From: Arthrobacter mangrovi
Lineage (GTDB): Bacteria; Actinomycetota; Actinomycetes; Actinomycetales; Micrococcaceae
Reading direction: 5' to 3'
NCBI RefSeq assembly: GCF_026011795.1
Contig: NZ_BRVS01000027.1
Location: 1-64,000 of the forward strand
DNA: 64,000 bases
A model generated the notes under the pieces. It ran no database searches. It saw only the letters and a list, made by a program, of their open reading frames with translations, and had not been told where the DNA came from. The translations under genes and the position numbers were made by a program. This document shows, piece after piece, positions 1 through 64,000 of the stretch. The number at the start of each line of letters is the position of its first letter. Within the stretch, counting starts at the first letter, position 1.

Positions 1-330
1 GAGTCTGCAACTGCGGCCGCAGGATCCGGCAAGCAATTCCTGGTCCCGCCCCTGAAAGACAACCATCCCAAAGCAGCTCCTGTCACAGCACGAAGCGAAC
101 CCCGCCCTGTTGAACGCCACCGCGGGGGAGTGCGGCCGAAGCCGGCCGCCGCATCAGGCGACCCAACGCACCGCCTCACCCCGGCCCCCGCCGACTCTCA
201 GCCACCAACCACAGACACAAACACCCAGGCTCCACCAGACCGGCACTCCATGTCGTCAAGCTGTTCAATTGAGGGCGCGGGAAGCGTCCAACTGATTGTC
301 TCGCAACAGAATCATCGAGATCCGCATTAG
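1..330 (+). CDS. C-terminal fragment of a Pro/Ala-rich protein, 5' end outside window
   Basis: The frame is open from the first base to a TAG at 328-330, about 109 codons. It is rich in Pro, Ala, Thr and Arg and looks like a disordered tail. It meets the minus-strand replication gene tail to tail with a 4-base overlap. I do not recognise a domain. On conjugative plasmids a long relaxase (MobF/TraA type) often ends in such a tail, and no relaxase is seen elsewhere in the window, so a relaxase C-terminus is a possible identity, but this is inference. It could also be a chance open frame in GC-rich DNA. Confidence 0.35.
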   Translation, partial: ESATAAAGSGKQFLVPPLKDNHPKAAPVTARSEPRPVERHRGGVRPKPAAASGDPTHRLTPAPADSQPPTTDTNTQAPPDRHSMSSSCSIEGAGSVQLIVSQQNHRDPH

Positions 331-2180
331 GAAGCACGTGGATAAACAAATGCAGTGAGAGATGTAGTCTCATCCGGGGGACCGGAGTGGTCGAAGTACT
401 CGTATTCATCCGTGACTTTAGCTAGCACTGCTTCACGGGCAAGGGAACGTCGAAGAAGCCACTGATGCCAGACGGATCGCTCGTGCGAATATCGCTTTAG
501 CTGGGCTGCTACAGCCATCTGAACACCGAATCGCTCGGCTAAAAGCTCCAGACTCGTCTCGTGAACGATTCTCCAGCGACCGTCAATCCGCTGGATCATG
601 TTCCAGGCCGCCATCAACTCCAATGCCTGTGTCACCGCTCTGGACGATAGCCCAGCAATCCTAGCGATTTCCGTACTGTTCAAAGGGAGATCGGCCTGTT
701 CGATTGCTTCATAAGCGAAAGCTGCCACAGAGCCCAGCTCGCGGAAAACGGGGCGTAATGCATGAATCTTGCCTGGCCGCCACGATCTCTCTTCTGCCCT
801 CTCCCTCAGGCAGTCCGGGATTACCAGTTCATACATGTCTGCATAAACTCCTCTCCCTTCCCTGGCAAGCCGAATCAATCTCACCTCTGCATCTGAAAGC
901 TGTCGCAATAACTTCGCAACCGTTGTCTCGTGAACACCAACGGCTACGGCCAGAGATCGAACCCCGAATTCGATGAACCTGCTGCCAGTCTTAGCAGCTG
1001 CTTCTCCCATGGCACGAAGCAGTAGACGAATGCCCAGTCCGGCCCTTGACCCAACCCAGCTTTGTTCGAAAAGAGCTAAGGCGTTACGCCAGGAGAGTAG
1101 ATATTCGTACTCCGCAGGAGATTTGGTTTGAGGGAGCAAACTTACATGCGGGGGGTGTGTATTGGGCGGGCTTGTGTAGCTTTTATGCCTAGTTTGATTC
1201 CCTCCGCTTCTGGCCTGTTGTTTTTTCTTCTGTTCTCGGACATAGGTCACGGCTACTTGCCAGTCTCGGCGTAGGGCCTTGCTGCGATTTGCTGGTGAGT
1301 ACCGTGAGTAGAACGCAGTCATGCCGGCCCAGACGTTCTGGTGCATACGCTGTTGCACCTGCACGAGTGTCCATCCCGCTGCTGCGGCCGATGCCAAAAC
1401 GCCTTGGCGAGCTTCTGAGGGGCTGTTGTATCGAGTGGGGTCGTAATTGCCGGTCCGTGCTGTTTGTTCTTTGCTCGTCGATAGTGGGCGGGGCCCTGCC
1501 GCCAGCGGTAGTGCTTCGCTGTCTTCTATAAGTTCGAGCGGTCGCAGCCGGCGTTGCCGGATGAGCGCCAGCTCCGGTTCGAGGCCTTTGTAGAGCTTCG
1601 CCCAGGCAGTCCAATTGTTGCGTTGTGCGCGGGCAATCTCGTAGGCAACGTTGAGGCTCATAGTGAGCCTTTGGTATCCACCCTTTTTCCAGACGCTGCC
1701 AGGCACGCGAATTGCGCCAGTGCTTGCATTCTCATGAGGTCCTGGGTCGAGGCTGGTGTGGCGTTTTGCTAGGGCCTGCACAAATTCCTTGGCCTCAGTG
1801 AACGCGACGCCGAAGTTGAGAGGGATGTATAGATGACGACCACCGCTCGGGGATTGGTCTTCGATCCATCTCACTTCGTTGGCGGAGAACCACGTCCGTA
1901 GGTTGAGGTAGTCGTTATTGACCTTGTCTGTGCCCCCGCCCTTGATGTCGAGGTCTAGGCAGATCGTACGAACGAGCCCATCCCTACCGCAGGTCCTTAC
2001 TGCGGCAGGGAAGGACGGCAGCGAATCGGTGAGGTCACGTTCTCCGCTGTCGCGGTATGTCTTGCCGCCGTCTTTGGATAAACGGACGCGCGGCTGCGAC
2101 GCGATCAGCGGAGCTAGGGCGCGCCATTCGGCTTGAGCCTGTTCTCTTTCCGATGAGTAGAGGGTGTTTCCGTTCGACAC
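327..2180 (-). CDS. Plasmid replication initiator with primase-polymerase-like domain
   Basis: 617 residues. The N-terminal part looks like an archaeo-eukaryotic-type primase (PrimPol) fold: an acidic pair in LDLDIKG (Asp76, Asp78) is followed by SPSGGRHLYIPL (Ser112, His116), the usual D-x-D and S-x-H nucleotide-binding motifs. The C-terminal third (about residues 470-560) reads as a winged helix-turn-helix (LNSTEIARIAGLSSRAVTQ). This layout is typical of replication initiators of actinobacterial plasmids, where the protein binds the origin and primes synthesis. It is transcribed away from the small regulators at 2.4-2.9 kb. Replication initiator is well supported by architecture; the exact Rep class is not. 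Confidence 0.75.
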   Translation of the reverse strand: MSNGNTLYSSEREQAQAEWRALAPLIASQPRVRLSKDGGKTYRDSGERDLTDSLPSFPAAVRTCGRDGLVRTICLDLDIKGGGTDKVNNDYLNLRTWFSANEVRWIEDQSPSGGRHLYIPLNFGVAFTEAKEFVQALAKRHTSLDPGPHENASTGAIRVPGSVWKKGGYQRLTMSLNVAYEIARAQRNNWTAWAKLYKGLEPELALIRQRRLRPLELIEDSEALPLAAGPRPLSTSKEQTARTGNYDPTRYNSPSEARQGVLASAAAAGWTLVQVQQRMHQNVWAGMTAFYSRYSPANRSKALRRDWQVAVTYVREQKKKQQARSGGNQTRHKSYTSPPNTHPPHVSLLPQTKSPAEYEYLLSWRNALALFEQSWVGSRAGLGIRLLLRAMGEAAAKTGSRFIEFGVRSLAVAVGVHETTVAKLLRQLSDAEVRLIRLAREGRGVYADMYELVIPDCLRERAEERSWRPGKIHALRPVFRELGSVAAFAYEAIEQADLPLNSTEIARIAGLSSRAVTQALELMAAWNMIQRIDGRWRIVHETSLELLAERFGVQMAVAAQLKRYSHERSVWHQWLLRRSLAREAVLAKVTDEYEYFDHSGPPDETTSLTAFVYPRAS

Positions 2181-2245
2181 GCCATGAGGGTGCGTTTCGA
2201 AGGCATCACGCTCTGTAAAAAGGTGTGCGTGTATGATGGAATCAA

Positions 2246-2257
2246 CTCCATATGGAG
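2246..2257. promoter_or_regulatory. 12-bp perfect palindrome upstream of the replication gene
   Basis: CTCCATATGGAG lies 66 bases upstream of the replication gene start, in the 195-base gap between it and the ribbon-helix-helix gene. Position suggests an operator or part of the rep promoter; no iteron array was seen, so I do not call it an origin. Confidence 0.4.
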
Positions 2258-2344
2258 AAGGGCATGAAAATACCCGGTATCTGTATGAAGCTCTTCGTTG
2301 AGGAGACTTGGCGGAATCGCAACGATGAGCTTGGATAACTTCAT

Positions 2345-2372
2345 AGGAAGGCCCGCAACCGCGGGCCTTCCT
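2345..2372 (-). terminator. Hairpin terminator after the ribbon-helix-helix gene
   Basis: A perfect 12-bp stem (AGGAAGGCCCGC, 2345-2356, pairing with 2361-2372) with an AACC loop starts three bases past the stop of the minus-strand regulator. There is no long T run on either side, so it may act through stem strength alone. Confidence 0.7.
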
Positions 2373-2375
2373 CGT

Positions 2376-2603
2376 TTAACTGGCTCGGCTGATAGGCAAA
2401 GCCTCCTGACCGTACAGCGAGTCGAGATCAATGGTCATCAGGTGTTCGTGCATGACACGTGCAACGTAATCGCTGACCGTGCTTCCTTCCGCTTCCGCGA
2501 CGCTTCGGAGTTTGTCGGCGTCAGGTACTGGCATGCGGGCTCCAATGAGGTGGCGTTCACCCTTGCTGCGGCGCCCGCCACGACGATTTCCTGAAATAGC
2601 CAT
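2376..2603 (-). CDS. Small ribbon-helix-helix (CopG/Arc-like) DNA-binding protein
   Basis: 75 residues from the ATG at 2603. After a basic N-terminus (GNRRGGRRSKGERH) comes a pattern typical of ribbon-helix-helix proteins: a short strand (LIGARMPV), then helices DADKLRSVAEAEG and TVSDYVARVMHEHL. Plasmids often use such proteins for copy control or as antitoxins. A longer reading from 2666 would run through the palindrome at 2617-2631, so the shorter start is preferred: the operator then sits just upstream of the start. No toxin partner is apparent; the next gene upstream is unknown. Confidence 0.65.
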   Translation of the reverse strand: MAISGNRRGGRRSKGERHLIGARMPVPDADKLRSVAEAEGSTVSDYVARVMHEHLMTIDLDSLYGQEALPISRAS

Positions 2604-2616
2604 GTCGTAATTCAAA

Positions 2617-2631
2617 CGGTTACTGTAACCG
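2617..2631. promoter_or_regulatory. 15-bp palindrome, putative operator of the ribbon-helix-helix gene
   Basis: CGGTTAC and GTAACCG flank a single central base, 14 bp upstream of the proposed ATG at 2603. Autoregulation by the adjacent ribbon-helix-helix protein is the simplest reading. The site overlaps the 3' end of the upstream gene. Confidence 0.6.
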
Positions 2632-2889
2632 ATTGAGGTGAAGCTGTTCGGCGTGTCGGAAAACACCGGGTTGATCCTTCAAATTAGGCGCAACGCCAGC
2701 GCTGAACTCAGTTGCAGGGGTGCGCTGACTACTCGATGGAGGCAGTGCCAGGTCAGCTTTTGCTGTGGGGGAGCCGAGCAGCAGCACATGTCCATAGCAG
2801 CCATGCTCTAGTGACAGAGTCTCGTGGTCGTAAATTGAAGCCGTAAGAAGGTCTGCCGGTCGTGCTGGAACGCCCTCGATTCGACGCAT
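2620..2889 (-). CDS. Hypothetical protein
   Basis: 89 residues with no domain I recognise. Supported mainly by an excellent ribosome binding site (GAGGAAGG, a few bases before the ATG at 2889) and its place directly upstream of, and in line with, the ribbon-helix-helix gene. The first half is moderately hydrophobic (HGCYGHVLLLGSPTAK); the second half is Ser/Pro rich. It could be the first gene of a two-gene regulatory unit. Confidence is modest because the composition is not distinctive. Confidence 0.45.
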   Translation of the reverse strand: MRRIEGVPARPADLLTASIYDHETLSLEHGCYGHVLLLGSPTAKADLALPPSSSQRTPATEFSAGVAPNLKDQPGVFRHAEQLHLNRLQ

Positions 2890-2987
2890 GTTTCCTTCCT
2901 CGTGCTAAACAGGTCAGTGAGTTGCTCGATGAACGGGCCCTGCTGTTTCGGCTTTCAGGCGCGGGTACCGCTCAATAGGTAGTGTAC

Positions 2988-3012
2988 TCACACATGCGTG
3001 AATCATGTGTGA
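2988..3012. promoter_or_regulatory. 25-bp palindromic operator upstream of the ImmA/IrrE cassette
   Basis: Perfect 9-bp arms (TCACACATG and CATGTGTGA) around 7 bases, placed 22 bases before the preferred start of the protease gene. A second site of the same length and design lies after the cassette at 5559-5583; the two agree at 20 of 25 positions. The Xre-type protein encoded in the cassette is the natural candidate ligand. Confidence 0.7.
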
Positions 3013-3034
3013 AAGTTCGTGTAGTGGAGATGTA

Positions 3035-3538
3035 ATGCGAAGAAGTAGGGATGGAGCCCCAGAGGCACGCCTCCCACGTCGAGTGCCTCAGGCCGCTGTG
3101 AATCAGCTTCAACTAGCGGGCCACGTAACCTTCGAGCGGCTCCTTGAAGCAGTGGAAATCGCGCATGGCAAACCTATTACTATTCGGATCGTCCCCGAGT
3201 CCGTCATTCCTGGCCTTTCCGGACTTTGGCTCGAAACGGATCTAAAATCCCACATCCTCGTTCCACAAGATCACTCGGAACTGCACCGGCTGCACGTGAT
3301 CTGCCACGAGTTCGGCCATATCCTGCTGCAGCATGACGGGTGCGACGGCCTCGCTGCTTCCATGCCCTCAGTCTTCAATCATCTGGGGCAGAGGAAAGGC
3401 ATCAAGCGGATGCTTGCCCGATCCCCACAATGGAATGGTGTGGAAAAGGCCGCCGAGGAAGTCGCTTACCTGCTTTCTGGGTTGGTGCTGGTCAGGCCAA
3501 CTGCACCGACCAGTGACTTCGAAAAGGTCTTTGGATGA
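3035..3538 (+). CDS. ImmA/IrrE family metallo-endopeptidase
   Basis: 167 residues from ATG 3035, which has GGAG five bases upstream; an earlier ATG at 3005 lies inside the operator and is less likely. The zinc motif HEFGH is at residues 91-95, followed by a conserved-looking acidic helix (KAAEEVAYLLSG) that may supply the third ligand. ImmA-type proteases cleave Xre-type repressors in mobile elements, and IrrE-type ones control stress responses. Here an Xre-type gene lies three genes downstream in the same operon, so it is the likely target. Its stop overlaps the next start by 4 bases (ATGA). Confidence 0.85.
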   Translation: MRRSRDGAPEARLPRRVPQAAVNQLQLAGHVTFERLLEAVEIAHGKPITIRIVPESVIPGLSGLWLETDLKSHILVPQDHSELHRLHVICHEFGHILLQHDGCDGLAASMPSVFNHLGQRKGIKRMLARSPQWNGVEKAAEEVAYLLSGLVLVRPTAPTSDFEKVFG

Positions 3539-4530
3539 GCCTGCTGCAGATATTGCCTGCTCTCATCCTTTGGACGGTGGTGATTATCCGGATCGTTGGG
3601 CTGAGGTTCGGGTGGAAGCCGGGCATTCTCACTGCGATGCTTCCCGTATCGATCGGCACGACACTGAATATTGATCCGATGTACCTAGCCGTTGACGCCC
3701 TATTGGGCGGGCGAAATATTCTGAACCTGGTCGTCCACATCGTGTTGGGGCTTGGCATGACCGAGCTTAGCCGCCTGATCGTTGGTGCAACGGGAGCGTC
3801 AAACGCCCGCTGGCTTCTCCTGGTACTGGCGGGACTCGCGCTATCGATTCTCCAGACAGTCCTGCTGCTCGCTTCGGAAACACCCGGATCTGCAACTAAC
3901 TTCACGGACGTTTTCGCGGGTATCCCAACTATCGGTTGGTATCAGAGCCTCTTCTTCGCCTGGATCGGGCTAATCACGGGTTACACCGGCATCGAATGCC
4001 TACGCCGGGACAGGACAGGCGAAACCGTGTCCTTTCGCGTCGGGTTCGACATCACTGCCGTCTCTTGCCTTATCGGAGTTCTGGCAGTCGGGGTCAAGCT
4101 GCTTCTGGTGGCACAGGAGGCAACTGGGATAGACAGCTACGTCTCGAATACTGTTTACGTGGGTTACCGGGCGCTGGTCGCGCTGACCCTGGTTGGCTTC
4201 GCTGTGGGCTTTGCGCTTCCTGCGTACCAGCGCATTCGACTGCAGTCGGCCGAGCACACGCGAATACGGAGCGCTCTTAGGAGGCTTCGACCCATTGTCA
4301 GCCGGCTCGTTGAAACGGATGCGGGTCAACGGGCCCGGGAAGGAGCGGCGCTCAGTCTGCGACCGCGGGCCTGTAGGAACCAGCTGTACCGATGGGTGAT
4401 CTTTATTGACGACATACGGGTTCAAAGTCCGGAACTTCTGTCAGCCGAAGAAATCGAGTTAGTAGACAACATTGAGGCAAGAATTGCACGCTCAGGTCCG
4501 GTTAGCGCCAAAGTTCAGACTGGCAGCTAG
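3535..4530 (+). CDS. MAB_1171c-like polytopic membrane protein (DUF6545-type C-terminus)
   Basis: 331 residues. About seven hydrophobic segments fill residues 1-230, followed by a soluble tail with the pattern LYRWVIFIDDIR and then SAEEIELVDNIEARI, which resembles the C-terminal domain of the MAB_1171c family. That family is annotated as putative transporters and is commonly seen beside ImmA/IrrE and Xre genes in actinobacteria, as here. Biochemical function is unknown. Translationally coupled to the protease (ATGA) and overlapped by the next gene. Confidence 0.65.
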   Translation: MSLLQILPALILWTVVIIRIVGLRFGWKPGILTAMLPVSIGTTLNIDPMYLAVDALLGGRNILNLVVHIVLGLGMTELSRLIVGATGASNARWLLLVLAGLALSILQTVLLLASETPGSATNFTDVFAGIPTIGWYQSLFFAWIGLITGYTGIECLRRDRTGETVSFRVGFDITAVSCLIGVLAVGVKLLLVAQEATGIDSYVSNTVYVGYRALVALTLVGFAVGFALPAYQRIRLQSAEHTRIRSALRRLRPIVSRLVETDAGQRAREGAALSLRPRACRNQLYRWVIFIDDIRVQSPELLSAEEIELVDNIEARIARSGPVSAKVQTGS

Positions 4531-5077
4531 TTTCTCGAAAGCGTTCGCCCCCGCGGTTGTTCTGCTGGTGGTCATTGTCCTGGCTGGAGTGAAGGCCGGC
4601 CTCGGTCCCTTGGGCGTCCTTGCGCTTGCCGTCGGCACCATCGTCATCCCTGGATTCACCTACAAGAAATACGCTCTGATCTCTACGCTGCTGGGTTTAC
4701 CCGGAACATGGCGAACTAGAGTGGTTACAATACTGACAGTTGTTGGGGTAGTTGCTTGTGCCTTGCTGAACGTCCCGGCCCCTGTTCCTGCAACAGTCAT
4801 AGGACTAGTTGCAGGCAACGCGGGGTTGGCTTTGGCACGACGCTGGATGAACGCCTCGGCCCATGTATCAGTTATAATCTTCGCGGCCCTCTGGGGAACG
4901 GCAGTATTCGGCCCGGCCCTTGGTTGGCTGTTGGTACTATCGCCGATGATGATGGCGAGCCGAACCGCCCTGAAGGAACACACATGGGGCGAAGCCTTAG
5001 CCGGCGCCCTTATCGGAACAGTCACCTTCGGCTGTTTCGTCGGAGCTACAAATTGGAGCTGGCTTGAGCGATTTTGA
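4472..5077 (+). CDS. PAP2-like integral membrane protein, degenerate
   Basis: 201 residues from a TTG at 4472, overlapping the upstream gene by 59 bases. Five or six membrane segments. Two stretches recall phosphatidic acid phosphatase 2 proteins: NASAHVSVIIFAALWG (compare the PSGH-type motif) and SRTALKEHTWGEALAGALIG (compare SR-x5-H plus the following helix). The first PAP2 motif (K-x6-RP) is missing and the second lacks the usual PSGH, so catalytic activity is doubtful. The start is uncertain; no clear ribosome binding site precedes the TTG, consistent with coupling. Confidence 0.55.
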   Translation: MRQELHAQVRLAPKFRLAASFSKAFAPAVVLLVVIVLAGVKAGLGPLGVLALAVGTIVIPGFTYKKYALISTLLGLPGTWRTRVVTILTVVGVVACALLNVPAPVPATVIGLVAGNAGLALARRWMNASAHVSVIIFAALWGTAVFGPALGWLLVLSPMMMASRTALKEHTWGEALAGALIGTVTFGCFVGATNWSWLERF

Positions 5078-5495
5078 TCTGTCGCCGGAGCGGACCGCGG
5101 GGATCCGCCGAGCAGAAACGCTCGCACGGAAGATCAGTCTTCTGCTGGACGTGATCATGTCGGAAAGCGGTAAGCCCTTTGACTACCCGGCTATCCGTGA
5201 TGGGGCTCAGAAGGCCGGCTACTATCTTTCGCGGACCAGATGGTCGCTGCTGAAGGCGGGCAAAGAGCAGGTGGTCCCGGACGAAGCGCTGCGCGCAATA
5301 GCCTCTGTCTTCGACGTGGACCCAGAATATCTTCTTCAGGACGGCGGCAAATTGCCTGAACGAGTAGAAGCTGAACTCGAGCTGCTGCGCAGTATGAGGC
5401 GAGCGGAAGTGCGAAACTTCGCGGCCCGCGCCCTGGGTCCGGTCGATCCGGAAGCGCTGAAGGCGATCACCAGAATTTTGGACGAGGAAAGCTGA
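5064..5495 (+). CDS. Xre/EspR-like helix-turn-helix regulator
   Basis: 143 residues from TTG 5064, with GGAG five bases upstream. The core (residues about 20-95) matches actinobacterial Xre-type proteins: AIRDGAQKAGYYLSRTRWSL, then a helix, then EALRAIASVFDVDPEYLLQD, the usual closing helix and D-P-E-Y-L turn. A charged C-terminal region (about 100-140) probably dimerises. As last gene of the ImmA/IrrE cassette it is the expected substrate of the protease and the likely binder of the two flanking 25-bp palindromes. Confidence 0.75.
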   Translation: MSDFDLSPERTAGIRRAETLARKISLLLDVIMSESGKPFDYPAIRDGAQKAGYYLSRTRWSLLKAGKEQVVPDEALRAIASVFDVDPEYLLQDGGKLPERVEAELELLRSMRRAEVRNFAARALGPVDPEALKAITRILDEES

Positions 5496-5558
5496 GCCGT
5501 CAGGCAACCCTACGATTCATTCGAGCGAGACGTATTAACGCTTCCTTCTGAGGGGTGT

Positions 5559-5583
5559 TCACGCATGTGTGACACATGCGTGA
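5559..5583. promoter_or_regulatory. Second 25-bp palindrome, downstream of the Xre gene
   Basis: Perfect 12-bp arms (TCACGCATGTGT and ACACATGCGTGA) around one base. Shares the pattern TCACRCATGYGTGA, two variable bases, CATGYGTGA with the site at 2988-3012. No convincing gene starts just downstream on the plus strand; the next gene on that side is the minus-strand regulator ending at 5651. Confidence 0.7.
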
Positions 5584-5650
5584 TAAGCTCGGCGCGATGC
5601 ACCCGGACGCTCGTAAAGACCCATCCAGTGAGTGCCCCCTAGGGCGCACT

Positions 5651-5995
5651 TCATTCACCCAACAAAAACCTCATGTATATGAGTCCCTGCTCGCGCAGCT
5701 TGGCGAGGTCAATGAAGTAAAGAACGCGCTGTCCGCTGCGTTCACCGACCTCACCGCCCGCGGAGACGACCCCTTCAGCTTCAAGAGTCTTGATATGGGT
5801 GTAGACCTGCCGATAGTCGACCCCGATTCGCCTTGCGATATTTCCCGTGGTGTCACCGTCCGGGTGCCGGGCCAGGTCACGGATAACCGCCGCCCTCAGG
5901 GTGTTCGCATTGAAAACACTCAAAGCGTTTCCAACCTCATTGGGCAGTCCGGAAATCGGCTTGTAGATGCGCGGCACTCCATAATTCTCGCCCAC
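5651..5995 (-). CDS. Winged helix-turn-helix transcriptional regulator (ArsR/MarR-like)
   Basis: 114 residues from a GTG at 5995. The middle reads as a winged helix: RAAVIRDLARHPDGDTTGNI, a recognition segment IGVDYRQVYTHIKTLEAEGV, then a wing (SGQRVLYFIDL). It is transcribed divergently from the conjugation operon, with palindromic sites between the two, so it probably represses both itself and the transfer genes. No metal-binding cysteines are present. The start is uncertain, as no good ribosome binding site is seen. Confidence 0.75.
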   Translation of the reverse strand: MGENYGVPRIYKPISGLPNEVGNALSVFNANTLRAAVIRDLARHPDGDTTGNIARRIGVDYRQVYTHIKTLEAEGVVSAGGEVGERSGQRVLYFIDLAKLREQGLIYMRFLLGE

Positions 5996-6015
5996 CTGTG
6001 CGAGTCGCTGAACTT

Positions 6016-6059
6016 ACATCATCGTTTAGGTGATGTTAGCATCACTTTAAAAGTGATGC
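6016..6059. promoter_or_regulatory. Operator region between winged-helix regulator and conjugation operon
   Basis: Two inverted repeats built on the same half-site. 6039-6059 is perfect: GCATCACTTT, one base, AAAGTGATGC. Upstream, ACATCA (6016-6021) and TGATGT (6031-6036) form a weaker site. Both share ATCA/TGAT halves. The region lies 22 bases upstream of the regulator start and 40 bases before the first transfer gene, a layout expected of a divergent, repressor-controlled promoter. Confidence 0.7.
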
Positions 6060-6098
6060 TTGCCTTATCCTTTCCACTGCTTAGAAGGGGGATCGGTC

Positions 6099-7178
6099 GT
6101 GAAACCGACAGGTCTCGTGACCGGGGCGGTCGCTTCGGCGCCCGTGTTGTCTATTGGGCTGATCTTCGCGTTAATGCAGCAGCCGGCCGGGTCCGAGCCC
6201 GCGTCGGCCGTATGTGCAGCGGCCGTTTCAGCGGCAGTCGACGGCAATACCGCGGTTGAGGGGTACTCGGCAGAGCAGCTGAAGAATGCTGCAGCCATCA
6301 TCAATGCCGGCGAGAGGCTGGACCTGCCGGCTAGAGGGCAGATGATCAGCGTGATGGTGGCCTTGGGTGAGTCCGGCCTGAGGGTACTAGACCATGGCGA
6401 TGGTCCAGGCCCGGATTCCCGGGGATTGTTCCAGCAGCGGGACAACGGCGCCTGGGGCTCATACGAGGACCGTATGGACCCGGCCGTTAGCGCCACCAAC
6501 TTCATCAGGGCCCTTCAGAGAGTCGACGGCTGGGAGTTGCTGGAGCCCACCCTCGCGGCCAACCGGGTGCAGCGTAACGCCGACCCGTATCACTATGAGA
6601 AGTTCTGGCCGGCCTCGGTCAAAATCGTCGAGGCCATCTCGGACGAGGACATCTCCCTTGAGGGCAGCGGCTGTGGCGTTATCGGCAGCGCGGGGGTCGG
6701 GGATGACCTGCCGTGGAAGGACGCGCCGACCTGGCGTCAGGTTGGCGTCAACGACGCGAGCACGTCCCCGCTCGGCTTGTACAACCGGGAGTGCGTCGAC
6801 TTCGCCCTCTGGCGGGTGAACCAGCAGCTGGGCAGTACCAGCGCGCCGTTCAGGCTCCACAACAGCACCTTCCGCCCCGATGGAAAGAATCTGGGATCGG
6901 CGCTGACCTGGAAAGACGGCTGGAACGCCAAGGGCTGGCCCACGGGCAGCACGCCGCGTGCCGGCGCGATCGTCTGGTATGCCCCCGGCACCGGCGGTGC
7001 CGATCCGACGTTCGGGCACGTGGCCGTGGTCAAGGAAGTCAGGGACGACGGCACCTTCATCGAGGAGGGCTACAACGGCAATCCTGCCCCGAACAATCAC
7101 ACCTACTACACCCGCACGGTCAACAATGCGGCCCCCAACGCATTCCTATACCTGCCCGCTCAGGAGGAGAAAAAGTGA
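6099..7178 (+). CDS. Bifunctional cell-wall hydrolase: lysozyme-like domain plus CHAP domain (conjugation)
   Basis: 359 residues from GTG 6099, preceded by GGGGGA; an upstream TTG at 6060 lies against the operator and is rejected. An N-terminal membrane anchor (about residues 7-26) precedes a lysozyme/transglycosylase-like domain (about 55-180) with the likely catalytic Glu91 in ALGESGL, and a C-terminal CHAP amidase/peptidase domain (about 205-350) with Cys232 (NRECVDFALW) and His307 (FGHVAVV). Such enzymes open peptidoglycan for the secretion channel, like VirB1-type proteins. First gene of the transfer operon; its stop overlaps the next start. Confidence 0.85.
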   Translation: MKPTGLVTGAVASAPVLSIGLIFALMQQPAGSEPASAVCAAAVSAAVDGNTAVEGYSAEQLKNAAAIINAGERLDLPARGQMISVMVALGESGLRVLDHGDGPGPDSRGLFQQRDNGAWGSYEDRMDPAVSATNFIRALQRVDGWELLEPTLAANRVQRNADPYHYEKFWPASVKIVEAISDEDISLEGSGCGVIGSAGVGDDLPWKDAPTWRQVGVNDASTSPLGLYNRECVDFALWRVNQQLGSTSAPFRLHNSTFRPDGKNLGSALTWKDGWNAKGWPTGSTPRAGAIVWYAPGTGGADPTFGHVAVVKEVRDDGTFIEEGYNGNPAPNNHTYYTRTVNNAAPNAFLYLPAQEEKK

Positions 7179-7687
7179 AAAAGCACCTGCCCCTCATCGC
7201 GGTGGCCCTGCTCTGCGCTGCGTGTGCACCGGCAGTCGACACCACCCCGGCACCGGCAGGACCACCCGGCACCACGCCGTCCGCGCCCGTCTCGCTCAGC
7301 GCCGGGAGCGGCCCGCAGGCCCCCGGCGGCACAGCTCCGGCCACCACCGGCATCAGCTGGAATCAGGCCAGCAAGGAGAAGGCTGTCGACGTCGCGGAGA
7401 AGGCCATGGCCGACTACGCCCGCCCTGCCGTGGAAGACAACCAGTGGGCCAATGATCTTGCCCGCTGGCTAACCCCGCGGGCGACCGCCGACTACTCAAC
7501 CGTCGACCCGGCCAACATCCCGGCGACCCGCATCACCGGCACCGCCACACTGACCGTCGACGAAACCAACGGCTACGGCGTCACCGCGAAGGTCCCCACC
7601 AACGCCGGCACCTACACCCTGCAGCTGCTCCGCACGGGCCGAGATGCCCCGTGGCAGGTCAATCGTTTCACTTCACCAACGCCCTAA
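7175..7687 (+). CDS. Conjugation-associated lipoprotein
   Basis: 170 residues from GTG 7175, with a strong GGAGGAG site and a 4-base overlap with the gene before. The signal peptide ends in a lipobox (LLCAAC, Cys17), followed by a Pro/Thr/Gly-rich linker (about 20-60) and a small globular domain (about 62-170). The C-terminal domain, with alternating strands (RITGTATLTVDE, GTYTLQLLR), might be NTF2-like, as in VirB8/TcpC-type proteins, but that is inference. Probably a membrane-tethered channel component. Confidence 0.7.
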   Translation: MKKHLPLIAVALLCAACAPAVDTTPAPAGPPGTTPSAPVSLSAGSGPQAPGGTAPATTGISWNQASKEKAVDVAEKAMADYARPAVEDNQWANDLARWLTPRATADYSTVDPANIPATRITGTATLTVDETNGYGVTAKVPTNAGTYTLQLLRTGRDAPWQVNRFTSPTP

Positions 7688-7729
7688 GCACCGCCCCTGT
7701 CCACCTCACCCACGTAAAGGAAAAAGTTC

Positions 7730-9112
7730 ATGGGTACGACACCAACCGAAGTCCTGGCCTTTCCCAACATCAGGGCCATCGTCCGCGACAACGGAACCGC
7801 CGAGGTGGTCGTTGCCGGAAACTCCCGCGTCGTTCCTGCCGGGGAATCTATCCAGGACCTCCGCAACAACGCGCTGGCCCTCGTCGTGAAAGAGGCTCAG
7901 ACCCTGCAGCGCCCCGTCAGGGTCCGGATCGAGGATCCCGAAGGGCACGGTGAACTGATCGTGCACCCGGACCAGACGATTGAATCCGTCACCTACGAGA
8001 CCCGCCCAGCCCGCCGAACGACGGAAACTTCCGAAACCGCGCCCGGGAAGGCGGAGACGAAGTCCGTCGGCACGGTTCCGGCCCCGGAACCAGAAACGGC
8101 GCCCACAGAACCCGCCGCTGTTTCCTCCGATCCCGGCAAGGTGGACGACGGGCCTGGGTCGCCGAACCCCGTGTCGCCCGGGCCGACGACACGCCGCGCA
8201 CTCAGGGACGCGGGAAGCTTCCTTGCCGCACCCAGCACGGTTGAACCGGCCACCCAGGGCATCCGGGGAATGCTCAACACCATGGGTTTCTCGCTGGCAC
8301 CGTCCGCGGATGAGCTGCGTGAACGCGAGGATATCCGTCTGGCCTCCAAGCACTTCGCCGGCACCCGCACCATCGCCGTGGTCAATCAGAAGGGCGGATC
8401 GAACAAGACACCTACCGTCGCCGATCTGGCGGCCGTGTTCGGCCGCAACGGCGGCAGCGTCGTGGCCTGGGACAACAACCCGACCACGGGAACCCTGGGC
8501 TGGCGCACGGAACAGGGCGACCACACCAGAAGCGCCTTGGATGTCATCGCTGCGGCCGATGCTCTGCTCTCGCCCACGGCCCGGTCCGCAGATATCAACG
8601 CCTTCGTTCACCATCAGAGCACCGATAAGTACGACGTGCTGCGCTCCGACTCGGACGTGGATGGCACCCACGAAGTCACCGCTGAAGAAGTGGACATCCT
8701 TCACCGGGTCGTCTCCAAGTACTATCGCCTCATCCTGATGGATTCAGGCAACAACCACCGCAGCGCCGAGTGGAACCGCATGATCGACCACGCCGACCAG
8801 CTGGTCGTTCCCACCACCAACGAAGAAGACCGCGTAGAGGCCGCCCTCCTGACCCTGCAGGGCCTGGACCTGAAAAGCGAACGCTCGGCCTCACTCGCTA
8901 CCAACGCCGTCGTCATCGTCTCCGAACGGCAAAAAGGCGAGGCCCGGCTCTCGCAGGAAACAGCGGACAAGTTCCGTCCCTACGTCCGTGATGTCGTCGT
9001 AGTGCCCTTCGATGCCGCGCTGAAGTCCGGTCAAATCCGCTTCGGTGCCCTCCAGCCGGCAACGCGCAGGGCGTGGCTACGGGCGGCAGCTGCCGTGGCG
9101 CGCGGCCTCTAA
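7730..9112 (+). CDS. ParA/MinD-like ATPase with N-terminal extension (transfer operon)
   Basis: 460 residues. An N-terminal compact domain (about 8-90) is joined by a Pro/Thr-rich linker (about 95-165) to a MinD/ParA-type ATPase. The Walker A motif is KGGSNKT (221-227), in which Asn replaces the usual Gly before Lys; the second motif is AWDNNPTTGTLG (Asp248), and LILMDSGNN gives the Walker B-like strand. No ParB partner or centromere repeats are nearby, and it sits inside the transfer operon, so a role in conjugation (placing or energising the machine) is likelier than plasmid partition. Activity with the altered P-loop is uncertain. Confidence 0.75.
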   Translation: MGTTPTEVLAFPNIRAIVRDNGTAEVVVAGNSRVVPAGESIQDLRNNALALVVKEAQTLQRPVRVRIEDPEGHGELIVHPDQTIESVTYETRPARRTTETSETAPGKAETKSVGTVPAPEPETAPTEPAAVSSDPGKVDDGPGSPNPVSPGPTTRRALRDAGSFLAAPSTVEPATQGIRGMLNTMGFSLAPSADELREREDIRLASKHFAGTRTIAVVNQKGGSNKTPTVADLAAVFGRNGGSVVAWDNNPTTGTLGWRTEQGDHTRSALDVIAAADALLSPTARSADINAFVHHQSTDKYDVLRSDSDVDGTHEVTAEEVDILHRVVSKYYRLILMDSGNNHRSAEWNRMIDHADQLVVPTTNEEDRVEAALLTLQGLDLKSERSASLATNAVVIVSERQKGEARLSQETADKFRPYVRDVVVVPFDAALKSGQIRFGALQPATRRAWLRAAAAVARGL

Positions 9113-9169
9113 CCGTGACTGAAACCGCCCGGACATTCGCTACCGGCCACTGAACGAAAGGAGGAGAAC

Positions 9170-9781
9170 ATGCAACAGTCCCTGAACCCCTGGGTTACCA
9201 GCCCTCCCCGGCCGGAAAACGCATCAGGAGAAGCACCGGATACGCACATGCCGCCTGCGGCCGTGATCAATGCGCCGCTGCGGGGCATGATCGAACCGGA
9301 CGCAGCCGACCGCCTGGCCCGCCGCAGCATGACCGGTACGGCCGCCCTGTGGATCACCGGGGTCCACGGGGGAGCCGGAGAAAGCAGAATCGCCGGCCTC
9401 CTCGACGGCGCACGGGCCACCGGGCGCTGCTGGCCCGTCCTCCAGGACGGCAGCAAACCCCGGGTGCTGCTGGTCTGCCGGGCCGACATGCGCGGCCTCA
9501 CGGCCGCCCGGAGCGCACTGACCCAGTGGGCGTCAGGCGCCGCACCGGAAATCGACCTGCTCGGCCTCGCCGTGCTGGCAGACGCGCCCGGGAAGACGCC
9601 CAAAGCTCTCCGCGACTTCGCCGCCATCGTCGGCGGGGGAGCGCCCCGCCTCTGGACCCTGCCCTGGGTAGAGGCCTGGCGCCACGGCGACACCACGCCG
9701 CCAACGGCGCGCGACTACCAGCGCTTCATCACTGACATAGCCGCTCTGGCTACCGACAACACGCCACGCACCACTCACTGA
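9170..9781 (+). CDS. DUF6668-like protein with degenerate P-loop
   Basis: 203 residues with a very strong ribosome binding site (AAAGGAGGAGA) before ATG 9170. The segment WITGVHGGAGESRIAGLL resembles a P-loop lacking its Lys, followed by strands VLLVCRAD and LLGLAVLAD as in P-loop folds. This matches the pattern I know as DUF6668 in actinobacterial transfer regions. Its place right after the ParA-like gene suggests that the two act together. No catalytic role can be assigned. Confidence 0.6.
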   Translation: MQQSLNPWVTSPPRPENASGEAPDTHMPPAAVINAPLRGMIEPDAADRLARRSMTGTAALWITGVHGGAGESRIAGLLDGARATGRCWPVLQDGSKPRVLLVCRADMRGLTAARSALTQWASGAAPEIDLLGLAVLADAPGKTPKALRDFAAIVGGGAPRLWTLPWVEAWRHGDTTPPTARDYQRFITDIAALATDNTPRTTH

Positions 9782-9792
9782 AAGGTCTCGCC

Positions 9793-10062
9793 ATGAACTC
9801 CCTCTCCGTACCTGCGGCAAACGTCATCCCCAACCCCACCCCGACCGTCCCGGAACAGGCCGGCGGCCTGCTGACCATCCTGGACTGGGCCTCCGGTATC
9901 GGCCTGGTCCTGGGCGTCCTGGGCGTGATCATCGTCGGCATCAAACTCGTCATCTCGCTCCAGCGCGGCGAGGGCGGCCAGACCCTCGCCACGCTCGGCT
10001 GGGTCCTGATGGGCTGCATCATCATCACCGGATCCGCCGGTATCGTCCGGGCCTTCGTCTAA
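9793..10062 (+). CDS. Small two-helix membrane protein, VirB2/TrbC-like
   Basis: 89 residues. A short Pro-rich N-terminus is followed by two hydrophobic helices (about 32-52 and 65-85) joined by a short charged loop (SLQRGEGGQ). Size and topology fit a VirB2/TrbC-type pilin or a channel subunit, and it lies upstream of the VirB6-like gene as expected. Sequence similarity alone would not prove this. Confidence 0.6.
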   Translation: MNSLSVPAANVIPNPTPTVPEQAGGLLTILDWASGIGLVLGVLGVIIVGIKLVISLQRGEGGQTLATLGWVLMGCIIITGSAGIVRAFV

Positions 10063-10091
10063 AAGCCAGCACCAGCAACGGGAGGTTCACC

Positions 10092-10844
10092 ATGGACCAG
10101 TCACCAGAGAACACCACCGACAGCAATCCGTTCACCAAACCCGGTTTCATCATTGCCGCCGCGCTGGTGCTCGCGCTGATCGCGGGGGCCATTGTCATCT
10201 TCCTGCTCCCCAAAGGACAGCCAAACGCACAACCGGCCCCGGTAGCCAACAACGGTTCGACCGCAGCCAGCCCCACGACCTCGGCGGAGGCAGGCGGCAG
10301 CGTCTGCGGACTTCCCGCCTCATCCGAAACGGCTCTGGGCGCAGCACCGGAATCCAAGTGGGAGCTGGTGGGCCGCATGGCCACCCCGACCGATCCGGAA
10401 ACCTTCGGACCCGGTACCACTGACAAAGACGGATTCCGCTCGTGCTTTTCCCAGTCACCCACAGGAGCCCTCTACGCAGCGGCCAACCTCCTGGCAATGG
10501 GCTCATCGGGCGACCGCGCCATCAATCAGAAGCTGACGGATAAGCTCTTGCTGCCCGGGCCCGGCAGGGAAATCGCCAAAGAAGATGCGCAATCCATGCC
10601 GGTGACGACTACACCGAACTCAACGGTGCAATTCCGGGGCTTTGTGATCAAGAGCTACTCCCGGTCAGCTGCCAACGTTGATATCGCTTTTCAGACCGAC
10701 CAAGGCGTTTTGGGACACACGGTCCTTCCCCTGAAGTGGACAGAAGGCGACTGGAAGCTGGCAATTGCTGACTCCGGCCGCTTGGTCAACGAAATAACCC
10801 AAATCCGCGACCTCAGCGGCTTCATCCCCTGGTCAGGTGCATGA
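10092..10844 (+). CDS. Single-pass membrane protein of the transfer operon (VirB8-position, DUF8175-like)
   Basis: 250 residues. One transmembrane helix (about 18-42), a low-complexity linker, then an extracytoplasmic domain with two cysteines (SVCGLP and RSCFSQSPTGALYAAANL) that may pair. The pattern C-F-S-x-S-P-x-G-A-x-x-A-A-N is one I associate with the DUF8175 group. Topology is like VirB8/TcpC scaffolds. GGAGG lies before the ATG. Its end overlaps or abuts the VirB6-like gene. Confidence 0.6.
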   Translation: MDQSPENTTDSNPFTKPGFIIAAALVLALIAGAIVIFLLPKGQPNAQPAPVANNGSTAASPTTSAEAGGSVCGLPASSETALGAAPESKWELVGRMATPTDPETFGPGTTDKDGFRSCFSQSPTGALYAAANLLAMGSSGDRAINQKLTDKLLLPGPGREIAKEDAQSMPVTTTPNSTVQFRGFVIKSYSRSAANVDIAFQTDQGVLGHTVLPLKWTEGDWKLAIADSGRLVNEITQIRDLSGFIPWSGA

Positions 10845-10845
10845 C

Positions 10846-12174
10846 ATGGCCGAGAAGTGTTTGCCGCTGGATGCCGGCTGCGCACTGGGGAACTGGGCTC
10901 TAGGGCTAGCTGATGACGCGCTGACCAACATGGCGAAAGCGATCATCGAGGGCATGAGCCAGATGGTGACAACACTGTCAACCTTCTGGGTATCCATGCC
11001 CACGGTGAACCTGGCCAGCGAGGACGGCACCACGCCAAGTCCCGTCGTTTCTACAGTCAACAGTGAACTGATGCCGTGGACGCTGGCGTTGGCGGTCCTC
11101 GCCGTCATCCTCGGCGGCATCCGGATGATCTGGGAACAGCGCGGGGCACCGCTGAAGGATCTGCTCCGTTCGCTGCTCACGCTCACCCTGGTTTCCGGAC
11201 TTGGCCTGGGCGTCATCTCGATCCTGGTGGTCGCGGCGGATGCTTTTTCGACCGCCATCATGGAGCGTTCCACGGATGGCCGGGGATTCGCAGAGTCGAT
11301 GAGCCTGCTCGTGATGGCCAACCAAACCGAGACCGCAGTGTTCATCCTCATCGTCCTGGGCTTGATCGGGTTGATCGCTTCCCTTGTCCAGATCGTGCTG
11401 CTGGTGGTGCGCAGCGGCATGCTGGTGATCCTGGCCGGCATCCTGCCCACCACAGCTGCGTTCACGAACACCGAGATGGGCCGGCAGTGGTTCCAGAAGG
11501 CTGTCGGCTGGACCATCGCTTTCATCCTTTACAAGCCGGCGGCAGCGATCGTGTACTCGGTCGCCTTCCTCCTCATGGGAAAGAACAACGGGCAGACTGC
11601 CTTGATCGGCTCGATCACGGGTTTCACGCTGATGATCGTTGCCCTTCTGGCGTTGCCGGCGCTGATGCGGTTCGTCACGCCGATGGTCGGTGCGGTCGCT
11701 TCGGGCAGCGGAGCGGCAGCCGGAGCCGCCGTTGGTGCGCTGGCTACGGGAGCTGTCTCCCTGGGCCGCAGCGGCAGCGGCAGGGGCAACGCCGCCCCGA
11801 CCCCCGCGAGCACCACCAGTCCGCCCGCCACGCAGAGCACTCCTGCGGGCGACTTGCCAAAGGGCAGTGACGGAACACCCGGCCCTCAGGGCGGGGGAGG
11901 GCAGCCCACCCCCGGCGCTACAGGCCCGGGCGGACCCGCCGGTGCTGCCGCCACAGGCCAAGCGGGCACGGCAGGAGCCGGGTCCGCAGCCGACGCTGCA
12001 GGCCCGGCGACCCGAGCACCAGCAGCGACCGGATCACCGGCAGCGACCGGAGCAGCAGCGGGTCCGGCCGGCACGGCTGTAGCTGTTGGAGCACAGGCCG
12101 TGTCCATGACCGCACAGGCCGTCGAGAAGACCGCGCAGGATTCAACCGGGGAGGGCCCCAGTGGCAGCAATTAA
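10846..12174 (+). CDS. VirB6/TrbL-like polytopic conjugation protein
   Basis: 442 residues from ATG 10846 (GGTCAGG upstream); a GTG at 10837 inside the previous gene is an alternative. Six or seven hydrophobic helices occupy residues 15-300, with the conserved-looking middle segment GILPTTAAFTNTEMGRQWF typical of actinobacterial TrbL/VirB6 relatives. The last 140 residues are a long Ala/Gly/Pro/Thr low-complexity tail, probably cytoplasmic and disordered. Expected to form the inner-membrane channel. Overlaps the next gene by 14 bases. Confidence 0.75.
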   Translation: MAEKCLPLDAGCALGNWALGLADDALTNMAKAIIEGMSQMVTTLSTFWVSMPTVNLASEDGTTPSPVVSTVNSELMPWTLALAVLAVILGGIRMIWEQRGAPLKDLLRSLLTLTLVSGLGLGVISILVVAADAFSTAIMERSTDGRGFAESMSLLVMANQTETAVFILIVLGLIGLIASLVQIVLLVVRSGMLVILAGILPTTAAFTNTEMGRQWFQKAVGWTIAFILYKPAAAIVYSVAFLLMGKNNGQTALIGSITGFTLMIVALLALPALMRFVTPMVGAVASGSGAAAGAAVGALATGAVSLGRSGSGRGNAAPTPASTTSPPATQSTPAGDLPKGSDGTPGPQGGGGQPTPGATGPGGPAGAAATGQAGTAGAGSAADAAGPATRAPAATGSPAATGAAAGPAGTAVAVGAQAVSMTAQAVEKTAQDSTGEGPSGSN

Positions 12175-13669
12175 CACCGAATACAAGGAACCGTCCTACG
12201 GAAACTGGCGCGTACCGCGCTCGGCAGGTCTGGCGAACCTTGGCACTATCGGCACCGCCATTGTCATGGTCGGGCTGTTGCTGGGGATCGTCAGCTTCGC
12301 GATCTGGGGCCTTTTCGTTGGCCTGGGTGTTCTGGCCGCGGCCGGAGCGAGTGCCCTGCTGCTGACCGTCAAAGACAAGCACGGCCAGTCCGTGGTCGAC
12401 CGCGTCGGCACCCGCCTGGCGTTCAGGCTCTCGAAGAACTCCGGGACCAACCTCTACCGCTCCGGGCCGCTGGGCGTGACCCCGTGGGGCATGTACCAGC
12501 TGCCCGGCCTGGCCGCGCAGTCGACCCTCTACGAGTTCACCGACTCGTACAACCGCCCCTTCGCGCTGCTGCATGTGCCCGCCACCGGCCACTTCACCGT
12601 GATCTTCTCCACCGAACCCGACGGCGCCTCGCTGGTGGACCCGGAACAGGTCGACTCGTGGGTCGCGAACTGGGGCGGCTGGCTTGCCGGGCTGGCCGAT
12701 GAGGCCGGGCTGGACGCCGCGGCGGTCACGGTGGAAACCGCCCCGGACTCCGGGTACCGGCTGCGCAACGAAGTGGACATGAACATCGACGAGAACGCGC
12801 CGGAGTTCGCGAAGGCGATTCTGCGCGAGGTCGTGCACACCTATCCGGAAGGATCGGCCACGGTCCGGGCCTGGGTTTCCCTGACGTTCAACGCCTGTTT
12901 GCGGGCCGGGTCGAAGAAACGCGAGCCGGAAGACGTTGCCCGTGACCTCGCCTCCCGGATCCCGGGACTCTCGGCCCGGCTGCAGTCCACCGGTGCCGGC
13001 ATCGCCCGCCCGATGCCGGCGCAGGAACTCTGCGAGGTCGTGCGGGTCGCCTATGATCCGCCCGCCGCTTTGATCATTGATGAAGCCCACGCCGCCGGTT
13101 CCCCGGTCTCCCTGAGCTGGGGCGAGGTCGGCCCCACCGCGACACAGGCGAACTGGGACGACTACCGGCATGACAGCGGATTCTCGGCTTCCTGGACCAT
13201 GACCGGGGCGCCGCGCGGTTCGGTGAACTCCTCGGTCCTGTCCCGGCTGCTGGCCCCACACGGGGACATTGACCGGAAGCGCATTTCGCTGCTCTACCGC
13301 CCGATGGACTCCGCCCGCGCCGCCGCCGTGGTGGAGCGGGACCAGAACAACGCGAACGTGCGCATCACCTCCGGGACCCGGCCCAGTGCCCGGGCCCTGG
13401 TCGATGCCCGCTCCGCCGTGCAGACCGCGTCGGAGGAAGCCCGGGGCGCCGGGCTGGTGAACTTCGGCATGATCGTTACCGCCACCGTGACTGATAAGGA
13501 ACGCCTGGCGGGCGCGGTGGCGGCCATTGAGCAGACCTCCGGTACCGCCCGAGTGCTGCTGCGCCGCGCCTACGGCGCGCAGGACACCGCATTCGCTGCC
13601 TCCCTGCCCCTGGGGCTGGTCCTGCCCGCGCACAGCATGCTGCCGACCGGGATTAAGGATGCCCTGTAA
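12161..13669 (+). CDS. SCO6880 family conjugation protein (PrgI/VirB3-like N-terminus plus VirB4-like domain)
   Basis: 502 residues from GTG 12161. Two transmembrane helices (about 25-70) follow a short YGNWRVPRSAGLANLG start characteristic of the SCO6880 family. The rest is a soluble region resembling the N-terminal half of VirB4-type ATPases, without a P-loop. The ATPase domain is supplied by the next gene, whose ATG overlaps this stop, so the two probably form a split VirB3-VirB4 unit. Strong family match by pattern. Confidence 0.8.
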   Translation: MAAINTEYKEPSYGNWRVPRSAGLANLGTIGTAIVMVGLLLGIVSFAIWGLFVGLGVLAAAGASALLLTVKDKHGQSVVDRVGTRLAFRLSKNSGTNLYRSGPLGVTPWGMYQLPGLAAQSTLYEFTDSYNRPFALLHVPATGHFTVIFSTEPDGASLVDPEQVDSWVANWGGWLAGLADEAGLDAAAVTVETAPDSGYRLRNEVDMNIDENAPEFAKAILREVVHTYPEGSATVRAWVSLTFNACLRAGSKKREPEDVARDLASRIPGLSARLQSTGAGIARPMPAQELCEVVRVAYDPPAALIIDEAHAAGSPVSLSWGEVGPTATQANWDDYRHDSGFSASWTMTGAPRGSVNSSVLSRLLAPHGDIDRKRISLLYRPMDSARAAAVVERDQNNANVRITSGTRPSARALVDARSAVQTASEEARGAGLVNFGMIVTATVTDKERLAGAVAAIEQTSGTARVLLRRAYGAQDTAFAASLPLGLVLPAHSMLPTGIKDAL

Positions 13670-15270
13670 TGGCCCGCGCGAAACTCTTTGCCTGGAAGAC
13701 CGCCGTGCCCGTCAAGGCGACAGCTAAGCGGAAGCCTGTGAAGCAGCCGGGCGGGGCCCGTCCCGGTACCCGTGGCTGGACGGGCCGGGGCGGGGGCATG
13801 GCCCGGCTCGTCCCGTCGGTGACGGAGTATCGGGGAACGACGGTCCAGGTCTGCGGGCTATGGCCATTTTCCTCGGGCGCGTCCTCGCCCATGATCGGCG
13901 TTCCGCTGGGCCGACATGAAGAAACCCAGGCAACGGTCTGCTGTGACCCGATCGGCTGGTTCCAGCGTGCGCGTCTGATCTCCAACCCTTCGGCCTTTAT
14001 CCTCGGCAAACCCGGGCTGGGCAAGTCCACGCTGGTCCGCCGCATGTTTCTGGGCCTGTCCGCGCAAGGGATCCACCCTCTGGTCCTCGGGGACCTGAAG
14101 GGTGAGCACGTCAAAGCCGTCCAGGCTCTCGGCGGGCAGGTAATCAGGCTCGGCCGCGGTGCCGGGTACCTGAACATCCTCGACCCGGGCCAGGCCGTCG
14201 AGGCCGCCGGTCTCCTCGAGGACCACGGGCACTTTGAGGCTGCCGCCCGGGTGAGGGCCGACGCGCACGGCCGCCGGCTGAACATGGTCGTCTCTCTGAT
14301 CACGATCAGCCGGAACAACCCGCCCACCGATCAGGAACAGACCATTCTGGACCGGGCGCTGCGGGTCCTCGATGACCGGTTCGACGGCATCCCGGTGCTC
14401 AAGGACCTGCTGGACGTGATTGTCTCCGCCCCGGACGAGCTGCGCCAGGTCGCGCTCGACCGCGGTGACATGAAGGTCTACCTGCGCGAGACCCGGGCGC
14501 TGGAGGCAACACTGCTGGGCCTGACCGGGGGAGGGAAGCTGGGCGAAATCTTCTCCCGGCAGACCAGCAACCCGATGCGGCGGGACCGCGCCGTGGTCTT
14601 CGACGTCTCCAGCATCGACGAGACCGAGACCGACCTGCAGGCCGCCGTGCTGCTCGCGTGCTGGTCGTACGGATTCGGAACGGTGAACGTCGCGAACGCC
14701 CTCGCGGACGCCGGCCTGGAACCGCGCCGGAACTACTTCGTGGTCCTGGACGAGCTGTGGAGGGCGCTGCGCTCCGGCAAGGGCATGGTCGACCGGGTGG
14801 ACGCGCTGACCCGACTGAACCGCTCCGTCGGCGTCGGACAGATCATGATTTCCCACACCATGTCCGACTTGCTGGCACTGCCCGCAGAAGAGGACCGCAT
14901 GAAAGCCAAAGGTTTCGTCGAACGCTCCGGCATGGTGATCTGCGGCGGCCTCCCGGCCTCGGAGATGCCCCTGCTGACCGCCGCCATTCCCCTCTCCCTC
15001 CAGGAGCAGCAGAAGCTCATCTCCTGGCAGGACCCGCCCGCCTGGGACTCCCGCGGCATCGACGTCGACCCGCCGGGCCGGGGCAAGTTCCTGATCAAGG
15101 TCGGCGGCCGCCCGGGCATCCCCGTGCAGATCGGCCTGACCTCCATCGAGAAGAACGACGGCCTGAACGACACCAACACCCGCTGGCACAAAGAGCGAAC
15201 AGAGAGGCCCACGGAACCTCCCCTGGGACCGGTGGCTGTCCGTTTGCCCGGCGAAGGAGGACGTGCGTGA
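13669..15270 (+). CDS. VirB4-like conjugation ATPase
   Basis: 533 residues. Walker A is GKPGLGKST (113-121); Walker B is FVVLDELW (Asp361, Glu362). A basic N-terminus (residues 1-45) precedes the ATPase. Such proteins power substrate transfer and pilus or channel assembly at the inner membrane. It starts on the last base of the SCO6880 gene stop and ends overlapping the coupling-protein start by 4 bases, so the three are tightly co-translated. Confidence 0.85.
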   Translation: MARAKLFAWKTAVPVKATAKRKPVKQPGGARPGTRGWTGRGGGMARLVPSVTEYRGTTVQVCGLWPFSSGASSPMIGVPLGRHEETQATVCCDPIGWFQRARLISNPSAFILGKPGLGKSTLVRRMFLGLSAQGIHPLVLGDLKGEHVKAVQALGGQVIRLGRGAGYLNILDPGQAVEAAGLLEDHGHFEAAARVRADAHGRRLNMVVSLITISRNNPPTDQEQTILDRALRVLDDRFDGIPVLKDLLDVIVSAPDELRQVALDRGDMKVYLRETRALEATLLGLTGGGKLGEIFSRQTSNPMRRDRAVVFDVSSIDETETDLQAAVLLACWSYGFGTVNVANALADAGLEPRRNYFVVLDELWRALRSGKGMVDRVDALTRLNRSVGVGQIMISHTMSDLLALPAEEDRMKAKGFVERSGMVICGGLPASEMPLLTAAIPLSLQEQQKLISWQDPPAWDSRGIDVDPPGRGKFLIKVGGRPGIPVQIGLTSIEKNDGLNDTNTRWHKERTERPTEPPLGPVAVRLPGEGGRA

Positions 15271-17042
15271 GTGCTCCGAACCGGAAAGGAATGGGCCTCG
15301 GGGATGCCCTGCTGGTCTGGCTGGCCATCGCCTTCATCATCGTGTTCAGCGGCGGCACCTACGCGGCAGCCCATCTTGGCGCCCGGTTGGCCGGCATTCA
15401 GGCTCCGCCTGCCCACCCGATTGATCTGCTGGCCGGACTGGCCAAGGGCCGCGTGCCCTGGCCAGCCCAATCCACACTCGCCGCTTTGCTCATGGCCGGC
15501 CTGGTCCTGGTGCTGGCCGTCGTCGTGCTGGCGGCCTGGCTGAAGGGCGCGTCCAAGCGTGCCCGCGTGGATAAGGCGGCCCGCTACCTCGGCCGGGGGA
15601 AGTCACTGGCCGCCTTCTCCGAGAAAGGCGCCACAGCCAAAGCCGAACGGCTGGGGGTGAAGGACAACCCCGGCATCGTCGTGGGCAAGGTGGTCTCCAC
15701 GGGCCAGAAATTCTTTCAGTCCTGGGAAGACCTCAGCCTCGATATCTGGGGGCCACGAACAGGTAAGTCGACCTCCCGAGTGATGCCCGCGATCCTGGAC
15801 GCCCCCGGGGCCGTGGTGTCGACGTCGAACAAACGCGACGTCGTGGACGGCACCCGCAGCGTCCGCGCCGAAACCGCACCGGTGTGGGTGTTCGATCCGC
15901 AGAAGATCGCCCAGGAAGAACCGGACTGGTGGTGGAACCCCCTGTCCTACGTCACCGACGAAGAGAAGGCGTACAAGCTCACCCAGCACTTCTCGGTCGG
16001 CTCACGGGTGCCCGGGTCCAAGCCGGACGCCTACTTCGACCCGAAGGCCGAAGACATCCTCTCCTCCTACTTCCTCGCGGCCGCGCTCGGCGGGCTGCCC
16101 ATTACCCAGGTGTATCTGTGGGTCACCGAACAGGTCAGCCGCCAACCGATCGAGATCCTCAAAACACACGGGTACGAGCTGCAGTACAAGGGCCTGGAGT
16201 CCACGCTGAAGCTGGCAGACAAACAGCGCGACGGCATCTTCGGCACCGCCGAGAAAATGATCCAGTGCCTCAAAAGCCGCAACACCCTGCGCTGGGTCGC
16301 CCCCGAACCCGGGACCACCGTAACGAGTGACCGCCGCCGGCAGTTCAACCCCCATGACTTCGCTGGCTCGAGGGAAACGATCTACATCCTCTCCAAGGAA
16401 GGCGCCCGCTCCGCCGCCCCCTTGACGACTGCACTAACGGTGGCGATCGCCGAAGCCATGGAGGAACGCGCCGAACGCCGCGGCGGCCGGCTGGATGTTC
16501 CAGCATTGTTCGCGCTGGATGAGCTGGCCAACGTGGTCCGCTGGGCCGGCCTGCCCGACCAGTTCAGCCACTACGGCTCCAAGGGCCTGATCGTCATGGG
16601 CATCCTGCAATCCTGGTCCCAGGGCGTCGAACTCTGGGGCGAGGCGAACATGCGCAAAATCTGGTCCGCCGCGAACATCAAGGTCTACGGCGGGGGAGTG
16701 GCAGAAGACGGCTTCCTCCGCGCACTCTCAGACCTGATCGGAGACTACAGCTACACCAACATCTCCATCTCCTCAGGCAAATCCGGGCGCAGCCGCTCCC
16801 GCCAGGAAGCCAAGGAACGCATCCTCGATGTCTCCAACCTCGCCGAACTCGACCGCGGCCGCGCCATCGTCCTCGCCTCCGGAGCCCCCGCCACCCTCGT
16901 CCGCACGCTGCCCTGGTACACCGGCCCACACAAGGAAGCCGTCGAAGCGTCCATCAAAACCAACAGCCTACGGCGCCAAGAAGACTTCGTGCCGGTGTCG
17001 GCGGGCGGAGCTGCTGCCACTAATCCATGGGTCAGCAGGTAG
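15267..17042 (+). CDS. VirD4/TraG-like type IV coupling protein
   Basis: 591 residues from GTG 15267, with GAAGGAGG upstream. Two N-terminal membrane helices (about 14-33 and 70-92) lead into a RecA-like ATPase with Walker A GPRTGKST (162-169), Walker B region VPALFALDELANV, and the conserved ILQSWSQGVELWG segment of TraG/VirD4 proteins. It should couple the relaxosome to the channel. A long C-terminal acidic tail is absent. Confidence 0.85.
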   Translation: MSAPNRKGMGLGDALLVWLAIAFIIVFSGGTYAAAHLGARLAGIQAPPAHPIDLLAGLAKGRVPWPAQSTLAALLMAGLVLVLAVVVLAAWLKGASKRARVDKAARYLGRGKSLAAFSEKGATAKAERLGVKDNPGIVVGKVVSTGQKFFQSWEDLSLDIWGPRTGKSTSRVMPAILDAPGAVVSTSNKRDVVDGTRSVRAETAPVWVFDPQKIAQEEPDWWWNPLSYVTDEEKAYKLTQHFSVGSRVPGSKPDAYFDPKAEDILSSYFLAAALGGLPITQVYLWVTEQVSRQPIEILKTHGYELQYKGLESTLKLADKQRDGIFGTAEKMIQCLKSRNTLRWVAPEPGTTVTSDRRRQFNPHDFAGSRETIYILSKEGARSAAPLTTALTVAIAEAMEERAERRGGRLDVPALFALDELANVVRWAGLPDQFSHYGSKGLIVMGILQSWSQGVELWGEANMRKIWSAANIKVYGGGVAEDGFLRALSDLIGDYSYTNISISSGKSGRSRSRQEAKERILDVSNLAELDRGRAIVLASGAPATLVRTLPWYTGPHKEAVEASIKTNSLRRQEDFVPVSAGGAAATNPWVSR

Positions 17043-17051
17043 GAGGACACG

Positions 17052-17486
17052 ATGTCAGTTGAAATCGGACTGTTCGCGGACACGGGAGACGACAGTGCCG
17101 GCGCGCCGGAGGCGGTAACCGCCGGGCCGGCAGAAGCGCTTCAGCTGGTGTTCGGTTCGGCGGAGGAGTTCCTGCACGAGCAGCTGCTGCCCACTTACGT
17201 CCGCGATGTCGACGACAGGAGTGCCAAATGGTGCATGGAATGGTACTTCCACCCCGAAGCCGTCTCCCGCGTCGAAGCCCTCTGGCGGGCCTGGGAACAC
17301 CTCCGCCTCGACGGCGCCACCGGCATCAGCATCTGGTGGCGCGACCACGCCGACCACCACATGCGCATCCTCCTCGACCCCCAAGGCCCCTTCTACAACT
17401 GCGACAGAACGGCACACCGCGACCCCGAACACCTCGAACCAAAACTCGCACCCGACGGATGGTTCCCGGACGTTCGGGTGCAGTGA
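17052..17486 (+). CDS. DUF4913 protein at the end of the transfer operon
   Basis: 144 residues. After an Ala/Gly-rich start (1-35) comes the compact DUF4913 pattern: FLHEQLLPTYVRDVDDRSAKW, then W-x-P/H-E-A-x-x-R and a Trp-rich stretch (GISIWWRDHADHHM) ending in DPQGPFYNC. DUF4913 genes regularly follow VirD4-like genes in actinobacterial transfer loci; function unknown. Nine bases separate it from the coupling-protein stop, with AGGAGG in between. Confidence 0.75.
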   Translation: MSVEIGLFADTGDDSAGAPEAVTAGPAEALQLVFGSAEEFLHEQLLPTYVRDVDDRSAKWCMEWYFHPEAVSRVEALWRAWEHLRLDGATGISIWWRDHADHHMRILLDPQGPFYNCDRTAHRDPEHLEPKLAPDGWFPDVRVQ

Positions 17487-17665
17487 TAGCCTCGCATCCT
17501 ATAGCTCCCACCCGTCCAACCCGTACTGGTCATATGCGCCGTTATCGGATTCGTTTTGAGGGAGCTGTCTAGAGTTTCGAATAATCGGAGCGCGGGCGGT
17601 CAGTGGATTACCAGGTTGATAATGGTTCCGGATCGCAAGGCCGTAGCGACCATCGGTAGTGCAGT

Positions 17666-19027
17666 CTACCGGTTGCTGAGGTCGACTCCCCGTCCTTCGC
17701 GCAGCGAGAGCACTGTTGCGGCGCCGACGAGCAATAGGGCGATCGTGTACAGTGCGAATGCGGTGGGCCCGGCGTCGCCGAACCAGACGCCGAATCCGGC
17801 TTGCAGGTAGGCCGCGGTGCCGCCGAACGCCGCGACGCAGAGCGCGTACGGGATGGCCACACCGATGGTGCGGACTGCGGTGGGGAAGAGCTCCGCATAC
17901 ACCGCCGGCATGATCGAGGCGGATCCGGCGATGAAGACCAGCATGGCAGACATAGCCAGACCCAGCTGCAGGGCCGAGTCCCGGACGAACCAGGTGGCGG
18001 GGAAGAAGAGTAGCGCGCTGCCAATGCCGCTGATGAGCAGGACCGGTTTGCGGCCGATCCGGTCCGAGAGCCGGCCCCAGAGCGGCAGGGCCACGATGAA
18101 CACCAGGTTGGCGGCCACACCGGCCCAGAGCGCCTCCGCCGCGTCGACCTTCAGCACGTTGATCGCGTAGGCCGGGGTGGAGACGCCCCAGACGTAATAG
18201 GCGACGGTCAGCCCGACCGTGAGGCCGATGACCTGTAGGGCCTGGCGCCAGTGCCGGGCCAGATCGGCGAACAGGCCACCGCGGGCCGTGGCGGGATAGC
18301 CGGAGACGACGGCATCATGGGCGGCCGCCTCCGATTTGAAGAGTTCGGACTCTTCCATCCGGGAGCGCATGACCAGGGCGACCAGCCCGAAGACCGCGCC
18401 GAGGAGGAAGGGGATGCGCCAGCCGTAGGCGGCCATGGCGGATTCCGGCATGACGCTGGAGAGGACCGCGCCCAGCAGGGTGCCGAACAGGATGCCGGCC
18501 GTACCCGAGGCGTAGATCAGCGATGCCCAGTAGCCGCGGCGGGACGCGGGAGCCATTTCCGACAGGTAAGTCTGGGCGCTCGGCAGCTCGCCGCCGTGCG
18601 CGAGGCCCTGGATGAGCCGTGCGATGAGCAGCATTAGCGACGCGCCCGCGCCGATCGAGTCGTAGGTGGGGGTAAGGCCGATCGCCAGAGAGCCGAGCGA
18701 GGCCAGGCCGACGCAGAGCGTCAGCGATGCCTTCCGGCCGACCTTGTCGCCGATCCAGCCGAAGATGAAACCGCCGAGCGGTCGGGCCACGAAGCCGACG
18801 GCGAAGATCGCGAGCGTGGCGAGGAAGGCGCTGGAGGGGTCCTGTTTGCTAAACAGCTGGGAAGCGATGAAGGAAGCGAAGGTGGCATAGATGGCCCAGT
18901 CATACCATTCGACGGCGTTGCCGGCACCGGTGCCGATCAGCGTCTTGATGATTTTCGACCGGGGCGGGCGGATCTCGGGGACGGACGCGTCGGCCTGCTT
19001 GGCGATGTGGGGGCGGGGGAAAGGCAT
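17666..19027 (-). CDS. MHS-family (metabolite:H+ symporter) MFS transporter
   Basis: 453 residues from ATG 19027 (AGGAG six bases upstream). Twelve hydrophobic helices. MHS hallmarks: GNAVEWYDWAIYATFASF near the N-terminus, RPLGGFIFGWIGDKVGRK in the first cytoplasmic loop and a second SDRIGRKPVLL half-way. The family moves carboxylates, osmolytes and aromatic acids with protons. It lies just downstream of, and on the same strand as, the M20 amidohydrolase, so it likely imports that enzyme's substrate. First cargo gene after the transfer operon. Confidence 0.85.
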   Translation of the reverse strand: MPFPRPHIAKQADASVPEIRPPRSKIIKTLIGTGAGNAVEWYDWAIYATFASFIASQLFSKQDPSSAFLATLAIFAVGFVARPLGGFIFGWIGDKVGRKASLTLCVGLASLGSLAIGLTPTYDSIGAGASLMLLIARLIQGLAHGGELPSAQTYLSEMAPASRRGYWASLIYASGTAGILFGTLLGAVLSSVMPESAMAAYGWRIPFLLGAVFGLVALVMRSRMEESELFKSEAAAHDAVVSGYPATARGGLFADLARHWRQALQVIGLTVGLTVAYYVWGVSTPAYAINVLKVDAAEALWAGVAANLVFIVALPLWGRLSDRIGRKPVLLISGIGSALLFFPATWFVRDSALQLGLAMSAMLVFIAGSASIMPAVYAELFPTAVRTIGVAIPYALCVAAFGGTAAYLQAGFGVWFGDAGPTAFALYTIALLLVGAATVLSLREGRGVDLSNR

Positions 19028-19070
19028 CAAAATCTCCTGGGAAGGGGGAGCGGCTGAGGGGAAGTCGTGG

Positions 19071-20318
19071 TCAGGCGGACGCGAGTCGTTCGAGCGCCAG
19101 TCGCGCGTAAAGCGCGGTGCCGTCGGCCAGCACGGCGTCGTCGAAGACGGCGAACGGCGAGTGGTTGTAGGCGGCCTCGGTCGAGTCGGTGCCTTCCGGC
19201 ACGGCGGAGAGGAACAGGAACGCCCCCGGCACCTCGGCCAGGACGCGGGAGAAGTCTTCCGAGCCGGCCAGCGGATTGGCCAGCTCCCGGTAGCGCTGGG
19301 GGCCGAAAAGTTCGTCGACGGCGTGCCGCGCGAATGCGGACTCGGATCCGTCGTTGAGGGTCAGCGGATACTCTTCGATGTAGTCGACCGTGGCCTCCAG
19401 TCCGTGGCCTTCGGCGATGGCGCCCAGCAGCCGCGGGATCGAGGCTTTCAGCCGAGCCTTGGCCTGTGGGGAGAAGGAACGGATGGTCGCTTCGAAGCGG
19501 GCCGTCTCGGGGATGACGTTGCGCTTGGTGCCCGCCTGTAGCATGCCGACGGAAATCACTACCGGGTCGAACACATCGAATTGCCGGGTGACCATGGACT
19601 GCAGCGCCATGACCATTTCCGCGGCGACCGTGACCGGGTCCTTGGCGGCGAAGGGCGCCGAACCGTGTCCGCCTGCCCCGTGTACGGTCACGACCAGCCC
19701 GTCCGAAGAGCTCATCACGGCGCCCGGTCGGGAGAGGAACGCCCCGCTCTCGCCGAGCGCGCTCATGACGTGCAGCGCGTAGGCGGCATCCGGTCGGGTC
19801 CCGGCGGCGTCGAGGACGCCTTCGCGGATCATGACCTCGGCTCCGTCGAAGCCTTCTTCGCCGGGCTGGAACATCAGGACCACGTCGCCGCGCAGCTGGT
19901 CCCGCCGGGACGAGAGCAGGGTCGCCGCACCGACAAGCATCGCGGTGTGCAGGTCGTGGCCGCACCCGTGCATGGCCCCGGGGATCTCGGAGGCGTAGTC
20001 CAGGCCCGTTTTCTCCTGTACCGGAAGGGCGTCCATATCACCGCGCAGCAACACTACCGGGCGCTGCGTTCCGCTGGCTGGTGTTCCCGCCGTTCCTCGC
20101 AGCACTGCCGTGACGGAGGTGGTGTCCGTGCCCGTGGAGATCTCGTAGCCCAGACCGTCGAGGGCCGTCAGTACTTTCTCCTGGGTGCGTGGAAGATTTA
20201 GGCCGATCTCCGGCTCGCGGTGCAGGCGGTGGCGCAGGTCGGTGATATCGCCGGCCAGGGCCGCGGCGTCTTCACGCAGGGTGATAGTCAGGTCGGCGGA
20301 GGAAGCGGGCAAAGCCAA
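19071..20318 (-). CDS. M20-family amidohydrolase (N-acyl amino acid / hippurate hydrolase-like)
   Basis: 415 residues from TTG 20318 with AAAGGGG upstream. Metal-site motifs of the IAA-amino-acid/hippurate hydrolase group are clear: MHGCGHDLHTAMLVGAA and PGEEGFDGAEVMIREG. The lid domain lies between. These enzymes cleave an amide to release an amino acid from an acyl group, in the cytoplasm. It precedes the MHS transporter gene by about 40 bases on the same strand and is divergent from an Lrp-type regulator, which probably controls it. Confidence 0.85.
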   Translation of the reverse strand: MALPASSADLTITLREDAAALAGDITDLRHRLHREPEIGLNLPRTQEKVLTALDGLGYEISTGTDTTSVTAVLRGTAGTPASGTQRPVVLLRGDMDALPVQEKTGLDYASEIPGAMHGCGHDLHTAMLVGAATLLSSRRDQLRGDVVLMFQPGEEGFDGAEVMIREGVLDAAGTRPDAAYALHVMSALGESGAFLSRPGAVMSSSDGLVVTVHGAGGHGSAPFAAKDPVTVAAEMVMALQSMVTRQFDVFDPVVISVGMLQAGTKRNVIPETARFEATIRSFSPQAKARLKASIPRLLGAIAEGHGLEATVDYIEEYPLTLNDGSESAFARHAVDELFGPQRYRELANPLAGSEDFSRVLAEVPGAFLFLSAVPEGTDSTEAAYNHSPFAVFDDAVLADGTALYARLALERLASA

Positions 20319-20431
20319 AACGGCCCCTTTCGCTGGAAAGCAGATCCCTTGAGTGTGACGTGCCCTCGCTCACTTGGTCCCATTAAGCTGAGAAAATTGC
20401 ATCACGCGGCCACTAAACCGAAGGATCCTGC

Positions 20432-21433
20432 ATGGAGCTTCCCGCTGAGGACCTCGAACTGATCCATGCCCTCCAACTCGCTCCCCGCGCTACCTGGGCC
20501 CAGCTCGGCTCGGTGCTGGGCCGGCACCCCGCCACCTTGGCCGCCCGGTGGGAGCGGCTGCGCTCGGACGGACAGGCTTGGGTCACCTGCCATATCGGAA
20601 CCGCCGAAGGCCAGGGGTGCGTCACCTTCGTCGGCATCCAATGCCGCCCCGGGCATCGGACGAAGGTACTGGAACGCTTATGCGCAGTCCCCGAGATCGG
20701 AACCATCGAGGAGGCGGCCCGGGCGTGGGATTTGCGTCTGACCGTCCTGACGCGCAGTTGGGAGCAGGTGGCCAGGGACGTGCTGCCCCTGGTGCGCACC
20801 GATCCGGACATTCTGCGCAGCCAGGTGACGCTGGCGACCAGGCTTTACTCTGCCGGGAACAACTGGCGCCTGGATGTCCTGTCCCCCGAGCAGCAGCGCC
20901 GCATTGCTGCCTTGCATCCCGGCGTGGTGCGCCCTCCCGGGGCCACACCTCCGACACTGCCCCAACTGATGACTGTGCTGGCCGGGAACGGGCGGGCGTC
21001 GGCAACCGAGATCGCAGCTGCAACCGGTACCCATGCGACGACGGTGGCCCGGCATCTGCGCCAGGCCCTGGAGACCGGCCTGGTGGCAATGCGCTGCGAA
21101 CTCGCCCAGTATTACTCGGGCTACCCGATCGGGTGCCAGTGGTACGTGCGCGTTCCGCCCTCGCAACTGGAGGCTGCGGTCAGCTATCTGCAGTCCCACC
21201 GAACCCTGCGGCTGTGCGCCGCGACCACAGGAGATGCCAACCTGACGTTCTATCTGTGGCTTCGTACCCCTGGCGCCATCGCCGATGTGGAAACCGGGCT
21301 CCAACAGGCGGCGCCAGGAGTGCAGGTCATCGAGTCCGATGTCGGGGTGCGTACCCACAAGCGCACAGGATGGATGCTGAACGAGGACTCCACCGCCACC
21401 GGCGAAGTGGTCGTCGGCACCACTGCCGACTAA
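20432..21433 (+). CDS. Double-length Lrp/AsnC-family regulator
   Basis: 333 residues, about twice the usual 150. There are two consecutive HTH-plus-sensor units. The first HTH is near residues 5-55 (ATWAQLGSVLGRHPATLAA) and the second near 175-225 (SATEIAAATGTHATTVARHL). The C-terminus ends with GWMLNEDSTATGE, similar to the KYNGARLNEDGT end of the convergent gene at 21523, so the two are paralogues. Divergent from the M20 hydrolase, hence its likely regulator, with a small-molecule ligand related to the substrate. Confidence 0.8.
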   Translation: MELPAEDLELIHALQLAPRATWAQLGSVLGRHPATLAARWERLRSDGQAWVTCHIGTAEGQGCVTFVGIQCRPGHRTKVLERLCAVPEIGTIEEAARAWDLRLTVLTRSWEQVARDVLPLVRTDPDILRSQVTLATRLYSAGNNWRLDVLSPEQQRRIAALHPGVVRPPGATPPTLPQLMTVLAGNGRASATEIAAATGTHATTVARHLRQALETGLVAMRCELAQYYSGYPIGCQWYVRVPPSQLEAAVSYLQSHRTLRLCAATTGDANLTFYLWLRTPGAIADVETGLQQAAPGVQVIESDVGVRTHKRTGWMLNEDSTATGEVVVGTTAD

Positions 21434-21522
21434 GGGTAACTCCACCGGAACGATTCCAGCTTGTGGGTGAAAAAACTTAACGTGTAGTGTGCGGACTTCC
21501 GTCGGCGTGCCGCGTGGCGGTT

Positions 21523-22551
21523 CTAGTAAGCCATGGGAATCACTTCGGCGAAGGTGCCGTCCTCGTTCAGCCGTGCCCCGTTGTATTTGAAGGTCCGCAG
21601 TACGATACGGCGGTCGTCGATGGACAGGCCGGGGACGGCATCGAGCAGTTGCTGTTCCACTGCCGGGAGGTCCATGGGGTTGTTGAGCCACACAACGATA
21701 TGGATGTTATTGGCCCCCGTCACAGTCGACATCATGCGCAGCGCGGCGACCTTCTCAAAGAGCGTTCCATTGATTCGGGCGATGTCAGGCAGCGCCATGG
21801 TTCCCCACAAGATGGCGCTGATACTGCGACCGGAGCCGCGGCGCGCGACGTCGCACCGGACGTTGATGTACCCCCCGCTGATTAGCCGGTTCACCCGTCG
21901 TGCGGCGGAAAGGGGGGCGATGCCGGTTCCCGCGGCGAGTTCGCGGTAGCTGGATCTCCCGTCTATGCTCAGGAGGCGCAGCAGCGTTCGGGTGGTCTGG
22001 TCCAGCTGGACGGTGCCGCCTGCAGACTCAGTGGACTTGCGGTGCAGCGCGGCCAGGGCGCGGGCCTGGGCCGGCGGTAGCGCACGAAAATTCCAACTGC
22101 TGGCCTCGGCGACCTGACTGGTCACCGTGCGGACTGAGTAATGCATGACCCCCGGGATCTCGCCGAGGGTGCCCAGCAGGAAGCCGGCAAGGCTGTGACC
22201 TGCGGCGGCGACGGTGAGCAGAAGGTGTCCGGCGCCTGCGATGAACTGGATGGACATCAGCCGCTCGTCGGGGATCAGGCGGTCCGCCACCTCTTTAACG
22301 CGCTGGTTTTCGCAGGTGAGTTCCACGAAGGCGACGTCGATGGCGCGCATGAGCATGCTGCTGGGCGCTATCGACATCCGCGCCAGCCCCTGCCCGACAA
22401 GACGTGCCCAGCGCCGCGACAGCGTGGTCGGATGGGCGTGCAGGACCTCGGCCAGCTCGGCCCAGGAGGCGCGAGGGGCGAGCTGCAGGGCGTTTGCCAG
22501 CTCAATGTCCCGTTCGGAGAGATAGCCCTGTTCGTGCGTTTGATCGGTCAT
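21523..22551 (-). CDS. Second double-length Lrp/AsnC-family regulator
   Basis: 342 residues, again two Lrp/AsnC halves: first HTH about 18-65 (ASWAELAEVLHAHPTTLSRR), second about 190-240 (SYRELAAGTGIAPLSAARRV). It converges on its paralogue at 20432 and is divergent from the amidohydrolase gene at 22642, which it likely controls. The 90-base gap to that gene is AT-rich and must hold both promoters. No clear operator was found. Confidence 0.8.
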   Translation of the reverse strand: MTDQTHEQGYLSERDIELANALQLAPRASWAELAEVLHAHPTTLSRRWARLVGQGLARMSIAPSSMLMRAIDVAFVELTCENQRVKEVADRLIPDERLMSIQFIAGAGHLLLTVAAAGHSLAGFLLGTLGEIPGVMHYSVRTVTSQVAEASSWNFRALPPAQARALAALHRKSTESAGGTVQLDQTTRTLLRLLSIDGRSSYRELAAGTGIAPLSAARRVNRLISGGYINVRCDVARRGSGRSISAILWGTMALPDIARINGTLFEKVAALRMMSTVTGANNIHIVVWLNNPMDLPAVEQQLLDAVPGLSIDDRRIVLRTFKYNGARLNEDGTFAEVIPMAY

Positions 22552-22641
22552 ACAAAAATTATCGTGCGTTTTTTGGGACTTTCCTAAACGTCTTATAGCG
22601 TATCTCCAGCCCTATGGCGCCAGACACATTTGGAGTACGAG

Positions 22642-23916
22642 ATGTCCCACGAAACCCACCCTTTGACAGCGTTCCGCAACGCGACCCTGGTCGACGGCAC
22701 CGGCGCAGAGCCGTGCCCCGCGTCAACCGTTGTTGTATCGGGCCGGACGATTGCGTGGACGGGCCCCGACGGGCAGCTTCCCGAGTGGGCGCTTGGGGCA
22801 CGACATGTCGACTGCTCCGGCCTCTTCCTGCTCCCGGGCTTCATCGACACGCATGTACACCTGACCATGACTCCCGGAGGAATGGGCATGCAGGCGCTCG
22901 ACAACCCGCCGGGCTACCCCTACTACCAGGCCATCCCGCTGCTCCGACAGACCCTGGAGGCGGGCATTACCGCTGCCCGGGACCTGGGCGGCCTCGACAT
23001 GGCCACAGAGCGCGCCATCGTCGAGGGCATTGTTGAGGGCCCTGAGCTGGTCTACGCCTACCGGGCGCTCGGTCCCACCGGAGGCCACGGCGACTTCCGG
23101 ACGTGCTGCGGTTTCAACATGGGCTCCGCGCTCTCACCAAACGGGGACATCGGCATGCTCACCGATGGCGTCGACGAGGCGCTGCGCAACACCCGGGAGG
23201 CGATGCGCCTCGGCGCGGGCGTCATCAAGGTCATGGCTTCCGGCGGCGTCTGGTCCCCGCGCGATACTCCCTGGCACGACGGTTTGAACATCGACGAGAT
23301 GACGGCCGTCGTCCAGGAAGCCGGGGCCCATGGCGTCCCGGTCGCCGCCCACGCGCAATCCGCGCGGAGCATCCGCAATGCGCTCACCGCCGGTGTGCAC
23401 AGCGTGGAGCACGCCTACGAGATCGACGAGTCCGGCATCCAGCTCATGCTGGACACGGGCGCGTACATGGTGCCTACGCTCACTACCGGCCTCACCCCAC
23501 CCGATCCTGCCAAGGCCGCCCCCTACGCCGTGGAGAAGAAGTTGCGGCTTCAGGAGAAGCTCCACGGGTGCATCCGCGAGGCCATCGCCGCGGGCGTTAA
23601 GGTCGCCATGGGCACCGACGCCGGAATCTGCCCCCACGGTAGCAACCTCACGGAGCTTTCCCATTTGGTCGACTTCGGCATGTCCCCGATGGCCGCCATC
23701 TCCGCCGGCACCCTTGAAGCCGCCAGGCTGCTTGGCCGCGCAGATCGGATCGGCTCCGTCGAGGAAGGCAAAGACGCCGACCTCGTACTTTCCCGAATCG
23801 ATCCCCTCGCCGACATCGGCGGCCTCTCCGCCAGGGAAAACATCCTGACGGTGATGGCCAAGGGTCGCATCGCCAAAGATATCCGCCAGCACGCCACGAT
23901 GGAGGCACACGCATGA
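22642..23916 (+). CDS. Metal-dependent amidohydrolase (imidazolonepropionase/prolidase-like)
   Basis: 424 residues from ATG 22642, with GGAG six bases upstream; a TTG at 22630 is inside that site. Amidohydrolase-superfamily ligands are visible: HVH in FIDTHVHLT, Lys in GVIKVMASGG, His in VAAHAQS and HSVEHAYEID, and Asp in MGTDAGICPHG. This set matches the group acting on N-acylated or dipeptide-like substrates and lactam rings. Its stop overlaps the AbgT-type transporter start (ATGA), which points to an amide of an aromatic or amino acid as substrate. Confidence 0.8.
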   Translation: MSHETHPLTAFRNATLVDGTGAEPCPASTVVVSGRTIAWTGPDGQLPEWALGARHVDCSGLFLLPGFIDTHVHLTMTPGGMGMQALDNPPGYPYYQAIPLLRQTLEAGITAARDLGGLDMATERAIVEGIVEGPELVYAYRALGPTGGHGDFRTCCGFNMGSALSPNGDIGMLTDGVDEALRNTREAMRLGAGVIKVMASGGVWSPRDTPWHDGLNIDEMTAVVQEAGAHGVPVAAHAQSARSIRNALTAGVHSVEHAYEIDESGIQLMLDTGAYMVPTLTTGLTPPDPAKAAPYAVEKKLRLQEKLHGCIREAIAAGVKVAMGTDAGICPHGSNLTELSHLVDFGMSPMAAISAGTLEAARLLGRADRIGSVEEGKDADLVLSRIDPLADIGGLSARENILTVMAKGRIAKDIRQHATMEAHA

Positions 23917-25508
23917 GCCGGAAAACGATGGAAACGAAGGACCGCGTGCAGAAATCACCGACGGCGCCGCATGGAGGAAAGCGCGGCTTCGGCAGCGCGT
24001 GCATCGACGGCATCGAGCGCGTCGGCAATAAGCTGCCGGAGCCCTTCGCGTTATTCCTCTACCTCTTCCTGGCCATCGGTGTCGTCTCGACAGTGGTTTC
24101 CTGGTTCGGTGTCAGCACCCAGGTCCCGGGAACGGCCGAGGCGACACCGGTGCGGGGCCTGTTCTCCGGAGAGGGGATCGCTTGGCTCTTCACCAACGCG
24201 GTGGACAACTTCATCTCCTTCCCGCCGCTCGGAGTCGTCGTGACTCTTCTGCTGGCGGTCGGCGTCGCAGAACGAACTGGCCTGCTGATAACCCTGGTGA
24301 AATCGACTCTGGGCCGGGCCCCGCGGTGGGCACTGCCCTACGTGATCGCCCTCGTCGCCCTCTGTGCGCACATCATGTCCGACGCGTCCATCCTGGTCAT
24401 CCCCCCGATCGCCGCTCTGGTCTTCAAGGCAGCTGGCCGCAACCCTGTCGCTGGCCTGCTCGGCGCCTACGCCGTGGGCCTCGCCGCGTTCAGCTGCACC
24501 CCGTTCATCACTTCCACCGATGCCCTGCTGGCCGGCATTACCAACGCCGCCGCTGCACCGGTCGCCCACCAGGTCCTGACCGTCACCCCGGTCTCGAACC
24601 TCGCCCTGAACATGGTCCTGTCCGTGGTGTTAACGATCGCCGGCGGCCTCGTGATCGACAGGATTCTGGAACCGCGTCTCAACCGGATGGGTGTCGGTAC
24701 CGGAAAATCCGCGGAACAGGAACAGGGCGCCGCCGCGGCGGTCACCGCCGAGGAGCATGCGGCCCTGCGTTGGGCCGGCTCGGCCCTGCTCGTCGTCGTC
24801 GTCATCATCCTGGCCCTTGCACTGCCCGAGGGAGCGCCGTTGCGCAACGAGGAAGGCGGCTTCCTCCCGAAGTCGCCGCTGCTCAGCTCGGTCATCTTCC
24901 TGGTCTTCACGGTGCTGATCGTCCCGTCGATCGTCTACGGAGCCAAACTGAAGAACATCACGGGGATCCAGTCCGTCGCCGAGATGATGGGTCAAGCCGT
25001 CAAGGACGCCATCTCGTTCATCGTCGTGGCCTTCGTCCTGGCCCAGTTCCTGGCCCTGTTCACCTGGAGCGGACTCGCGTCCTGGGTCGCCGTGAACGGT
25101 GCCCAAGGCCTGGAGCGCGCGAACTTCACCGGCTTTGGCGCAGTGCTGGCGTTCGTCCTGGTGGTCTCACTGTTGAACCTCGTCGTCGCCTCCGGATCGT
25201 CCCTATGGACCCTGATCGCAGCGGTGTTCATCCCCATGTTCGCCCTCATCGGCTACGAGGCAGGCTTCACCCAGGCTGCCTTCCGCGTCGGCGACTCCGC
25301 CACCCAGGTGCTCACGCCGCTGAACCCCTACCTGGTGATCATCCTCAGCTACCTGCGCAAGTACGAACCAGACGCCGGAATTGGCTCAGTGATCGGCCGG
25401 ATGCTGCCCTTCACCGTCGTGTTCTGGATCCTCTGGGTCGCGGTGCTGACGGTATTCTTCTTCACCGGAACCGGCACCGGGCCGGGAATGGACATCTTCG
25501 CCCATTAA
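23913..25508 (+). CDS. AbgT-family transporter (p-aminobenzoyl-glutamate type)
   Basis: 531 residues, about twelve membrane segments. AbgT features: an N-terminal DGIERVGNKLPEPFALF stretch, the SDASILVIPPIAALVFKAAG hairpin region and a C-terminal NPYLVIILSYLRKYEPDAG. AbgT proteins import p-aminobenzoyl-glutamate or export sulfonamide drugs. Coupled to the amidohydrolase, an importer for an N-acyl amino acid is the likelier role. Confidence 0.85.
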   Translation: MSRKTMETKDRVQKSPTAPHGGKRGFGSACIDGIERVGNKLPEPFALFLYLFLAIGVVSTVVSWFGVSTQVPGTAEATPVRGLFSGEGIAWLFTNAVDNFISFPPLGVVVTLLLAVGVAERTGLLITLVKSTLGRAPRWALPYVIALVALCAHIMSDASILVIPPIAALVFKAAGRNPVAGLLGAYAVGLAAFSCTPFITSTDALLAGITNAAAAPVAHQVLTVTPVSNLALNMVLSVVLTIAGGLVIDRILEPRLNRMGVGTGKSAEQEQGAAAAVTAEEHAALRWAGSALLVVVVIILALALPEGAPLRNEEGGFLPKSPLLSSVIFLVFTVLIVPSIVYGAKLKNITGIQSVAEMMGQAVKDAISFIVVAFVLAQFLALFTWSGLASWVAVNGAQGLERANFTGFGAVLAFVLVVSLLNLVVASGSSLWTLIAAVFIPMFALIGYEAGFTQAAFRVGDSATQVLTPLNPYLVIILSYLRKYEPDAGIGSVIGRMLPFTVVFWILWVAVLTVFFFTGTGTGPGMDIFAH

Positions 25509-25917
25509 CGCCCCCGCAAGTACATGGTGCAGACCTCCGGCCCAGGCAGTTTTCAAACCCCGAGGGGCCGTGGCAGTGCCCCTGGCCCAGTAGCTCCTAG
25601 GCAGGGGCCGAACTCAACTCCGGGAGCCCGGCAGCCCTTGGACACGGCATTGAATTGCCCGCCTTCAACCAATTCCACATTGGCCGCTCCCTGCGCCCCA
25701 AGGAATCGTCATCGTCACCATCGACTGTTGAACTGGGTGCACGCGCGGCAGGCCATCCATGAAGGCTCGAATGAGCGCAGGAGATGCCGGTTCCCCGCAG
25801 AAATTCCGTGACATATGTCCGTTGGCGTCGGCGCACTGCTGAGAACCGTGTCGCGACTGCCTAGACTCACTTATCACAACCTTCAGTAAAGCTTCACAAA
25901 CCTTGAGGAGGGCTGAG
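25509..25917. other. Intergenic region between modules A and B, no gene seen
   Basis: About 410 bases. Short open frames here lack ribosome binding sites and protein-like composition. The last 60 bases (TTATCACAACC, then AGTAAAGCTTCACAAACC) are AT-richer and probably carry the promoter of the regulator starting at 25918. No strong hairpin follows the AbgT gene. Confidence 0.4.
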
Positions 25918-27483
25918 ATGGGGGAGCACCTCATCAGTATTGGAGCGGCTGCTGCGCGGGTGGCGGTCTCTCCTTGGAAACTGCGGTCGTGGGAGCAGGC
26001 CGGGCTTTTGAGCCCCGTGCGTTCCGCCGGAAATTACCGGTTGTACCGGGAAGCCGATGTGGAGGCGGCTATGCGGATCAAGGCGGATGAGGAATCGGGG
26101 CATCGTGCGCGGCTGGTGCCTCTTGAAGTTCTTCCTCAGCCCCAGCGCATGGATCAAGGAAGCCCTCGCAAAGGCACAGAGGGGGAGAGCGATACCGGAT
26201 CAACAGATTCGCGGCCTCTGAGACGAATGGCGCACACCATTGGACATGTCGAGGACGATGCCGCAGTCCTCCAGGCAGTCCTCGACAGCGGCCTCGAAAT
26301 CGTACACACCGGCATCGGCACCATCTCCTATGCCGACATGATCCAGCAGCGTTACGTTCTGGTAGCCAGCCGAGGACTTTCCGATGAGTACGTCCGGGGC
26401 ATCGAAACGTGGAAGTTGCATGAGGGTTTGGCCGGGCAGTCGTTCGGGCTTCGGGAACCGCTGGCTATTGAAGATCTCAGCGCCGATCCCGGAGTAGCCA
26501 GGGATATCGTGCACAAGGAGAAACTCCGTGGCTACGCCTGCCTGCCTTTGATGCGCGGTCAGCGGAGGCTCGGCATCCTTGAGGTCTTCTCCTCGCGGCC
26601 CCGGCGGTTCGGTCTGGACGATCTGGCTCCGCTGGAGGTGGTGGGAGCTACCGCCGCTGCACTGATCGAATCCTTCCTGTTGAAGCGGGACTTCCAGCAG
26701 CTGCGGTCGGAGCGGTACAGGGTTATCAGCGACTGGAGCGTCCAGGCTGCGGATGAGGCCAACAGGGACCTGGGCAGGTTTGCGGAGGCAATCCGGGCGG
26801 AGGCGTTGCTGTTGGCGGATGGATCGGCGGCCGTCGATCTGCCGGGGATGGCCGGACGCCTAAAGGGGCTGGCATTGGAAATGGAACGGGGGATCAAGGC
26901 TGGTATCGACGTCCTGCCGTCGATCCGCGACCAGCTTGTGCCCCGCCTGTCTGCCCGAACCGGCAAGGAAATTGCCATACGCATCGACGATTGGCCGGCC
27001 AGTATTCCGATCGACCTTGCGCCGCGGCTTGTCCATGTTGTTGATGCGCTGGCAGCGCCAGCGGCAGCGGCGGCGGAATCATCGGCACTCCTCGTATTTG
27101 GCCAGCGTGACGGATCGTTGTGCATTGAAGTCCATGATGACCGGGAGGCTCCCTCGGGCCTGGACCGGCTTGCGACTGTTGCCGGAGACGCGCGGTTGAG
27201 CGTGCGCGGACTGGATGGCTTCATTGAACGGGCGGCCGAGGCCGGCTGGTCATGTGGAGTCAGGGCTGTCATTCCGCACGCTTCTGCTGGTGCCCGGCTG
27301 GACGCGTTGACGCCGCGCGAGCGCCAGGTGCTGGAAGCGATGGAGCTCGGGCAGCCCAACCGCGAGCTGGCTGCAGGCCTGGGCATGTCGGCAAAGACCC
27401 TGCAGAACCATCTCACTTCCATCTACAAAAAGCTGGGTGTCACCAGCCGAGGCCAGGCGATGCGGATCGCCGCCGGGTCATAG
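25918..27483 (+). CDS. MerR-GAF-LuxR composite transcriptional regulator
   Basis: 521 residues from ATG 25918 (AGGAGG seven bases upstream). Three parts. A MerR-type HTH lies at about 5-60 (SPWKLRSWEQAGLL, then GNYRLYREADVEA). A GAF-type sensor spans about 105-255 (GIGTISYADM to GILEVFSSRPRRFGLDDLAPLE). A LuxR/GerE HTH closes the protein at 462-521 (LTPRERQVLEAMELGQPNRE). The 260-455 region recalls a decayed histidine-kinase core but lacks a phosphoacceptor His and nucleotide motifs. Having two different DNA-binding domains is unusual. It precedes module B and probably activates it. Confidence 0.75.
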   Translation: MGEHLISIGAAAARVAVSPWKLRSWEQAGLLSPVRSAGNYRLYREADVEAAMRIKADEESGHRARLVPLEVLPQPQRMDQGSPRKGTEGESDTGSTDSRPLRRMAHTIGHVEDDAAVLQAVLDSGLEIVHTGIGTISYADMIQQRYVLVASRGLSDEYVRGIETWKLHEGLAGQSFGLREPLAIEDLSADPGVARDIVHKEKLRGYACLPLMRGQRRLGILEVFSSRPRRFGLDDLAPLEVVGATAAALIESFLLKRDFQQLRSERYRVISDWSVQAADEANRDLGRFAEAIRAEALLLADGSAAVDLPGMAGRLKGLALEMERGIKAGIDVLPSIRDQLVPRLSARTGKEIAIRIDDWPASIPIDLAPRLVHVVDALAAPAAAAAESSALLVFGQRDGSLCIEVHDDREAPSGLDRLATVAGDARLSVRGLDGFIERAAEAGWSCGVRAVIPHASAGARLDALTPRERQVLEAMELGQPNRELAAGLGMSAKTLQNHLTSIYKKLGVTSRGQAMRIAAGS

Positions 27484-27547
27484 AAAAGCGGGAAGCGGCC
27501 ACCCTCATGGGAGGGGTCCTAGGTGCTTGCCCGGATATAAATCCCAT

Positions 27548-27563
27548 GGTGATCGGCATCACC
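27548..27563. promoter_or_regulatory. Inverted repeat upstream of the module B operon
   Basis: GGTGAT and ATCACC separated by four bases, 80 bases before the first aldehyde dehydrogenase start and downstream of the composite regulator gene. A candidate activator or repressor site; weak on its own. Confidence 0.35.
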
Positions 27564-27642
27564 CTCGATCTAGCGTCTTCTCCTAGCAACCGATCCGAGC
27601 CTTCCGGTGCGGATCCGGACTCACAGGATGGAGACGTAAGCC

Positions 27643-29175
27643 ATGCAGATGCTCATCGACGGCGAGTGGGTCGACGCAGAGAACGGCAACACCATAGAGG
27701 TCGTCAATCCCGCGTCGGGGACAGTCATCGACACTGTTCCGGAAGCTTCCGACGCCGATGTCTACCGCGCAGTCGCAGCGGCCGCTCGGGCCCAGCGCGG
27801 CTGGGGCCAGACCTCCGCGCTTGCCCGGGCCGCAGTCATGCACGAATTCGCCGCCAAGGTGCGGGCCAACCAGCGCGAGCTGGCCGAGCTGCTGACCCTC
27901 GAGGGCGGCTCTTCCCTGGCCGAGAACATGGATGAAATCCGCTGGGTCGCGGAGGCGACCGAGTACTACGCGGAAATGGGGCGCAACGCGGGCGGCAGGA
28001 TTGTCCCGTCGCAGGAGCCGACGCTCACCAACCTGGTGCTCAAGCGGCCCGTCGGTGTTGTGGCGGCCATCGCACCGTGGAATTACCCTGCTCTGCTGCT
28101 GTCGTGGAAACTGGCTCCCGCGCTGGCGGCGGGCAATGCCGTCGTGATCAAGCCCCCGGCCGAAGCTCCGCTGACGGTACTCCGGCTCGTCGAGATGCTC
28201 GGCACCCCGCCGGGCGTCGTCCAGGTGCTCACGGGGGGCGTCGAACCCGGAATCCGGCTGGTTGAGCATCCGAAGACGGACATGGTGGCGTTCACCGGAT
28301 CGGTAGCGGCCGGGCAGGCAATCATCCGCTCCACGGCGGATCAGGTCAAGCGCCTTTCCCTCGAGCTTTCCGGCCACGATGCCATGATCATTTGCGACGA
28401 CGTCGATGTTGACGACGCGGTCGAGGCGGCCCTCTGGGCCGGCTTCACCAACGCCGGCCAGGTCTGCACTTCCTCCGAGCGCATCTACGTCATGCGCAAC
28501 ATCTTCGACGAGTTCTCCAGGAAGCTGGCCCAGCGGGCGGAGGAGCTCATCGTCGGCGATCCGATGGACCCCAACACGGACATCGGCGCCTTGGGCAATG
28601 CAAGCCAGCTCGAGAAGGCCCGCAAGTATGTGGAAACGGCGCGCGGGCTGGGCGCCACCGTGCTCGCCGGAGGCACTGAACCGGAAGGTCCGGGCCTCTT
28701 TTACCGGCCCACCGTCCTGACCGGCCTCACGCATGACCAGTTGATCGAACTCGGGGAGATCTTCGGGCCGGTGATGCCCCTGGTCCCCGTGGAATCGTTC
28801 GATGATGCCCTGCAGCTCGCCAACGACAGTGACATGGGACTGGGCGCCAATGTGCTGACCACCAACATGGAGCGTGCCTGGCGTGCAGCCAAGGAACTGC
28901 GGTTCGGGCAGGTCTGGATCAACAATCCGCTGGTGGACAATGACGCAGGTCCCTTCGGGGGGTTCCGCCGCAGCGGGCTTGGCCGGGAACTGGGCGAGGA
29001 GGGCCTGGAGACCTTCCAGGAGACGAGCCACGTCAGCTTCGACTACCAGCTGGAACGCAAGTACTGGTGGTACCCGTACTCGAGTTACTCCGAGGTCATG
29101 GGGCTCAAGGATGGGCGCACCAGCGGGTTCCTCGGGGGGCATGCCGGCACCACCGCGCAGGCAGCGGGGTCCTGA
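27643..29175 (+). CDS. NAD(P)-dependent aldehyde dehydrogenase (betaine-aldehyde-type)
   Basis: 510 residues. Oxyanion Asn147 (APWNYP), general base Glu241 (SLELSGHD) and nucleophile Cys275 (NAGQVCTSSER) are all present. The usual LELGGK is LELSGHD here, a mild departure. Overall closest in feel to betaine-aldehyde or aminoaldehyde dehydrogenases. First enzyme gene of a colinear set with alcohol dehydrogenase, gamma-aminobutyraldehyde dehydrogenase and amine oxidases, so an amine-derived aldehyde is the likely substrate. The C-terminus carries an extra tail of about 20 residues (GRTSGFLGGHAGTTAQA). Confidence 0.85.
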   Translation: MQMLIDGEWVDAENGNTIEVVNPASGTVIDTVPEASDADVYRAVAAAARAQRGWGQTSALARAAVMHEFAAKVRANQRELAELLTLEGGSSLAENMDEIRWVAEATEYYAEMGRNAGGRIVPSQEPTLTNLVLKRPVGVVAAIAPWNYPALLLSWKLAPALAAGNAVVIKPPAEAPLTVLRLVEMLGTPPGVVQVLTGGVEPGIRLVEHPKTDMVAFTGSVAAGQAIIRSTADQVKRLSLELSGHDAMIICDDVDVDDAVEAALWAGFTNAGQVCTSSERIYVMRNIFDEFSRKLAQRAEELIVGDPMDPNTDIGALGNASQLEKARKYVETARGLGATVLAGGTEPEGPGLFYRPTVLTGLTHDQLIELGEIFGPVMPLVPVESFDDALQLANDSDMGLGANVLTTNMERAWRAAKELRFGQVWINNPLVDNDAGPFGGFRRSGLGRELGEEGLETFQETSHVSFDYQLERKYWWYPYSSYSEVMGLKDGRTSGFLGGHAGTTAQAAGS

Positions 29176-29176
29176 C

Positions 29177-30283
29177 ATGCACATGAAAGGAGCCGTCTTC
29201 AACGGGCCCGGGACACCCCTGCAGATCGCCGAACTTTCGGTCTCCGGACCGCAGCCGGGTGAAGTGATGGTGCGGATGACAGCCAGCGGCGTCTGCCACA
29301 GCGACTACCACGTCGTGCTCGGTGAATGGGCGGCGCAGACCCCGCTGGTCCTCGGGCACGAAGGAGCGGGCATCGTGGTCGAGGTCGGCGACGGCGTCAC
29401 CGACGTGAACGTCGGCGACAGCGTCGCTCTCTCCTGGACACCGTCCTGCCGCAGGTGCCTCTACTGTGTCTCCGGCCGCCCCCAGCTGTGCACGTCGGCG
29501 GTACAGAACGCCTATCGGAATGTACTTCCGGACGGCACCACCAGGCTCAGTCGCGGCGGTGACCCGGTGTACAGCTACCTCTCGGTCGGATCGTTCGCGG
29601 AGTATGCGGTGGTTCCGGAAAGCGGAGCCATCAAGATCGCCGACGACGTCTCACCCGCCATCGCAGCGCTGGTCGGCTGCGCGGTCACCACCGGCGTTGG
29701 CGCCGCCATGAACACGGTTCCGGTTGCACCGGGATCGACTGTTGCAGTGATTGGAGCCGGCGGCGTCGGCCTGTCGGCCATCATGGGCGCACGCCTGCAG
29801 TCTCCTGCAACAATCATCGCGGTGGACCTTTCCGAGGAGAAACTCGAATTGGCGCGCCGCGCCGGTGCCACGCACACCATCAACGCCCGGGAAACCGACG
29901 TCGTTGGGGCCATCAAGGAGATCAGCGGGGGCGACGGCGTGGAGTATGCCTTCGAGGCGATCGGGCGGGCCGGCACCATAGAGCAGGCCTATGCCGCACT
30001 CGCCCCGGGAGGCACCGCCGTCGTTGTAGGCCAGGTCCCCAGCGGAGTGAAGATCTCCATTGATCCGATGGCCATGTCCGGCCGGGAGCTCACCCTCACC
30101 GGCAGCAACTACGGCTCATCCCGGCCCTCAGTGGATTTCAACCGCATCCTCGGTCTGCACAGCAGCGGAGCGCTCGATCTTGAGCTCCTCGTCGGCGATC
30201 GCATTCCCCTGGCAGACATCAATGAAGCCTTTACCGCCATGGGCTCAGGTGCGACGGGACGCACTGTCATCGAATTCCCCTGA
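29177..30283 (+). CDS. Zinc-dependent alcohol dehydrogenase (class III / mycothiol-type family)
   Basis: 368 residues from ATG 29177, one base after the aldehyde dehydrogenase stop. A second ATG six bases on is possible. Catalytic zinc site: GVCHSDYH and GHEGAG. Structural zinc: CRRCLYCVSGRPQLC with four cysteines. Rossmann motif VIGAGGVGLS. This is the long-chain MDR group that includes formaldehyde/mycothiol and aryl alcohol dehydrogenases. In this operon it may interconvert an amino alcohol and aldehyde, or handle formaldehyde from N-demethylation; the substrate is not determinable. Confidence 0.85.
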   Translation: MHMKGAVFNGPGTPLQIAELSVSGPQPGEVMVRMTASGVCHSDYHVVLGEWAAQTPLVLGHEGAGIVVEVGDGVTDVNVGDSVALSWTPSCRRCLYCVSGRPQLCTSAVQNAYRNVLPDGTTRLSRGGDPVYSYLSVGSFAEYAVVPESGAIKIADDVSPAIAALVGCAVTTGVGAAMNTVPVAPGSTVAVIGAGGVGLSAIMGARLQSPATIIAVDLSEEKLELARRAGATHTINARETDVVGAIKEISGGDGVEYAFEAIGRAGTIEQAYAALAPGGTAVVVGQVPSGVKISIDPMAMSGRELTLTGSNYGSSRPSVDFNRILGLHSSGALDLELLVGDRIPLADINEAFTAMGSGATGRTVIEFP

Positions 30284-30306
30284 CCCCCAGCCGAGAAAGA
30301 GACAGC

Positions 30307-31743
30307 ATGACAACCACAACCTTCGCGGCCGCGCACATTGCCGGTGAAGCGCGCGCGGGCTCCGCCGAACGTGTCCACGCCGCCGTTGATCCCTCCACCG
30401 GGCAGACCATCGCGGAGGTGCCCATTGCGGACGCCAGCATGGTCCATGCCGCCGTCGTGTCGGCGCAGTCTGCGTTCGACAACTGGGCGGACACGACGCC
30501 GGTGGAACGCGACACGATGCTCAACGCTCTGGCGGACCGGCTCATCGATCATCAGCAGGAACTGGGGGACCTCGAGGCACGCAACACCGGCAAACCACGC
30601 GGTGTTGCCTTCGACGAAGTCGCCGGCGCCGCTGAGCAGCTGCGGTTCTTCGGCGGGGCGGCACGTGTACTGGAAGGCAAGGCCGCCCGCGAGTATGTCG
30701 CCGGGCGGACGTCGTTCATCCGCCGTGATCCGGTGGGCGTGATCGGGCAGATCACCCCGTGGAATTACCCGCTGGTGATGGCGGCCTGGAAGATCGGTCC
30801 GGCCCTCGCCGCCGGCAACACCATTGTGCTGAAGCCGAGCGAGCTGACGCCGCTGTCCACGCTGCGGCTGGCGGAACTTACGGCCGACATCCTGCCACCG
30901 GGTGTGTTGAATGTGGTGGCCGGCGACGGGTCCACCGGAGCTGCGCTTAGCGGGCACCCCGGGATCGACATGGTCTGCGTCACCGGGAGCGTAGGCACCG
31001 GCCAGCACGTGCTCCGTGCTGCGGCTGAGCGGGTGAAACGCACGCATCTTGAGCTGGGCGGCAAGGCACCGGTGATGGTTTTCCCCGACGCCGACTTCGC
31101 CCGGCTTGCCGAGACCCTCAAGGTGGCAAGTTTCTGGAATTCCGGCCAGGACTGCACGGCCGCCTGCCGCCTGCTGGTGCAGGACAACGCGTACGACGAC
31201 CTCATGGCGGCCCTGGTGCCGGCGGTTGCCTCCCTGCGCGTCGGCGGTCCGTTCGAAGCGGACGCCATGGACATGGGGCCGGTGATCTCTGCGGCCCAGC
31301 GGGACCGGGTCACCGGATTCATCGACCGGGCCTCAAGTGCGGGGGCCGACATAGTCATCGGGGGTTCGGCGACGGGCCCTGCAGGCTACTTTGTCGAACC
31401 GACCATCATCGGCAATGTGGGGGCTGACGCGGAGATCGTCCGCAGCGAAGTCTTCGGCCCGGTCATCACCGTGCAGCGGTTCAGCGACGAGCAGGAAGCC
31501 CTGTCGATGGCCAACGGGGTGGACTACGGTCTTTCCGCTTCGGTCTGGACCGAGAACCTGGGCCGCAGCCTGCGACTGGCGCGGAAGCTTCAGTTCGGCG
31601 CCGTCTGGCTCAATGACCACCTGACGGTGGCCGACGAGATGCCGCACGGCGGCTACAAGATGTCCGGCTACGGCAAGGACCTGTCCACTTACGCCATCGA
31701 GGACTACACCGTCGTCAAGCACGTGATGGCTCGGATCGACTAG
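30307..31743 (+). CDS. Gamma-aminobutyraldehyde dehydrogenase-like (PatD/YdcW type)
   Basis: 478 residues. Asn153 (PWNYP), Glu249 (HLELGGKAP) and Cys283 in SGQDCTAACRLL; the D-C-T-A-A-C pattern is characteristic of the PatD/YdcW group that oxidises 4-aminobutanal, the product of putrescine oxidation, to GABA. The neighbouring amine oxidases support this. A GTG or ATG start further in is not needed: GAAAGAGA precedes the ATG. GABA would then go to chromosomal GABA transaminase, as none is encoded here. Confidence 0.85.
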   Translation: MTTTTFAAAHIAGEARAGSAERVHAAVDPSTGQTIAEVPIADASMVHAAVVSAQSAFDNWADTTPVERDTMLNALADRLIDHQQELGDLEARNTGKPRGVAFDEVAGAAEQLRFFGGAARVLEGKAAREYVAGRTSFIRRDPVGVIGQITPWNYPLVMAAWKIGPALAAGNTIVLKPSELTPLSTLRLAELTADILPPGVLNVVAGDGSTGAALSGHPGIDMVCVTGSVGTGQHVLRAAAERVKRTHLELGGKAPVMVFPDADFARLAETLKVASFWNSGQDCTAACRLLVQDNAYDDLMAALVPAVASLRVGGPFEADAMDMGPVISAAQRDRVTGFIDRASSAGADIVIGGSATGPAGYFVEPTIIGNVGADAEIVRSEVFGPVITVQRFSDEQEALSMANGVDYGLSASVWTENLGRSLRLARKLQFGAVWLNDHLTVADEMPHGGYKMSGYGKDLSTYAIEDYTVVKHVMARID

Positions 31744-31761
31744 CCGGCAGGAAAGGAACCC

Positions 31762-33492
31762 ATGGAAGAGCAAACCAACTACGACGCGATCGTCGTTGGA
31801 GCGGGATTCGCCGGCCTGATCGCTGCACGCGATCTTGCCGCCCGGGGCCAGCGCGTTGTGGTTTTGGAGTCGCAGGAGCGCATCGGCGGGCGCACCTGGT
31901 ACAAGGAGTTTCCGGGCAGCGGACGCAAGGTCGAGTACGGCGGAACGTGGTTTTCCACGGAAAGCATGAGTAGCCTCGCCACGGAGATTGACCGCTACAG
32001 AGTCGAGGTCGTCGACCAGCCGGCGCCCAAAACCTTCGTCTGGGATACCGGCGGCGTGCGTCGGGCGACGGCACCGATTCCCGCGGAGGAATTCGGGGCA
32101 GCCGAAGCCTTCCTCGCCGCCCTGCACCGGGCGATGGCGGCGGTGCCGGGAGGCGCCATCGTTGCCGGGACGGATTACAGCGAATGGGACGTCGCCATCA
32201 CCGAGTGGGAGCCCACGAAGGCTCTGCCGCTGGCTTCCCGCGAGTTTGTCTACGCCTGGGCGGCGATGTACGGCGGGTGCGCCCCGGGGGAGGTCAGCGT
32301 GTTGCACTACGCGCGCATGATGGCCGAGTTCGGCGACCGGGCCAGTGCACTCTATGACGGGCTAGCCCAGAAGTTCGCCCACGGGACCACACAGCTGGCC
32401 GAAGCAATCCTCGCTGACAGCGGCGCCGACATCGTACTCTCCACCCCGGTGACGGCGATTGCTCAGGATAGCACCGGGGTCCGCGTGGACACGGCCAGGG
32501 GTCCGTATACGGCAGAGACGATTGTGTGCACGGTTCCCCTCAACGCGCTGCATCGCATCCGCTTCGAACCCCCGCTTCCGTCCGACAAAGCCGCAGCTAT
32601 CAGAGCGGGTCACCCTTGCCGCTCGATCAAAGTGTGGGCCCGGGCAACAGGGGTCCCCGAGGGACTGTTCGCACTGGGCTGGGGCGGCCCCATCCAATGG
32701 CTTAGCAACGAGTACTCCCTGGCGGACGGCAGCAGCCTGGTAGTGGGCTTCGGATACGATCCCCAAGCCCTTAGGGCGTCTGACCCCCGCGCCGTGGAGG
32801 CGGCCATCCGGAAGTATGCGCCTGACGCCGTGGTTTTGGCCTGCGACGCACATGACTGGGACAGTGACGACAATTCCGACGGAGCCTGGAGTATCTGGGG
32901 TCCCGGATGGGTAGTGGCCGGCCACGAGCAGGCCTTCGACAAGCCACACGGCCGGGTCCACTTTGCCTCATCCGACCTGGCGAAGCAGTGGCCCGGCTGG
33001 ATCGACGGAGCCATCCACTCGGGGGCTGCCCAAGCCCGGAAAGCCGCTGACCCTGACAACCAAGAAAAGGAAGGTAATGGCATGACGGAGAAGACATTGG
33101 CGGCTGAGCAGGCGGCGGTTTTCCGCAGGACCGATATACCAGCCGTATCACCGGACTGGCCTGGCGTCCGATCACGCTGGATTACACCTCCGCCGGCCGA
33201 AGGCGGCTGGATCGGGGGACTGCTGGCCGAATGGGAACTGGAAGCAGCCGGCTGGGCAGATACCCATCCGCACGACGAATACGCCTTCGTGATCGAAGGG
33301 GAGCTGCACGTCGAATGCGCCGGCGTCGAACATGTCTTGTCTCCCGGCGACACCATTTGCGTACCTGGTGGTCAAACGGGCCGCTACTGGGCCCCTGTGT
33401 ATGCGCGGATGCTTGGCGTCTGGGGGCCCAATCCCGACGGCGACGAGACAGAGCACGGAGAGTGTTTTGCCATCAAAGGAGATGCACAATGA
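31762..33492 (+). CDS. Flavin monoamine oxidase fused in frame to a cupin domain
   Basis: 576 residues. Residues 1-440 are a full-length FAD amine oxidase: dinucleotide motif VGAGFAGLIAA, the ERIGGRTW motif, and the C-terminal GWIDGAIHSGAAQA. Residues 441-576 are a single cupin domain (THPHDEYAFVIEGELHVE, then LSPGDTICVPGG). At the join, AAGGAAGG stands seven bases before an in-frame ATG at 33082, so the cupin could also be made as a separate protein. This suggests that two cistrons merged by loss of a stop codon. The oxidase should deaminate a primary amine such as putrescine or tyramine; the cupin role is unknown. Confidence 0.8.
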   Translation: MEEQTNYDAIVVGAGFAGLIAARDLAARGQRVVVLESQERIGGRTWYKEFPGSGRKVEYGGTWFSTESMSSLATEIDRYRVEVVDQPAPKTFVWDTGGVRRATAPIPAEEFGAAEAFLAALHRAMAAVPGGAIVAGTDYSEWDVAITEWEPTKALPLASREFVYAWAAMYGGCAPGEVSVLHYARMMAEFGDRASALYDGLAQKFAHGTTQLAEAILADSGADIVLSTPVTAIAQDSTGVRVDTARGPYTAETIVCTVPLNALHRIRFEPPLPSDKAAAIRAGHPCRSIKVWARATGVPEGLFALGWGGPIQWLSNEYSLADGSSLVVGFGYDPQALRASDPRAVEAAIRKYAPDAVVLACDAHDWDSDDNSDGAWSIWGPGWVVAGHEQAFDKPHGRVHFASSDLAKQWPGWIDGAIHSGAAQARKAADPDNQEKEGNGMTEKTLAAEQAAVFRRTDIPAVSPDWPGVRSRWITPPPAEGGWIGGLLAEWELEAAGWADTHPHDEYAFVIEGELHVECAGVEHVLSPGDTICVPGGQTGRYWAPVYARMLGVWGPNPDGDETEHGECFAIKGDAQ

Positions 33493-33638
33493 ATGAGCTC
33501 GACGACCGCTTGTCAGCATTGGAAAGGCCGGAGAACCAAGGGGAACCGCTCGACCGGCAGGGATTCTTCCTGCTGGCCGGACTGACCCTTGTGCTTCCCG
33601 CGGCGCTGCTCCTGGTGGGGCTGGTGTTTCCCGCATGA
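33489..33638 (+). CDS. 49-residue single-pass membrane peptide coupled to an NCS1 permease
   Basis: ATG 33489 overlaps the amine oxidase-cupin stop (ATGA), and its TGA overlaps the permease ATG at 33635 (ATGA). The first 27 residues are polar and charged (NELDDRLSALERPENQGE), followed by one hydrophobic helix (about 28-47). The double overlap makes chance unlikely. It may be a small subunit of the permease, like other short membrane peptides that accompany transporters, but the function is unknown. Confidence 0.7.
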   Translation: MNELDDRLSALERPENQGEPLDRQGFFLLAGLTLVLPAALLLVGLVFPA

Positions 33639-35068
33639 GCAGCCAGCAGAACTCCTCCGCCATTGTAGAAGGCTCACTGCCCCTGCTGCCCGGGCAGCGC
33701 ACCTGGGGGCCCCTGGCCCTGTTCGGCAATTCGGCCTCGGCCGCGGTGGCCACCTGGTGCTTCATCACCGGCGGATACATTGCCTACTGGCTTCCCGCCG
33801 GGCGGGGCAGCATCGCCATCACGGCCGGCACCCTGCTGGGCCTGTTCATCATGATGCTGGCCGCGGTGCCCGCCTCAAGCCGCTACGGCATCGAAGCCGT
33901 CCGCTCCACCCGCCCGCAGTTCGGCGTCCGCGGCTCCAACTTCGCTCTGGTCCTGGTGCTCTTGATCATGGCGGGCTGGAACGCAGTACTGACCATCTTC
34001 CTGGGCCGCGCCGCAGCTTCTGCGCTCATCACCATGAACGTCCTTCCGGAGGCCCAACGCGCCGCGGCGGAAATCGGCTTCGGGATCCTGGGTTGCCTGG
34101 TCGTCTTCATCCTGCTCCGCAAGGGCCCGGACACCCTGCGCAACATCGGCCCGGTCATCGCCGTCAGCGTGATCGCGCTCTCCGCCGTCATCATGATCAT
34201 CCTCGTGACCAACGTTGGTCTGGAGACCATCTTCGCGGCTCGTCCCCTCGAGCCCTACCCCAGCGAGCGACTGAACTACGCCCTGGTTACCGAGCTGGGC
34301 ATCGCCGGTGCCGTGGCCTGGTGGCCATACGTCGGTGGCCTAACCAGATTCAGCAAGTCCACCCGCGGCTCCATCCTCCCCGTGGTCCTCGGACTGGGCG
34401 TGACGATGAGCCTGGTCATCATCATCGGTCTGTTCGCCAGCCTCGCAGTGCCGGAATCGGGTGGAGATCCAACAGCCTTCCTGATCGAAGTAGGAGGACC
34501 CGTATTCGGAGTAGTCGCTCTCGGGTTCATCGTGCTGGCCAACATCGGCACCACCATGATCGGGGTCTACGTCTGCGCACTCGCCCTCAAACAAGTACCG
34601 TCCATTGACCGGAAAGTCAGCTGGAAAGGCTCCACGGCGATCTCCATCCTTCCGGTACTGGCCATCCTGGTGTTTTTCGCGGGCCCCTTCATGGACAACT
34701 ACGGGACCTTCCTGGCGTTCGCAGGCGTGACGCTCGGACCGATCTGCGGCGTCCAAATCGCCGACTACTACTTCATCCGGAAACAGCACCTCGACGTGCG
34801 GGCACTCTTCACCGAGGACCGCGGAGGAACGTACTGGTACTTCGGCGGGGTCAACCCTGCCGGCTTCATCGGGGCCGCCGCCGGTGTTGCCACCTACCTC
34901 CTGATCCTCGATCCCGTGCACTTCACGGCCCGGCCCGGCTTCGAATACATGACCGCTACCATTCCGGCAACTATCGCCGCAGGCGCATCCTATTGGCTGG
35001 CCATGCGTTTAATCCCTGGACTGTGGACGCGGAGCGCCCCCCAGTCCCAGCGCCTGCCCGTGGCCTAG
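33635..35068 (+). CDS. NCS1-family permease (cytosine/purine permease-like)
   Basis: 477 residues, twelve predicted helices. NCS1 features include the early RTWGPLALFGNSASAAVATW, R-x-x-F/Q-G-V-R-G-S-N (PQFGVRGSNFALV), and the late GPICGVQIADYYFIRKQ. NCS1 proteins import nucleobases, hydantoins, vitamins and some amines by Na+ or H+ symport. In this operon it likely imports the amine or N-heterocycle oxidised by the enzymes. A hairpin terminator follows. Confidence 0.85.
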   Translation: MSSQQNSSAIVEGSLPLLPGQRTWGPLALFGNSASAAVATWCFITGGYIAYWLPAGRGSIAITAGTLLGLFIMMLAAVPASSRYGIEAVRSTRPQFGVRGSNFALVLVLLIMAGWNAVLTIFLGRAAASALITMNVLPEAQRAAAEIGFGILGCLVVFILLRKGPDTLRNIGPVIAVSVIALSAVIMIILVTNVGLETIFAARPLEPYPSERLNYALVTELGIAGAVAWWPYVGGLTRFSKSTRGSILPVVLGLGVTMSLVIIIGLFASLAVPESGGDPTAFLIEVGGPVFGVVALGFIVLANIGTTMIGVYVCALALKQVPSIDRKVSWKGSTAISILPVLAILVFFAGPFMDNYGTFLAFAGVTLGPICGVQIADYYFIRKQHLDVRALFTEDRGGTYWYFGGVNPAGFIGAAAGVATYLLILDPVHFTARPGFEYMTATIPATIAAGASYWLAMRLIPGLWTRSAPQSQRLPVA

Positions 35069-35076
35069 GCATCCCC

Positions 35077-35129
35077 AACCGGGCGGCAGGCGTGCTACTC
35101 GACAACGCGCGCCTGCCACTCCCGGTTTT
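35077..35129 (+). terminator. Rho-independent terminator after the NCS1 permease
   Basis: Two-part stem: AACCGGG (35077-35083) pairs with CCCGGTT (35121-35127), and GGCAGGCG (35085-35092) pairs with CGCCTGCC (35110-35117). It ends in a short T run (TTTT). It starts nine bases after the permease stop and separates it from the next oxidase gene. Confidence 0.7.
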
Positions 35130-35164
35130 ACAACCTCAATCTGACACGACACAGGAGCTAGACC

Positions 35165-36571
35165 ATGACTGCCGTATCGGCCGAGCCCCTCAACGGACAC
35201 CTCGGCTTTTGGATGGCGAACCTGCAGCCGGAGCATCTGTCTCAGCCCCGGTTCGAGGGGGAGGACACCATTGACCTGGCCATCATCGGCGGCGGGCTGA
35301 CCGGCCTCTGGGCCGCCTACTTCGCCAAATCACTCGACCCTTCGCTTTCCATCGCCGTTTTAGAAGCGGAACGTATCGGCTACGGCGCTTCTGGCAGGAA
35401 CGGCGGCTGGGCATCGGCCCTCGTCCCCGGGAACCGTGCCCGGTTTGCCCGCGCCGCCGCCGAAGGCAAGTCCGCCAGCATAGCGTTGCAGCAGGAGTTC
35501 ATCAGATCAGTGGACGGCATGCTGGACACGCTCGGCGGTGAGGGCATCCAAGCCGACCAGCACAAAGGCGGGACGCTCTCGGCCGCCCACACAGAGGCCG
35601 GACTCCAGCGGCTCTTGGACAAGCGCCAGGCAGACCTTTCCTATGGCTACGCACCGGAACAGGTTCAGGTTCTGGACCGGCAGGAGTTCAAGAACCTGAT
35701 CAATATCGACGACGTCCACGGAGGGCTCTTCTATCCTGATGTTGCACGGATCGATCCCGCCAAACTGGTGCACGGCCTGGCCGGGGTACTGGAATCCAAG
35801 GGCGTAAGGCTGTACGAATCCAGTCGTGTACTCTCCGTGGAGAACGGCACCGTCACCCTTGAAGCAGGGAGGGTGAGGGCACCTATGGCCTTCATCTGCA
35901 CCGAGGGCTATTCCGCCCCGCTGCTTGGACCCCGCAGGCTCATTCCCATCAACTCCTCCATGATCGTTACGCAACGGCTGGACGACCGGGACTGGGAACA
36001 CATCGGCTGGAACGGCCTCCAGTGCCTCAACGACTCGGCCCATGCGTTCATTTACGCGCAGCGCACCGCCGACAGCCGGATCGCGATCGGCGGCCGTGGC
36101 ATGCCCTACCGGTTCGCCTCGGGAACCGGAGGACACGGCCGGACGTCGGAGGCAACCGTGCGCCAGCTGCTGCAAAAACTGCACCGCTTCTTCCCCGGCA
36201 TCGAATTCAGGGCCGAGCACGCCTGGTCCGGAGTTCTGGGCGTGACCAGGGACTGGAACGCAAGCGTCACGTGGGATCCGGGATCCGGCGTCGGCGCGTC
36301 CGTCGGCTACGCCGGACACGGTGTCACCTCCGCCTTCGTCGGGGCACGAACCCTCGCCGAGCTCGCACTCGGACACAAGACCGAGCGAACGCAATTGCCC
36401 TGGGTCGGTTACCGCTCACGCAGCTGGGAGCCGGAACCCATCCGCTGGCTCGGCGTTCACGCGATGTACCGGCTGTTCGGTATAGCAGACGCATGGGAGG
36501 AATGGCGCGGCTCGGCCAAGACCTCGGCCCTCGCGAAATTCGGCAGCCGCCTGGCCGGCTTACACGAATAA
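35165..36571 (+). CDS. FAD-dependent amine oxidoreductase (DAO family, PuuB-like)
   Basis: 468 residues. The dinucleotide motif is IIGGGLTGLWAAYFA; the segment YGASGRNGGWASALVPG (about 75-95) is typical of the gamma-glutamylputrescine oxidase/glycine oxidase branch of the DAO family, and GYAGHGVTSAFVGARTLA near residue 380 is the second conserved FAD contact. A CDS start at ATG 35165 follows GGAGCTAGACC. As the last gene of module B it gives the module a second amine-oxidising enzyme, possibly for a different step or an N-substituted amine. Confidence 0.8.
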   Translation: MTAVSAEPLNGHLGFWMANLQPEHLSQPRFEGEDTIDLAIIGGGLTGLWAAYFAKSLDPSLSIAVLEAERIGYGASGRNGGWASALVPGNRARFARAAAEGKSASIALQQEFIRSVDGMLDTLGGEGIQADQHKGGTLSAAHTEAGLQRLLDKRQADLSYGYAPEQVQVLDRQEFKNLINIDDVHGGLFYPDVARIDPAKLVHGLAGVLESKGVRLYESSRVLSVENGTVTLEAGRVRAPMAFICTEGYSAPLLGPRRLIPINSSMIVTQRLDDRDWEHIGWNGLQCLNDSAHAFIYAQRTADSRIAIGGRGMPYRFASGTGGHGRTSEATVRQLLQKLHRFFPGIEFRAEHAWSGVLGVTRDWNASVTWDPGSGVGASVGYAGHGVTSAFVGARTLAELALGHKTERTQLPWVGYRSRSWEPEPIRWLGVHAMYRLFGIADAWEEWRGSAKTSALAKFGSRLAGLHE

Positions 36572-36746
36572 CCAAGACTCCCGAACCCATCCGTAGCCAA
36601 CCGGCGCGACGCTCCCGCTAGCAGCCCTCTTTCTGCATCCCGATCACCCACGGCGGCACGCTTCCATGCACTAACGGCAACGTGCCGCCGCCGCACCAAA
36701 GAACCAGGCGCTTGCGCCGGACAGTACGAGACGAAAGGAAACTGAG

Positions 36747-36968
36747 GTGGAATGGCCACCCGAGCAAGACTGGGAAGATCTCTTGGGCCAACAGGTGCAG
36801 ATCCGAAAGGACGGGCATCTGATCCGAATCGGATACGTAGAGGACGTGACACAGACCGGTGATGCCCTCTGGCTGGAAAACCATGGCATCGACCCGAGAA
36901 AACTCTTCACCAAGGCAGATGGATACACAGCCACGAGCCTGACCGCGGGACTGCAGAACCAAACATGA
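36747..36968 (+). CDS. Small protein, first gene of a recurring two-gene unit
   Basis: 73 residues from GTG 36747 with GAAAGGAA upstream. Pattern: W-x-x-L-x-G-x-x-V-x-x-x-x-D-G-x-x-I-R-x-G-x-V-E, then DALWLENHGIDPRKLF and K-x-x-G-Y. I know no function. It is supported as real because a second, degenerate copy at 45812-46030 keeps the same protein-level pattern, and because its stop overlaps the start of the next small gene (ATGA), also part of the duplicated unit. Confidence 0.65.
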   Translation: MEWPPEQDWEDLLGQQVQIRKDGHLIRIGYVEDVTQTGDALWLENHGIDPRKLFTKADGYTATSLTAGLQNQT

Positions 36969-37257
36969 CAGCAGCCGCTACCCGACACTCAGTCCGTGTC
37001 ACGGCCCCTGACAGGGCATGGACCGTTTCCTGGACGCAGCGGTCCACCAGGTTATGAAAGTCGCCCTTGCGCACCGCACCTGCGGAATTCTCGTGACCCG
37101 GCATGAAGATGCACACTTTGCAGTGGAGCTCGACGAGACCATCCCGTTCGGGTACACCGAAGAACACGACTGCAGGCGCTGCACGCCGTTGTGGGATCTT
37201 GCTGGAGGCGACAGCAGAGGAGGGTCCTCCAAGCAGACAAGTCAAAGCACCTTGTAG
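36965..37257 (+). pseudogene. Frameshifted small gene, second gene of the recurring unit
   Basis: Starts at ATG 36965 (overlapping the previous stop) with TAAATRHSVRVTAPDRA, then shifts frame near 37017. The rest reads in another frame as MDRFLDAAVHQVMKVALA, GILVTRHEDAHFAVELDE and IPFGYTEEHD. In the second copy (46031-46248) the same join, NDRATMDRCLD, is in frame. Comparison shows four bases missing here between the DRA and MDR codons. A shortened protein from ATG 37018 (79 residues) could still be made. Confidence 0.6.
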
Positions 37258-37531
37258 TGGTCGGAAGGGCGCAATCCTGTAGACATACAGGGTGTCCTCC
37301 TCGGCATCAAGGGTAAACAGCAAACGGTAGTCACCACGGAGTGCCGTGCGCATGCGCAGCAGTTCGTTGGTCAGCGGCTTGCAAAGGCGATGGGGGTATC
37401 GGCAAGAACACCGGTAACGACTCGCTGATAGCGGCGGCCGCCTTTTCCGGCAGCCGCCGAAACCCCTTAGTCACATGGCTGGCGACTCCGACCTTCCACT
37501 GGCCCTGGTCTGCCGATGGTGATTCACTCAC
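37255..37531 (-). pseudogene. Broken RelE/ParE-type toxin gene
   Basis: Begins with GTG 37531 (SESPSADQGQWKVGV, compare the intact toxin at 55374-55667) and continues as KGFRRLPEKAAAAISES. A one-base deletion near 37418 breaks the frame; after it the other frame gives PLTNELLRMRTALRGDYR and LLFTLDAEEDTLYVYRI, matching the intact toxin almost throughout. The 3' end is approximate. Nonfunctional as a toxin. Confidence 0.75.
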
Positions 37532-37665
37532 CGCAGCGGAAGGCCCGACCCCGGCCCAGGTCATCAACGCTAACCGTGCTGCCTTCGGCGACAGGCAGTG
37601 TACGGTTTCCTGCAGGGACTCCGATGATCCATGGACGTGAGCGCAGCGGACGGCTGCCCGTGCCG
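37532..37665 (-). pseudogene. Remnant of a Phd/YefM-type antitoxin gene
   Basis: Nucleotide-level match to the intact antitoxin gene at 55664-55939 begins at its codon 31 (CGGCACGGGCA, 37655-37665) and includes ESLQETVH, then lacks about 15 codons and resumes with AEGSTVS. So both the N-terminus and an internal stretch are deleted. It lies directly upstream of the broken toxin, as in the intact pair. Confidence 0.7.
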
Positions 37666-37775
37666 GAGGTCCGGCCTATCGCTAGCCTGACTATGGCTGA
37701 TAAGGGGCGTTATGGGCCGAATATCAAGACAGTTTCAGACCCTGTAGGCCCTCCGGTGGGTTCAGCGGTTGGGAC

Positions 37776-38180
37776 CTACCGTCGCCGGTTGTCGAGCGGC
37801 AGGCCTGCGTGCCCCACGAGCAGCCAGCCCTGATTGGTCTGGACCCAGGTGGCCAACACGCGGTTCTGCAGCCGAATCGTCTTGCCCTCGGCATTCAGCT
37901 CGGCGATGACGTCGCCCATCACCACGGCCGTTCCATCTGCGACCGTGATCGAATGGATGGGGTGCTCCACCCGGTTGTACGTGTACCGCCCTGCCTCCAG
38001 CTTCGAGAGATAGCTCTCGCGGGTCTCCGTCTCACCCGTCGCGTGCAGGAAGATGAGGTTCGGATGACACAGGAGAGCGAATCCCTCGGTATCTCCGTTC
38101 ACCAGGCATCGATATCGCTGCTGTTCCAGACCTCGCACAATAACATCGGCACTGGAGGTATCAGGTGTCTCTCGGGTCAT
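37776..38180 (-). CDS. NTF2-like (SnoaL/DUF4440) small protein
   Basis: 134 residues from ATG 38180. Pattern of the NTF2-like fold: a first helix LEQQRYRCLVNGDTEGFALL, C-H-P-N-L-I-F-L-H, a helix with RESYLSKLEAG, and closing strands TAVVMGDVIAEL and LATWVQTNQGWLLVGHAG. This fold includes isomerases, dehydratases and small subunits of ring hydroxylases; the role cannot be fixed. Divergent from a PaaX regulator 72 bases away and so probably under its control. Confidence 0.7.
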   Translation of the reverse strand: MTRETPDTSSADVIVRGLEQQRYRCLVNGDTEGFALLCHPNLIFLHATGETETRESYLSKLEAGRYTYNRVEHPIHSITVADGTAVVMGDVIAELNAEGKTIRLQNRVLATWVQTNQGWLLVGHAGLPLDNRRR

Positions 38181-38240
38181 GGTCTCTCTCGGGTGCAGGC
38201 TGGATGATCGGCCTGTCGGCTGGGGCGGGCGACGGGTTGT

Positions 38241-38254
38241 ACGCTGGTCAGCGT
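38241..38254. promoter_or_regulatory. Palindrome overlapping the first PaaX start codon
   Basis: ACGCTG and CAGCGT around two bases, covering the GTG start of the PaaX gene at 38253 and lying in the divergent region with the NTF2-like gene. Could be an autoregulatory site; short and GC-rich, so tentative. Confidence 0.35.
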
Positions 38255-39119
38255 GGCCATTGCACTTGATGAGATAATCGCGGGCCGGGCCCCTGGGGAA
38301 CACAGCCAGGCTGCCCATCACCGGTTCATTATCACTATATTCGGCGTGTATGGCCGTCCCGCAGGCCGGGCGTTGAAGGTGTCGACGGTCGTCGGTCTCA
38401 TGTCTGTGCTGGGTTACGAGCCGGCCAGTGTACGCTCGTCCATCTCCCGCTTGAAGAAGAAGGGGGTACTGGTCCCTCAGGCGGTGGACGGTGCCGTAGG
38501 CTACGCCTTGGCTGAGGAGCTCGAGCCGCACATGATTATTGGAGACGAGCGGATCTTCTCCCCTCGGTCTCAAGGGGCCAATGAACCGTGGCTGATGGTC
38601 TCCTACTCCGTCCCGGAAGCCCAGCGGAAGAACCGGCAGATCATTCGCACCGGCCTGACACGCCTGGGCTTCGGGACTGTGGTTCCGGGGCTGTCGATTG
38701 CGCCGGCGCATCTTCGCGCTGAAGTGATGGAGTACATGACCAAGCACGGAGTCACGGAGTATGTGGACTACTTCGCCTCCGAGCCGATCGGGCCAGGGGG
38801 GATGCGGCAGCGGGTCGCCCAGTGGTGGAACCTCGAGAGCCTGGAGAGCCACTACCGGGAGTTCGTGGACCTTTATGAGCATGAGGTCGCGAAATGGTCT
38901 ACTCACACCTCTACCGATCTGGTCTCCCTCCGGGCCGCCTTCCAGCTTTACATTCCGCTGCTGACGCATTGGCGGCGACTTCCGTATCTGGATCCGGGAC
39001 TGCCCATCGAGTTCCTTCCCGACGGGTGGATGGGGATTAGAGCCCGGCGGGCGTTCACGGAGCTCCATCGTTCGATCGCGCCCCTCGCCGCGGCGTACGT
39101 CCGCCGGGAGATGGCCTGA
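38253..39119 (+). CDS. PaaX-family transcriptional regulator (module C)
   Basis: 288 residues from GTG 38253. The N-terminal winged helix (about 20-85: RFIITIFGVYGR, SVRSSISRLKKKGVL) and the long C-terminal effector part (RQRVAQWWNLESLESHYREF, HWRRLPYLDPGLPIEFLPDGW) match PaaX. PaaX-type repressors respond to aryl-CoA thioesters. It is flanked by the NTF2-like gene and converges on the esterase gene; the likely targets are the genes of module C. A paralogue is at 47340. Confidence 0.85.
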   Translation: MAIALDEIIAGRAPGEHSQAAHHRFIITIFGVYGRPAGRALKVSTVVGLMSVLGYEPASVRSSISRLKKKGVLVPQAVDGAVGYALAEELEPHMIIGDERIFSPRSQGANEPWLMVSYSVPEAQRKNRQIIRTGLTRLGFGTVVPGLSIAPAHLRAEVMEYMTKHGVTEYVDYFASEPIGPGGMRQRVAQWWNLESLESHYREFVDLYEHEVAKWSTHTSTDLVSLRAAFQLYIPLLTHWRRLPYLDPGLPIEFLPDGWMGIRARRAFTELHRSIAPLAAAYVRREMA

Positions 39120-39131
39120 GCGGTAACGTCC

Positions 39132-40493
39132 TTAGTGCTGCTGGCTGATGAAAGCGACGAGGGCGCCCATGGTGTCCTCCGAGATCCGCTCGAACTCTTC
39201 CTCGGTCACGCCGCGCAGCATGGGTGCATCCTGCCAAGCGGCCGCATTGCCGAACTGGAACGGCAAGTCGAAGCAGTGAGCGCTGTGAAGGTGCGGCAAA
39301 GGGCTGGCATGCACAAACGGGTCGACGACGGTAGTGACGCACGCCGCCTGCAGGCTTTGAGCGAACTCCGAGGGGAATCTTTGGAACTGCGACCAGGACG
39401 AGGCGTCCACGAGTTGTCGGTAGGGGCTCAGCCCCGAGTCGGCGCCCGTGAACCTGCCGCCCTGTACCAACCGATCCGGAAGGTCCTGAACGGCCCAGGT
39501 GCCCAGGTCGGCGTCCACCTGGTCCTGGGTGGCCTGGAGGTGTTGCGGTGAGTTCCAGAAGAACGCGGCCGATTCCTCCGCGGTCCATCGCAGGAAGACG
39601 GCCCGGGCATGGACCGCGGACGCTGCCCAGTCCGGGTCGAGCAGGGTCTCCGGCAGCCCTGGGGTCTGCACCGGCAGGTATCCGGCAGGTGCGTGGGACA
39701 GCGGGGGCCGGGTTTGTGTCTGCCTGCTCGCCTGCAGTGCCTGTGCTCCCGCGGAGAGCAGCAGGGACAGCGGTGCCTCTGCCGGGTCCTGCGGGCCCAC
39801 GGCTTCGGTTGCCAGCTGGTGCACGTGCTGCTGGTGAAGCTGGCTCCACGGTGCACGGGTCCCCATGCTCAGGTGGGCCACCTGGTGGATCATGCCGCGG
39901 GTCCCGGGCAGGACGGAGAGCAGGTGGCCGTACCAGCCGCCAGCGGACTGGCCGACCAGCGTGATGTGTCCGGGGTCGCCGCCGAACCGATGGATCTGTT
40001 CCTGGACCCATTGCAGGGCCATGATCAGGTCTTCGGCCGGCAGGGGAAGTCCGATTCTGGACTGATCTCCCAGATGACCCAGAGCACCTAGGCGGTAGTT
40101 CACGGTGACCACCACGATGCCCCGGGCAGCGAGCCGGGCACCGTCGTACCACTCCTGAGCCCCTCCGCCGGTCATCCACGCGCCGCCATGTATGAAGACC
40201 ATCACCGGGAGGCGGTCGGCGTCCTCAGGTGCCCAGACGTTGAGGAAGTGGGCGTTCTCGGACTGCGGATTGTCTCGGCCGGTGCCCATGAACGCGGCGA
40301 GCCGGCCGGGGGATTGAGGAAAGACCGGAACCTCGGCCAGACGCTGCACCTCGAGGCGTCCGCCGGCGGGCTGGGGGAGGGAGAATCGACGGTTCGTGCA
40401 GGCGTACCGAAGCCCCAGCCACGCCCGGACTCCCGTGCCGGTAGCAGTTTCCCGCAGGGTAGGGGAATCGTGTCGACCGAGAGTTCCGGTCAT
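39132..40493 (-). CDS. Type-B carboxylesterase
   Basis: 453 residues. Oxyanion motif HGGAW (102-106), nucleophile Ser183 in GQSAGG within FGGDPGHITLVGQSAGG, as in para-nitrobenzyl esterases and cholinesterases. Length is a little under the usual 490-520. No signal peptide, so cytoplasmic. It is downstream of the flavin monooxygenase on the same strand, 42 bases away, which suggests that it releases an aromatic or alkyl ester substrate or product for that enzyme. Confidence 0.85.
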   Translation of the reverse strand: MTGTLGRHDSPTLRETATGTGVRAWLGLRYACTNRRFSLPQPAGGRLEVQRLAEVPVFPQSPGRLAAFMGTGRDNPQSENAHFLNVWAPEDADRLPVMVFIHGGAWMTGGGAQEWYDGARLAARGIVVVTVNYRLGALGHLGDQSRIGLPLPAEDLIMALQWVQEQIHRFGGDPGHITLVGQSAGGWYGHLLSVLPGTRGMIHQVAHLSMGTRAPWSQLHQQHVHQLATEAVGPQDPAEAPLSLLLSAGAQALQASRQTQTRPPLSHAPAGYLPVQTPGLPETLLDPDWAASAVHARAVFLRWTAEESAAFFWNSPQHLQATQDQVDADLGTWAVQDLPDRLVQGGRFTGADSGLSPYRQLVDASSWSQFQRFPSEFAQSLQAACVTTVVDPFVHASPLPHLHSAHCFDLPFQFGNAAAWQDAPMLRGVTEEEFERISEDTMGALVAFISQQH

Positions 40494-40535
40494 GATCTTT
40501 GTCCCTTCAATGGCCTCGAGGCCGGTCGGGTGTTC

Positions 40536-41768
40536 CTAAAGTTTGGTCGAGATGAAGGGAGTGTCTGTCAGGCCGTTGCCGTGCAGCTGGTAGCCCATGG
40601 GTGCGGTGATGGAGGCATGTCGGGTGCCCGTGTTGACGTCGCGCCACATCCGGCCCAGCAGACTGGTCTCGCCGAAGGAAGCGGTGCCGTGCAGCCAGCA
40701 CAGGTCATTGACAGCATCTACCAGCGCGTGTCCGGCATGCCCGATGCCACCGCGGAACCGGGCACGCTCGGTCAGCGGTAGTGGCGTGTCGCCGCTGGCG
40801 GCGGCGTCGATGGCAGCGGCAGAACGCTGCAGCATCAGCAGCGCGGTGTCGATCTTCGCGCTGGCCTTGCCCAGATCCTGGACGAATGCGCCGGAGTCCG
40901 ATGCCTTCTTGAAGTGGGTGTAAGTGATGCCGCGCTTATTCGCCCGCTCTCTCACGTAGTCCAGGGCGGCATAGGCTGCACCCACGGAGGATGACTGGAT
41001 GGTGGTGGACATGGTCAGGTGCGGGGTGAGACGCCGCGCGAAGGTCTCATCGGCCTGCTGTTCGTATCCGCGACCCATCAGCTGCTCAAAGCTGATCACC
41101 CTGTGGTCTTCTACCCAGAGGTCCCGGGTGTGCATGGTGTTGGAACCGGTGCCGCGCATGCCGATGGTGAACCAGGTGTCCTCCACCTCGTATTCGCCGC
41201 GCTTCATCATGACGAAGCCGATCGGCGGGTTCTGCGGGTCGCCGCCCTCTTCATGCACGTACAGGATGCCGATGGCCCATTCGGAGTGGGAAATGTTGGA
41301 GGAGAAGGGCCACTTGCCCTGGATCCGCCAGCCGCCGTTCTCCCGGATGGCGGTGCCCTGCGGGCTGGCGAAGATCGAGGCCATCCGCACTGGCCCGCGA
41401 GCGAACACCTCATCAAGCAGGCTGTAGTCGAAGCGGTTCGCCAACATGACCGAGCCGTTGGAGATCACCGTGCACCAGGCAGCGGCCGGGTCGTAGTAGC
41501 CGATGGTGCGGGCGGCCTCCAGCAGCATGGAGGCTCCGCCCTCGTAGCCCCCGTACTTCTTCATGCAGGCGATCTTCATCGCGCCGATGGACTCCAAGGC
41601 CTCGATGGTTTCATCGCTCTGCACCCGGTTCCGGTCCGCGTCGACGGCGTTCTTGGCCAAAAGCGGACCGATCTCGTGAACGCGCTGAACCAGTTCATCG
41701 GTGACTTCCCGGGACGGGGGAGCGGCTTGACGAAGCGGGTTGGTGACCTGTTCCAGGATTTCAGTCAT
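40536..41768 (-). CDS. Flavin-dependent monooxygenase, acyl-CoA-dehydrogenase-fold (group D)
   Basis: 410 residues. The fold and motifs follow acyl-CoA dehydrogenases (AAWCTVISNGSVMLAN, GKWPFSSNISHSEWAI, IGMRGTGSNTMHT), and the C-terminal RDVNTGTRHASITAP region is typical of oxygenase relatives such as HsaA, DszC and the p-hydroxyphenylacetate hydroxylase C2 component. Such enzymes use reduced FMN from a separate reductase to hydroxylate aromatics. The flavin reductase at 42616 is the obvious partner. The substrate is unknown; an aromatic acid or phenol is likely. Confidence 0.8.
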   Translation of the reverse strand: MTEILEQVTNPLRQAAPPSREVTDELVQRVHEIGPLLAKNAVDADRNRVQSDETIEALESIGAMKIACMKKYGGYEGGASMLLEAARTIGYYDPAAAWCTVISNGSVMLANRFDYSLLDEVFARGPVRMASIFASPQGTAIRENGGWRIQGKWPFSSNISHSEWAIGILYVHEEGGDPQNPPIGFVMMKRGEYEVEDTWFTIGMRGTGSNTMHTRDLWVEDHRVISFEQLMGRGYEQQADETFARRLTPHLTMSTTIQSSSVGAAYAALDYVRERANKRGITYTHFKKASDSGAFVQDLGKASAKIDTALLMLQRSAAAIDAAASGDTPLPLTERARFRGGIGHAGHALVDAVNDLCWLHGTASFGETSLLGRMWRDVNTGTRHASITAPMGYQLHGNGLTDTPFISTKL

Positions 41769-41807
41769 GATGTTCTTCCTTCTGGATGTGTGGAGGGTGG
41801 GAAGCGC

Positions 41808-42398
41808 TCAGGCCTTGGCCTGCCGGCGGGCCTGCTGCTTGGCTCGCGGGCTGTCCTCAGGAGGCAGCAGGGTGATCCCGTACTTCTCGCAGGCAACGTC
41901 CAGGCGCTCCAAGGTGGCCGGGTCCATGCGCCACCCGCGCTGCGGGCCGGGGTATTCGGCCGGAACGGAGACGTCCTCGAAGAACTTCTCCAGGCCGGCG
42001 GGCCCGCTGATGTTGAGCCAGCGGGACTCGACCTCGGAGGAGGCCTGGAAGATGTGGGGGACGTTCCTGGGCATCAGGATGCTGTCGCCCGGGCCCAGGG
42101 TGACCTCGGTGTCTTCGACCCAGAACGTGACTGACCCCTCGAGCAGGTAGAAAATCTCGTCCTCTCCGTTGTGCTCGTGGACGGGGGGCTCAGACCCGAG
42201 ATACGCGTGGGTGTGGCTCAGCATGAACTGGCCGTTGGTCATCTCCGAGGTGATGATCGGCTGGACAAGGTTGCCCAGGAACCACAGGTTCTTCCTCTCG
42301 GCCGCGCGAATCACGTAGATCCGCTCCTCGTCGACCTCGCTGGCCTCGGCCGGGTAAGGGCTGGTCGATTTTGAGACCTGGGCAGTGTCAAGGGTCAT
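41808..42398 (-). CDS. Cupin-domain protein (quercetinase-like), upstream of the monooxygenase
   Basis: 196 residues from ATG 42398, with AAGGA seven bases upstream. One cupin core: PPVHEHNGEDEIFYLLEG supplies the first metal motif and GPGDSILMPRNVPH the second. Length and the long C-terminal helix region (LERLDVACEKYGITLL) resemble small quercetin-dioxygenase-like cupins. May be a ring-cleaving or auxiliary dioxygenase acting on the hydroxylated product, or a small-molecule binder. Likely co-transcribed with the monooxygenase and esterase. Confidence 0.75.
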   Translation of the reverse strand: MTLDTAQVSKSTSPYPAEASEVDEERIYVIRAAERKNLWFLGNLVQPIITSEMTNGQFMLSHTHAYLGSEPPVHEHNGEDEIFYLLEGSVTFWVEDTEVTLGPGDSILMPRNVPHIFQASSEVESRWLNISGPAGLEKFFEDVSVPAEYPGPQRGWRMDPATLERLDVACEKYGITLLPPEDSPRAKQQARRQAKA

Positions 42399-42502
42399 GG
42401 ATGGTCCTTCCATCGTCCGGCTGTGAACCACAGCACATCAAGATGTGTCAAAGCTAATACGGTCGATCAAATTGTGCAAGAAGAACTTCAGCACGGCCCT
42501 AA

Positions 42503-42539
42503 GTTGCAAAGTTATAGCGACCGCAACAATTTTGCTATA
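42503..42539. promoter_or_regulatory. Nested inverted repeats in the divergent promoter of module C
   Basis: GTTGC (42503-42507) with GCAAC (42523-42527) and TATAGC (42513-42518) with GCTATA (42534-42539) interleave in the 217-base AT-rich gap between the cupin gene (minus) and the flavin reductase gene (plus). The motif TGCAAAG also recurs nearby. Likely a shared control region, perhaps for PaaX; no consensus match is claimed. Confidence 0.4.
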
Positions 42540-42615
42540 CAGCGCAGCGGATCTGTGCAAAGCTGTTGCTCAGGTCACTTCCGCGGCCTCGAGATGACTT
42601 AGAAAGGATTTCGTC

Positions 42616-43143
42616 ATGTCAATTGCCACCCTTCAGGACCCGCAGACCGCCATCGACCCGATGATGCTGCGTCAGACCTTCGGCCACTTCCCTTCGGGCG
42701 TCGCCGCCATCTCGGCGAGGGTGGAAGGGCAGGCCGAGGTCATGGTTGCCTCATCCTTCTCAGTGGGGGTCTCCCTGGATCCGGCCTTGGCCCTCTTCTC
42801 CGTGCAGAAGATTTCAAGTACGTGGCCCCGCATTGCCCGCGCCAAGCGAATCGGCGTGTCAATCCTGGCCGTTGATCAGGCTCGACTGTGCCGGCAGCTG
42901 GCCGGCAGGGACCGGGCCAGCCGGCTGGCCGGCGTGGATAGCCGCACGACCGAGGAGGGGGCCGTGTTGGTGAATGGCGCCGCTGCATGGTTCGACTGTT
43001 CGATCCATGCAGTCCACGAGGCCGGCGACCATGACGTCGTGATCTTCCAGGTCCATGACCTGGGCATGAGCCAGGACATTTCTCCGCTGGTCTTCCACGG
43101 GTCCAGGTTCACCGGCGTCGCCCCTTCTCCGGCGGACCGGTAA
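42616..43143 (+). CDS. Flavin reductase (HpaC-like), monooxygenase partner
   Basis: 175 residues. Typical small flavin reductase: early TFGHFPSGVAAIS, ASSFSVGVSLDPALALFSV, and the GDHDVVIFQVHDL signature near the C-terminus. It supplies reduced flavin to the group D monooxygenase encoded divergently at 40536-41768. AGAAAGGA precedes the ATG. Confidence 0.85.
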   Translation: MSIATLQDPQTAIDPMMLRQTFGHFPSGVAAISARVEGQAEVMVASSFSVGVSLDPALALFSVQKISSTWPRIARAKRIGVSILAVDQARLCRQLAGRDRASRLAGVDSRTTEEGAVLVNGAAAWFDCSIHAVHEAGDHDVVIFQVHDLGMSQDISPLVFHGSRFTGVAPSPADR

Positions 43144-43423
43144 ACCTCTCGTCGCCTGGATCCAAGCCCTGAACCCTGCCGCGGGAGCAGAGGGTCAAGT
43201 GGCCTAATGGAAACGATCGGAAAAAAGGGGATATACATGCGGCCCCACCTTATGGCAAGATGTGACCTGAAGCACGCAGGCTTCTCGTGCGAGGTCGGTC
43301 CAAGCAGGTTCAGCAGTCTCCGGACGCACCGCCGAGCCGACGACTTAGCCCTTCAAGGTAGCCCTCGCAATGTTCTCGTCGGACACGTCCTCCGTGCCGA
43401 TCCACATTCCCAAAGGAACAAAG

Positions 43424-44764
43424 ATGACCGAACTCACGCACTCCGTTGAGCCGCCTGTGCAAGGGACGGAACCGGCCGCGCTATCCCGATCGGAGAAGCG
43501 ACGGGTGATCCTCGGGGTAGGCGTAGGTAACGCCCTCGAGTGGTACGACTGGACCGCCTACTCGATCTTCGCCGCCTACTTCGCAGGCCAGTTTTTCCTC
43601 GCCACGAACCCGTTGACGGCGCTTCTCGGGACGCTGGCCGTCTTCGCGGCCGGATTCCTCATGCGGCCGCTGGGAGGCCTCTTCTTCGGCTGGTACGCGG
43701 ACCGTCACGGGCGACGTCGCGCGATGACGACCTCGATGCTCCTGACCGCCGGAGGCAGCCTGCTCATCGGTGTCTCCCCGACCTACGAGACCATCGGTCC
43801 GGCCGCTGCCGTCTTCCTCCTCGCGGGGCGCCTCCTGCAGGGTCTGGGGCACGGCGGTGAAGTGGTCTCCTCCTTCACCTATGTCACGGAGATGGCGCCT
43901 GCCAGCAAGCGCGGCGTGTGGGCTTCCTCCGTCTTCGTCTTCGTCACCATCGGCGTTATCGCCGCCACGCTGCTCGGAGCCGGCCTAACGAGCACATTCG
44001 GCCCCGACGCCGTGGGCGAATGGGGCTGGCGCCTGCCCTTCATACTGGGCGGGCTGCTGGGAATTTACGCGTTGTATCTCCGTCGCAGCCTGGATGAGAC
44101 CCCGATGTTCAAGCGCCAGCGCGAAGAGCGGGCCGCCGTTGCGGCGCCGCGCGGCCGCGGGATGTGGGCGGAGATCTGGAAGCACCGCAAGGCCTGCCTC
44201 CGTATCCTCATCCTGTCGGCCGGCGGCGGCGTCATGTACTACGTCTGGGCCATCATGGCACCCGCGTTTGCGATGGGTCCCCTAAAGATGGAGCCTGGAC
44301 CGGTCATGTGGGTCAGCACCGGCGCTAATCTCTTCTTGATCCTGTGCCTGCTGTTCTGGGGCCGAGTGTCCGATCGATTCGGCCGCAAGCTCAACTGGAT
44401 CGTATTCGGCGTCGGGTCGGTCGTGATGATCATCCCGCTGTCCATGATCCTCACCGGTGGAGACGGGATCTGGCGGCTCGCGGTCTACATGGGCGTGGGA
44501 ATGATCCTGGTCGCTGCCCCAACCGCCATCATGCCGGCCTACTTCCCCGAGCAGTTCCCCACGCATGTGCGTGCAGTAGGAATGGGTATGCCTTACTCGC
44601 TCGGTCTGGCACTGACCGGTGGCACCGCCCCGTATCTGCAGGCCTGGCTCTACTCACTCGGACAGCCGCGAGTGTTCGACTTCTACCTGATCGCCGTATG
44701 CGCGATCGTCCTAACGGTCACCCTGATGTCTCCCGAAACGCGAGGCAAGAAGCTGACGAACTGA
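43424..44764 (+). CDS. MHS-family MFS transporter (module C)
   Basis: 446 residues from ATG 43424, with AAAGGA upstream; longer readings lack a good site. Twelve helices, with MHS hallmarks NALEWYDWTAYSIFAAYFAG, RPLGGLFFGWYADRHGRRRA and DRFGRKLNWIV. About half the residues seem to differ from the MHS gene at 17666, so this is not a recent duplicate. Probably imports the aromatic acid or ester used by the monooxygenase system. The 280 bases before it hold no evident gene. Confidence 0.85.
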   Translation: MTELTHSVEPPVQGTEPAALSRSEKRRVILGVGVGNALEWYDWTAYSIFAAYFAGQFFLATNPLTALLGTLAVFAAGFLMRPLGGLFFGWYADRHGRRRAMTTSMLLTAGGSLLIGVSPTYETIGPAAAVFLLAGRLLQGLGHGGEVVSSFTYVTEMAPASKRGVWASSVFVFVTIGVIAATLLGAGLTSTFGPDAVGEWGWRLPFILGGLLGIYALYLRRSLDETPMFKRQREERAAVAAPRGRGMWAEIWKHRKACLRILILSAGGGVMYYVWAIMAPAFAMGPLKMEPGPVMWVSTGANLFLILCLLFWGRVSDRFGRKLNWIVFGVGSVVMIIPLSMILTGGDGIWRLAVYMGVGMILVAAPTAIMPAYFPEQFPTHVRAVGMGMPYSLGLALTGGTAPYLQAWLYSLGQPRVFDFYLIAVCAIVLTVTLMSPETRGKKLTN

Positions 44765-44795
44765 CCCCGACCGCATCGTCAGTATCACCTGTCGG

Positions 44796-44827
44796 CGCGT
44801 CCTGGACACCACGGTCTCCAGGACGCG
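44796..44827 (+). terminator. Hairpin after the MHS transporter
   Basis: Perfect 11-bp stem CGCGTCCTGGA (44796-44806) with TCCAGGACGCG (44817-44827), ten-base loop, 31 bases after the stop. No T run, so it may be a weak terminator or an mRNA-stabilising element before the downstream DUF3237 gene. Confidence 0.5.
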
Positions 44828-44895
44828 TCGACACGCATCTCCACCCACTAACCATCGATGACCGGAATGCCGCCGGCATCCCGAAGAAGGTACTC

Positions 44896-45345
44896 ATGAT
44901 TGAAACACGCCCTCTCTTCTCACTGAACGTCCGTCTGGCCCCACCCCTGTCCATCGGAGGCGGAGCGGGCGAGCGTCGATTCATCTCCGTTCAGGGCGGC
45001 GAGGTCGAGGGCCCGGCCTTGGGGGGAGAAGTGCTGCCCGTGGGGGAGGACCTCCAGACTGTCAGGCCGGACGGGACGGTCGAGCTGGACATCCGGACCG
45101 TAATCCGGGCCTCCAGCGGACACCTCGTCTACCTCTCGGGGCGCGGACTCCGCCACGGCCCCCCGGAGACTCTCGCTCGCATAGCCGCCGGACACGAAGT
45201 CCCGCCGTCCGAGTACTACTTCAGGGAAACTCTGTACTTCGAGACACACGATCCTGAGCTCGAATGGCTGACCCGGTGCGCCGCCCTCGGCAAGGGACGA
45301 CGCAACCGATCCACGGCGACAATCGACGTTTTCGAGGTTCTCTGA
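44896..45345 (+). CDS. DUF3237 protein
   Basis: 149 residues from ATG 44896 with GAAGAAGG five bases upstream. DUF3237 pattern: early PLFSLNVRLAPPLSIGGG, RRFISVQGGEVEGP, then LDIRTVIRASSGHLVYLSGRG and a C-terminal PSEYYFRETLYFETHDPELEW. The family forms small beta-barrels of unknown function that recur in aromatic degradation clusters. Last intact gene of module C, downstream of the MHS transporter. Confidence 0.75.
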   Translation: MIETRPLFSLNVRLAPPLSIGGGAGERRFISVQGGEVEGPALGGEVLPVGEDLQTVRPDGTVELDIRTVIRASSGHLVYLSGRGLRHGPPETLARIAAGHEVPPSEYYFRETLYFETHDPELEWLTRCAALGKGRRNRSTATIDVFEVL

Positions 45346-45811
45346 CCGAGGCGACATCAATACACAGCTGACGCTCTAGACCATGCCGATGAATTCGACC
45401 ATCACCATGAGACCATGGCGAGACGGTGCCGCTAAGAATGTTCCGCTCCGTGGATGCGCGGGTACACTGCGCAGCTACTTGGCGCATGCTCCACACTCCG
45501 TCTTGGATCATCCGACGTCCTGTTTACGGCAGGGCACACCCGATCACTTCCATCACTTCCGTGCGCGTGGTTCGGTTCGGGAAGCATCGGAGCGGGCACC
45601 TGCCGGGCTTGAGCCGCGGGCCCCACTGAGCTCTCAACCGAGCGTCACTTTGCGTCAGCAGCCAATGGGCCAGATGAGAGGACAAACAGGCCCCTGGTGC
45701 CAGTGCTTGACGCCCGTCTTTCCCGTGGAGACAGCACCTGAGCCCCGCAGCGTAAAGGTCTGCGTTTTGGGTGCGCACGTCACAACAAATCGGAATACGA
45801 AAGGCATCTTC
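45346..45811. other. Region without recognisable genes (module C/D junction)
   Basis: About 470 bases. Short open frames on both strands have no ribosome binding sites, biased composition or known motifs. It leads straight into the degenerate small-gene unit and is best seen as decayed spacer. Confidence 0.4.
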
Positions 45812-46030
45812 ATGGGAATCTAAGCAGATTGGAATATTCTGGTCGGCAGGGAGGTGCGGGTTTAGAATGATGGCCGCACCATCCGGACCGGTCACGTTGA
45901 AGCCCTAAGCGTCACTGCAGACGCGCTCTGGATCGCAGCCCACGGGGTCGAACCGCGGACCCTATATGAGAAGCCCCAGGGCTATATTGTCCTGTCGGTC
46001 TCCGAGCAGACTGGGGCAGCCCGTGGGCAC
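45812..46030 (+). pseudogene. Degenerate copy of the 73-residue small gene
   Basis: Read from ATG 45812, the frame has stops at 45821 (TAA) and 45863 (TAG). Around them it gives ADWNILVGREVRV, then NDGRTIRTGHVEALS, ADALWIAAHGVEPRTLYEK and QGY, which aligns along its length with the gene at 36747. The 3' boundary is approximate because the frame runs on into the next remnant. Confidence 0.65.
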
Positions 46031-46248
46031 AGCGCTGAGGTCCTCGTCGAACTCAGGGTCAACGACCGGGCCACCATGGACCGCTGCCTCGACACCGCAG
46101 TCGGCCGTATCATCGCACGCGCTGCGCGGGACCCTAGGCACGGCATTCCGGTAACCCGTCTGACAGACGGCACTTCACAGTCGAGCTAACCGATGAGGTC
46201 CCCTTTGACTACACCCAAGCGCTCGATACCCGGAACAGGTCGTTCTGA
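46031..46248 (+). pseudogene. Degenerate copy of the second small gene of the unit
   Basis: Contains VNDRATMDRCLDTAVGRII and HGIPVTRLT in one frame; a shift near 46167 moves to RHFTVELTDEVPFDYTQALD, which matches DAHFAVELDETIPFGYTEEH of the copy at 36965-37257. The start codon corresponding to ATG 36965 is lost. A small hairpin (ACAGGTC/GACCTGT, 46235-46253) lies at its end. Confidence 0.65.
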
Positions 46249-46443
46249 CCTGTAGCCCGCGGCATTCACTATTTCGCTGCGTACTTCGCGAACTCGATAC
46301 CAGCCCACTGACCGGCGCTTGCTGTAGCGGCCCAGAAGGCACTGCGACTGCAACAAGCCTTTTGATGTGCATGACGGTGGCGACCTAAAGGGCATTCGAA
46401 ACTTTTGATTGAGTGTTGTAGCCGATCGTCATTTTAGCGACAT

Positions 46444-47010
46444 ATGATGGAAGGGCCGCCGAGCGGGCTAATCAGCGGTGGGGATACTGCGATGGAGAGG
46501 AGAGCGGTGGACGCGCAGGTGGACGAGAACGAAGCTATGTTCCTGGCGGGCGCCAGCATAGAGCGGACCGTCGAGTGGGCCGACACCGACGCGGCCGGCC
46601 ACCAGCACAACTCAGCCATCATGCGCTGGGTTGAGGCGGCCGAGGCCCAGCTGTTCCGCCGATTGGAACTACCGGACTACTTTCCTAGTGCTCCCCGCGT
46701 GCAACAGGTCATCAACTATCGTGCCAAGCTGTGGTTCGGCCAGCGCGTCACTGCGACCTTGCAGGTTCAGAATATCGGGCGCACATCAATGACCTTCGCG
46801 TTCGAAGTCCACGGCCAGCCGCACGAAAAGTCGCCCGGCGGCCTCGCGGCCTTTGGGACCTTCACTACCGCCCATGTTCCCCATGGGGCCAATAATGCGG
46901 AACCCTGGCCAGCGCACATTCGCGCCGCCATCGCCACTCCGCGGCCGTCCCTGTCTGAACCACAACCCGCACCGCCAATTTCTACAGACTGTTTTCAGAT
47001 GCTTCCGTAG
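46444..47010 (+). CDS. Hotdog-fold acyl-CoA thioesterase (4HBT family)
   Basis: 188 residues from ATG 46444; ATG 46492 or GTG 46507 (after GGAGAGGAG) are plausible shorter starts. The core EWADTDAAGHQHNSAIMRWV is the 4-hydroxybenzoyl-CoA thioesterase-type motif with the catalytic acidic residue and the long helix; Y-R-A-K-L-W-F-G-Q-R-V continues the fold. The C-terminal 40 residues are Pro-rich and extra to the domain. It precedes module D and may hydrolyse an aryl-CoA, adding to the TesB-type enzyme at 50201. Confidence 0.75.
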   Translation: MMEGPPSGLISGGDTAMERRAVDAQVDENEAMFLAGASIERTVEWADTDAAGHQHNSAIMRWVEAAEAQLFRRLELPDYFPSAPRVQQVINYRAKLWFGQRVTATLQVQNIGRTSMTFAFEVHGQPHEKSPGGLAAFGTFTTAHVPHGANNAEPWPAHIRAAIATPRPSLSEPQPAPPISTDCFQMLP

Positions 47011-47339
47011 AAGGACTTCATGCGAGGCGGTACGGGCAGATGCTCGTACGGATCGGCGTCGTGCACACTCATCAGGGGTGCAGCCTGATGAACCCAGTCA
47101 CTGGGATTAGGCGCTTGAACCAAGAGCCGCCCCCCATGATCGTTTGGATAGCGGACACCCCACTTGGCCGCGGTCGCGAGCTGGGTCCGCGGACTACGAG
47201 AGAAACGGCTCTTAATTGACAAGGGAACCGCTTCCGGCGGCGCATGGCGACTGGCGGAAGCCTTCAAGGGCCACTGAGCGCAGCTGGGTCCGTGCCCCTA
47301 AAATAGGTTCTGATGCAGGCAACAAGGGAAGAAGCGAGA
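47011..47339. other. Intergenic region before the second PaaX gene
   Basis: About 330 bases without a convincing coding frame. No strong hairpin or palindrome was found. The last 30 bases carry AAGGGAAG, the likely ribosome binding region of the PaaX gene. Confidence 0.35.
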
Positions 47340-48224
47340 ATGCCAACGGTGATTGCGGTTCCAAGGCCGCCGCTGAGGCACCAGCAGCTGATCCTGACGA
47401 TTTATGGGCTTTACGGGAGGCGCGGGGGCGGGCCGTTGCCGGTCTCGGTGCTGATAGACATGCTCGCCGACCTCGGTCATGATGCCCCTGGGGTGCGCTC
47501 GGCGGTGTCGAGGTTGAAGGCCAAGGGCGTGCTCAACAGCGTCAAATCCGGCGGAGTGGCAAAGTACGAGCTGTCACCGCGCTCGCTCGAGATGGTCAAC
47601 GAGGGCGACGAACGGATCTTTGCCCCGTACCGCGGATCGCCCGGAGGCCAGTGGGTGCTGGCGATATTCTCGGTTCCTGAGTCGATGCGGGACCGGCGGC
47701 ACCAGTTGCGCACCGAACTGACGCGGCTGGGCTTCGGGTCGATGGCGGCAGGCGTGTGGATCGCTCCCGCTGGTGTGCGTGAGGGCGCGAAGCGGCGGCT
47801 GGCCTCCCGCGGCTTGGCAGATTATGTCGAATTCTTCACGGGTGATTACGCCGCCGAAGGGGATATGCGCGAGCGGGTCGCCCAGTGGTGGGATCTGGAG
47901 GCCCTGGGCGACCAGATCCGCGAATTCATGGACTACTACAGGAACGCTCTGGCCGATTGGTCCGGCTTGGTGGGCGGGGATCCGGAGATAGCCCTGGCCG
48001 AGTCTTCGCCGGAATTGCGCCGGGACGCCTTCCGCTACTACGTGCCGATGCTCACGCTGTGGCGCCGGCTGCCGTACCGCGATCCCGGTCTGCCCCTGGA
48101 GTACCTGCCCGAGGGCTGGCAGGGGCCCGAGGCGCGGCGCATTTTCTTCGGGACGCATGATCTGATCGCGCCCCTGGCCGAGGCCCACGCGATGTCGCTG
48201 GTCACTAAGGCCGAGGCTGCCTAG
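47340..48224 (+). CDS. PaaX-family transcriptional regulator (module D)
   Basis: 294 residues from ATG 47340; ATG 47313 is an alternative. Winged helix at about 15-75 (LILTIYGLYGRRGGG, GVRSAVSRLKAKGVL) and the same effector-domain signatures as the PaaX gene at 38253 (ERVAQWWDLEALGDQIREFM, LWRRLPYRDPGLPLEYLPEGW). PaaX proteins sense aryl-CoA esters, and this module makes and uses one, so this protein is the likely controller of the Rid and FAH-ligase-monooxygenase operons. Confidence 0.85.
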   Translation: MPTVIAVPRPPLRHQQLILTIYGLYGRRGGGPLPVSVLIDMLADLGHDAPGVRSAVSRLKAKGVLNSVKSGGVAKYELSPRSLEMVNEGDERIFAPYRGSPGGQWVLAIFSVPESMRDRRHQLRTELTRLGFGSMAAGVWIAPAGVREGAKRRLASRGLADYVEFFTGDYAAEGDMRERVAQWWDLEALGDQIREFMDYYRNALADWSGLVGGDPEIALAESSPELRRDAFRYYVPMLTLWRRLPYRDPGLPLEYLPEGWQGPEARRIFFGTHDLIAPLAEAHAMSLVTKAEAA

Positions 48225-48241
48225 TCTCTGGCAACGCCGAT

Positions 48242-48274
48242 AGCGGCCCGGCCGGCAGTGCCGGCCGGGCCGCT
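48242..48274. terminator. Bidirectional hairpin between convergent genes
   Basis: A perfect 16-bp inverted repeat (AGCGGCCCGGCCGGCA at 48242-48257 with its complement at 48259-48274) around one base, between the stops of PaaX (plus) and the Rid gene (minus). Very GC-rich, no T run. Confidence 0.75.
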
Positions 48275-48293
48275 GTGGGCTGGAATAGGATTT

Positions 48294-48710
48294 CTAGCGG
48301 TCCTGGATTACTGCCACGCCCTGGATCTCGATCAGGGCTTCCTTTTGCCAGAGGCGGCTGACGCCGATTCCCGCCATGGCGGGGTACTCGGTTCCGGCCA
48401 TCTGGCGCCAGAGCTTGCCGATCTCCCGGCCGTTCGCCATGTAATCGTCCACGTCCGTGAGGTAAATGGTCACGCTGACCAGGTCCTCGGCACGGCCGCC
48501 GGCCTCTTCCAGGGTGGCCAGGACGTTGGAGAAGGCCTGCTTGAACTGCTCCACGATGCCGCCGGGAACGATGTTCATGTCCTTGTCCAGCGCGGTCTGT
48601 CCGCCGAGGTAGACCGTGTTGCCGGCGAGGACGCCGTGGGCGTAGCCGGAGGGCTTGGGCAGTGACTCGGGGTTGATGGTCCGGTTGCCGACTGCGGTCT
48701 GGTTGCTCAT
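48294..48710 (-). CDS. Rid (YjgF/YER057c) family protein lacking the canonical Arg
   Basis: 138 residues from ATG 48710, with AAGGAGG upstream. Rid fold: GYAHGVLAGNTVYLGGQTAL, QAFSNVLATLEEAGG, LVSVTIYLTDVDDYM. In RidA the catalytic Arg lies in a P-A-R-S/T motif; here it is YPAMAGIGVSRLW, so Met occupies that place. Other Rid subfamilies work in aromatic pathways as aminomuconate or enamine deaminases. Divergent from the FAH-family gene at 48851 and probably in the same regulon, it may hydrolyse an amino- or imino-containing ring-cleavage product. Confidence 0.8.
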   Translation of the reverse strand: MSNQTAVGNRTINPESLPKPSGYAHGVLAGNTVYLGGQTALDKDMNIVPGGIVEQFKQAFSNVLATLEEAGGRAEDLVSVTIYLTDVDDYMANGREIGKLWRQMAGTEYPAMAGIGVSRLWQKEALIEIQGVAVIQDR

Positions 48711-48746
48711 TGCTGCCTCCTTGGCATTGGTGTGGCTGGTTTCACA

Positions 48747-48760
48747 ATTTTTCGAAAAAT
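48747..48760. promoter_or_regulatory. AT-rich perfect palindrome in the module D divergent promoter
   Basis: ATTTTTCGAAAAAT lies midway between the Rid gene start (48710) and the FAH-family start (48851), in an otherwise GC-rich region. The position fits an operator controlling both directions, with the neighbouring PaaX as candidate. Confidence 0.55.
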
Positions 48761-48850
48761 GCTCTGTGCAGATCCTTCCGACCGTGCTACGTTGAGCATA
48801 TGTGACGGCCGTAAAAAAGTCGACACATCTGAACAAGGGAGATCGAAAAC

Positions 48851-49708
48851 GTGAAACTGGCCACCTTGCGCACCGGTGCAGCAACAACGACGGCGGCAGT
48901 CCAGACGGGTGCGGAAACCTACCTGCCGCTGCCCGCCAGTGACGTCGGCGCCCTGCTTGCGGACCCGGCTTGGCGGGCGCGTGCAGAGGAAACGATGCGC
49001 TCTGCCCCGGCCTCCGCCGTCGTGCAGGTTTCCCGCACACAGCTGGCGCCGCTGCTGCCGCACGCCGGCAAGGTGATCTGCTGCGGCCTGAACTACGGCG
49101 ACCACATCCAGGAGATGGGGCGGGAGCTGCCGGAATACCCGACACTGTTCGCCAAGTTTGCCGACACGCTGGCCGGCCCCGCGGACGAACTCGCGGTGCA
49201 CGGCAGCGGCCGGGTTGATTGGGAAGCCGAGCTGGCCGTGGTGGTGGGAGCCACCCTCACCTGTGCGGATGAAGCCGAGGCCGCGGCGGCGATCGCCGGC
49301 TATACCGTGGCCAACGACGTCTCCATGCGCGACTGGCAGAACCGGACCCTCCAGTGGTTCCAGGGCAAGGCCTTCGACGCGAGCACTCCGGTCGGTCCGG
49401 TGCTGGCCACCGCCGACGAGTTTGACGGCAGCGGCTTCGAAGTCCGCGGTTACGTCAACGGAGAGCTGGTCCAGCGGGGCCACACCCGGACGCTGGTGTT
49501 CGGTCCGGCGAAGCTGCTGTCCTACATTTCGCAGTTCACGACGCTGCGCCCGGGGGACCTGGTCCTGACCGGCACGCCCGGCGGAGTGGGCATGGGGATG
49601 AAGCCGCCGCGCTTCCTGCAGGACGGCGACGTCCTCACGACCGAAATCGACGGGATCGGCCGGCTGGAAAACCGCATGCTGATCAACCAACCGGCACTGA
49701 CCAACTGA
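48851..49708 (+). CDS. Fumarylacetoacetate hydrolase (FAH) family protein
   Basis: 285 residues. The FAH fold signature GLNYGDHIQEMG (Tyr, His, Glu) and metal ligands in DWEAELAVVVG and ANDVSMRDWQ are intact. Family members hydrolyse C-C bonds of acylpyruvates or decarboxylate/hydrate ring-cleavage products; fumarylpyruvate or maleylpyruvate hydrolysis is the role in gentisate-type pathways. First gene of the five-gene operon with cupin, thioesterase, CoA ligase and monooxygenase-reductase. Confidence 0.85.
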   Translation: MKLATLRTGAATTTAAVQTGAETYLPLPASDVGALLADPAWRARAEETMRSAPASAVVQVSRTQLAPLLPHAGKVICCGLNYGDHIQEMGRELPEYPTLFAKFADTLAGPADELAVHGSGRVDWEAELAVVVGATLTCADEAEAAAAIAGYTVANDVSMRDWQNRTLQWFQGKAFDASTPVGPVLATADEFDGSGFEVRGYVNGELVQRGHTRTLVFGPAKLLSYISQFTTLRPGDLVLTGTPGGVGMGMKPPRFLQDGDVLTTEIDGIGRLENRMLINQPALTN

Positions 49709-49721
49709 GAAGGAGCACGAC

Positions 49722-50204
49722 ATGACCGAGACAGCCACCGAATACCGCACCGAGGGCGATAACTCCAGCTATACCGGAGCCGACGGCAAGGTGGTGCCTG
49801 TGGTGACCCGCGGCGGCGCCGAGGACACCAACACGGCCCAGTCGGGGGACTGCGTGCGGGTGTCCGGTGTGAGCATCCAGCACACTCCGGCCACCAAGAT
49901 CTGGTTCGGCCAGGTCTCTAATGTCCCCGGCTACCGCTCGCTGCCGCATCACCATGGCGAGGCCGAGACCGGCGGCTACGTGCTGCGCGGCCACGGCCGG
50001 ATCTATTTCGGTGAGAACTACTCCGAATTCATCGACATGAAGGCCGGCGACTGGGTGTTCGTGCCGCCATTCATGCCGCACGTGGAGGCGAATATGTCGG
50101 TCACCGAGGAACTGGTCTGGCTGACTGCCCGCACGCCGGAGAACATTGTGGTCAACCTTGAGGACGTAGCCGACGAGACCCTGGAAGGATACCGCCGGGC
50201 ATGA
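49722..50204 (+). CDS. Cupin-domain protein, candidate ring-cleavage dioxygenase
   Basis: 160 residues, a single cupin. Metal ligands: HHH at 76-78 with Glu80 or Glu82 (RSLPHHHGEAETGGYVLRG), and His120 (GDWVFVPPFMPH). Small cupins of this size include 3-hydroxyanthranilate dioxygenase, whereas gentisate dioxygenases are usually double cupins of about 350 residues. Between an FAH-family and a thioesterase gene, a ring-opening dioxygenase role is attractive, but an auxiliary role is possible. Overlaps the next gene by 4 bases (ATGA). Confidence 0.7.
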   Translation: MTETATEYRTEGDNSSYTGADGKVVPVVTRGGAEDTNTAQSGDCVRVSGVSIQHTPATKIWFGQVSNVPGYRSLPHHHGEAETGGYVLRGHGRIYFGENYSEFIDMKAGDWVFVPPFMPHVEANMSVTEELVWLTARTPENIVVNLEDVADETLEGYRRA

Positions 50205-51079
50205 ACACGATGACGGGCACCTTGACGGCCGAAACCTTCCTGCGCGCCATCGACCTGGAGGCCGTCGAGCCGCAGGTCTTCGACGAGGCCTACGAAGCCA
50301 CCACGCAGTACGTCCCGTGGCCCAAGGCCTACGGCGGCGACATGGTGGCCCAGTCCGCGGCGGCCATGATGCGCTCCGTCGGCGCGGACCGCCAGCTGCA
50401 TTCGATGCACAGCTACTTCATGCGCCCGGTCGATATCGGTGCTGTGGTCCGCTACGAGGTGGAGAACCTGCGCGACGGCCGCGGCTATTCCACCCGCAGC
50501 GTGCGCGGCTACCAGGGCGGTAAGGCAGTGTTCGCAGCCATGGGCTCTTTCCAGGTGCCTGAGGAGGGGCCTGAATTCCAGGCGGAAATGCCCGCCGCCG
50601 TGGAACCCGAGTCACTGCGCAGCGCCGCTGAAGCATTGAACGGCATCGAGGGCGACGCCGCGGCTTACTGGTCCGCTGGCCGCAGCTTCGACATGCGCCA
50701 CGTTCCCGGCCCCGTGTACGTGGAGGTCGAGGGCGAACAGGTCCCGCAGCAGGCCGTCTGGGTTAAGGCGTTCGACCGGCTGCCCGACGGCGCCGACCTG
50801 CACCGCACGGCGCTGGCCTACGTCTGCGACTACACCATCCTGGAGCCGATCCTGCGGGCGCACGGCAACTATTGGGCGGAGCCCGGACTGGCGACCGCAA
50901 GCCTGGACCACTCCATGTGGTTCCACCGCGAGGGCCGCGCGGACGAGTGGGTGCTCTACGCCCAGGAAGCCGTTTCCGGACAACGCAACCGGGGACTGGC
51001 CACCGGCCGGTTCTTCGACCGCTCCGGCCGCCTGCTGGCCACCGTCGCTCAAGAAGGCATGATCCGCGCCGCACGCTGA
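50201..51079 (+). CDS. Acyl-CoA thioesterase, TesB-like double hotdog
   Basis: 292 residues. N-terminal hotdog includes YVPWPKAYGGDMVAQSAAAM and LHSMHSYFMRPVDIG, and the second repeat has LAYVCDYTILEPILRAHG and SLDHSMWFHREGRADEW, as in acyl-CoA thioesterase II. In an operon with an aryl-CoA ligase and a CoA-ester hydroxylase, it could free the hydroxylated aromatic acid from CoA, as the thioesterase step does in the salicylate-CoA to gentisate route. Confidence 0.8.
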   Translation: MNTMTGTLTAETFLRAIDLEAVEPQVFDEAYEATTQYVPWPKAYGGDMVAQSAAAMMRSVGADRQLHSMHSYFMRPVDIGAVVRYEVENLRDGRGYSTRSVRGYQGGKAVFAAMGSFQVPEEGPEFQAEMPAAVEPESLRSAAEALNGIEGDAAAYWSAGRSFDMRHVPGPVYVEVEGEQVPQQAVWVKAFDRLPDGADLHRTALAYVCDYTILEPILRAHGNYWAEPGLATASLDHSMWFHREGRADEWVLYAQEAVSGQRNRGLATGRFFDRSGRLLATVAQEGMIRAAR

Positions 51080-51157
51080 GCCTCGCGGCGGCATCCACCG
51101 TCGGCGATGCCGCCCAAGCCCCGCGGCCCGCCCAACCATCCCCCTGAAAGGAACGCC

Positions 51158-52813
51158 ATGGAACTGTCCCCGTCAGCACATGTGGACTCGTTCACGCGCG
51201 ACCATCTGCCGCCGGCCGAGCAGTGGCCGGTGCTCGAATTCACCCTCCCCGAACTGCAGTATCCGGACCGCCTCAACGCCGCGGCGGTCCTCATCGACGA
51301 TGCCGTGGCAACGTTTGGCGCCGACCGGCCGGCCCTGCACACGCCCGAGGGCGAGACCTGGAGCTACGGACAGCTGCAGCAGCGCGCCAACCAGGTCGCC
51401 CAGGTCCTGACCGAGGACCTGGGTGTGGTGCCCGGCAACCGGGTGCTGCTGCGCGGCCCGAACAACCCGTGGCTGGTCGCGGCCTGGCTCGGCGTACTCA
51501 AGGCCGGCGCCGTCGTCGTCACCACAATGCCCGTGCTGCGGGCGAGCGAAGTCGCCAAGATCTGCGAACTGACCCGCCCGGTCGTCGCCATCTCGGACCA
51601 CCGCTTCGTGACCGAACTGCCGCATGCACTGGGTGCGGCCACCGCTGTCGTTACCTATGGAGCCAACGACGACGGCGACCTCACCGTGCGCTGTGCGTCC
51701 AAGAGCGGAAGGTTCGACAACGTGCCCACCGCGGCCGACGACGTCGCGCTGCTCGGCCCGACGTCGGGAACCACCGGCACGCCCAAGATCACCATGCACT
51801 TCCACCGGGACATCCTGGCCAATGCGGACACCTTCGCCCGCCACATCCTGAAGCCGACGGCGGACGACGTCTTCGCCGGCTCGCCGCCGCTGGCCTTCAC
51901 CTTCGGGCTGGGCGGACTGGTGGTCTTCCCGCTGCGGTTCGGTGCCTCATCCCTGCTCACCGAGCGGGCGACGCCGGTGGAGCTGGCCCGCCAGGCGGCG
52001 GCAGCAGGGGCCACCGTGCTCTTCACCGCCCCGACGGCCTACCGGGCCATCCTTAAGGAAGGCGAGGCCGACCTGCTCAAGGGCCTGCGGCTGGCAGTGT
52101 CTGCCGGCGAGCACCTGCCCAAGGAAACGTGGGAAGCCGTTCACACGGCCACGGGCCTCTCCCTCGTCAACGGCATCGGCGCCACGGAAATGCTGCACGT
52201 CTTCATCTCCGCCGCCGGAGCGGACATCCGTCCGGGCGCCACCGGAGTGGCAGTGCCGGGCTTCCGGGCCACGATCCTGGACGCGGACGGCAACGAAGCC
52301 CCACCCAACGAGCCCGGCCGCCTCGCCGTCATCGGCCCCACCGGCTGCCGCTACCTGGACGATGAGCGCCAGCTCAACTACGTGCACAACGGCTGGAACA
52401 TCACCGGGGACACCTTCATGCGCGACGAGGACGGGTACTTCTACTACCAGGCGCGCTCGGACAACATGATCATCTCTTCCGGGTACAACATCGGCGCCCC
52501 CGAGGTGGAGTCCGCGATCGACCAGCATCCGGACGTCGTGGAGAACGCCGTCGTTGGCCGGCCGGATCCGGAGCGCGGGAGCGTGGTCTGCGCGTTCATT
52601 GTGCTGCGCGAGGGCGTAGAGCCCGACGACGCCAAGCGCAAGGAGATCCAGGACTTCGTCAAGGCGACCATCGCCCCCTACAAATATCCGCGGGACGTGC
52701 GGTTCGTGACCGAACTGCCCCGCAACCCCAGCGGCAAACTGCAGCACTTCAGGCTGCGCGCCGCACTCGGGGACGAATCTGCAGAATTAGCCGGCGCCGG
52801 CCAGGGCCGTTGA
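51158..52813 (+). CDS. Aryl-CoA ligase, 2-aminobenzoate/benzoate-CoA ligase-like
   Basis: 551 residues from ATG 51158 (GAAAGGAA upstream). ANL-superfamily motifs: phosphate loop TSGTTGTPK (202-210), GIGATEMLHVF, the hinge YYQARSDNMIISSGYNIG, and catalytic Lys527 in NPSGKLQ. The GATEMLH and HNGWNITGD segments are typical of the benzoate/2-aminobenzoate-CoA ligase group. It would activate anthranilate or salicylate as the CoA ester at the cost of ATP. Directly upstream of the gene for the enzyme that uses such esters. Confidence 0.8.
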   Translation: MELSPSAHVDSFTRDHLPPAEQWPVLEFTLPELQYPDRLNAAAVLIDDAVATFGADRPALHTPEGETWSYGQLQQRANQVAQVLTEDLGVVPGNRVLLRGPNNPWLVAAWLGVLKAGAVVVTTMPVLRASEVAKICELTRPVVAISDHRFVTELPHALGAATAVVTYGANDDGDLTVRCASKSGRFDNVPTAADDVALLGPTSGTTGTPKITMHFHRDILANADTFARHILKPTADDVFAGSPPLAFTFGLGGLVVFPLRFGASSLLTERATPVELARQAAAAGATVLFTAPTAYRAILKEGEADLLKGLRLAVSAGEHLPKETWEAVHTATGLSLVNGIGATEMLHVFISAAGADIRPGATGVAVPGFRATILDADGNEAPPNEPGRLAVIGPTGCRYLDDERQLNYVHNGWNITGDTFMRDEDGYFYYQARSDNMIISSGYNIGAPEVESAIDQHPDVVENAVVGRPDPERGSVVCAFIVLREGVEPDDAKRKEIQDFVKATIAPYKYPRDVRFVTELPRNPSGKLQHFRLRAALGDESAELAGAGQGR

Positions 52814-52826
52814 AAGGACTAACGAC

Positions 52827-55217
52827 ATGAAAATCGCAATCATTGGTGGCGGACCTGGCGGGCTGTACTTCGGTGCGCTGATGAAGCAGCTGGATCCGGC
52901 CCACGAGGTGACCGTCTGGGAACGCAACGCCGCCAGCGATACGTTCGGCTTCGGCGTCGTCTTTTCCGATGAAACCCTCGGCGGGATCGGAAATGCCGAT
53001 GCGGTAGTGGCCGACTACATGAGCCGCCGCTTCGCACGCTGGTCGGATATCGACATCCATTTCAAGAACGAGACCATTACGGTGGGCGGGCAGGGTTTCG
53101 CGGCGATGAGCCGCAAAGAACTGCTGGAACTGCTGCAGCGCCGCTGCACCGAACTCGGCGTGGACCTGCGTTTCTCGACCATGGCCCCGCCGGTGGAAGA
53201 ACTCGAGGCCGGCTACGACCTGGTGCTGGCAGCGGACGGAGTCAACTCCCAGATCCGCGCCAAATACGCCGACTCCTTCGGACCTGATTTGGACCCGCGG
53301 CCGAACAAGTACATGTGGCTGGGCACCGACCAGGTCTTCGAGGCCTTCAAGTTCTTCGTCAAGGAGACCGAGTTCGGCGTCATGCAGATCCACGGCTACC
53401 CCTACTCGGACGCCGGCTCAACCTTCATCGTGGAGATGCACGAGGACGTCTGGCGTGCCGCCGGTTTCGACGAGACCGCGGACACCGTGTTCCCGCCCGG
53501 GGTCTCCGATGAGAAGGCCATCGCCAAGATCCGGGAGATCTTTGCCGAAGAACTCGACGGGTCCGAGGTGCTGGCGAATAACTCCAAGTGGCTGAACTTC
53601 ACCACCGTGCGCAACCGCAACTGGCGACACGGCAATGTGGTGCTGCTCGGCGACGCCGCGCACACCGCGCACTTCTCCATCGGCTCCGGAACCAAGCTGG
53701 CCATGGAGGACGCGCTGGCCCTGGCCGCCTGCCTGCACGAGCAGCAGGACCTGGAATCCGCCCTCGCCGCCTACGAACTTGAGCGGCGCCCGGTGGTCGA
53801 ATCGACGCAGCGGGCCGCGCAGGCCTCGCTGGAATGGTTCGAGCGGATCGGCCAGTACAAGGACCAGCACCCCACCCAGTTCGCCTTCAACCTGCTTACC
53901 CGCAGCCGGCGCATCACCCAGGACAACCTGCGCCTGCGCGACCCGGAATTCGCCGAGCTGGTGGACCGGCACTTCGCCGAGTCCCAGGGCCTGCAGCAGG
54001 TCGCTCCGGCCATGTTCCAGCCGTACACGATCGGCGGCCTGGAGCTGAAGAACCGGATCATCGTCTCGCCGATGGACATGTATTCGGCGGTCGACGGCGT
54101 CCCCGGCGACTTCCACAAGGTGCACCTGGGCAGCAAGGCCCTGGGCGGCGCCGGGCTGGTGATGACCGAAATGGTCTGCGTCTCCGAGGAAGGGCGCATC
54201 ACCCCGGGCTGCACGGGCCTCTACAACGAGGACCAGCAGGACAGCTGGAAGGACATCGTGGGCTTCATCCACGGGCAGTCTTCGGCGAAGATCGGCGTCC
54301 AGCTCGGCCACGCCGGCCGCAAGGCCTCGACCCGCCTGATGTGGGAGGGCATCGACGAGCCGCTCGAATCCGGCAACTGGGAAGCGATCGGCCCGTCAGC
54401 CCTGCCGTACGGCCCCGGCAGCCAGACCCCACGCGAAATCGACCGCGCGGAGATGGACAAGGTGAAAGCCGACTTCGTGGCCGCCACCCGGCGCGCCGCC
54501 GAAGCCGGCTTCGACCTGCTCGAGGTCCACGCCGCGCACGGCTACCTGCTCTCATCCTTCCTCTCGCCGATCGCCAACCAGCGCAGCGACGAATTCGGAG
54601 GCAGCCTGGAAAACCGGCTGCGCTTCCCCCTCGACGTATTCGACGCCGTCCGCGAAGCCTGGCCCGCGGAGAAGCCGCTGACCGTGCGGATCTCGGCCAC
54701 GGACTGGATCGAGGGCGGCAATACCCTGGATGACGCAGTGGAAATCGCCAGGGCCTTCGCGGCCCACGGCGCCGACGGGATCGATGTCTCCACCGGCCAG
54801 ATCGGCAAGGAAGAAGCGCCGGCGTACGGGCGCAGCTACCAGACCCCGTACGCCGACCGCATCCGGCAGGAGGTAGCCGAACCAGCAGGAATCGCGGTCA
54901 TCGCCGTCGGAGCCATTTCCTCCTACGACGACGCCAACTCGATCCTCCTGGCGGGCCGCGCCGACCTGATTGCCCTTGGCCGCACCCACCTGTACAACCC
55001 GCAGTGGACCCTGCACGCCGCCGCCGAGCAGGAATACAAGGGCGAGGCCGCCGAATGGATCCCGCAGTTCCGCGCCGGCCGGCGCAAGCCGCCAAGCTCC
55101 CGCACCGACGCGATCCGCCCCCGGCTGTCCCTGCTGCACGACACCGAGGACGAACAATCGCCCAACCACCTGAGGTGGCAGCCGGTAAAGACCGCCGACC
55201 CGGCACTGATGCGGTAG
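52827..55217 (+). CDS. Fused salicylyl-CoA 5-hydroxylase / 2-aminobenzoyl-CoA monooxygenase-reductase
   Basis: 796 residues in two enzyme halves. N-terminal (1-380) FAD monooxygenase: IIGGGPGGLYFGALM, the DG motif VLAADGVNSQIR and GDAAHTAHFSIGSGTKLA. C-terminal (about 395-770) old-yellow-enzyme-type oxidoreductase: PYTIGGLELKNRIIVSPMDM, GVQLGHAGRKAST, and VHAAHGYLLSSFLSPIANQR. This fusion is known from anaerobe-like aerobic 2-aminobenzoyl-CoA metabolism (Azoarcus) and from salicylyl-CoA 5-hydroxylation. With the ligase upstream it defines module D. Anthranilate versus salicylate cannot be decided by sequence reading. Confidence 0.85.
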   Translation: MKIAIIGGGPGGLYFGALMKQLDPAHEVTVWERNAASDTFGFGVVFSDETLGGIGNADAVVADYMSRRFARWSDIDIHFKNETITVGGQGFAAMSRKELLELLQRRCTELGVDLRFSTMAPPVEELEAGYDLVLAADGVNSQIRAKYADSFGPDLDPRPNKYMWLGTDQVFEAFKFFVKETEFGVMQIHGYPYSDAGSTFIVEMHEDVWRAAGFDETADTVFPPGVSDEKAIAKIREIFAEELDGSEVLANNSKWLNFTTVRNRNWRHGNVVLLGDAAHTAHFSIGSGTKLAMEDALALAACLHEQQDLESALAAYELERRPVVESTQRAAQASLEWFERIGQYKDQHPTQFAFNLLTRSRRITQDNLRLRDPEFAELVDRHFAESQGLQQVAPAMFQPYTIGGLELKNRIIVSPMDMYSAVDGVPGDFHKVHLGSKALGGAGLVMTEMVCVSEEGRITPGCTGLYNEDQQDSWKDIVGFIHGQSSAKIGVQLGHAGRKASTRLMWEGIDEPLESGNWEAIGPSALPYGPGSQTPREIDRAEMDKVKADFVAATRRAAEAGFDLLEVHAAHGYLLSSFLSPIANQRSDEFGGSLENRLRFPLDVFDAVREAWPAEKPLTVRISATDWIEGGNTLDDAVEIARAFAAHGADGIDVSTGQIGKEEAPAYGRSYQTPYADRIRQEVAEPAGIAVIAVGAISSYDDANSILLAGRADLIALGRTHLYNPQWTLHAAAEQEYKGEAAEWIPQFRAGRRKPPSSRTDAIRPRLSLLHDTEDEQSPNHLRWQPVKTADPALMR

Positions 55218-55249
55218 TTGCCGAAGCAACCGACTAAAACGGCCGGACG

Positions 55250-55276
55250 CGGCGGGGCAGTTACACAGCCCCGCCG
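55250..55276 (+). terminator. Hairpin terminator of the module D operon
   Basis: CGGCGGGGC (55250-55258) pairs with GCCCCGCCG (55268-55276) around a nine-base loop, 33 bases after the last stop of the operon. No T run follows. Confidence 0.65.
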
Positions 55277-55373
55277 TCGCCGTCGTTACTCACCGCAGTC
55301 GTACCTAAGCGGCCATGAAAAACCTGCCTATAGGCGCAGGTGGCCGGAAGAACATCCTCCCCACAGGGCAGGG

Positions 55374-55667
55374 TCACCGTGGCTTGTAGACGTCTGAACG
55401 GTGCTCAATCCGGTGGACATACAGGGTGCGCCGTTCGACATCGAGGGTGAACAGGACGCGGTAGTCACCGCGGCGCGCCGTACGCATGCCCAGCAGTTCG
55501 TTGGTCAGCGGTTTGCTGGGGCGATGGGGATTATCGGCAAGAGCGCCGGTCACGAACTCGACGATAGCGCCGGCCGCCTTTTCCGGCAGCCGCCGGAAAC
55601 CCTTGAAGGCGGGGCTAGTGACTTCGACCTTCCACGGTTCATTGCCGGCAGCTGATGATTCACTCAC
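55374..55667 (-). CDS. RelE/ParE-type toxin
   Basis: 97 residues from GTG 55667, overlapping the antitoxin stop (GTGA). RelE-type features: WKVEVTSPAFKGFRRLPEKA, NPHRPSKPL, then MRTARRGDYRVLFTLDVERR and LYVHRIEHRSDVY, with the conserved R-x-G-D-Y-R-V-L-F core and a basic and aromatic C-terminus. RelE toxins cleave mRNA on the ribosome. A frameshifted copy lies at 37255-37531. Confidence 0.85.
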   Translation of the reverse strand: MSESSAAGNEPWKVEVTSPAFKGFRRLPEKAAGAIVEFVTGALADNPHRPSKPLTNELLGMRTARRGDYRVLFTLDVERRTLYVHRIEHRSDVYKPR

Positions 55668-55939
55668 CTGGGCGGAAGCCCGAACTCGCGGCGCAGGTCC
55701 TCACCGCTGACCGTGCTGCCTTCGGCAATGTCCCGCCTGGCCTGCTCGAGATCTTCCCGGATGCCGGGCTGCGAGAGCCAATGGACGGTTTCCTGCAGCG
55801 ACTCCAAATCATCAGCGGACATCAGCACAGCGGACGGATGCCCGTGCCGGGTGATCTGAATGATCTCGTGCGTGCGGTCCGCCTCGTCGACCAGGGCGGA
55901 CAGCTTGTCCTTGGCTTCACTCAGCGGTACTGTTCTCAT
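55664..55939 (-). CDS. Phd/YefM-type antitoxin
   Basis: 91 residues. N-terminal Phd fold with VPLSEAKDKLSALVDEADR and IIQITRHGHPSAVLMSADD, followed by the toxin-binding helices (ESLQETVHWLSQPG, LEQARRDIAEG). First gene of the pair, as usual, and likely autoregulator together with the toxin. TAGCC/GGCTA half-sites sit just upstream. Confidence 0.85.
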   Translation of the reverse strand: MRTVPLSEAKDKLSALVDEADRTHEIIQITRHGHPSAVLMSADDLESLQETVHWLSQPGIREDLEQARRDIAEGSTVSGEDLRREFGLPPR

Positions 55940-56295
55940 GCAAGGATTCTAGCCGCTATTTCGGCTAATCGATAGCCAGACTTTTGGCCGATAACCGACC
56001 TTATGTCAAGTAAATACTTGAAGTATCAAGTATCTTGAGGTGTCACAATTATACCATCACCCGACACAAGTTAAGGCCGCCGCCCTCGCGGACCTCTGAC
56101 GGCGCAAAATCACCGTCTCGTCATCTGCGCGTGAGCTGCTTGACCTCTCGGCTACATAGGAGCGTAATCCGCGGTGAGAATCCGATGCTCCCAATTCAGG
56201 TACGCCGACGCGCTCTAAGACCGGCTGCACTCTGTGACTCTGGTTGTTACAGACTTCGCACAGGACGGGATCTCGACCACCTGCTTACGCTGTGG
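55940..56295. promoter_or_regulatory. Toxin-antitoxin control region with two sets of palindromes
   Basis: Alternating half-sites TAGCC (55950-55954), GGCTA (55963-55967) and TAGCC (55973-55977) lie 10-40 bases upstream of the antitoxin start; similar TAGCC...GGCT elements precede the broken copy (37683-37698). Further out are two TCAAG/CTTGA palindromes: TCAAGTA, two bases, TACTTGA (56006-56021), then TCAAG, three bases, CTTGA (56026-56038). The rest of the stretch holds no evident gene. Confidence 0.55.
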
Positions 56296-56439
56296 TCAGG
56301 TTCTCTGACCCGGTGAATCCGGCTTGCCTTCTGCAGCGTTCCGGTTCAGGTCTTGATCAATCTCAGAACCCGGTTCGATGACCACTCCATCTTCGCGCTG
56401 GTCGATCTGTGGATCGAGTTCCGGTTTTCCCTCCGTCAC
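56296..56439 (-). CDS. Small acidic hypothetical protein
   Basis: 47 residues from GTG 56439, chosen because AGGAGG lies six bases upstream; a longer reading from GTG 56481 has no such site. Highly acidic and polar (QIDQREDGVVIEPGSEIDQD), lacking hydrophobic core, so probably disordered. No function known. Located between the toxin-antitoxin region and the sulfatase gene. Confidence 0.5.
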   Translation of the reverse strand: MTEGKPELDPQIDQREDGVVIEPGSEIDQDLNRNAAEGKPDSPGQRT

Positions 56440-56671
56440 GGATGCCTCCTGACCTGCCTGTTTTTTCCTACTTCTGTCCACCTATTTGAGCATTCGGTGC
56501 AAGGAACCTGGCTCCTGCGGCTGTTAGTCGTGCGGCAACTGGTCCAGCGGTCGTCAGCTGATCCCCTCCAAGAAGCAGGGCTTATCCTCCGCCGGCAGCT
56601 GTTTGTTGCGGACACCGCCATCGCAACAGCCCGCCGGAGCCAATAGCCCCTGACAGACCGGTCGAATCTCC

Positions 56672-59023
56672 TTACTCGAAGGCAGCCAGTATCCGTTGGT
56701 CCATCGCCACAATCTTTTCAGGGCTGTAGGCGGCCTTCGGGCCCGGGGTGTAGCGGACAGAGTGCAGCCGTCCGGTGTAGCGGAAGCAGCCGTGCCGTTC
56801 GTACACTTCCCAGTCGACGGGCCCGCCCCTGTCTAGGCCCACAGAGATCCCGGCGAACGGCGCCATGCCCACCAATTGGAAGACCTCGCGCAGCTCCGCG
56901 GTAACCATGCCGTCGACTTCCAGCGCGATTGTCCACTGGAATTCTGGGAGCACTTCGAACCTGAGCCGTATCGTGTGCCGGCCGGCACTAATTATGCAGC
57001 TCGCGCGCCGCACAGTTCCGTACTCGTTGTACGCAACGTTTAGCCGCCCGCCCTCGATGAACAGGACGTAGCCGCCGCCCTGGTCGCCGTGGGCCACCAG
57101 GACACCCTGGTCACCGTCGCGGTATTCCAGGTCCACGTCCACGGTAAAGGAGCGTAGTCGGACCAGCTTTGCCGACCGGTAGCGTTCGAGGGTGGGGGTC
57201 CCGGGATAGAGGGTCACGGGTTGTTCGAGACCAAGCTCGGTTGCGGGGCGGTTCCGGTTAAAGGAGCCGTCGTCGTTTAGTGGGAACACCTGGTTCCACC
57301 ACGCCGCCGCCCGCCACTTCTCCCCGAGGTCACGGACCTTCTCCGGGTGGGCCGCCGCGAGGTTCCGTGTCTCGGCGGGGTCGGCTTCCACGTCGTATAG
57401 CTCCCACTCCCCCGCATCCCAGCCAGCCCCGTTGGGCTCGGGGAACACGGCCTTCCATCGGCCCTCGAGGAACCCGAGCCTCCCGTTGAGTTCCGTATAC
57501 TGTGATGCCCTGGCTGCGGGGGCGAACCTGTCGTGGAGTATCCGCACGAAGGATTGGCCATCCATCTGGCGGGCGGGCAGACCGTGGCGTTCGGAGACTG
57601 GGTTGATGCCGGCGAGCTCCATCAGCGTCGGCGCGACGTCGACCGCATGGGCGAATTGGCGCCGGACGCCGTCGTCGTCGACTGCGCGCGGGAGCCCGGC
57701 CGGCCAGGAGACGATCATTGGCACGCGCACGCCGCCGGCGTGCGGGAATGTCTTGTAGAGGCGGAACGGGGTGTTCGCTGCGTAGGCCCAGCCGCGGGGG
57801 TGCTGAGCGTAGGTCTGCGGCCCGCCGATGAGGGCGGGGTCCCTGGGGACGTCCGCCATCCATCCCTCGGGCAGGCCCGTCTTGGGTGCGCCGAACCGAC
57901 TGAAGTAGCTGCGGGTTCCCGTGGCCCCGCCCTCGGAGGTGCCCCCGTTGTCGGAAGTGAACACAATGATCGTGTTCTCGTACTCGCCCAGCACCTTAAG
58001 GTAGTCCACCAGTCGACGCAGGTTCTGGTCGACGTTGTCGATCGAGGCTGCATACACTTCCATGTAGCGGGCGAAGAGCTTCTTCTGCTCGTCGTCCAGA
58101 TCGTCCCAGGCGGGGACGTCGAACCCGGGCTCGGTGTTCCGCGGCGCGCATTCAGTGTCCTCCGCGAAGAGACCTACATGGATCTGGCGGCGGAAGCGCT
58201 CGGCTCGGATGTGGTCCCAGCCCGACTCGTAGCGCCCTCGATACTTCTCCACGTCCTCCGCCTTGGCCTGTACGGGACCGTGTACCGCCGTGTGCGCGAA
58301 GTAGAGGAAGAAGGGCTTGGAGGGGTCGCTGGCACGCAGTTCGGACACCATGGACATTGCCTGGTCGGTCAGGTCATCGGTGAGGAAGTAGTCCCGGGGG
58401 TACTCGTCGATGACCACCTGGCTGTTGTCGCGCACCAGGCGGTGCGGGTGGAACAGCGATGTGAACCCGTCCATGCACCCGTAGTACCGGTCGAAACCGC
58501 GCTGGACCGGCCACGCAGACTTCTCGGCGGCATCGTGCATCTTCGCCTCCGGCGTCAAGTGCCACTTGCCGACCATGAACGTCGCATACCCGTGGGCGCG
58601 GAAGTGCTCAGCGACGGTAGGCACGTCCGCAGGTATCTCCATCGCCGCGTTCGGGAACCCGGGGTCGACATGGGGCACCCAAGCGAACCCAGCCCGATGC
58701 GGGTTCAGCCCGGTCATCAGCGAGGCTCTCGCCGGGGAGCACATCGGCGGCGTCTGGTAGTTGCCCAGCCGGTACCCCCCGGCAGCCAGTTCCTCAAGCG
58801 CCGGGGTGTCGATTTCGGACCCGTACGGCGAGATGTCGCTGTAGCCCATGTCGTCCATGAGCATGACGACGACGTTGGGCGCATCCGTCCTCGCCTGCGA
58901 GGCCGCCCCCCACGCGGGGACGGATTCACTGGCCCGCTCCGCCACTCGGCCGCAGAAGCCCGCATAGTCGCGGACCGGATACGGATAGCCGTCGCTGTAC
59001 TCGTTCACTCGGTTCCTCTCCAT
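56672..59023 (-). CDS. Arylsulfatase (formylglycine type)
   Basis: 783 residues from ATG 59023; GTG 59008 is also possible. The modification motif is CSPAR (Cys95-Arg99) in TPPMCSPARASLMTG; calcium ligands Asp57-Asp58 are in MLMDDMGYSD. The length and C-terminal beta-rich domain (about 620-770) match large bacterial arylsulfatases. No signal peptide is seen, so it probably acts in the cytoplasm on an imported sulfate ester. Last gene of an operon with a three-part ABC importer. Needs a formylglycine-generating enzyme, not found here. Confidence 0.85.
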   Translation of the reverse strand: MERNRVNEYSDGYPYPVRDYAGFCGRVAERASESVPAWGAASQARTDAPNVVVMLMDDMGYSDISPYGSEIDTPALEELAAGGYRLGNYQTPPMCSPARASLMTGLNPHRAGFAWVPHVDPGFPNAAMEIPADVPTVAEHFRAHGYATFMVGKWHLTPEAKMHDAAEKSAWPVQRGFDRYYGCMDGFTSLFHPHRLVRDNSQVVIDEYPRDYFLTDDLTDQAMSMVSELRASDPSKPFFLYFAHTAVHGPVQAKAEDVEKYRGRYESGWDHIRAERFRRQIHVGLFAEDTECAPRNTEPGFDVPAWDDLDDEQKKLFARYMEVYAASIDNVDQNLRRLVDYLKVLGEYENTIIVFTSDNGGTSEGGATGTRSYFSRFGAPKTGLPEGWMADVPRDPALIGGPQTYAQHPRGWAYAANTPFRLYKTFPHAGGVRVPMIVSWPAGLPRAVDDDGVRRQFAHAVDVAPTLMELAGINPVSERHGLPARQMDGQSFVRILHDRFAPAARASQYTELNGRLGFLEGRWKAVFPEPNGAGWDAGEWELYDVEADPAETRNLAAAHPEKVRDLGEKWRAAAWWNQVFPLNDDGSFNRNRPATELGLEQPVTLYPGTPTLERYRSAKLVRLRSFTVDVDLEYRDGDQGVLVAHGDQGGGYVLFIEGGRLNVAYNEYGTVRRASCIISAGRHTIRLRFEVLPEFQWTIALEVDGMVTAELREVFQLVGMAPFAGISVGLDRGGPVDWEVYERHGCFRYTGRLHSVRYTPGPKAAYSPEKIVAMDQRILAAFE

Positions 59024-59067
59024 CGGGCCCCTCGGGCGAAGTTTGCTGCCGTGGTGCCGGCGGGTTG

Positions 59068-59841
59068 CTAGACGGTGGCCGTCGCGCGTAGGAAACGACG
59101 GGTGCGCTCCTGCTGGGGGTTCTCCAGCACCTGCCGCGGGTCACCCTTCTCGACGACCAGGCCGCCGTCCATGAACACCAGTTCGTCTCCGACCTCCTTG
59201 GCGAACTCGATTTCATGAGTCACGACGATCATCGTCATGCCGCTGTCCGCCAACCCGCGCATGACGTCAAGCACCTCGCCGACCAGCTCTGGGTCAAGCG
59301 CGGAGGTCGGCTCGTCGAATAGCATGACCTTCGGGTCCATGGCCAAGGCTCGGGCGATGGCGACGCGTTGCTGCTGTCCGCCCGAAAGCTGGGCCGGGTA
59401 TTTGTGCTCGTGTCCGGACAGCCCGACCCGCGCCAGCGCGTCCTGAGCCCGGTCGAGGACCTCGCGCTTGGGCTGCCGGCGCACATGCCGCGGGGCCTCC
59501 ATGACGTTCTCGAGGGCCGTCATGTGCGCGAACAGGTTGAAGCGCTGGAACACCATTCCGATCTGGCTGCGCTGGCGGGCCAGCTCCTTCTCGGTCAGGT
59601 CGTACAGCCGTCCGTTGCGTTCTTTAAAGCCCACCAGCGATCCGTCGACCCGGATCCGGCCCGCGTCGATCGTCTCAAGACGGTTGACGCAGCGCAGGAA
59701 CGTGGACTTTCCCGATCCGGACGGGCCGAGGAAGCACATCACCTCTCCGTTGTTGACTTCGAGGTCGATGCCCTTGAGCACTTCGTGGCGGCCAAAGCTC
59801 TTGCGCACGCCCTGGGCGATGACCATGGGTGTGGAGTTCAT
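59068..59841 (-). CDS. Polar-amino-acid-type ABC transporter ATP-binding protein
   Basis: 257 residues from ATG 59841 (AAAGGGAA upstream). Walker [10 protein letters not shown] (39-47), signature [15 protein letters not shown], Walker [15 protein letters not shown]. GlnQ/HisP-like. Fourteen bases after the permease gene and 44 bases before the sulfatase gene on the same strand. Confidence 0.85.
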
Positions 59842-59855
59842 ATTTCCCTTTCCGC

Positions 59856-60734
59856 TCATCGGTTGTAGCCCCGACCAGCACGGCGCTCGACGAACCGCTG
59901 ACCGATACTCAGCACGGAGACGATGATGAGGTACCAAAATGAGGCGACGAAGAACATCTCGATGGTGCGGTAGTTCACCGCGGCGATGTCGTGGACCGCA
60001 GTCATGAGTTCTCCACCGGCGATGACCGAAACGAGGGAGCTGGACTTCAGCAGCAGGATCAGCTGGTTCCCGGTGGGCGGGATGATCATGCGCAGGGCCT
60101 GGGGCAGGACGATCCGGAACATCGCGAGTCCGGGCCGCATGCCCAGAGCCGCAGCGGCCTCCTTCTGGCCGTGGTCAACGCCTAGGATCCCGCCGCGCAC
60201 AATCTCTGCCATGTAGGCGCCCTCGTGGATGGCCAGTGCGGCTGCCGCAGCGACGAAAGTCGTCATGACTGCGTTGGTTTCCACCTCGACGAACATGATG
60301 TCGGTAAACGGGATACCAATGCCAAGGGTGTCGAACAGCAGCGAGAAGTTGCCGAAGATCAGGATCAGGACCAAGAGCGGGACGCCGCGAAAGAACCAGA
60401 CGTATCCGGTGGCGATGGCGCTGAGCACCTTATTGCTGGACAGTTTCGAGACGGCCAGCAGCACGCCGATAAGGACGCCGCCGATCATCGCCACCGCGGT
60501 CAGCTGGAAAGTCACGACGAGGCCGCGGAGGATGGGGCCGGCGAAGAGGTTCGCGGCGACGATCGAATAATCGAGGTTCTCGTTCTGGGCCAAGGCCATG
60601 ACAAATGCACCCAAGAGCACCGTGACCACAACGGCAGTCAGCCATTGTCCGTAGTGGCGTACGGGGACGGCCTTGATGGACATGTCGAGTGCTTCGTCTC
60701 TGGCTGTTACGGTGGGCGCAGACGCTACTGTCAT
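59856..60734 (-). CDS. Polar-amino-acid-type ABC transporter permease
   Basis: 292 residues. One N-terminal helix plus the conserved HisM/GlnP-type core with the EAA loop ([39 protein letters not shown]). Starts two bases after the binding-protein stop. Only one permease gene is present, so the channel is probably a homodimer. Confidence 0.85.
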
Positions 60735-60736
60735 GC

Positions 60737-61690
60737 CTATTCATCCTCCTTGGTCTTCACGACGGCATCGAGCTCACCGCTGGTGGCGGGGTTGGCCACG
60801 ATCTGCTCGGCAGTGAACGCCTCGTTCTGGGCCCCGTACTCAGCAAGGATCTCGTCGTAGCGGCCGCTCTCGACGACCTCCCTCAGGCCTGCGCGAACGG
60901 CCTCGACCAGTTCCTTATCGCCCTTGCTGAGGGCGATAGCCTGGGCGCCGCCCAAGAGTTCGACATCAGAGACCGTAAACGTCTTGCCGCCGTTGACCTG
61001 CGCGGCTACGTAGCGCAGAGGGACAGTGATCCCGGAGAATACGTCGACCTTGCCTGAACGCAGCTGCGTTTGGCCGGCCGCCGCATCGTCGAAGTATGAC
61101 GTCTGGGGACGCTCCTTGTCACCGGCCGCGCAATCATCGGCGACCTTCTCGAGGAGGGCCTGGATGGTGCCACCGCGCACTGTGGCCAGGTGGCGTCCGC
61201 ACAGGTCCTCGACCGTCTCGATAGGCTCGGCGTCCGCCAACGTCATGAAGCCGGTGGAGTTCTTCATGAAGGAAACCATCTCCATGGTCTCCTCGCGCTC
61301 CTCAGTGGCTGTCATCAAGGTCCAGACGCCGTCGACCCGGTCGGCTTCCAGCGCGGGGACGAGCCCGGGGAAGGACATCGGCTCGAAGGCAACTTCGACG
61401 CCCATCACGGCGCCAAGTTCCTTGCCCAGGTCGGGAACCATGCCGACGATTTCCTCGGCGGGCTTCATTGTGAAGGGCGCGTTGTTGGCCGTCGTGCCAA
61501 ATACCAGCTTGCCGTCCTCGCGGACTTGCTCCGGCAGGAGCGCGCGGGCTTCCTCGTCGATGGCGAGGGTTGTCTGGGGCGGAGCGTCGGCGGCCGCGGG
61601 GCCGTCGCCTGCGCCGCATCCAGTCAGTGCCAGTACGGCGGCTCCGGCCACGGCGATGAACGCGAGTCCCGTATGAGGTGTATTCAGCAT
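60737..61690 (-). CDS. ABC transporter substrate-binding lipoprotein
   Basis: 317 residues from ATG 61690, with GGGAG upstream. Signal peptide with lipobox LTGC, then a type 3 solute-binding fold (GKLVFGTTANNAPF, GMVPDLGKELGAVMGVEVAF, GRHLATVRGGTIQALLEKV). Binding proteins of this family take amino acids and many other small polar compounds. Coupling to an arylsulfatase suggests a sulfate-ester or sulfated amino-compound ligand; this is inference. Confidence 0.85.
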   Translation of the reverse strand: MLNTPHTGLAFIAVAGAAVLALTGCGAGDGPAAADAPPQTTLAIDEEARALLPEQVREDGKLVFGTTANNAPFTMKPAEEIVGMVPDLGKELGAVMGVEVAFEPMSFPGLVPALEADRVDGVWTLMTATEEREETMEMVSFMKNSTGFMTLADAEPIETVEDLCGRHLATVRGGTIQALLEKVADDCAAGDKERPQTSYFDDAAAGQTQLRSGKVDVFSGITVPLRYVAAQVNGGKTFTVSDVELLGGAQAIALSKGDKELVEAVRAGLREVVESGRYDEILAEYGAQNEAFTAEQIVANPATSGELDAVVKTKEDE

Positions 61691-61998
61691 GATGCTCCCC
61701 AAGTTGGTGGCCCCTCAGGGCCGTGAAAGTTCGTTATGTGGAATTTAAGAAGAGGCCTGCCTTAGCGGCCTCTGGTTTCAGCCACGCTCCATTGTGACCC
61801 ACCACACCTTACGGGTGCAAGAAGACGCCGAACATGACCTTCGAAAGGTATCCCTGGAGTAAGCCCGCGGAACAAATTCAATAGTCCGCTAAATGGACTT
61901 AAGACGATGGCTCAAGCCCGGCAGCTGCCCTTGTCTCGCGGTAAGGTGATCTCGAGGGGCGGACGGCGGCGGCGCCGCTGTCCGCCCCAGAGCCCGCT
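61691..61998. terminator. Intergenic region with two hairpins between modules E and F
   Basis: Near the aldehyde dehydrogenase end, GGGGCGGAC (61956-61964) pairs with GTCCGCCCC (61980-61988) with an inner GCGGC/GCCGC extension: a strong terminator for the minus-strand gene ending at 61999. Closer to the binding-protein gene, AGAGGCC (61751-61757) pairs with GGCCTCT (61767-61773), in what is probably that operon's leader. No coding frame is convincing. Confidence 0.6.
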
Positions 61999-63498
61999 CT
62001 AGAAGGGGAACTGCAGCGGCGTCTGCTGCACACCGATCCAGTGATCGGTGGTGAACTCCTCAATGGCCCAGTCGCCGTTGAAGCGGCCGAGGCCGGAGTT
62101 CTTCTCGCCACCGAACATCACATGCGGCTCGTCATTGACGGTAATGTCGTTGACGTGGGTCATGCCGGCCTTGATGCCGCGGGCGAAGCGCACCCCCTTC
62201 TCAAGGTCGGTGGTGAATACCGCACTGGAAAGCCCGAACTCCGTATCGTTCGCCAATTCCAGCGCGTGCGCCTCGTCCTCGGCCCTCACGATGCCCACTA
62301 CGGGTCCGAAGATCTCCTCACGAAACAGCTCCATTTCCGGCGTGACGTCGGCGAACACGTGCGGGGCGACAACACGGCCCTCTACCGGTCCGGCATGGAC
62401 CTCGCGTGCACCCTCGGCCCGGGCGCGCTCGATCTTCCCGGTCACCGAGGCCAGCTGGGAATCGTTGATGATTGGGCCCACCACGTTCGCCTGGTCAGCC
62501 ACGTCACCGAATGGGATGGTTGCCACGTGTGCAGCGAAACGCTCGACGAACTCGCCGTAGACCGGGGCCTCGACGATGATCCGGTTCACCGCCATGCAGA
62601 TCTGCCCCTGGTGCAGGAACTTGCCCATCGCCGCGGCACGGACAGCCTGGTCCAGGTCAGCGTCTGCGAGCACCACCAGCGGGGCGTTGCCACCGAGCTC
62701 GAGTGCCACGCGCTTCATATGTTTCCCTCCGACGGCGAGCTTCCCGACATTCTGGCCCACAGGGGTCGAACCGGTGAAGGACACGAATGACGGCACCGGG
62801 CTCGCCACAAAATGGTCCCCGATCTCGGCCCCGGAGCCGACGACGACGTTCAGCACCCCGGCCGGCAGGCCGGCTTCCTCGAACACCTTGGCCAGCAGCA
62901 GGCCTCCGGTCAGCGGAGTATCGGAAGCGGGCTTGAGCACAACGGCGTTACCTAAGGCCAGCGCAGGCGCCACCGAGCGCTGGGAGAGCAGCAGCGGGAA
63001 GTTCCACGGGCTGATCACTCCGACGACGCCGACCGGCTCGCGGTACACACGGTTCTCCTTGCCCGGTGAGTTCGACGGCGCAATCCGCCCATGCACACGT
63101 GACGGGAACGTGGCAGCCTCCCGGGGTGCGGCGATCGCCGCCCCGACCTCCGCTGCCGCCTTCAGCGCGGAGGAACCCGACTCCGCCGAGAGCAACTCCG
63201 CAACCTGCTCGCGGTTCGCTTCAAGGTAGTCCGCAGCCGCAGAGAGCACGGCTGCGCGTTCCGCCGGGGTTTTCGCAGCCCAGGCCGGCTGTGCGGCGGC
63301 TGCTGCCGCATAAGCATCGTCCACGTCTTCGACGGAAGCCTGGCGGATGATGGCCAGCTCCGCGTCGTCGAATGGGTTGGTGGTGGTCAGGCTGTTCTCC
63401 GACCGGCCCTCCCGCCAGCCGACAATGTGGATGCGATGCGGGATCTCGGCTGCGAAGGACGGGGCGGCGGATGTCGGCGAGGTCGTGGTGACTGTCAT
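61999..63498 (-). CDS. Benzaldehyde-dehydrogenase-like NAD(P) aldehyde dehydrogenase
   Basis: 499 residues. Asn166 (SPWNFP), Glu267 ([10 protein letters not shown]) and Cys301 ([12 protein letters not shown]) form the active site. The GQICMAVNR version and [16 protein letters not shown] are typical of the benzaldehyde/vanillin dehydrogenase group. It lies 25 bases after an aryl-alcohol-dehydrogenase-like gene on the same strand; together they would turn an aromatic alcohol into the acid. Strong terminator after it. Confidence 0.85.
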
Positions 63499-63523
63499 GG
63501 GTGTTTCCTCCGTGGTGGGCAGG

Positions 63524-64000
63524 TCAGGCGATTTTCAGGACGGCCTTGATGGTTTCGCCGGTTTTGGCCTCGGCGATGGCCTGATCAAGCTGGTCGAAGG
63601 CGTAGAACTTAACGAGCTTGTCGAAGGGGAACCGCCCCTGGCGGTAGAGGCTGATGAGCGCCGGGATCAGCTCCTGGGAGGTCTTGGAGCCGCCCAGGGT
63701 GCCGATGATGCGTTGGCCCCACAGTGTGCGCAGGTGGTCCAGTGTGAAGCTGGCCTGGGCCGGGGCGCCGCCGATGAGGATCAGCGTGCCGAGCATGCCC
63801 ACGGCCTCGGCGGCCTTCTCGATGACCTTGATGACTCCGGTGCAGTCCAGCACGTAGTCGGCGGGGCCGCCGCAGATACGCAGAATCTCCTCAACGGGGT
63901 CGGCGCTGCCGGAGTTGACAATGTGCGTGGCTCCCAGCTCCCGGGCGAGCTCCAGCCGCGAATCATGAAGATCTACGGCGATGATGGTGGCGGCCGGGGT
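63524..64000 (-). CDS. Zn alcohol dehydrogenase, aryl-alcohol type, 5' end outside window
   Basis: C-terminal 158 residues only. The Rossmann half continues from the edge ([35 protein letters not shown]) to the end ([20 protein letters not shown]), typical of the MDR superfamily including benzyl alcohol dehydrogenase (XylB). The zinc ligands are outside the window. Pairing with the benzaldehyde-type dehydrogenase supports an aryl alcohol substrate. Confidence 0.8.

Follow-up and report, generated by a model that had tools for sequence, protein, structure and literature searches.

One open reading frame in the window (the whole 64,000-nucleotide stretch of Arthrobacter mangrovi DNA analysed here, which forms the first part of a 99,630-base contig) codes for a flavin amine oxidase that reads straight into a cupin, and a candidate ribosome binding site and an ATG stand at the join. 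We asked whether this fusion is real, how it arose and whether the cell would still make a free cupin besides the fused chain. We found that the reading frame is probably a singleton fusion of adjacent operon genes.

The reading frame, its join and the internal start

The 576 codons of the fused frame (Table 1) contain no internal stop, and two Pfam families match them. Amino_oxidase (PF01593) matches with E 1.5e-44 and 153.5 bits against a curated cut-off of 19.8, covering positions 1-441 of the 443 in the profile, and Cupin_2 (PF07883) matches residues 496-539 with E 6.8e-9 and 35.8 bits against a cut-off of 27.2. The last dozen or so residues of the oxidase part are unconserved and occupy the position of a linker, and the cupin part looks complete when read from Met441. 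Both the open frame and the Pfam matches agree with the sequence-only reading of this locus, which had described a 440-residue flavin amine oxidase running into a complete 136-residue cupin; the ribosome binding motif and in-frame ATG that it had placed at the join are present as well.

Table 1. Features of the fused gene and its operon in the window
Feature	Position	Strand	Remarks
Aldehyde dehydrogenase 1	27643..29175	+	
Zinc alcohol dehydrogenase, class III-like	29177..30283	+	searched as 29168-30283; start set at ATG
Aldehyde dehydrogenase 2	30307..31743	+	above the cut-off of NF010000 (aminobutyraldehyde dehydrogenase subfamily)
Fused amine oxidase-cupin frame	31762..33492	+	ATG to TGA, 576 aa
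Amine oxidase part, residues 1-440	31762..33081	+	Pfam match to residues 16-427
Join, unconserved tail	33048..33081	+	frame change most likely within; similarity to A. hankyongi until about 33048
Shine-Dalgarno-like AAGGAAGG	33067..33074	+	duplex -9.1 kcal/mol, seven bases before the ATG
Cupin part, residues 441-576 (136 aa from Met441)	33082..33492	+	candidate free product from the internal start
TGA overlapping the ATG (ATGA)	33083..33085	+	place of the A. hankyongi oxidase stop; here outside the oxidase frame
49-aa small protein	33489..33638	+	ATGA overlaps on both sides; 67% identical in A. hankyongi
NCS1-type permease	33635..35068	+	Pfam match; below NCBIfam cut-offs
FAD-dependent oxidoreductase, DAO family	35165..36571	+	profile match

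The join reads AAGGAAGG-TAATGGC-ATG, with a spacer of seven bases (33075-33081) before the in-frame ATG of residue 441 (33082-33084), and both other frames are stopped here, by TAA at 33075 and TGA at 33083. A Shine-Dalgarno sequence (-9.1 kcal/mol, seven bases before the ATG) and a start codon, which together define a candidate internal start, are found at the border of the two domains. The duplex with the 16S tail has a computed energy of -9.1 kcal/mol at the cupin ATG, -5.7 kcal/mol at the start of the oxidase and -6.5 kcal/mol at the cupin start of Arthrobacter hankyongi, and the RNA is not predicted to fold unusually around the internal start (z -0.41).

Counting all 273 inner in-frame ATGs of 28 window reading frames, some of which have no family match and all of which were taken with their predicted starts, we found six that reach -9.1 kcal/mol, the cupin ATG included (about 2% per ATG); one of these six, at a gene's codon 6, could be where that gene really starts. 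An in-frame GTG in the middle of the oxidase domain (32299-32301) has a Shine-Dalgarno site stronger than that of the cupin, at -12.0 kcal/mol (-11.9 in a second computation), a reminder that inner sites of this kind arise by chance. The motif would thus prove little by itself, and its position at the start of a homologous separate gene should count for more: we take it to be more than chance because it sits where the separate cupin gene of A. hankyongi starts.

Relatives of the two parts and the proposed origin of the fusion

The sole genome found to have nearly the same operon is A. hankyongi I2-34 (NZ_JAKLTQ010000010.1). Gene order from the regulator to the DAO oxidoreductase is kept save for one gene, and the regulator, aldehyde dehydrogenase 1, alcohol dehydrogenase, oxidase, cupin, 49-aa protein, permease and DAO-type oxidoreductase match at 56-84% protein identity. 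The A. hankyongi operon differs in lacking a close aldehyde dehydrogenase 2 ahead of the oxidase, and a distant aldehyde dehydrogenase (30-33%) follows its DAO gene. It differs also in that oxidase and cupin are unfused: the stop of the oxidase is the TGA of an ATGA, the cupin begins with the ATG of this overlap, and no other ATG, GTG or TTG separates the preceding in-frame stop from the matched region. The one syntenic relative found (1/1) has the separate genes that the sequence-only reading had proposed to look for, with a stop at the cupin's start codon.

Similarity to A. hankyongi stays in frame through the residues QARKAAD (about 33048) and returns in the cupin, with about 33 unconserved bases between. 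The stretch from a shared anchor to the cupin ATG measures 48 bases in the window against 53 in A. hankyongi, and this difference of five is not a multiple of three.

No fusion was found among the other homologues. All 16 oxidase homologues examined, which are those fetched as loci and do not include some weaker matches of the 10-genome genus search, stop 4-20 residues past the matched region. A seventeenth (L080) stops 2 residues after its own match; we considered it as a broken fusion since it matches query residues 3-467 across a TGA, and rejected this as its locus has no cupin match. Among 24 cupin homologues from 10 other genomes (E at most 1e-20; flanks of up to about 5 kb per side, less at contig ends), 0 are fused to an oxidase and one, that of A. 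hankyongi, adjoins one. Uniform fusion among homologues without the internal site, which the earlier reading had named as evidence against itself, did not occur (0/24 cupins and 0/16 oxidases).

Free cupin homologues are 134-141 aa long, with the start set at the ATG nearest the expected place. L061 stands apart, with a tandem two-cupin protein of the same cupin family in one open frame (L061:5015-5869), in which two of the 24 homologues are joined to one another. At L054 (about 5012-5362), a cupin homologue has an in-frame TGA inside the matched stretch and is possibly a pseudogene.

Wider searches gave no other oxidase-cupin fusion in the family (295 genomes, cupin query), genus (10, whole query), order (396, oxidase query), phylum (396 with the oxidase and 396 with the cupin), class (394, whole query) or G1215 relatives (58, whole query). 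These genome sets overlap, most are draws from larger groups, and records of the same genome as the window or a very near one may be missing from them; the order, phylum and class searches, which scored 3, 4 or 10 candidates per genome, missed A. hankyongi and hence are thin. Scanning GTDB genome contigs with six exact peptide patterns returned two loci, A. hankyongi and a Mycolicibacterium; the latter (59% identity) has homologues of aldehyde dehydrogenase 2, the oxidase, the alcohol dehydrogenase and the DAO gene, with no cupin match in the 11 kb covered.

Viral contigs gave no match and plasmid records no DNA match. Oxidase relatives occur on 51 plasmid records, all below 60% identity. With E limited to 1e-5, one plasmid cupin relative was found, which Gordonia pGKT2 carries as a free gene; further weak cupin matches appear at E up to 10, at about 33% among the matches listed. 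Our literature search found no paper combining amine oxidase, cupin, fusion protein and operon, and the available passages of PMC6776027, on Arthrobacter aurescens TC1, name amine oxidases and a cupin separately and mention no fusion.

We consider it likely that this is a real fusion of adjacent genes in a probably plasmid-borne amine/aldehyde operon, brought about by an indel in the oxidase tail and with the cupin start kept. Judging from the one relative, the stop of the ancestral oxidase would have been the TGA of an ATGA overlap, with the cupin made by coupled translation. A small indel in the unconserved C-terminal tail would then have shifted the oxidase into the cupin frame without removing the ribosome binding site or the ATG of the cupin, and every complete oxidase chain would now bear a C-terminal cupin, as follows from the sequence.

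A small tail indel is the simplest origin because the difference in anchor distance is not divisible by three and the ATGA stop lies one frame away. The order from separate genes to fusion is based on the unfused oxidases and cupins, which stand side by side in one genome only; both the ancestral state and the type of mutation are proposed from one syntenic comparator. Persistence of the ATGA is weak evidence, because ATGA results wherever an ATG start is followed by a codon beginning with A.

Compared with A. hankyongi, the oxidase part has dN 0.23 and dS 0.94 and the cupin part dN 0.14 and dS 1.54, which points to purifying constraint on both. These ratios would mostly reflect the time before the fusion and are no evidence of selection for the fused form.

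That the fused form is nonetheless the selected product, with the cupin acting as an oxidase domain and the Shine-Dalgarno-like motif an unused leftover, is possible though doubtful. Neighbours in an operon are natural fusion partners, which as general knowledge speaks for it, as does a motif strength inside the range of other inner sites, but no second fused lineage appeared in the searched sets, and hence nothing suggests that the architecture has been maintained.

If the genes were fused by an indel with the cupin start kept, we rate it an even call whether some free cupin would still be made by internal initiation, beside the fusion. The calculated masses are 61.7 kDa for the fusion and 14.7 kDa for a free cupin. 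The strong Shine-Dalgarno sequence, good spacing and lack of unusual RNA structure over the site speak for it; against it, ribosomes pass over the site during elongation, and other inner sites as strong as this one have no known use. No free oxidase would be expected, because the stop of the cupin is the only stop in the oxidase frame.

A sequencing or assembly error in the draft could also have joined the frames of genes that are separate in the organism, which we think unlikely. Since both other frames are stopped at the join, one miscounted base in the tail would be enough, and the fusion is a singleton in the searched sets, known from one assembly with one syntenic comparator. Available passages of PMC3711429 describe singleton frame transitions as likely indel mutations or sequencing errors and expect those validated by BLASTp to be errors, an expectation that favours error here; the same passages hold that a singleton near the 3' end has a better chance of being a real indel than one in another part of a gene, and the cases they treat are split frames, the reverse of the present fused frame. 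Arguing against error are the quality of the assembly (52 contigs, 99.99% completeness, 1.34% contamination), the uninterrupted state of the remaining operon genes and a tail (33048-33081) with no single-base run longer than four.

We give little credence to a further step, in which the frameshift ended coupling and selection then strengthened the internal Shine-Dalgarno sequence, yielding a fusion and an independently set dose of free cupin. The sole comparison behind it is -9.1 kcal/mol here against -6.5 kcal/mol in unfused A. hankyongi. If true, the locus would be a snapshot of coupled genes becoming a two-product fusion gene.

The sequence-only reading had proposed that two adjacent genes merged by loss of a stop; the merger is borne out by the separate genes of A. 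hankyongi and by finding no other fusion, but its wording of the cause is less well supported, as a TGA persists at 33083-33085, one frame off the oxidase. Substitution of an in-frame stop codon is improbable: the tail is too diverged for confident base-by-base alignment, which leaves some room for it, but the relative's stop is in the frame of the ATGA, an ATGA is still in the window and the five-base difference in anchor distance is not divisible by three. Programmed frameshifting, judged by its slippery heptamer motif, was rejected, as no canonical heptamer was seen in the tail and the frame is continuous anyway.

The two proteins and their operon

In the oxidase part, G13, G15, G18, E36 and K290 are conserved in at least 90% of aligned homologues, and we take them to be the Rossmann FAD-binding motif and the active-site lysine. 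The nearest solved structures by sequence are the bacterial amine oxidases 7e7h and 7u6l and 6-hydroxy-L-nicotine oxidase 3k7m, whose matches cover residues 6-429 or 7-421; their chains (474, 453 and 431 aa, respectively) are too short to include a cupin too. We infer that the oxidase part oxidises an amine to an aldehyde, which would be passed on to the neighbouring aldehyde dehydrogenases.

For the cupin part, D60, H62, H64 and E66 are invariant in 22 aligned rows (alignment A1, from which L054 and a second near-copy in L063 were omitted and in which two L061 copies were merged to one row). What we take to be the canonical cupin metal site (three His, one Glu) was not found: its presumed motif-2 His position is an invariant Gly100. 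The four invariant residues could hold a metal, and another metal set is possible.

Modelled alone from Met441, the cupin reached a pLDDT of 89.8, and Foldseek placed it nearest KdgF (5fq0) and TM1459 (e.g. 8awn and 1vj2), with E about 1e-6 and a TM-score (query) of about 0.6; this is a common beta-barrel fold, and identity is about 20%. A mixed alignment (A2) misplaced distant cupins and was left out of modelling. The model of the full-length fusion was mostly confident to about residue 430 of the oxidase and poor in the cupin (largely below 50); its alignment held only one cupin homologue, and the low cupin score is uninformative on folding within the fusion.

Aldehyde dehydrogenase 2 scores 645 bits against the NF010000 cut-off of 615. 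The 49-aa protein, which lies between the cupin and the NCS1 permease, is hydrophobic in its C-terminal half, matches no Pfam or NCBIfam family and is possibly an accessory subunit of the permease. From the relatives of the oxidase, the subfamily of aldehyde dehydrogenase 2 and the NCS1-type permease, the operon most likely imports a small amine or N-heterocycle and oxidises it via an aldehyde.

Neighbours of the cupin family are consistent with a function in this type of catabolism, so far as gene content can suggest one. Homologues of the window's permease, aldehyde dehydrogenases or alcohol dehydrogenase also occur in 7 of 20 stretches that hold cupins of the family, A. hankyongi counted (L041, L054, L055, L057, L060, L061 and L063); the other 13 have no such homologues, some being shortened by contig ends. 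Ten neighbours scanned in four stretches include FMO-like monooxygenases (L060 and L063) and a class III aminotransferase (L055), and the remaining ones are parts of a sugar-type ABC transporter, one protein that matched no family and further genes.

Upstream, at 6060-17042, the window carries CHAP, ParA-like, TrbL-like (below cut-off), HerA/DUF87 and TraG/VirD4-like genes, and the coupling protein is 79-84% identical to the best 8 plasmid records listed, all from Arthrobacter and close genera. Because of these transfer-type genes and the plasmid-like coupling protein, the operon probably belongs to a plasmid or to an integrated transfer element.

Downstream, at 47313-55217, lie a PaaX-type regulator, an acyl-CoA thioesterase, an AMP-binding ligase and a 796-aa protein with FAD_binding_3 and Oxidored_FMN domains. 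We take the layout to resemble that of 2-aminobenzoyl-CoA monooxygenase/reductase, and the region is perhaps an anthranilate-type CoA pathway.

Comparison with known systems

If real, this is a fusion of operon genes in which the start signals of the second gene are still intact. By the usual logic of fusions, it would hint that an uncharacterised cupin family acts together with amine oxidation, and it would offer a small natural test of whether internal initiation sustains a free product after coupled genes merge.

Fusion of adjacent genes is an ordinary route in bacteria; the pairing of an amine oxidase with a cupin was not met elsewhere in the searched sets. In the available passages of PMC12548453 and PMC3711429, on fusion of adjacent operon genes and NTGA coupling, frame transitions between neighbours form a recognised class. 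Compared with coupling at an NTGA overlap, the downstream cupin start here also has a good Shine-Dalgarno sequence of its own, so coupling is not its sole possible route of translation.
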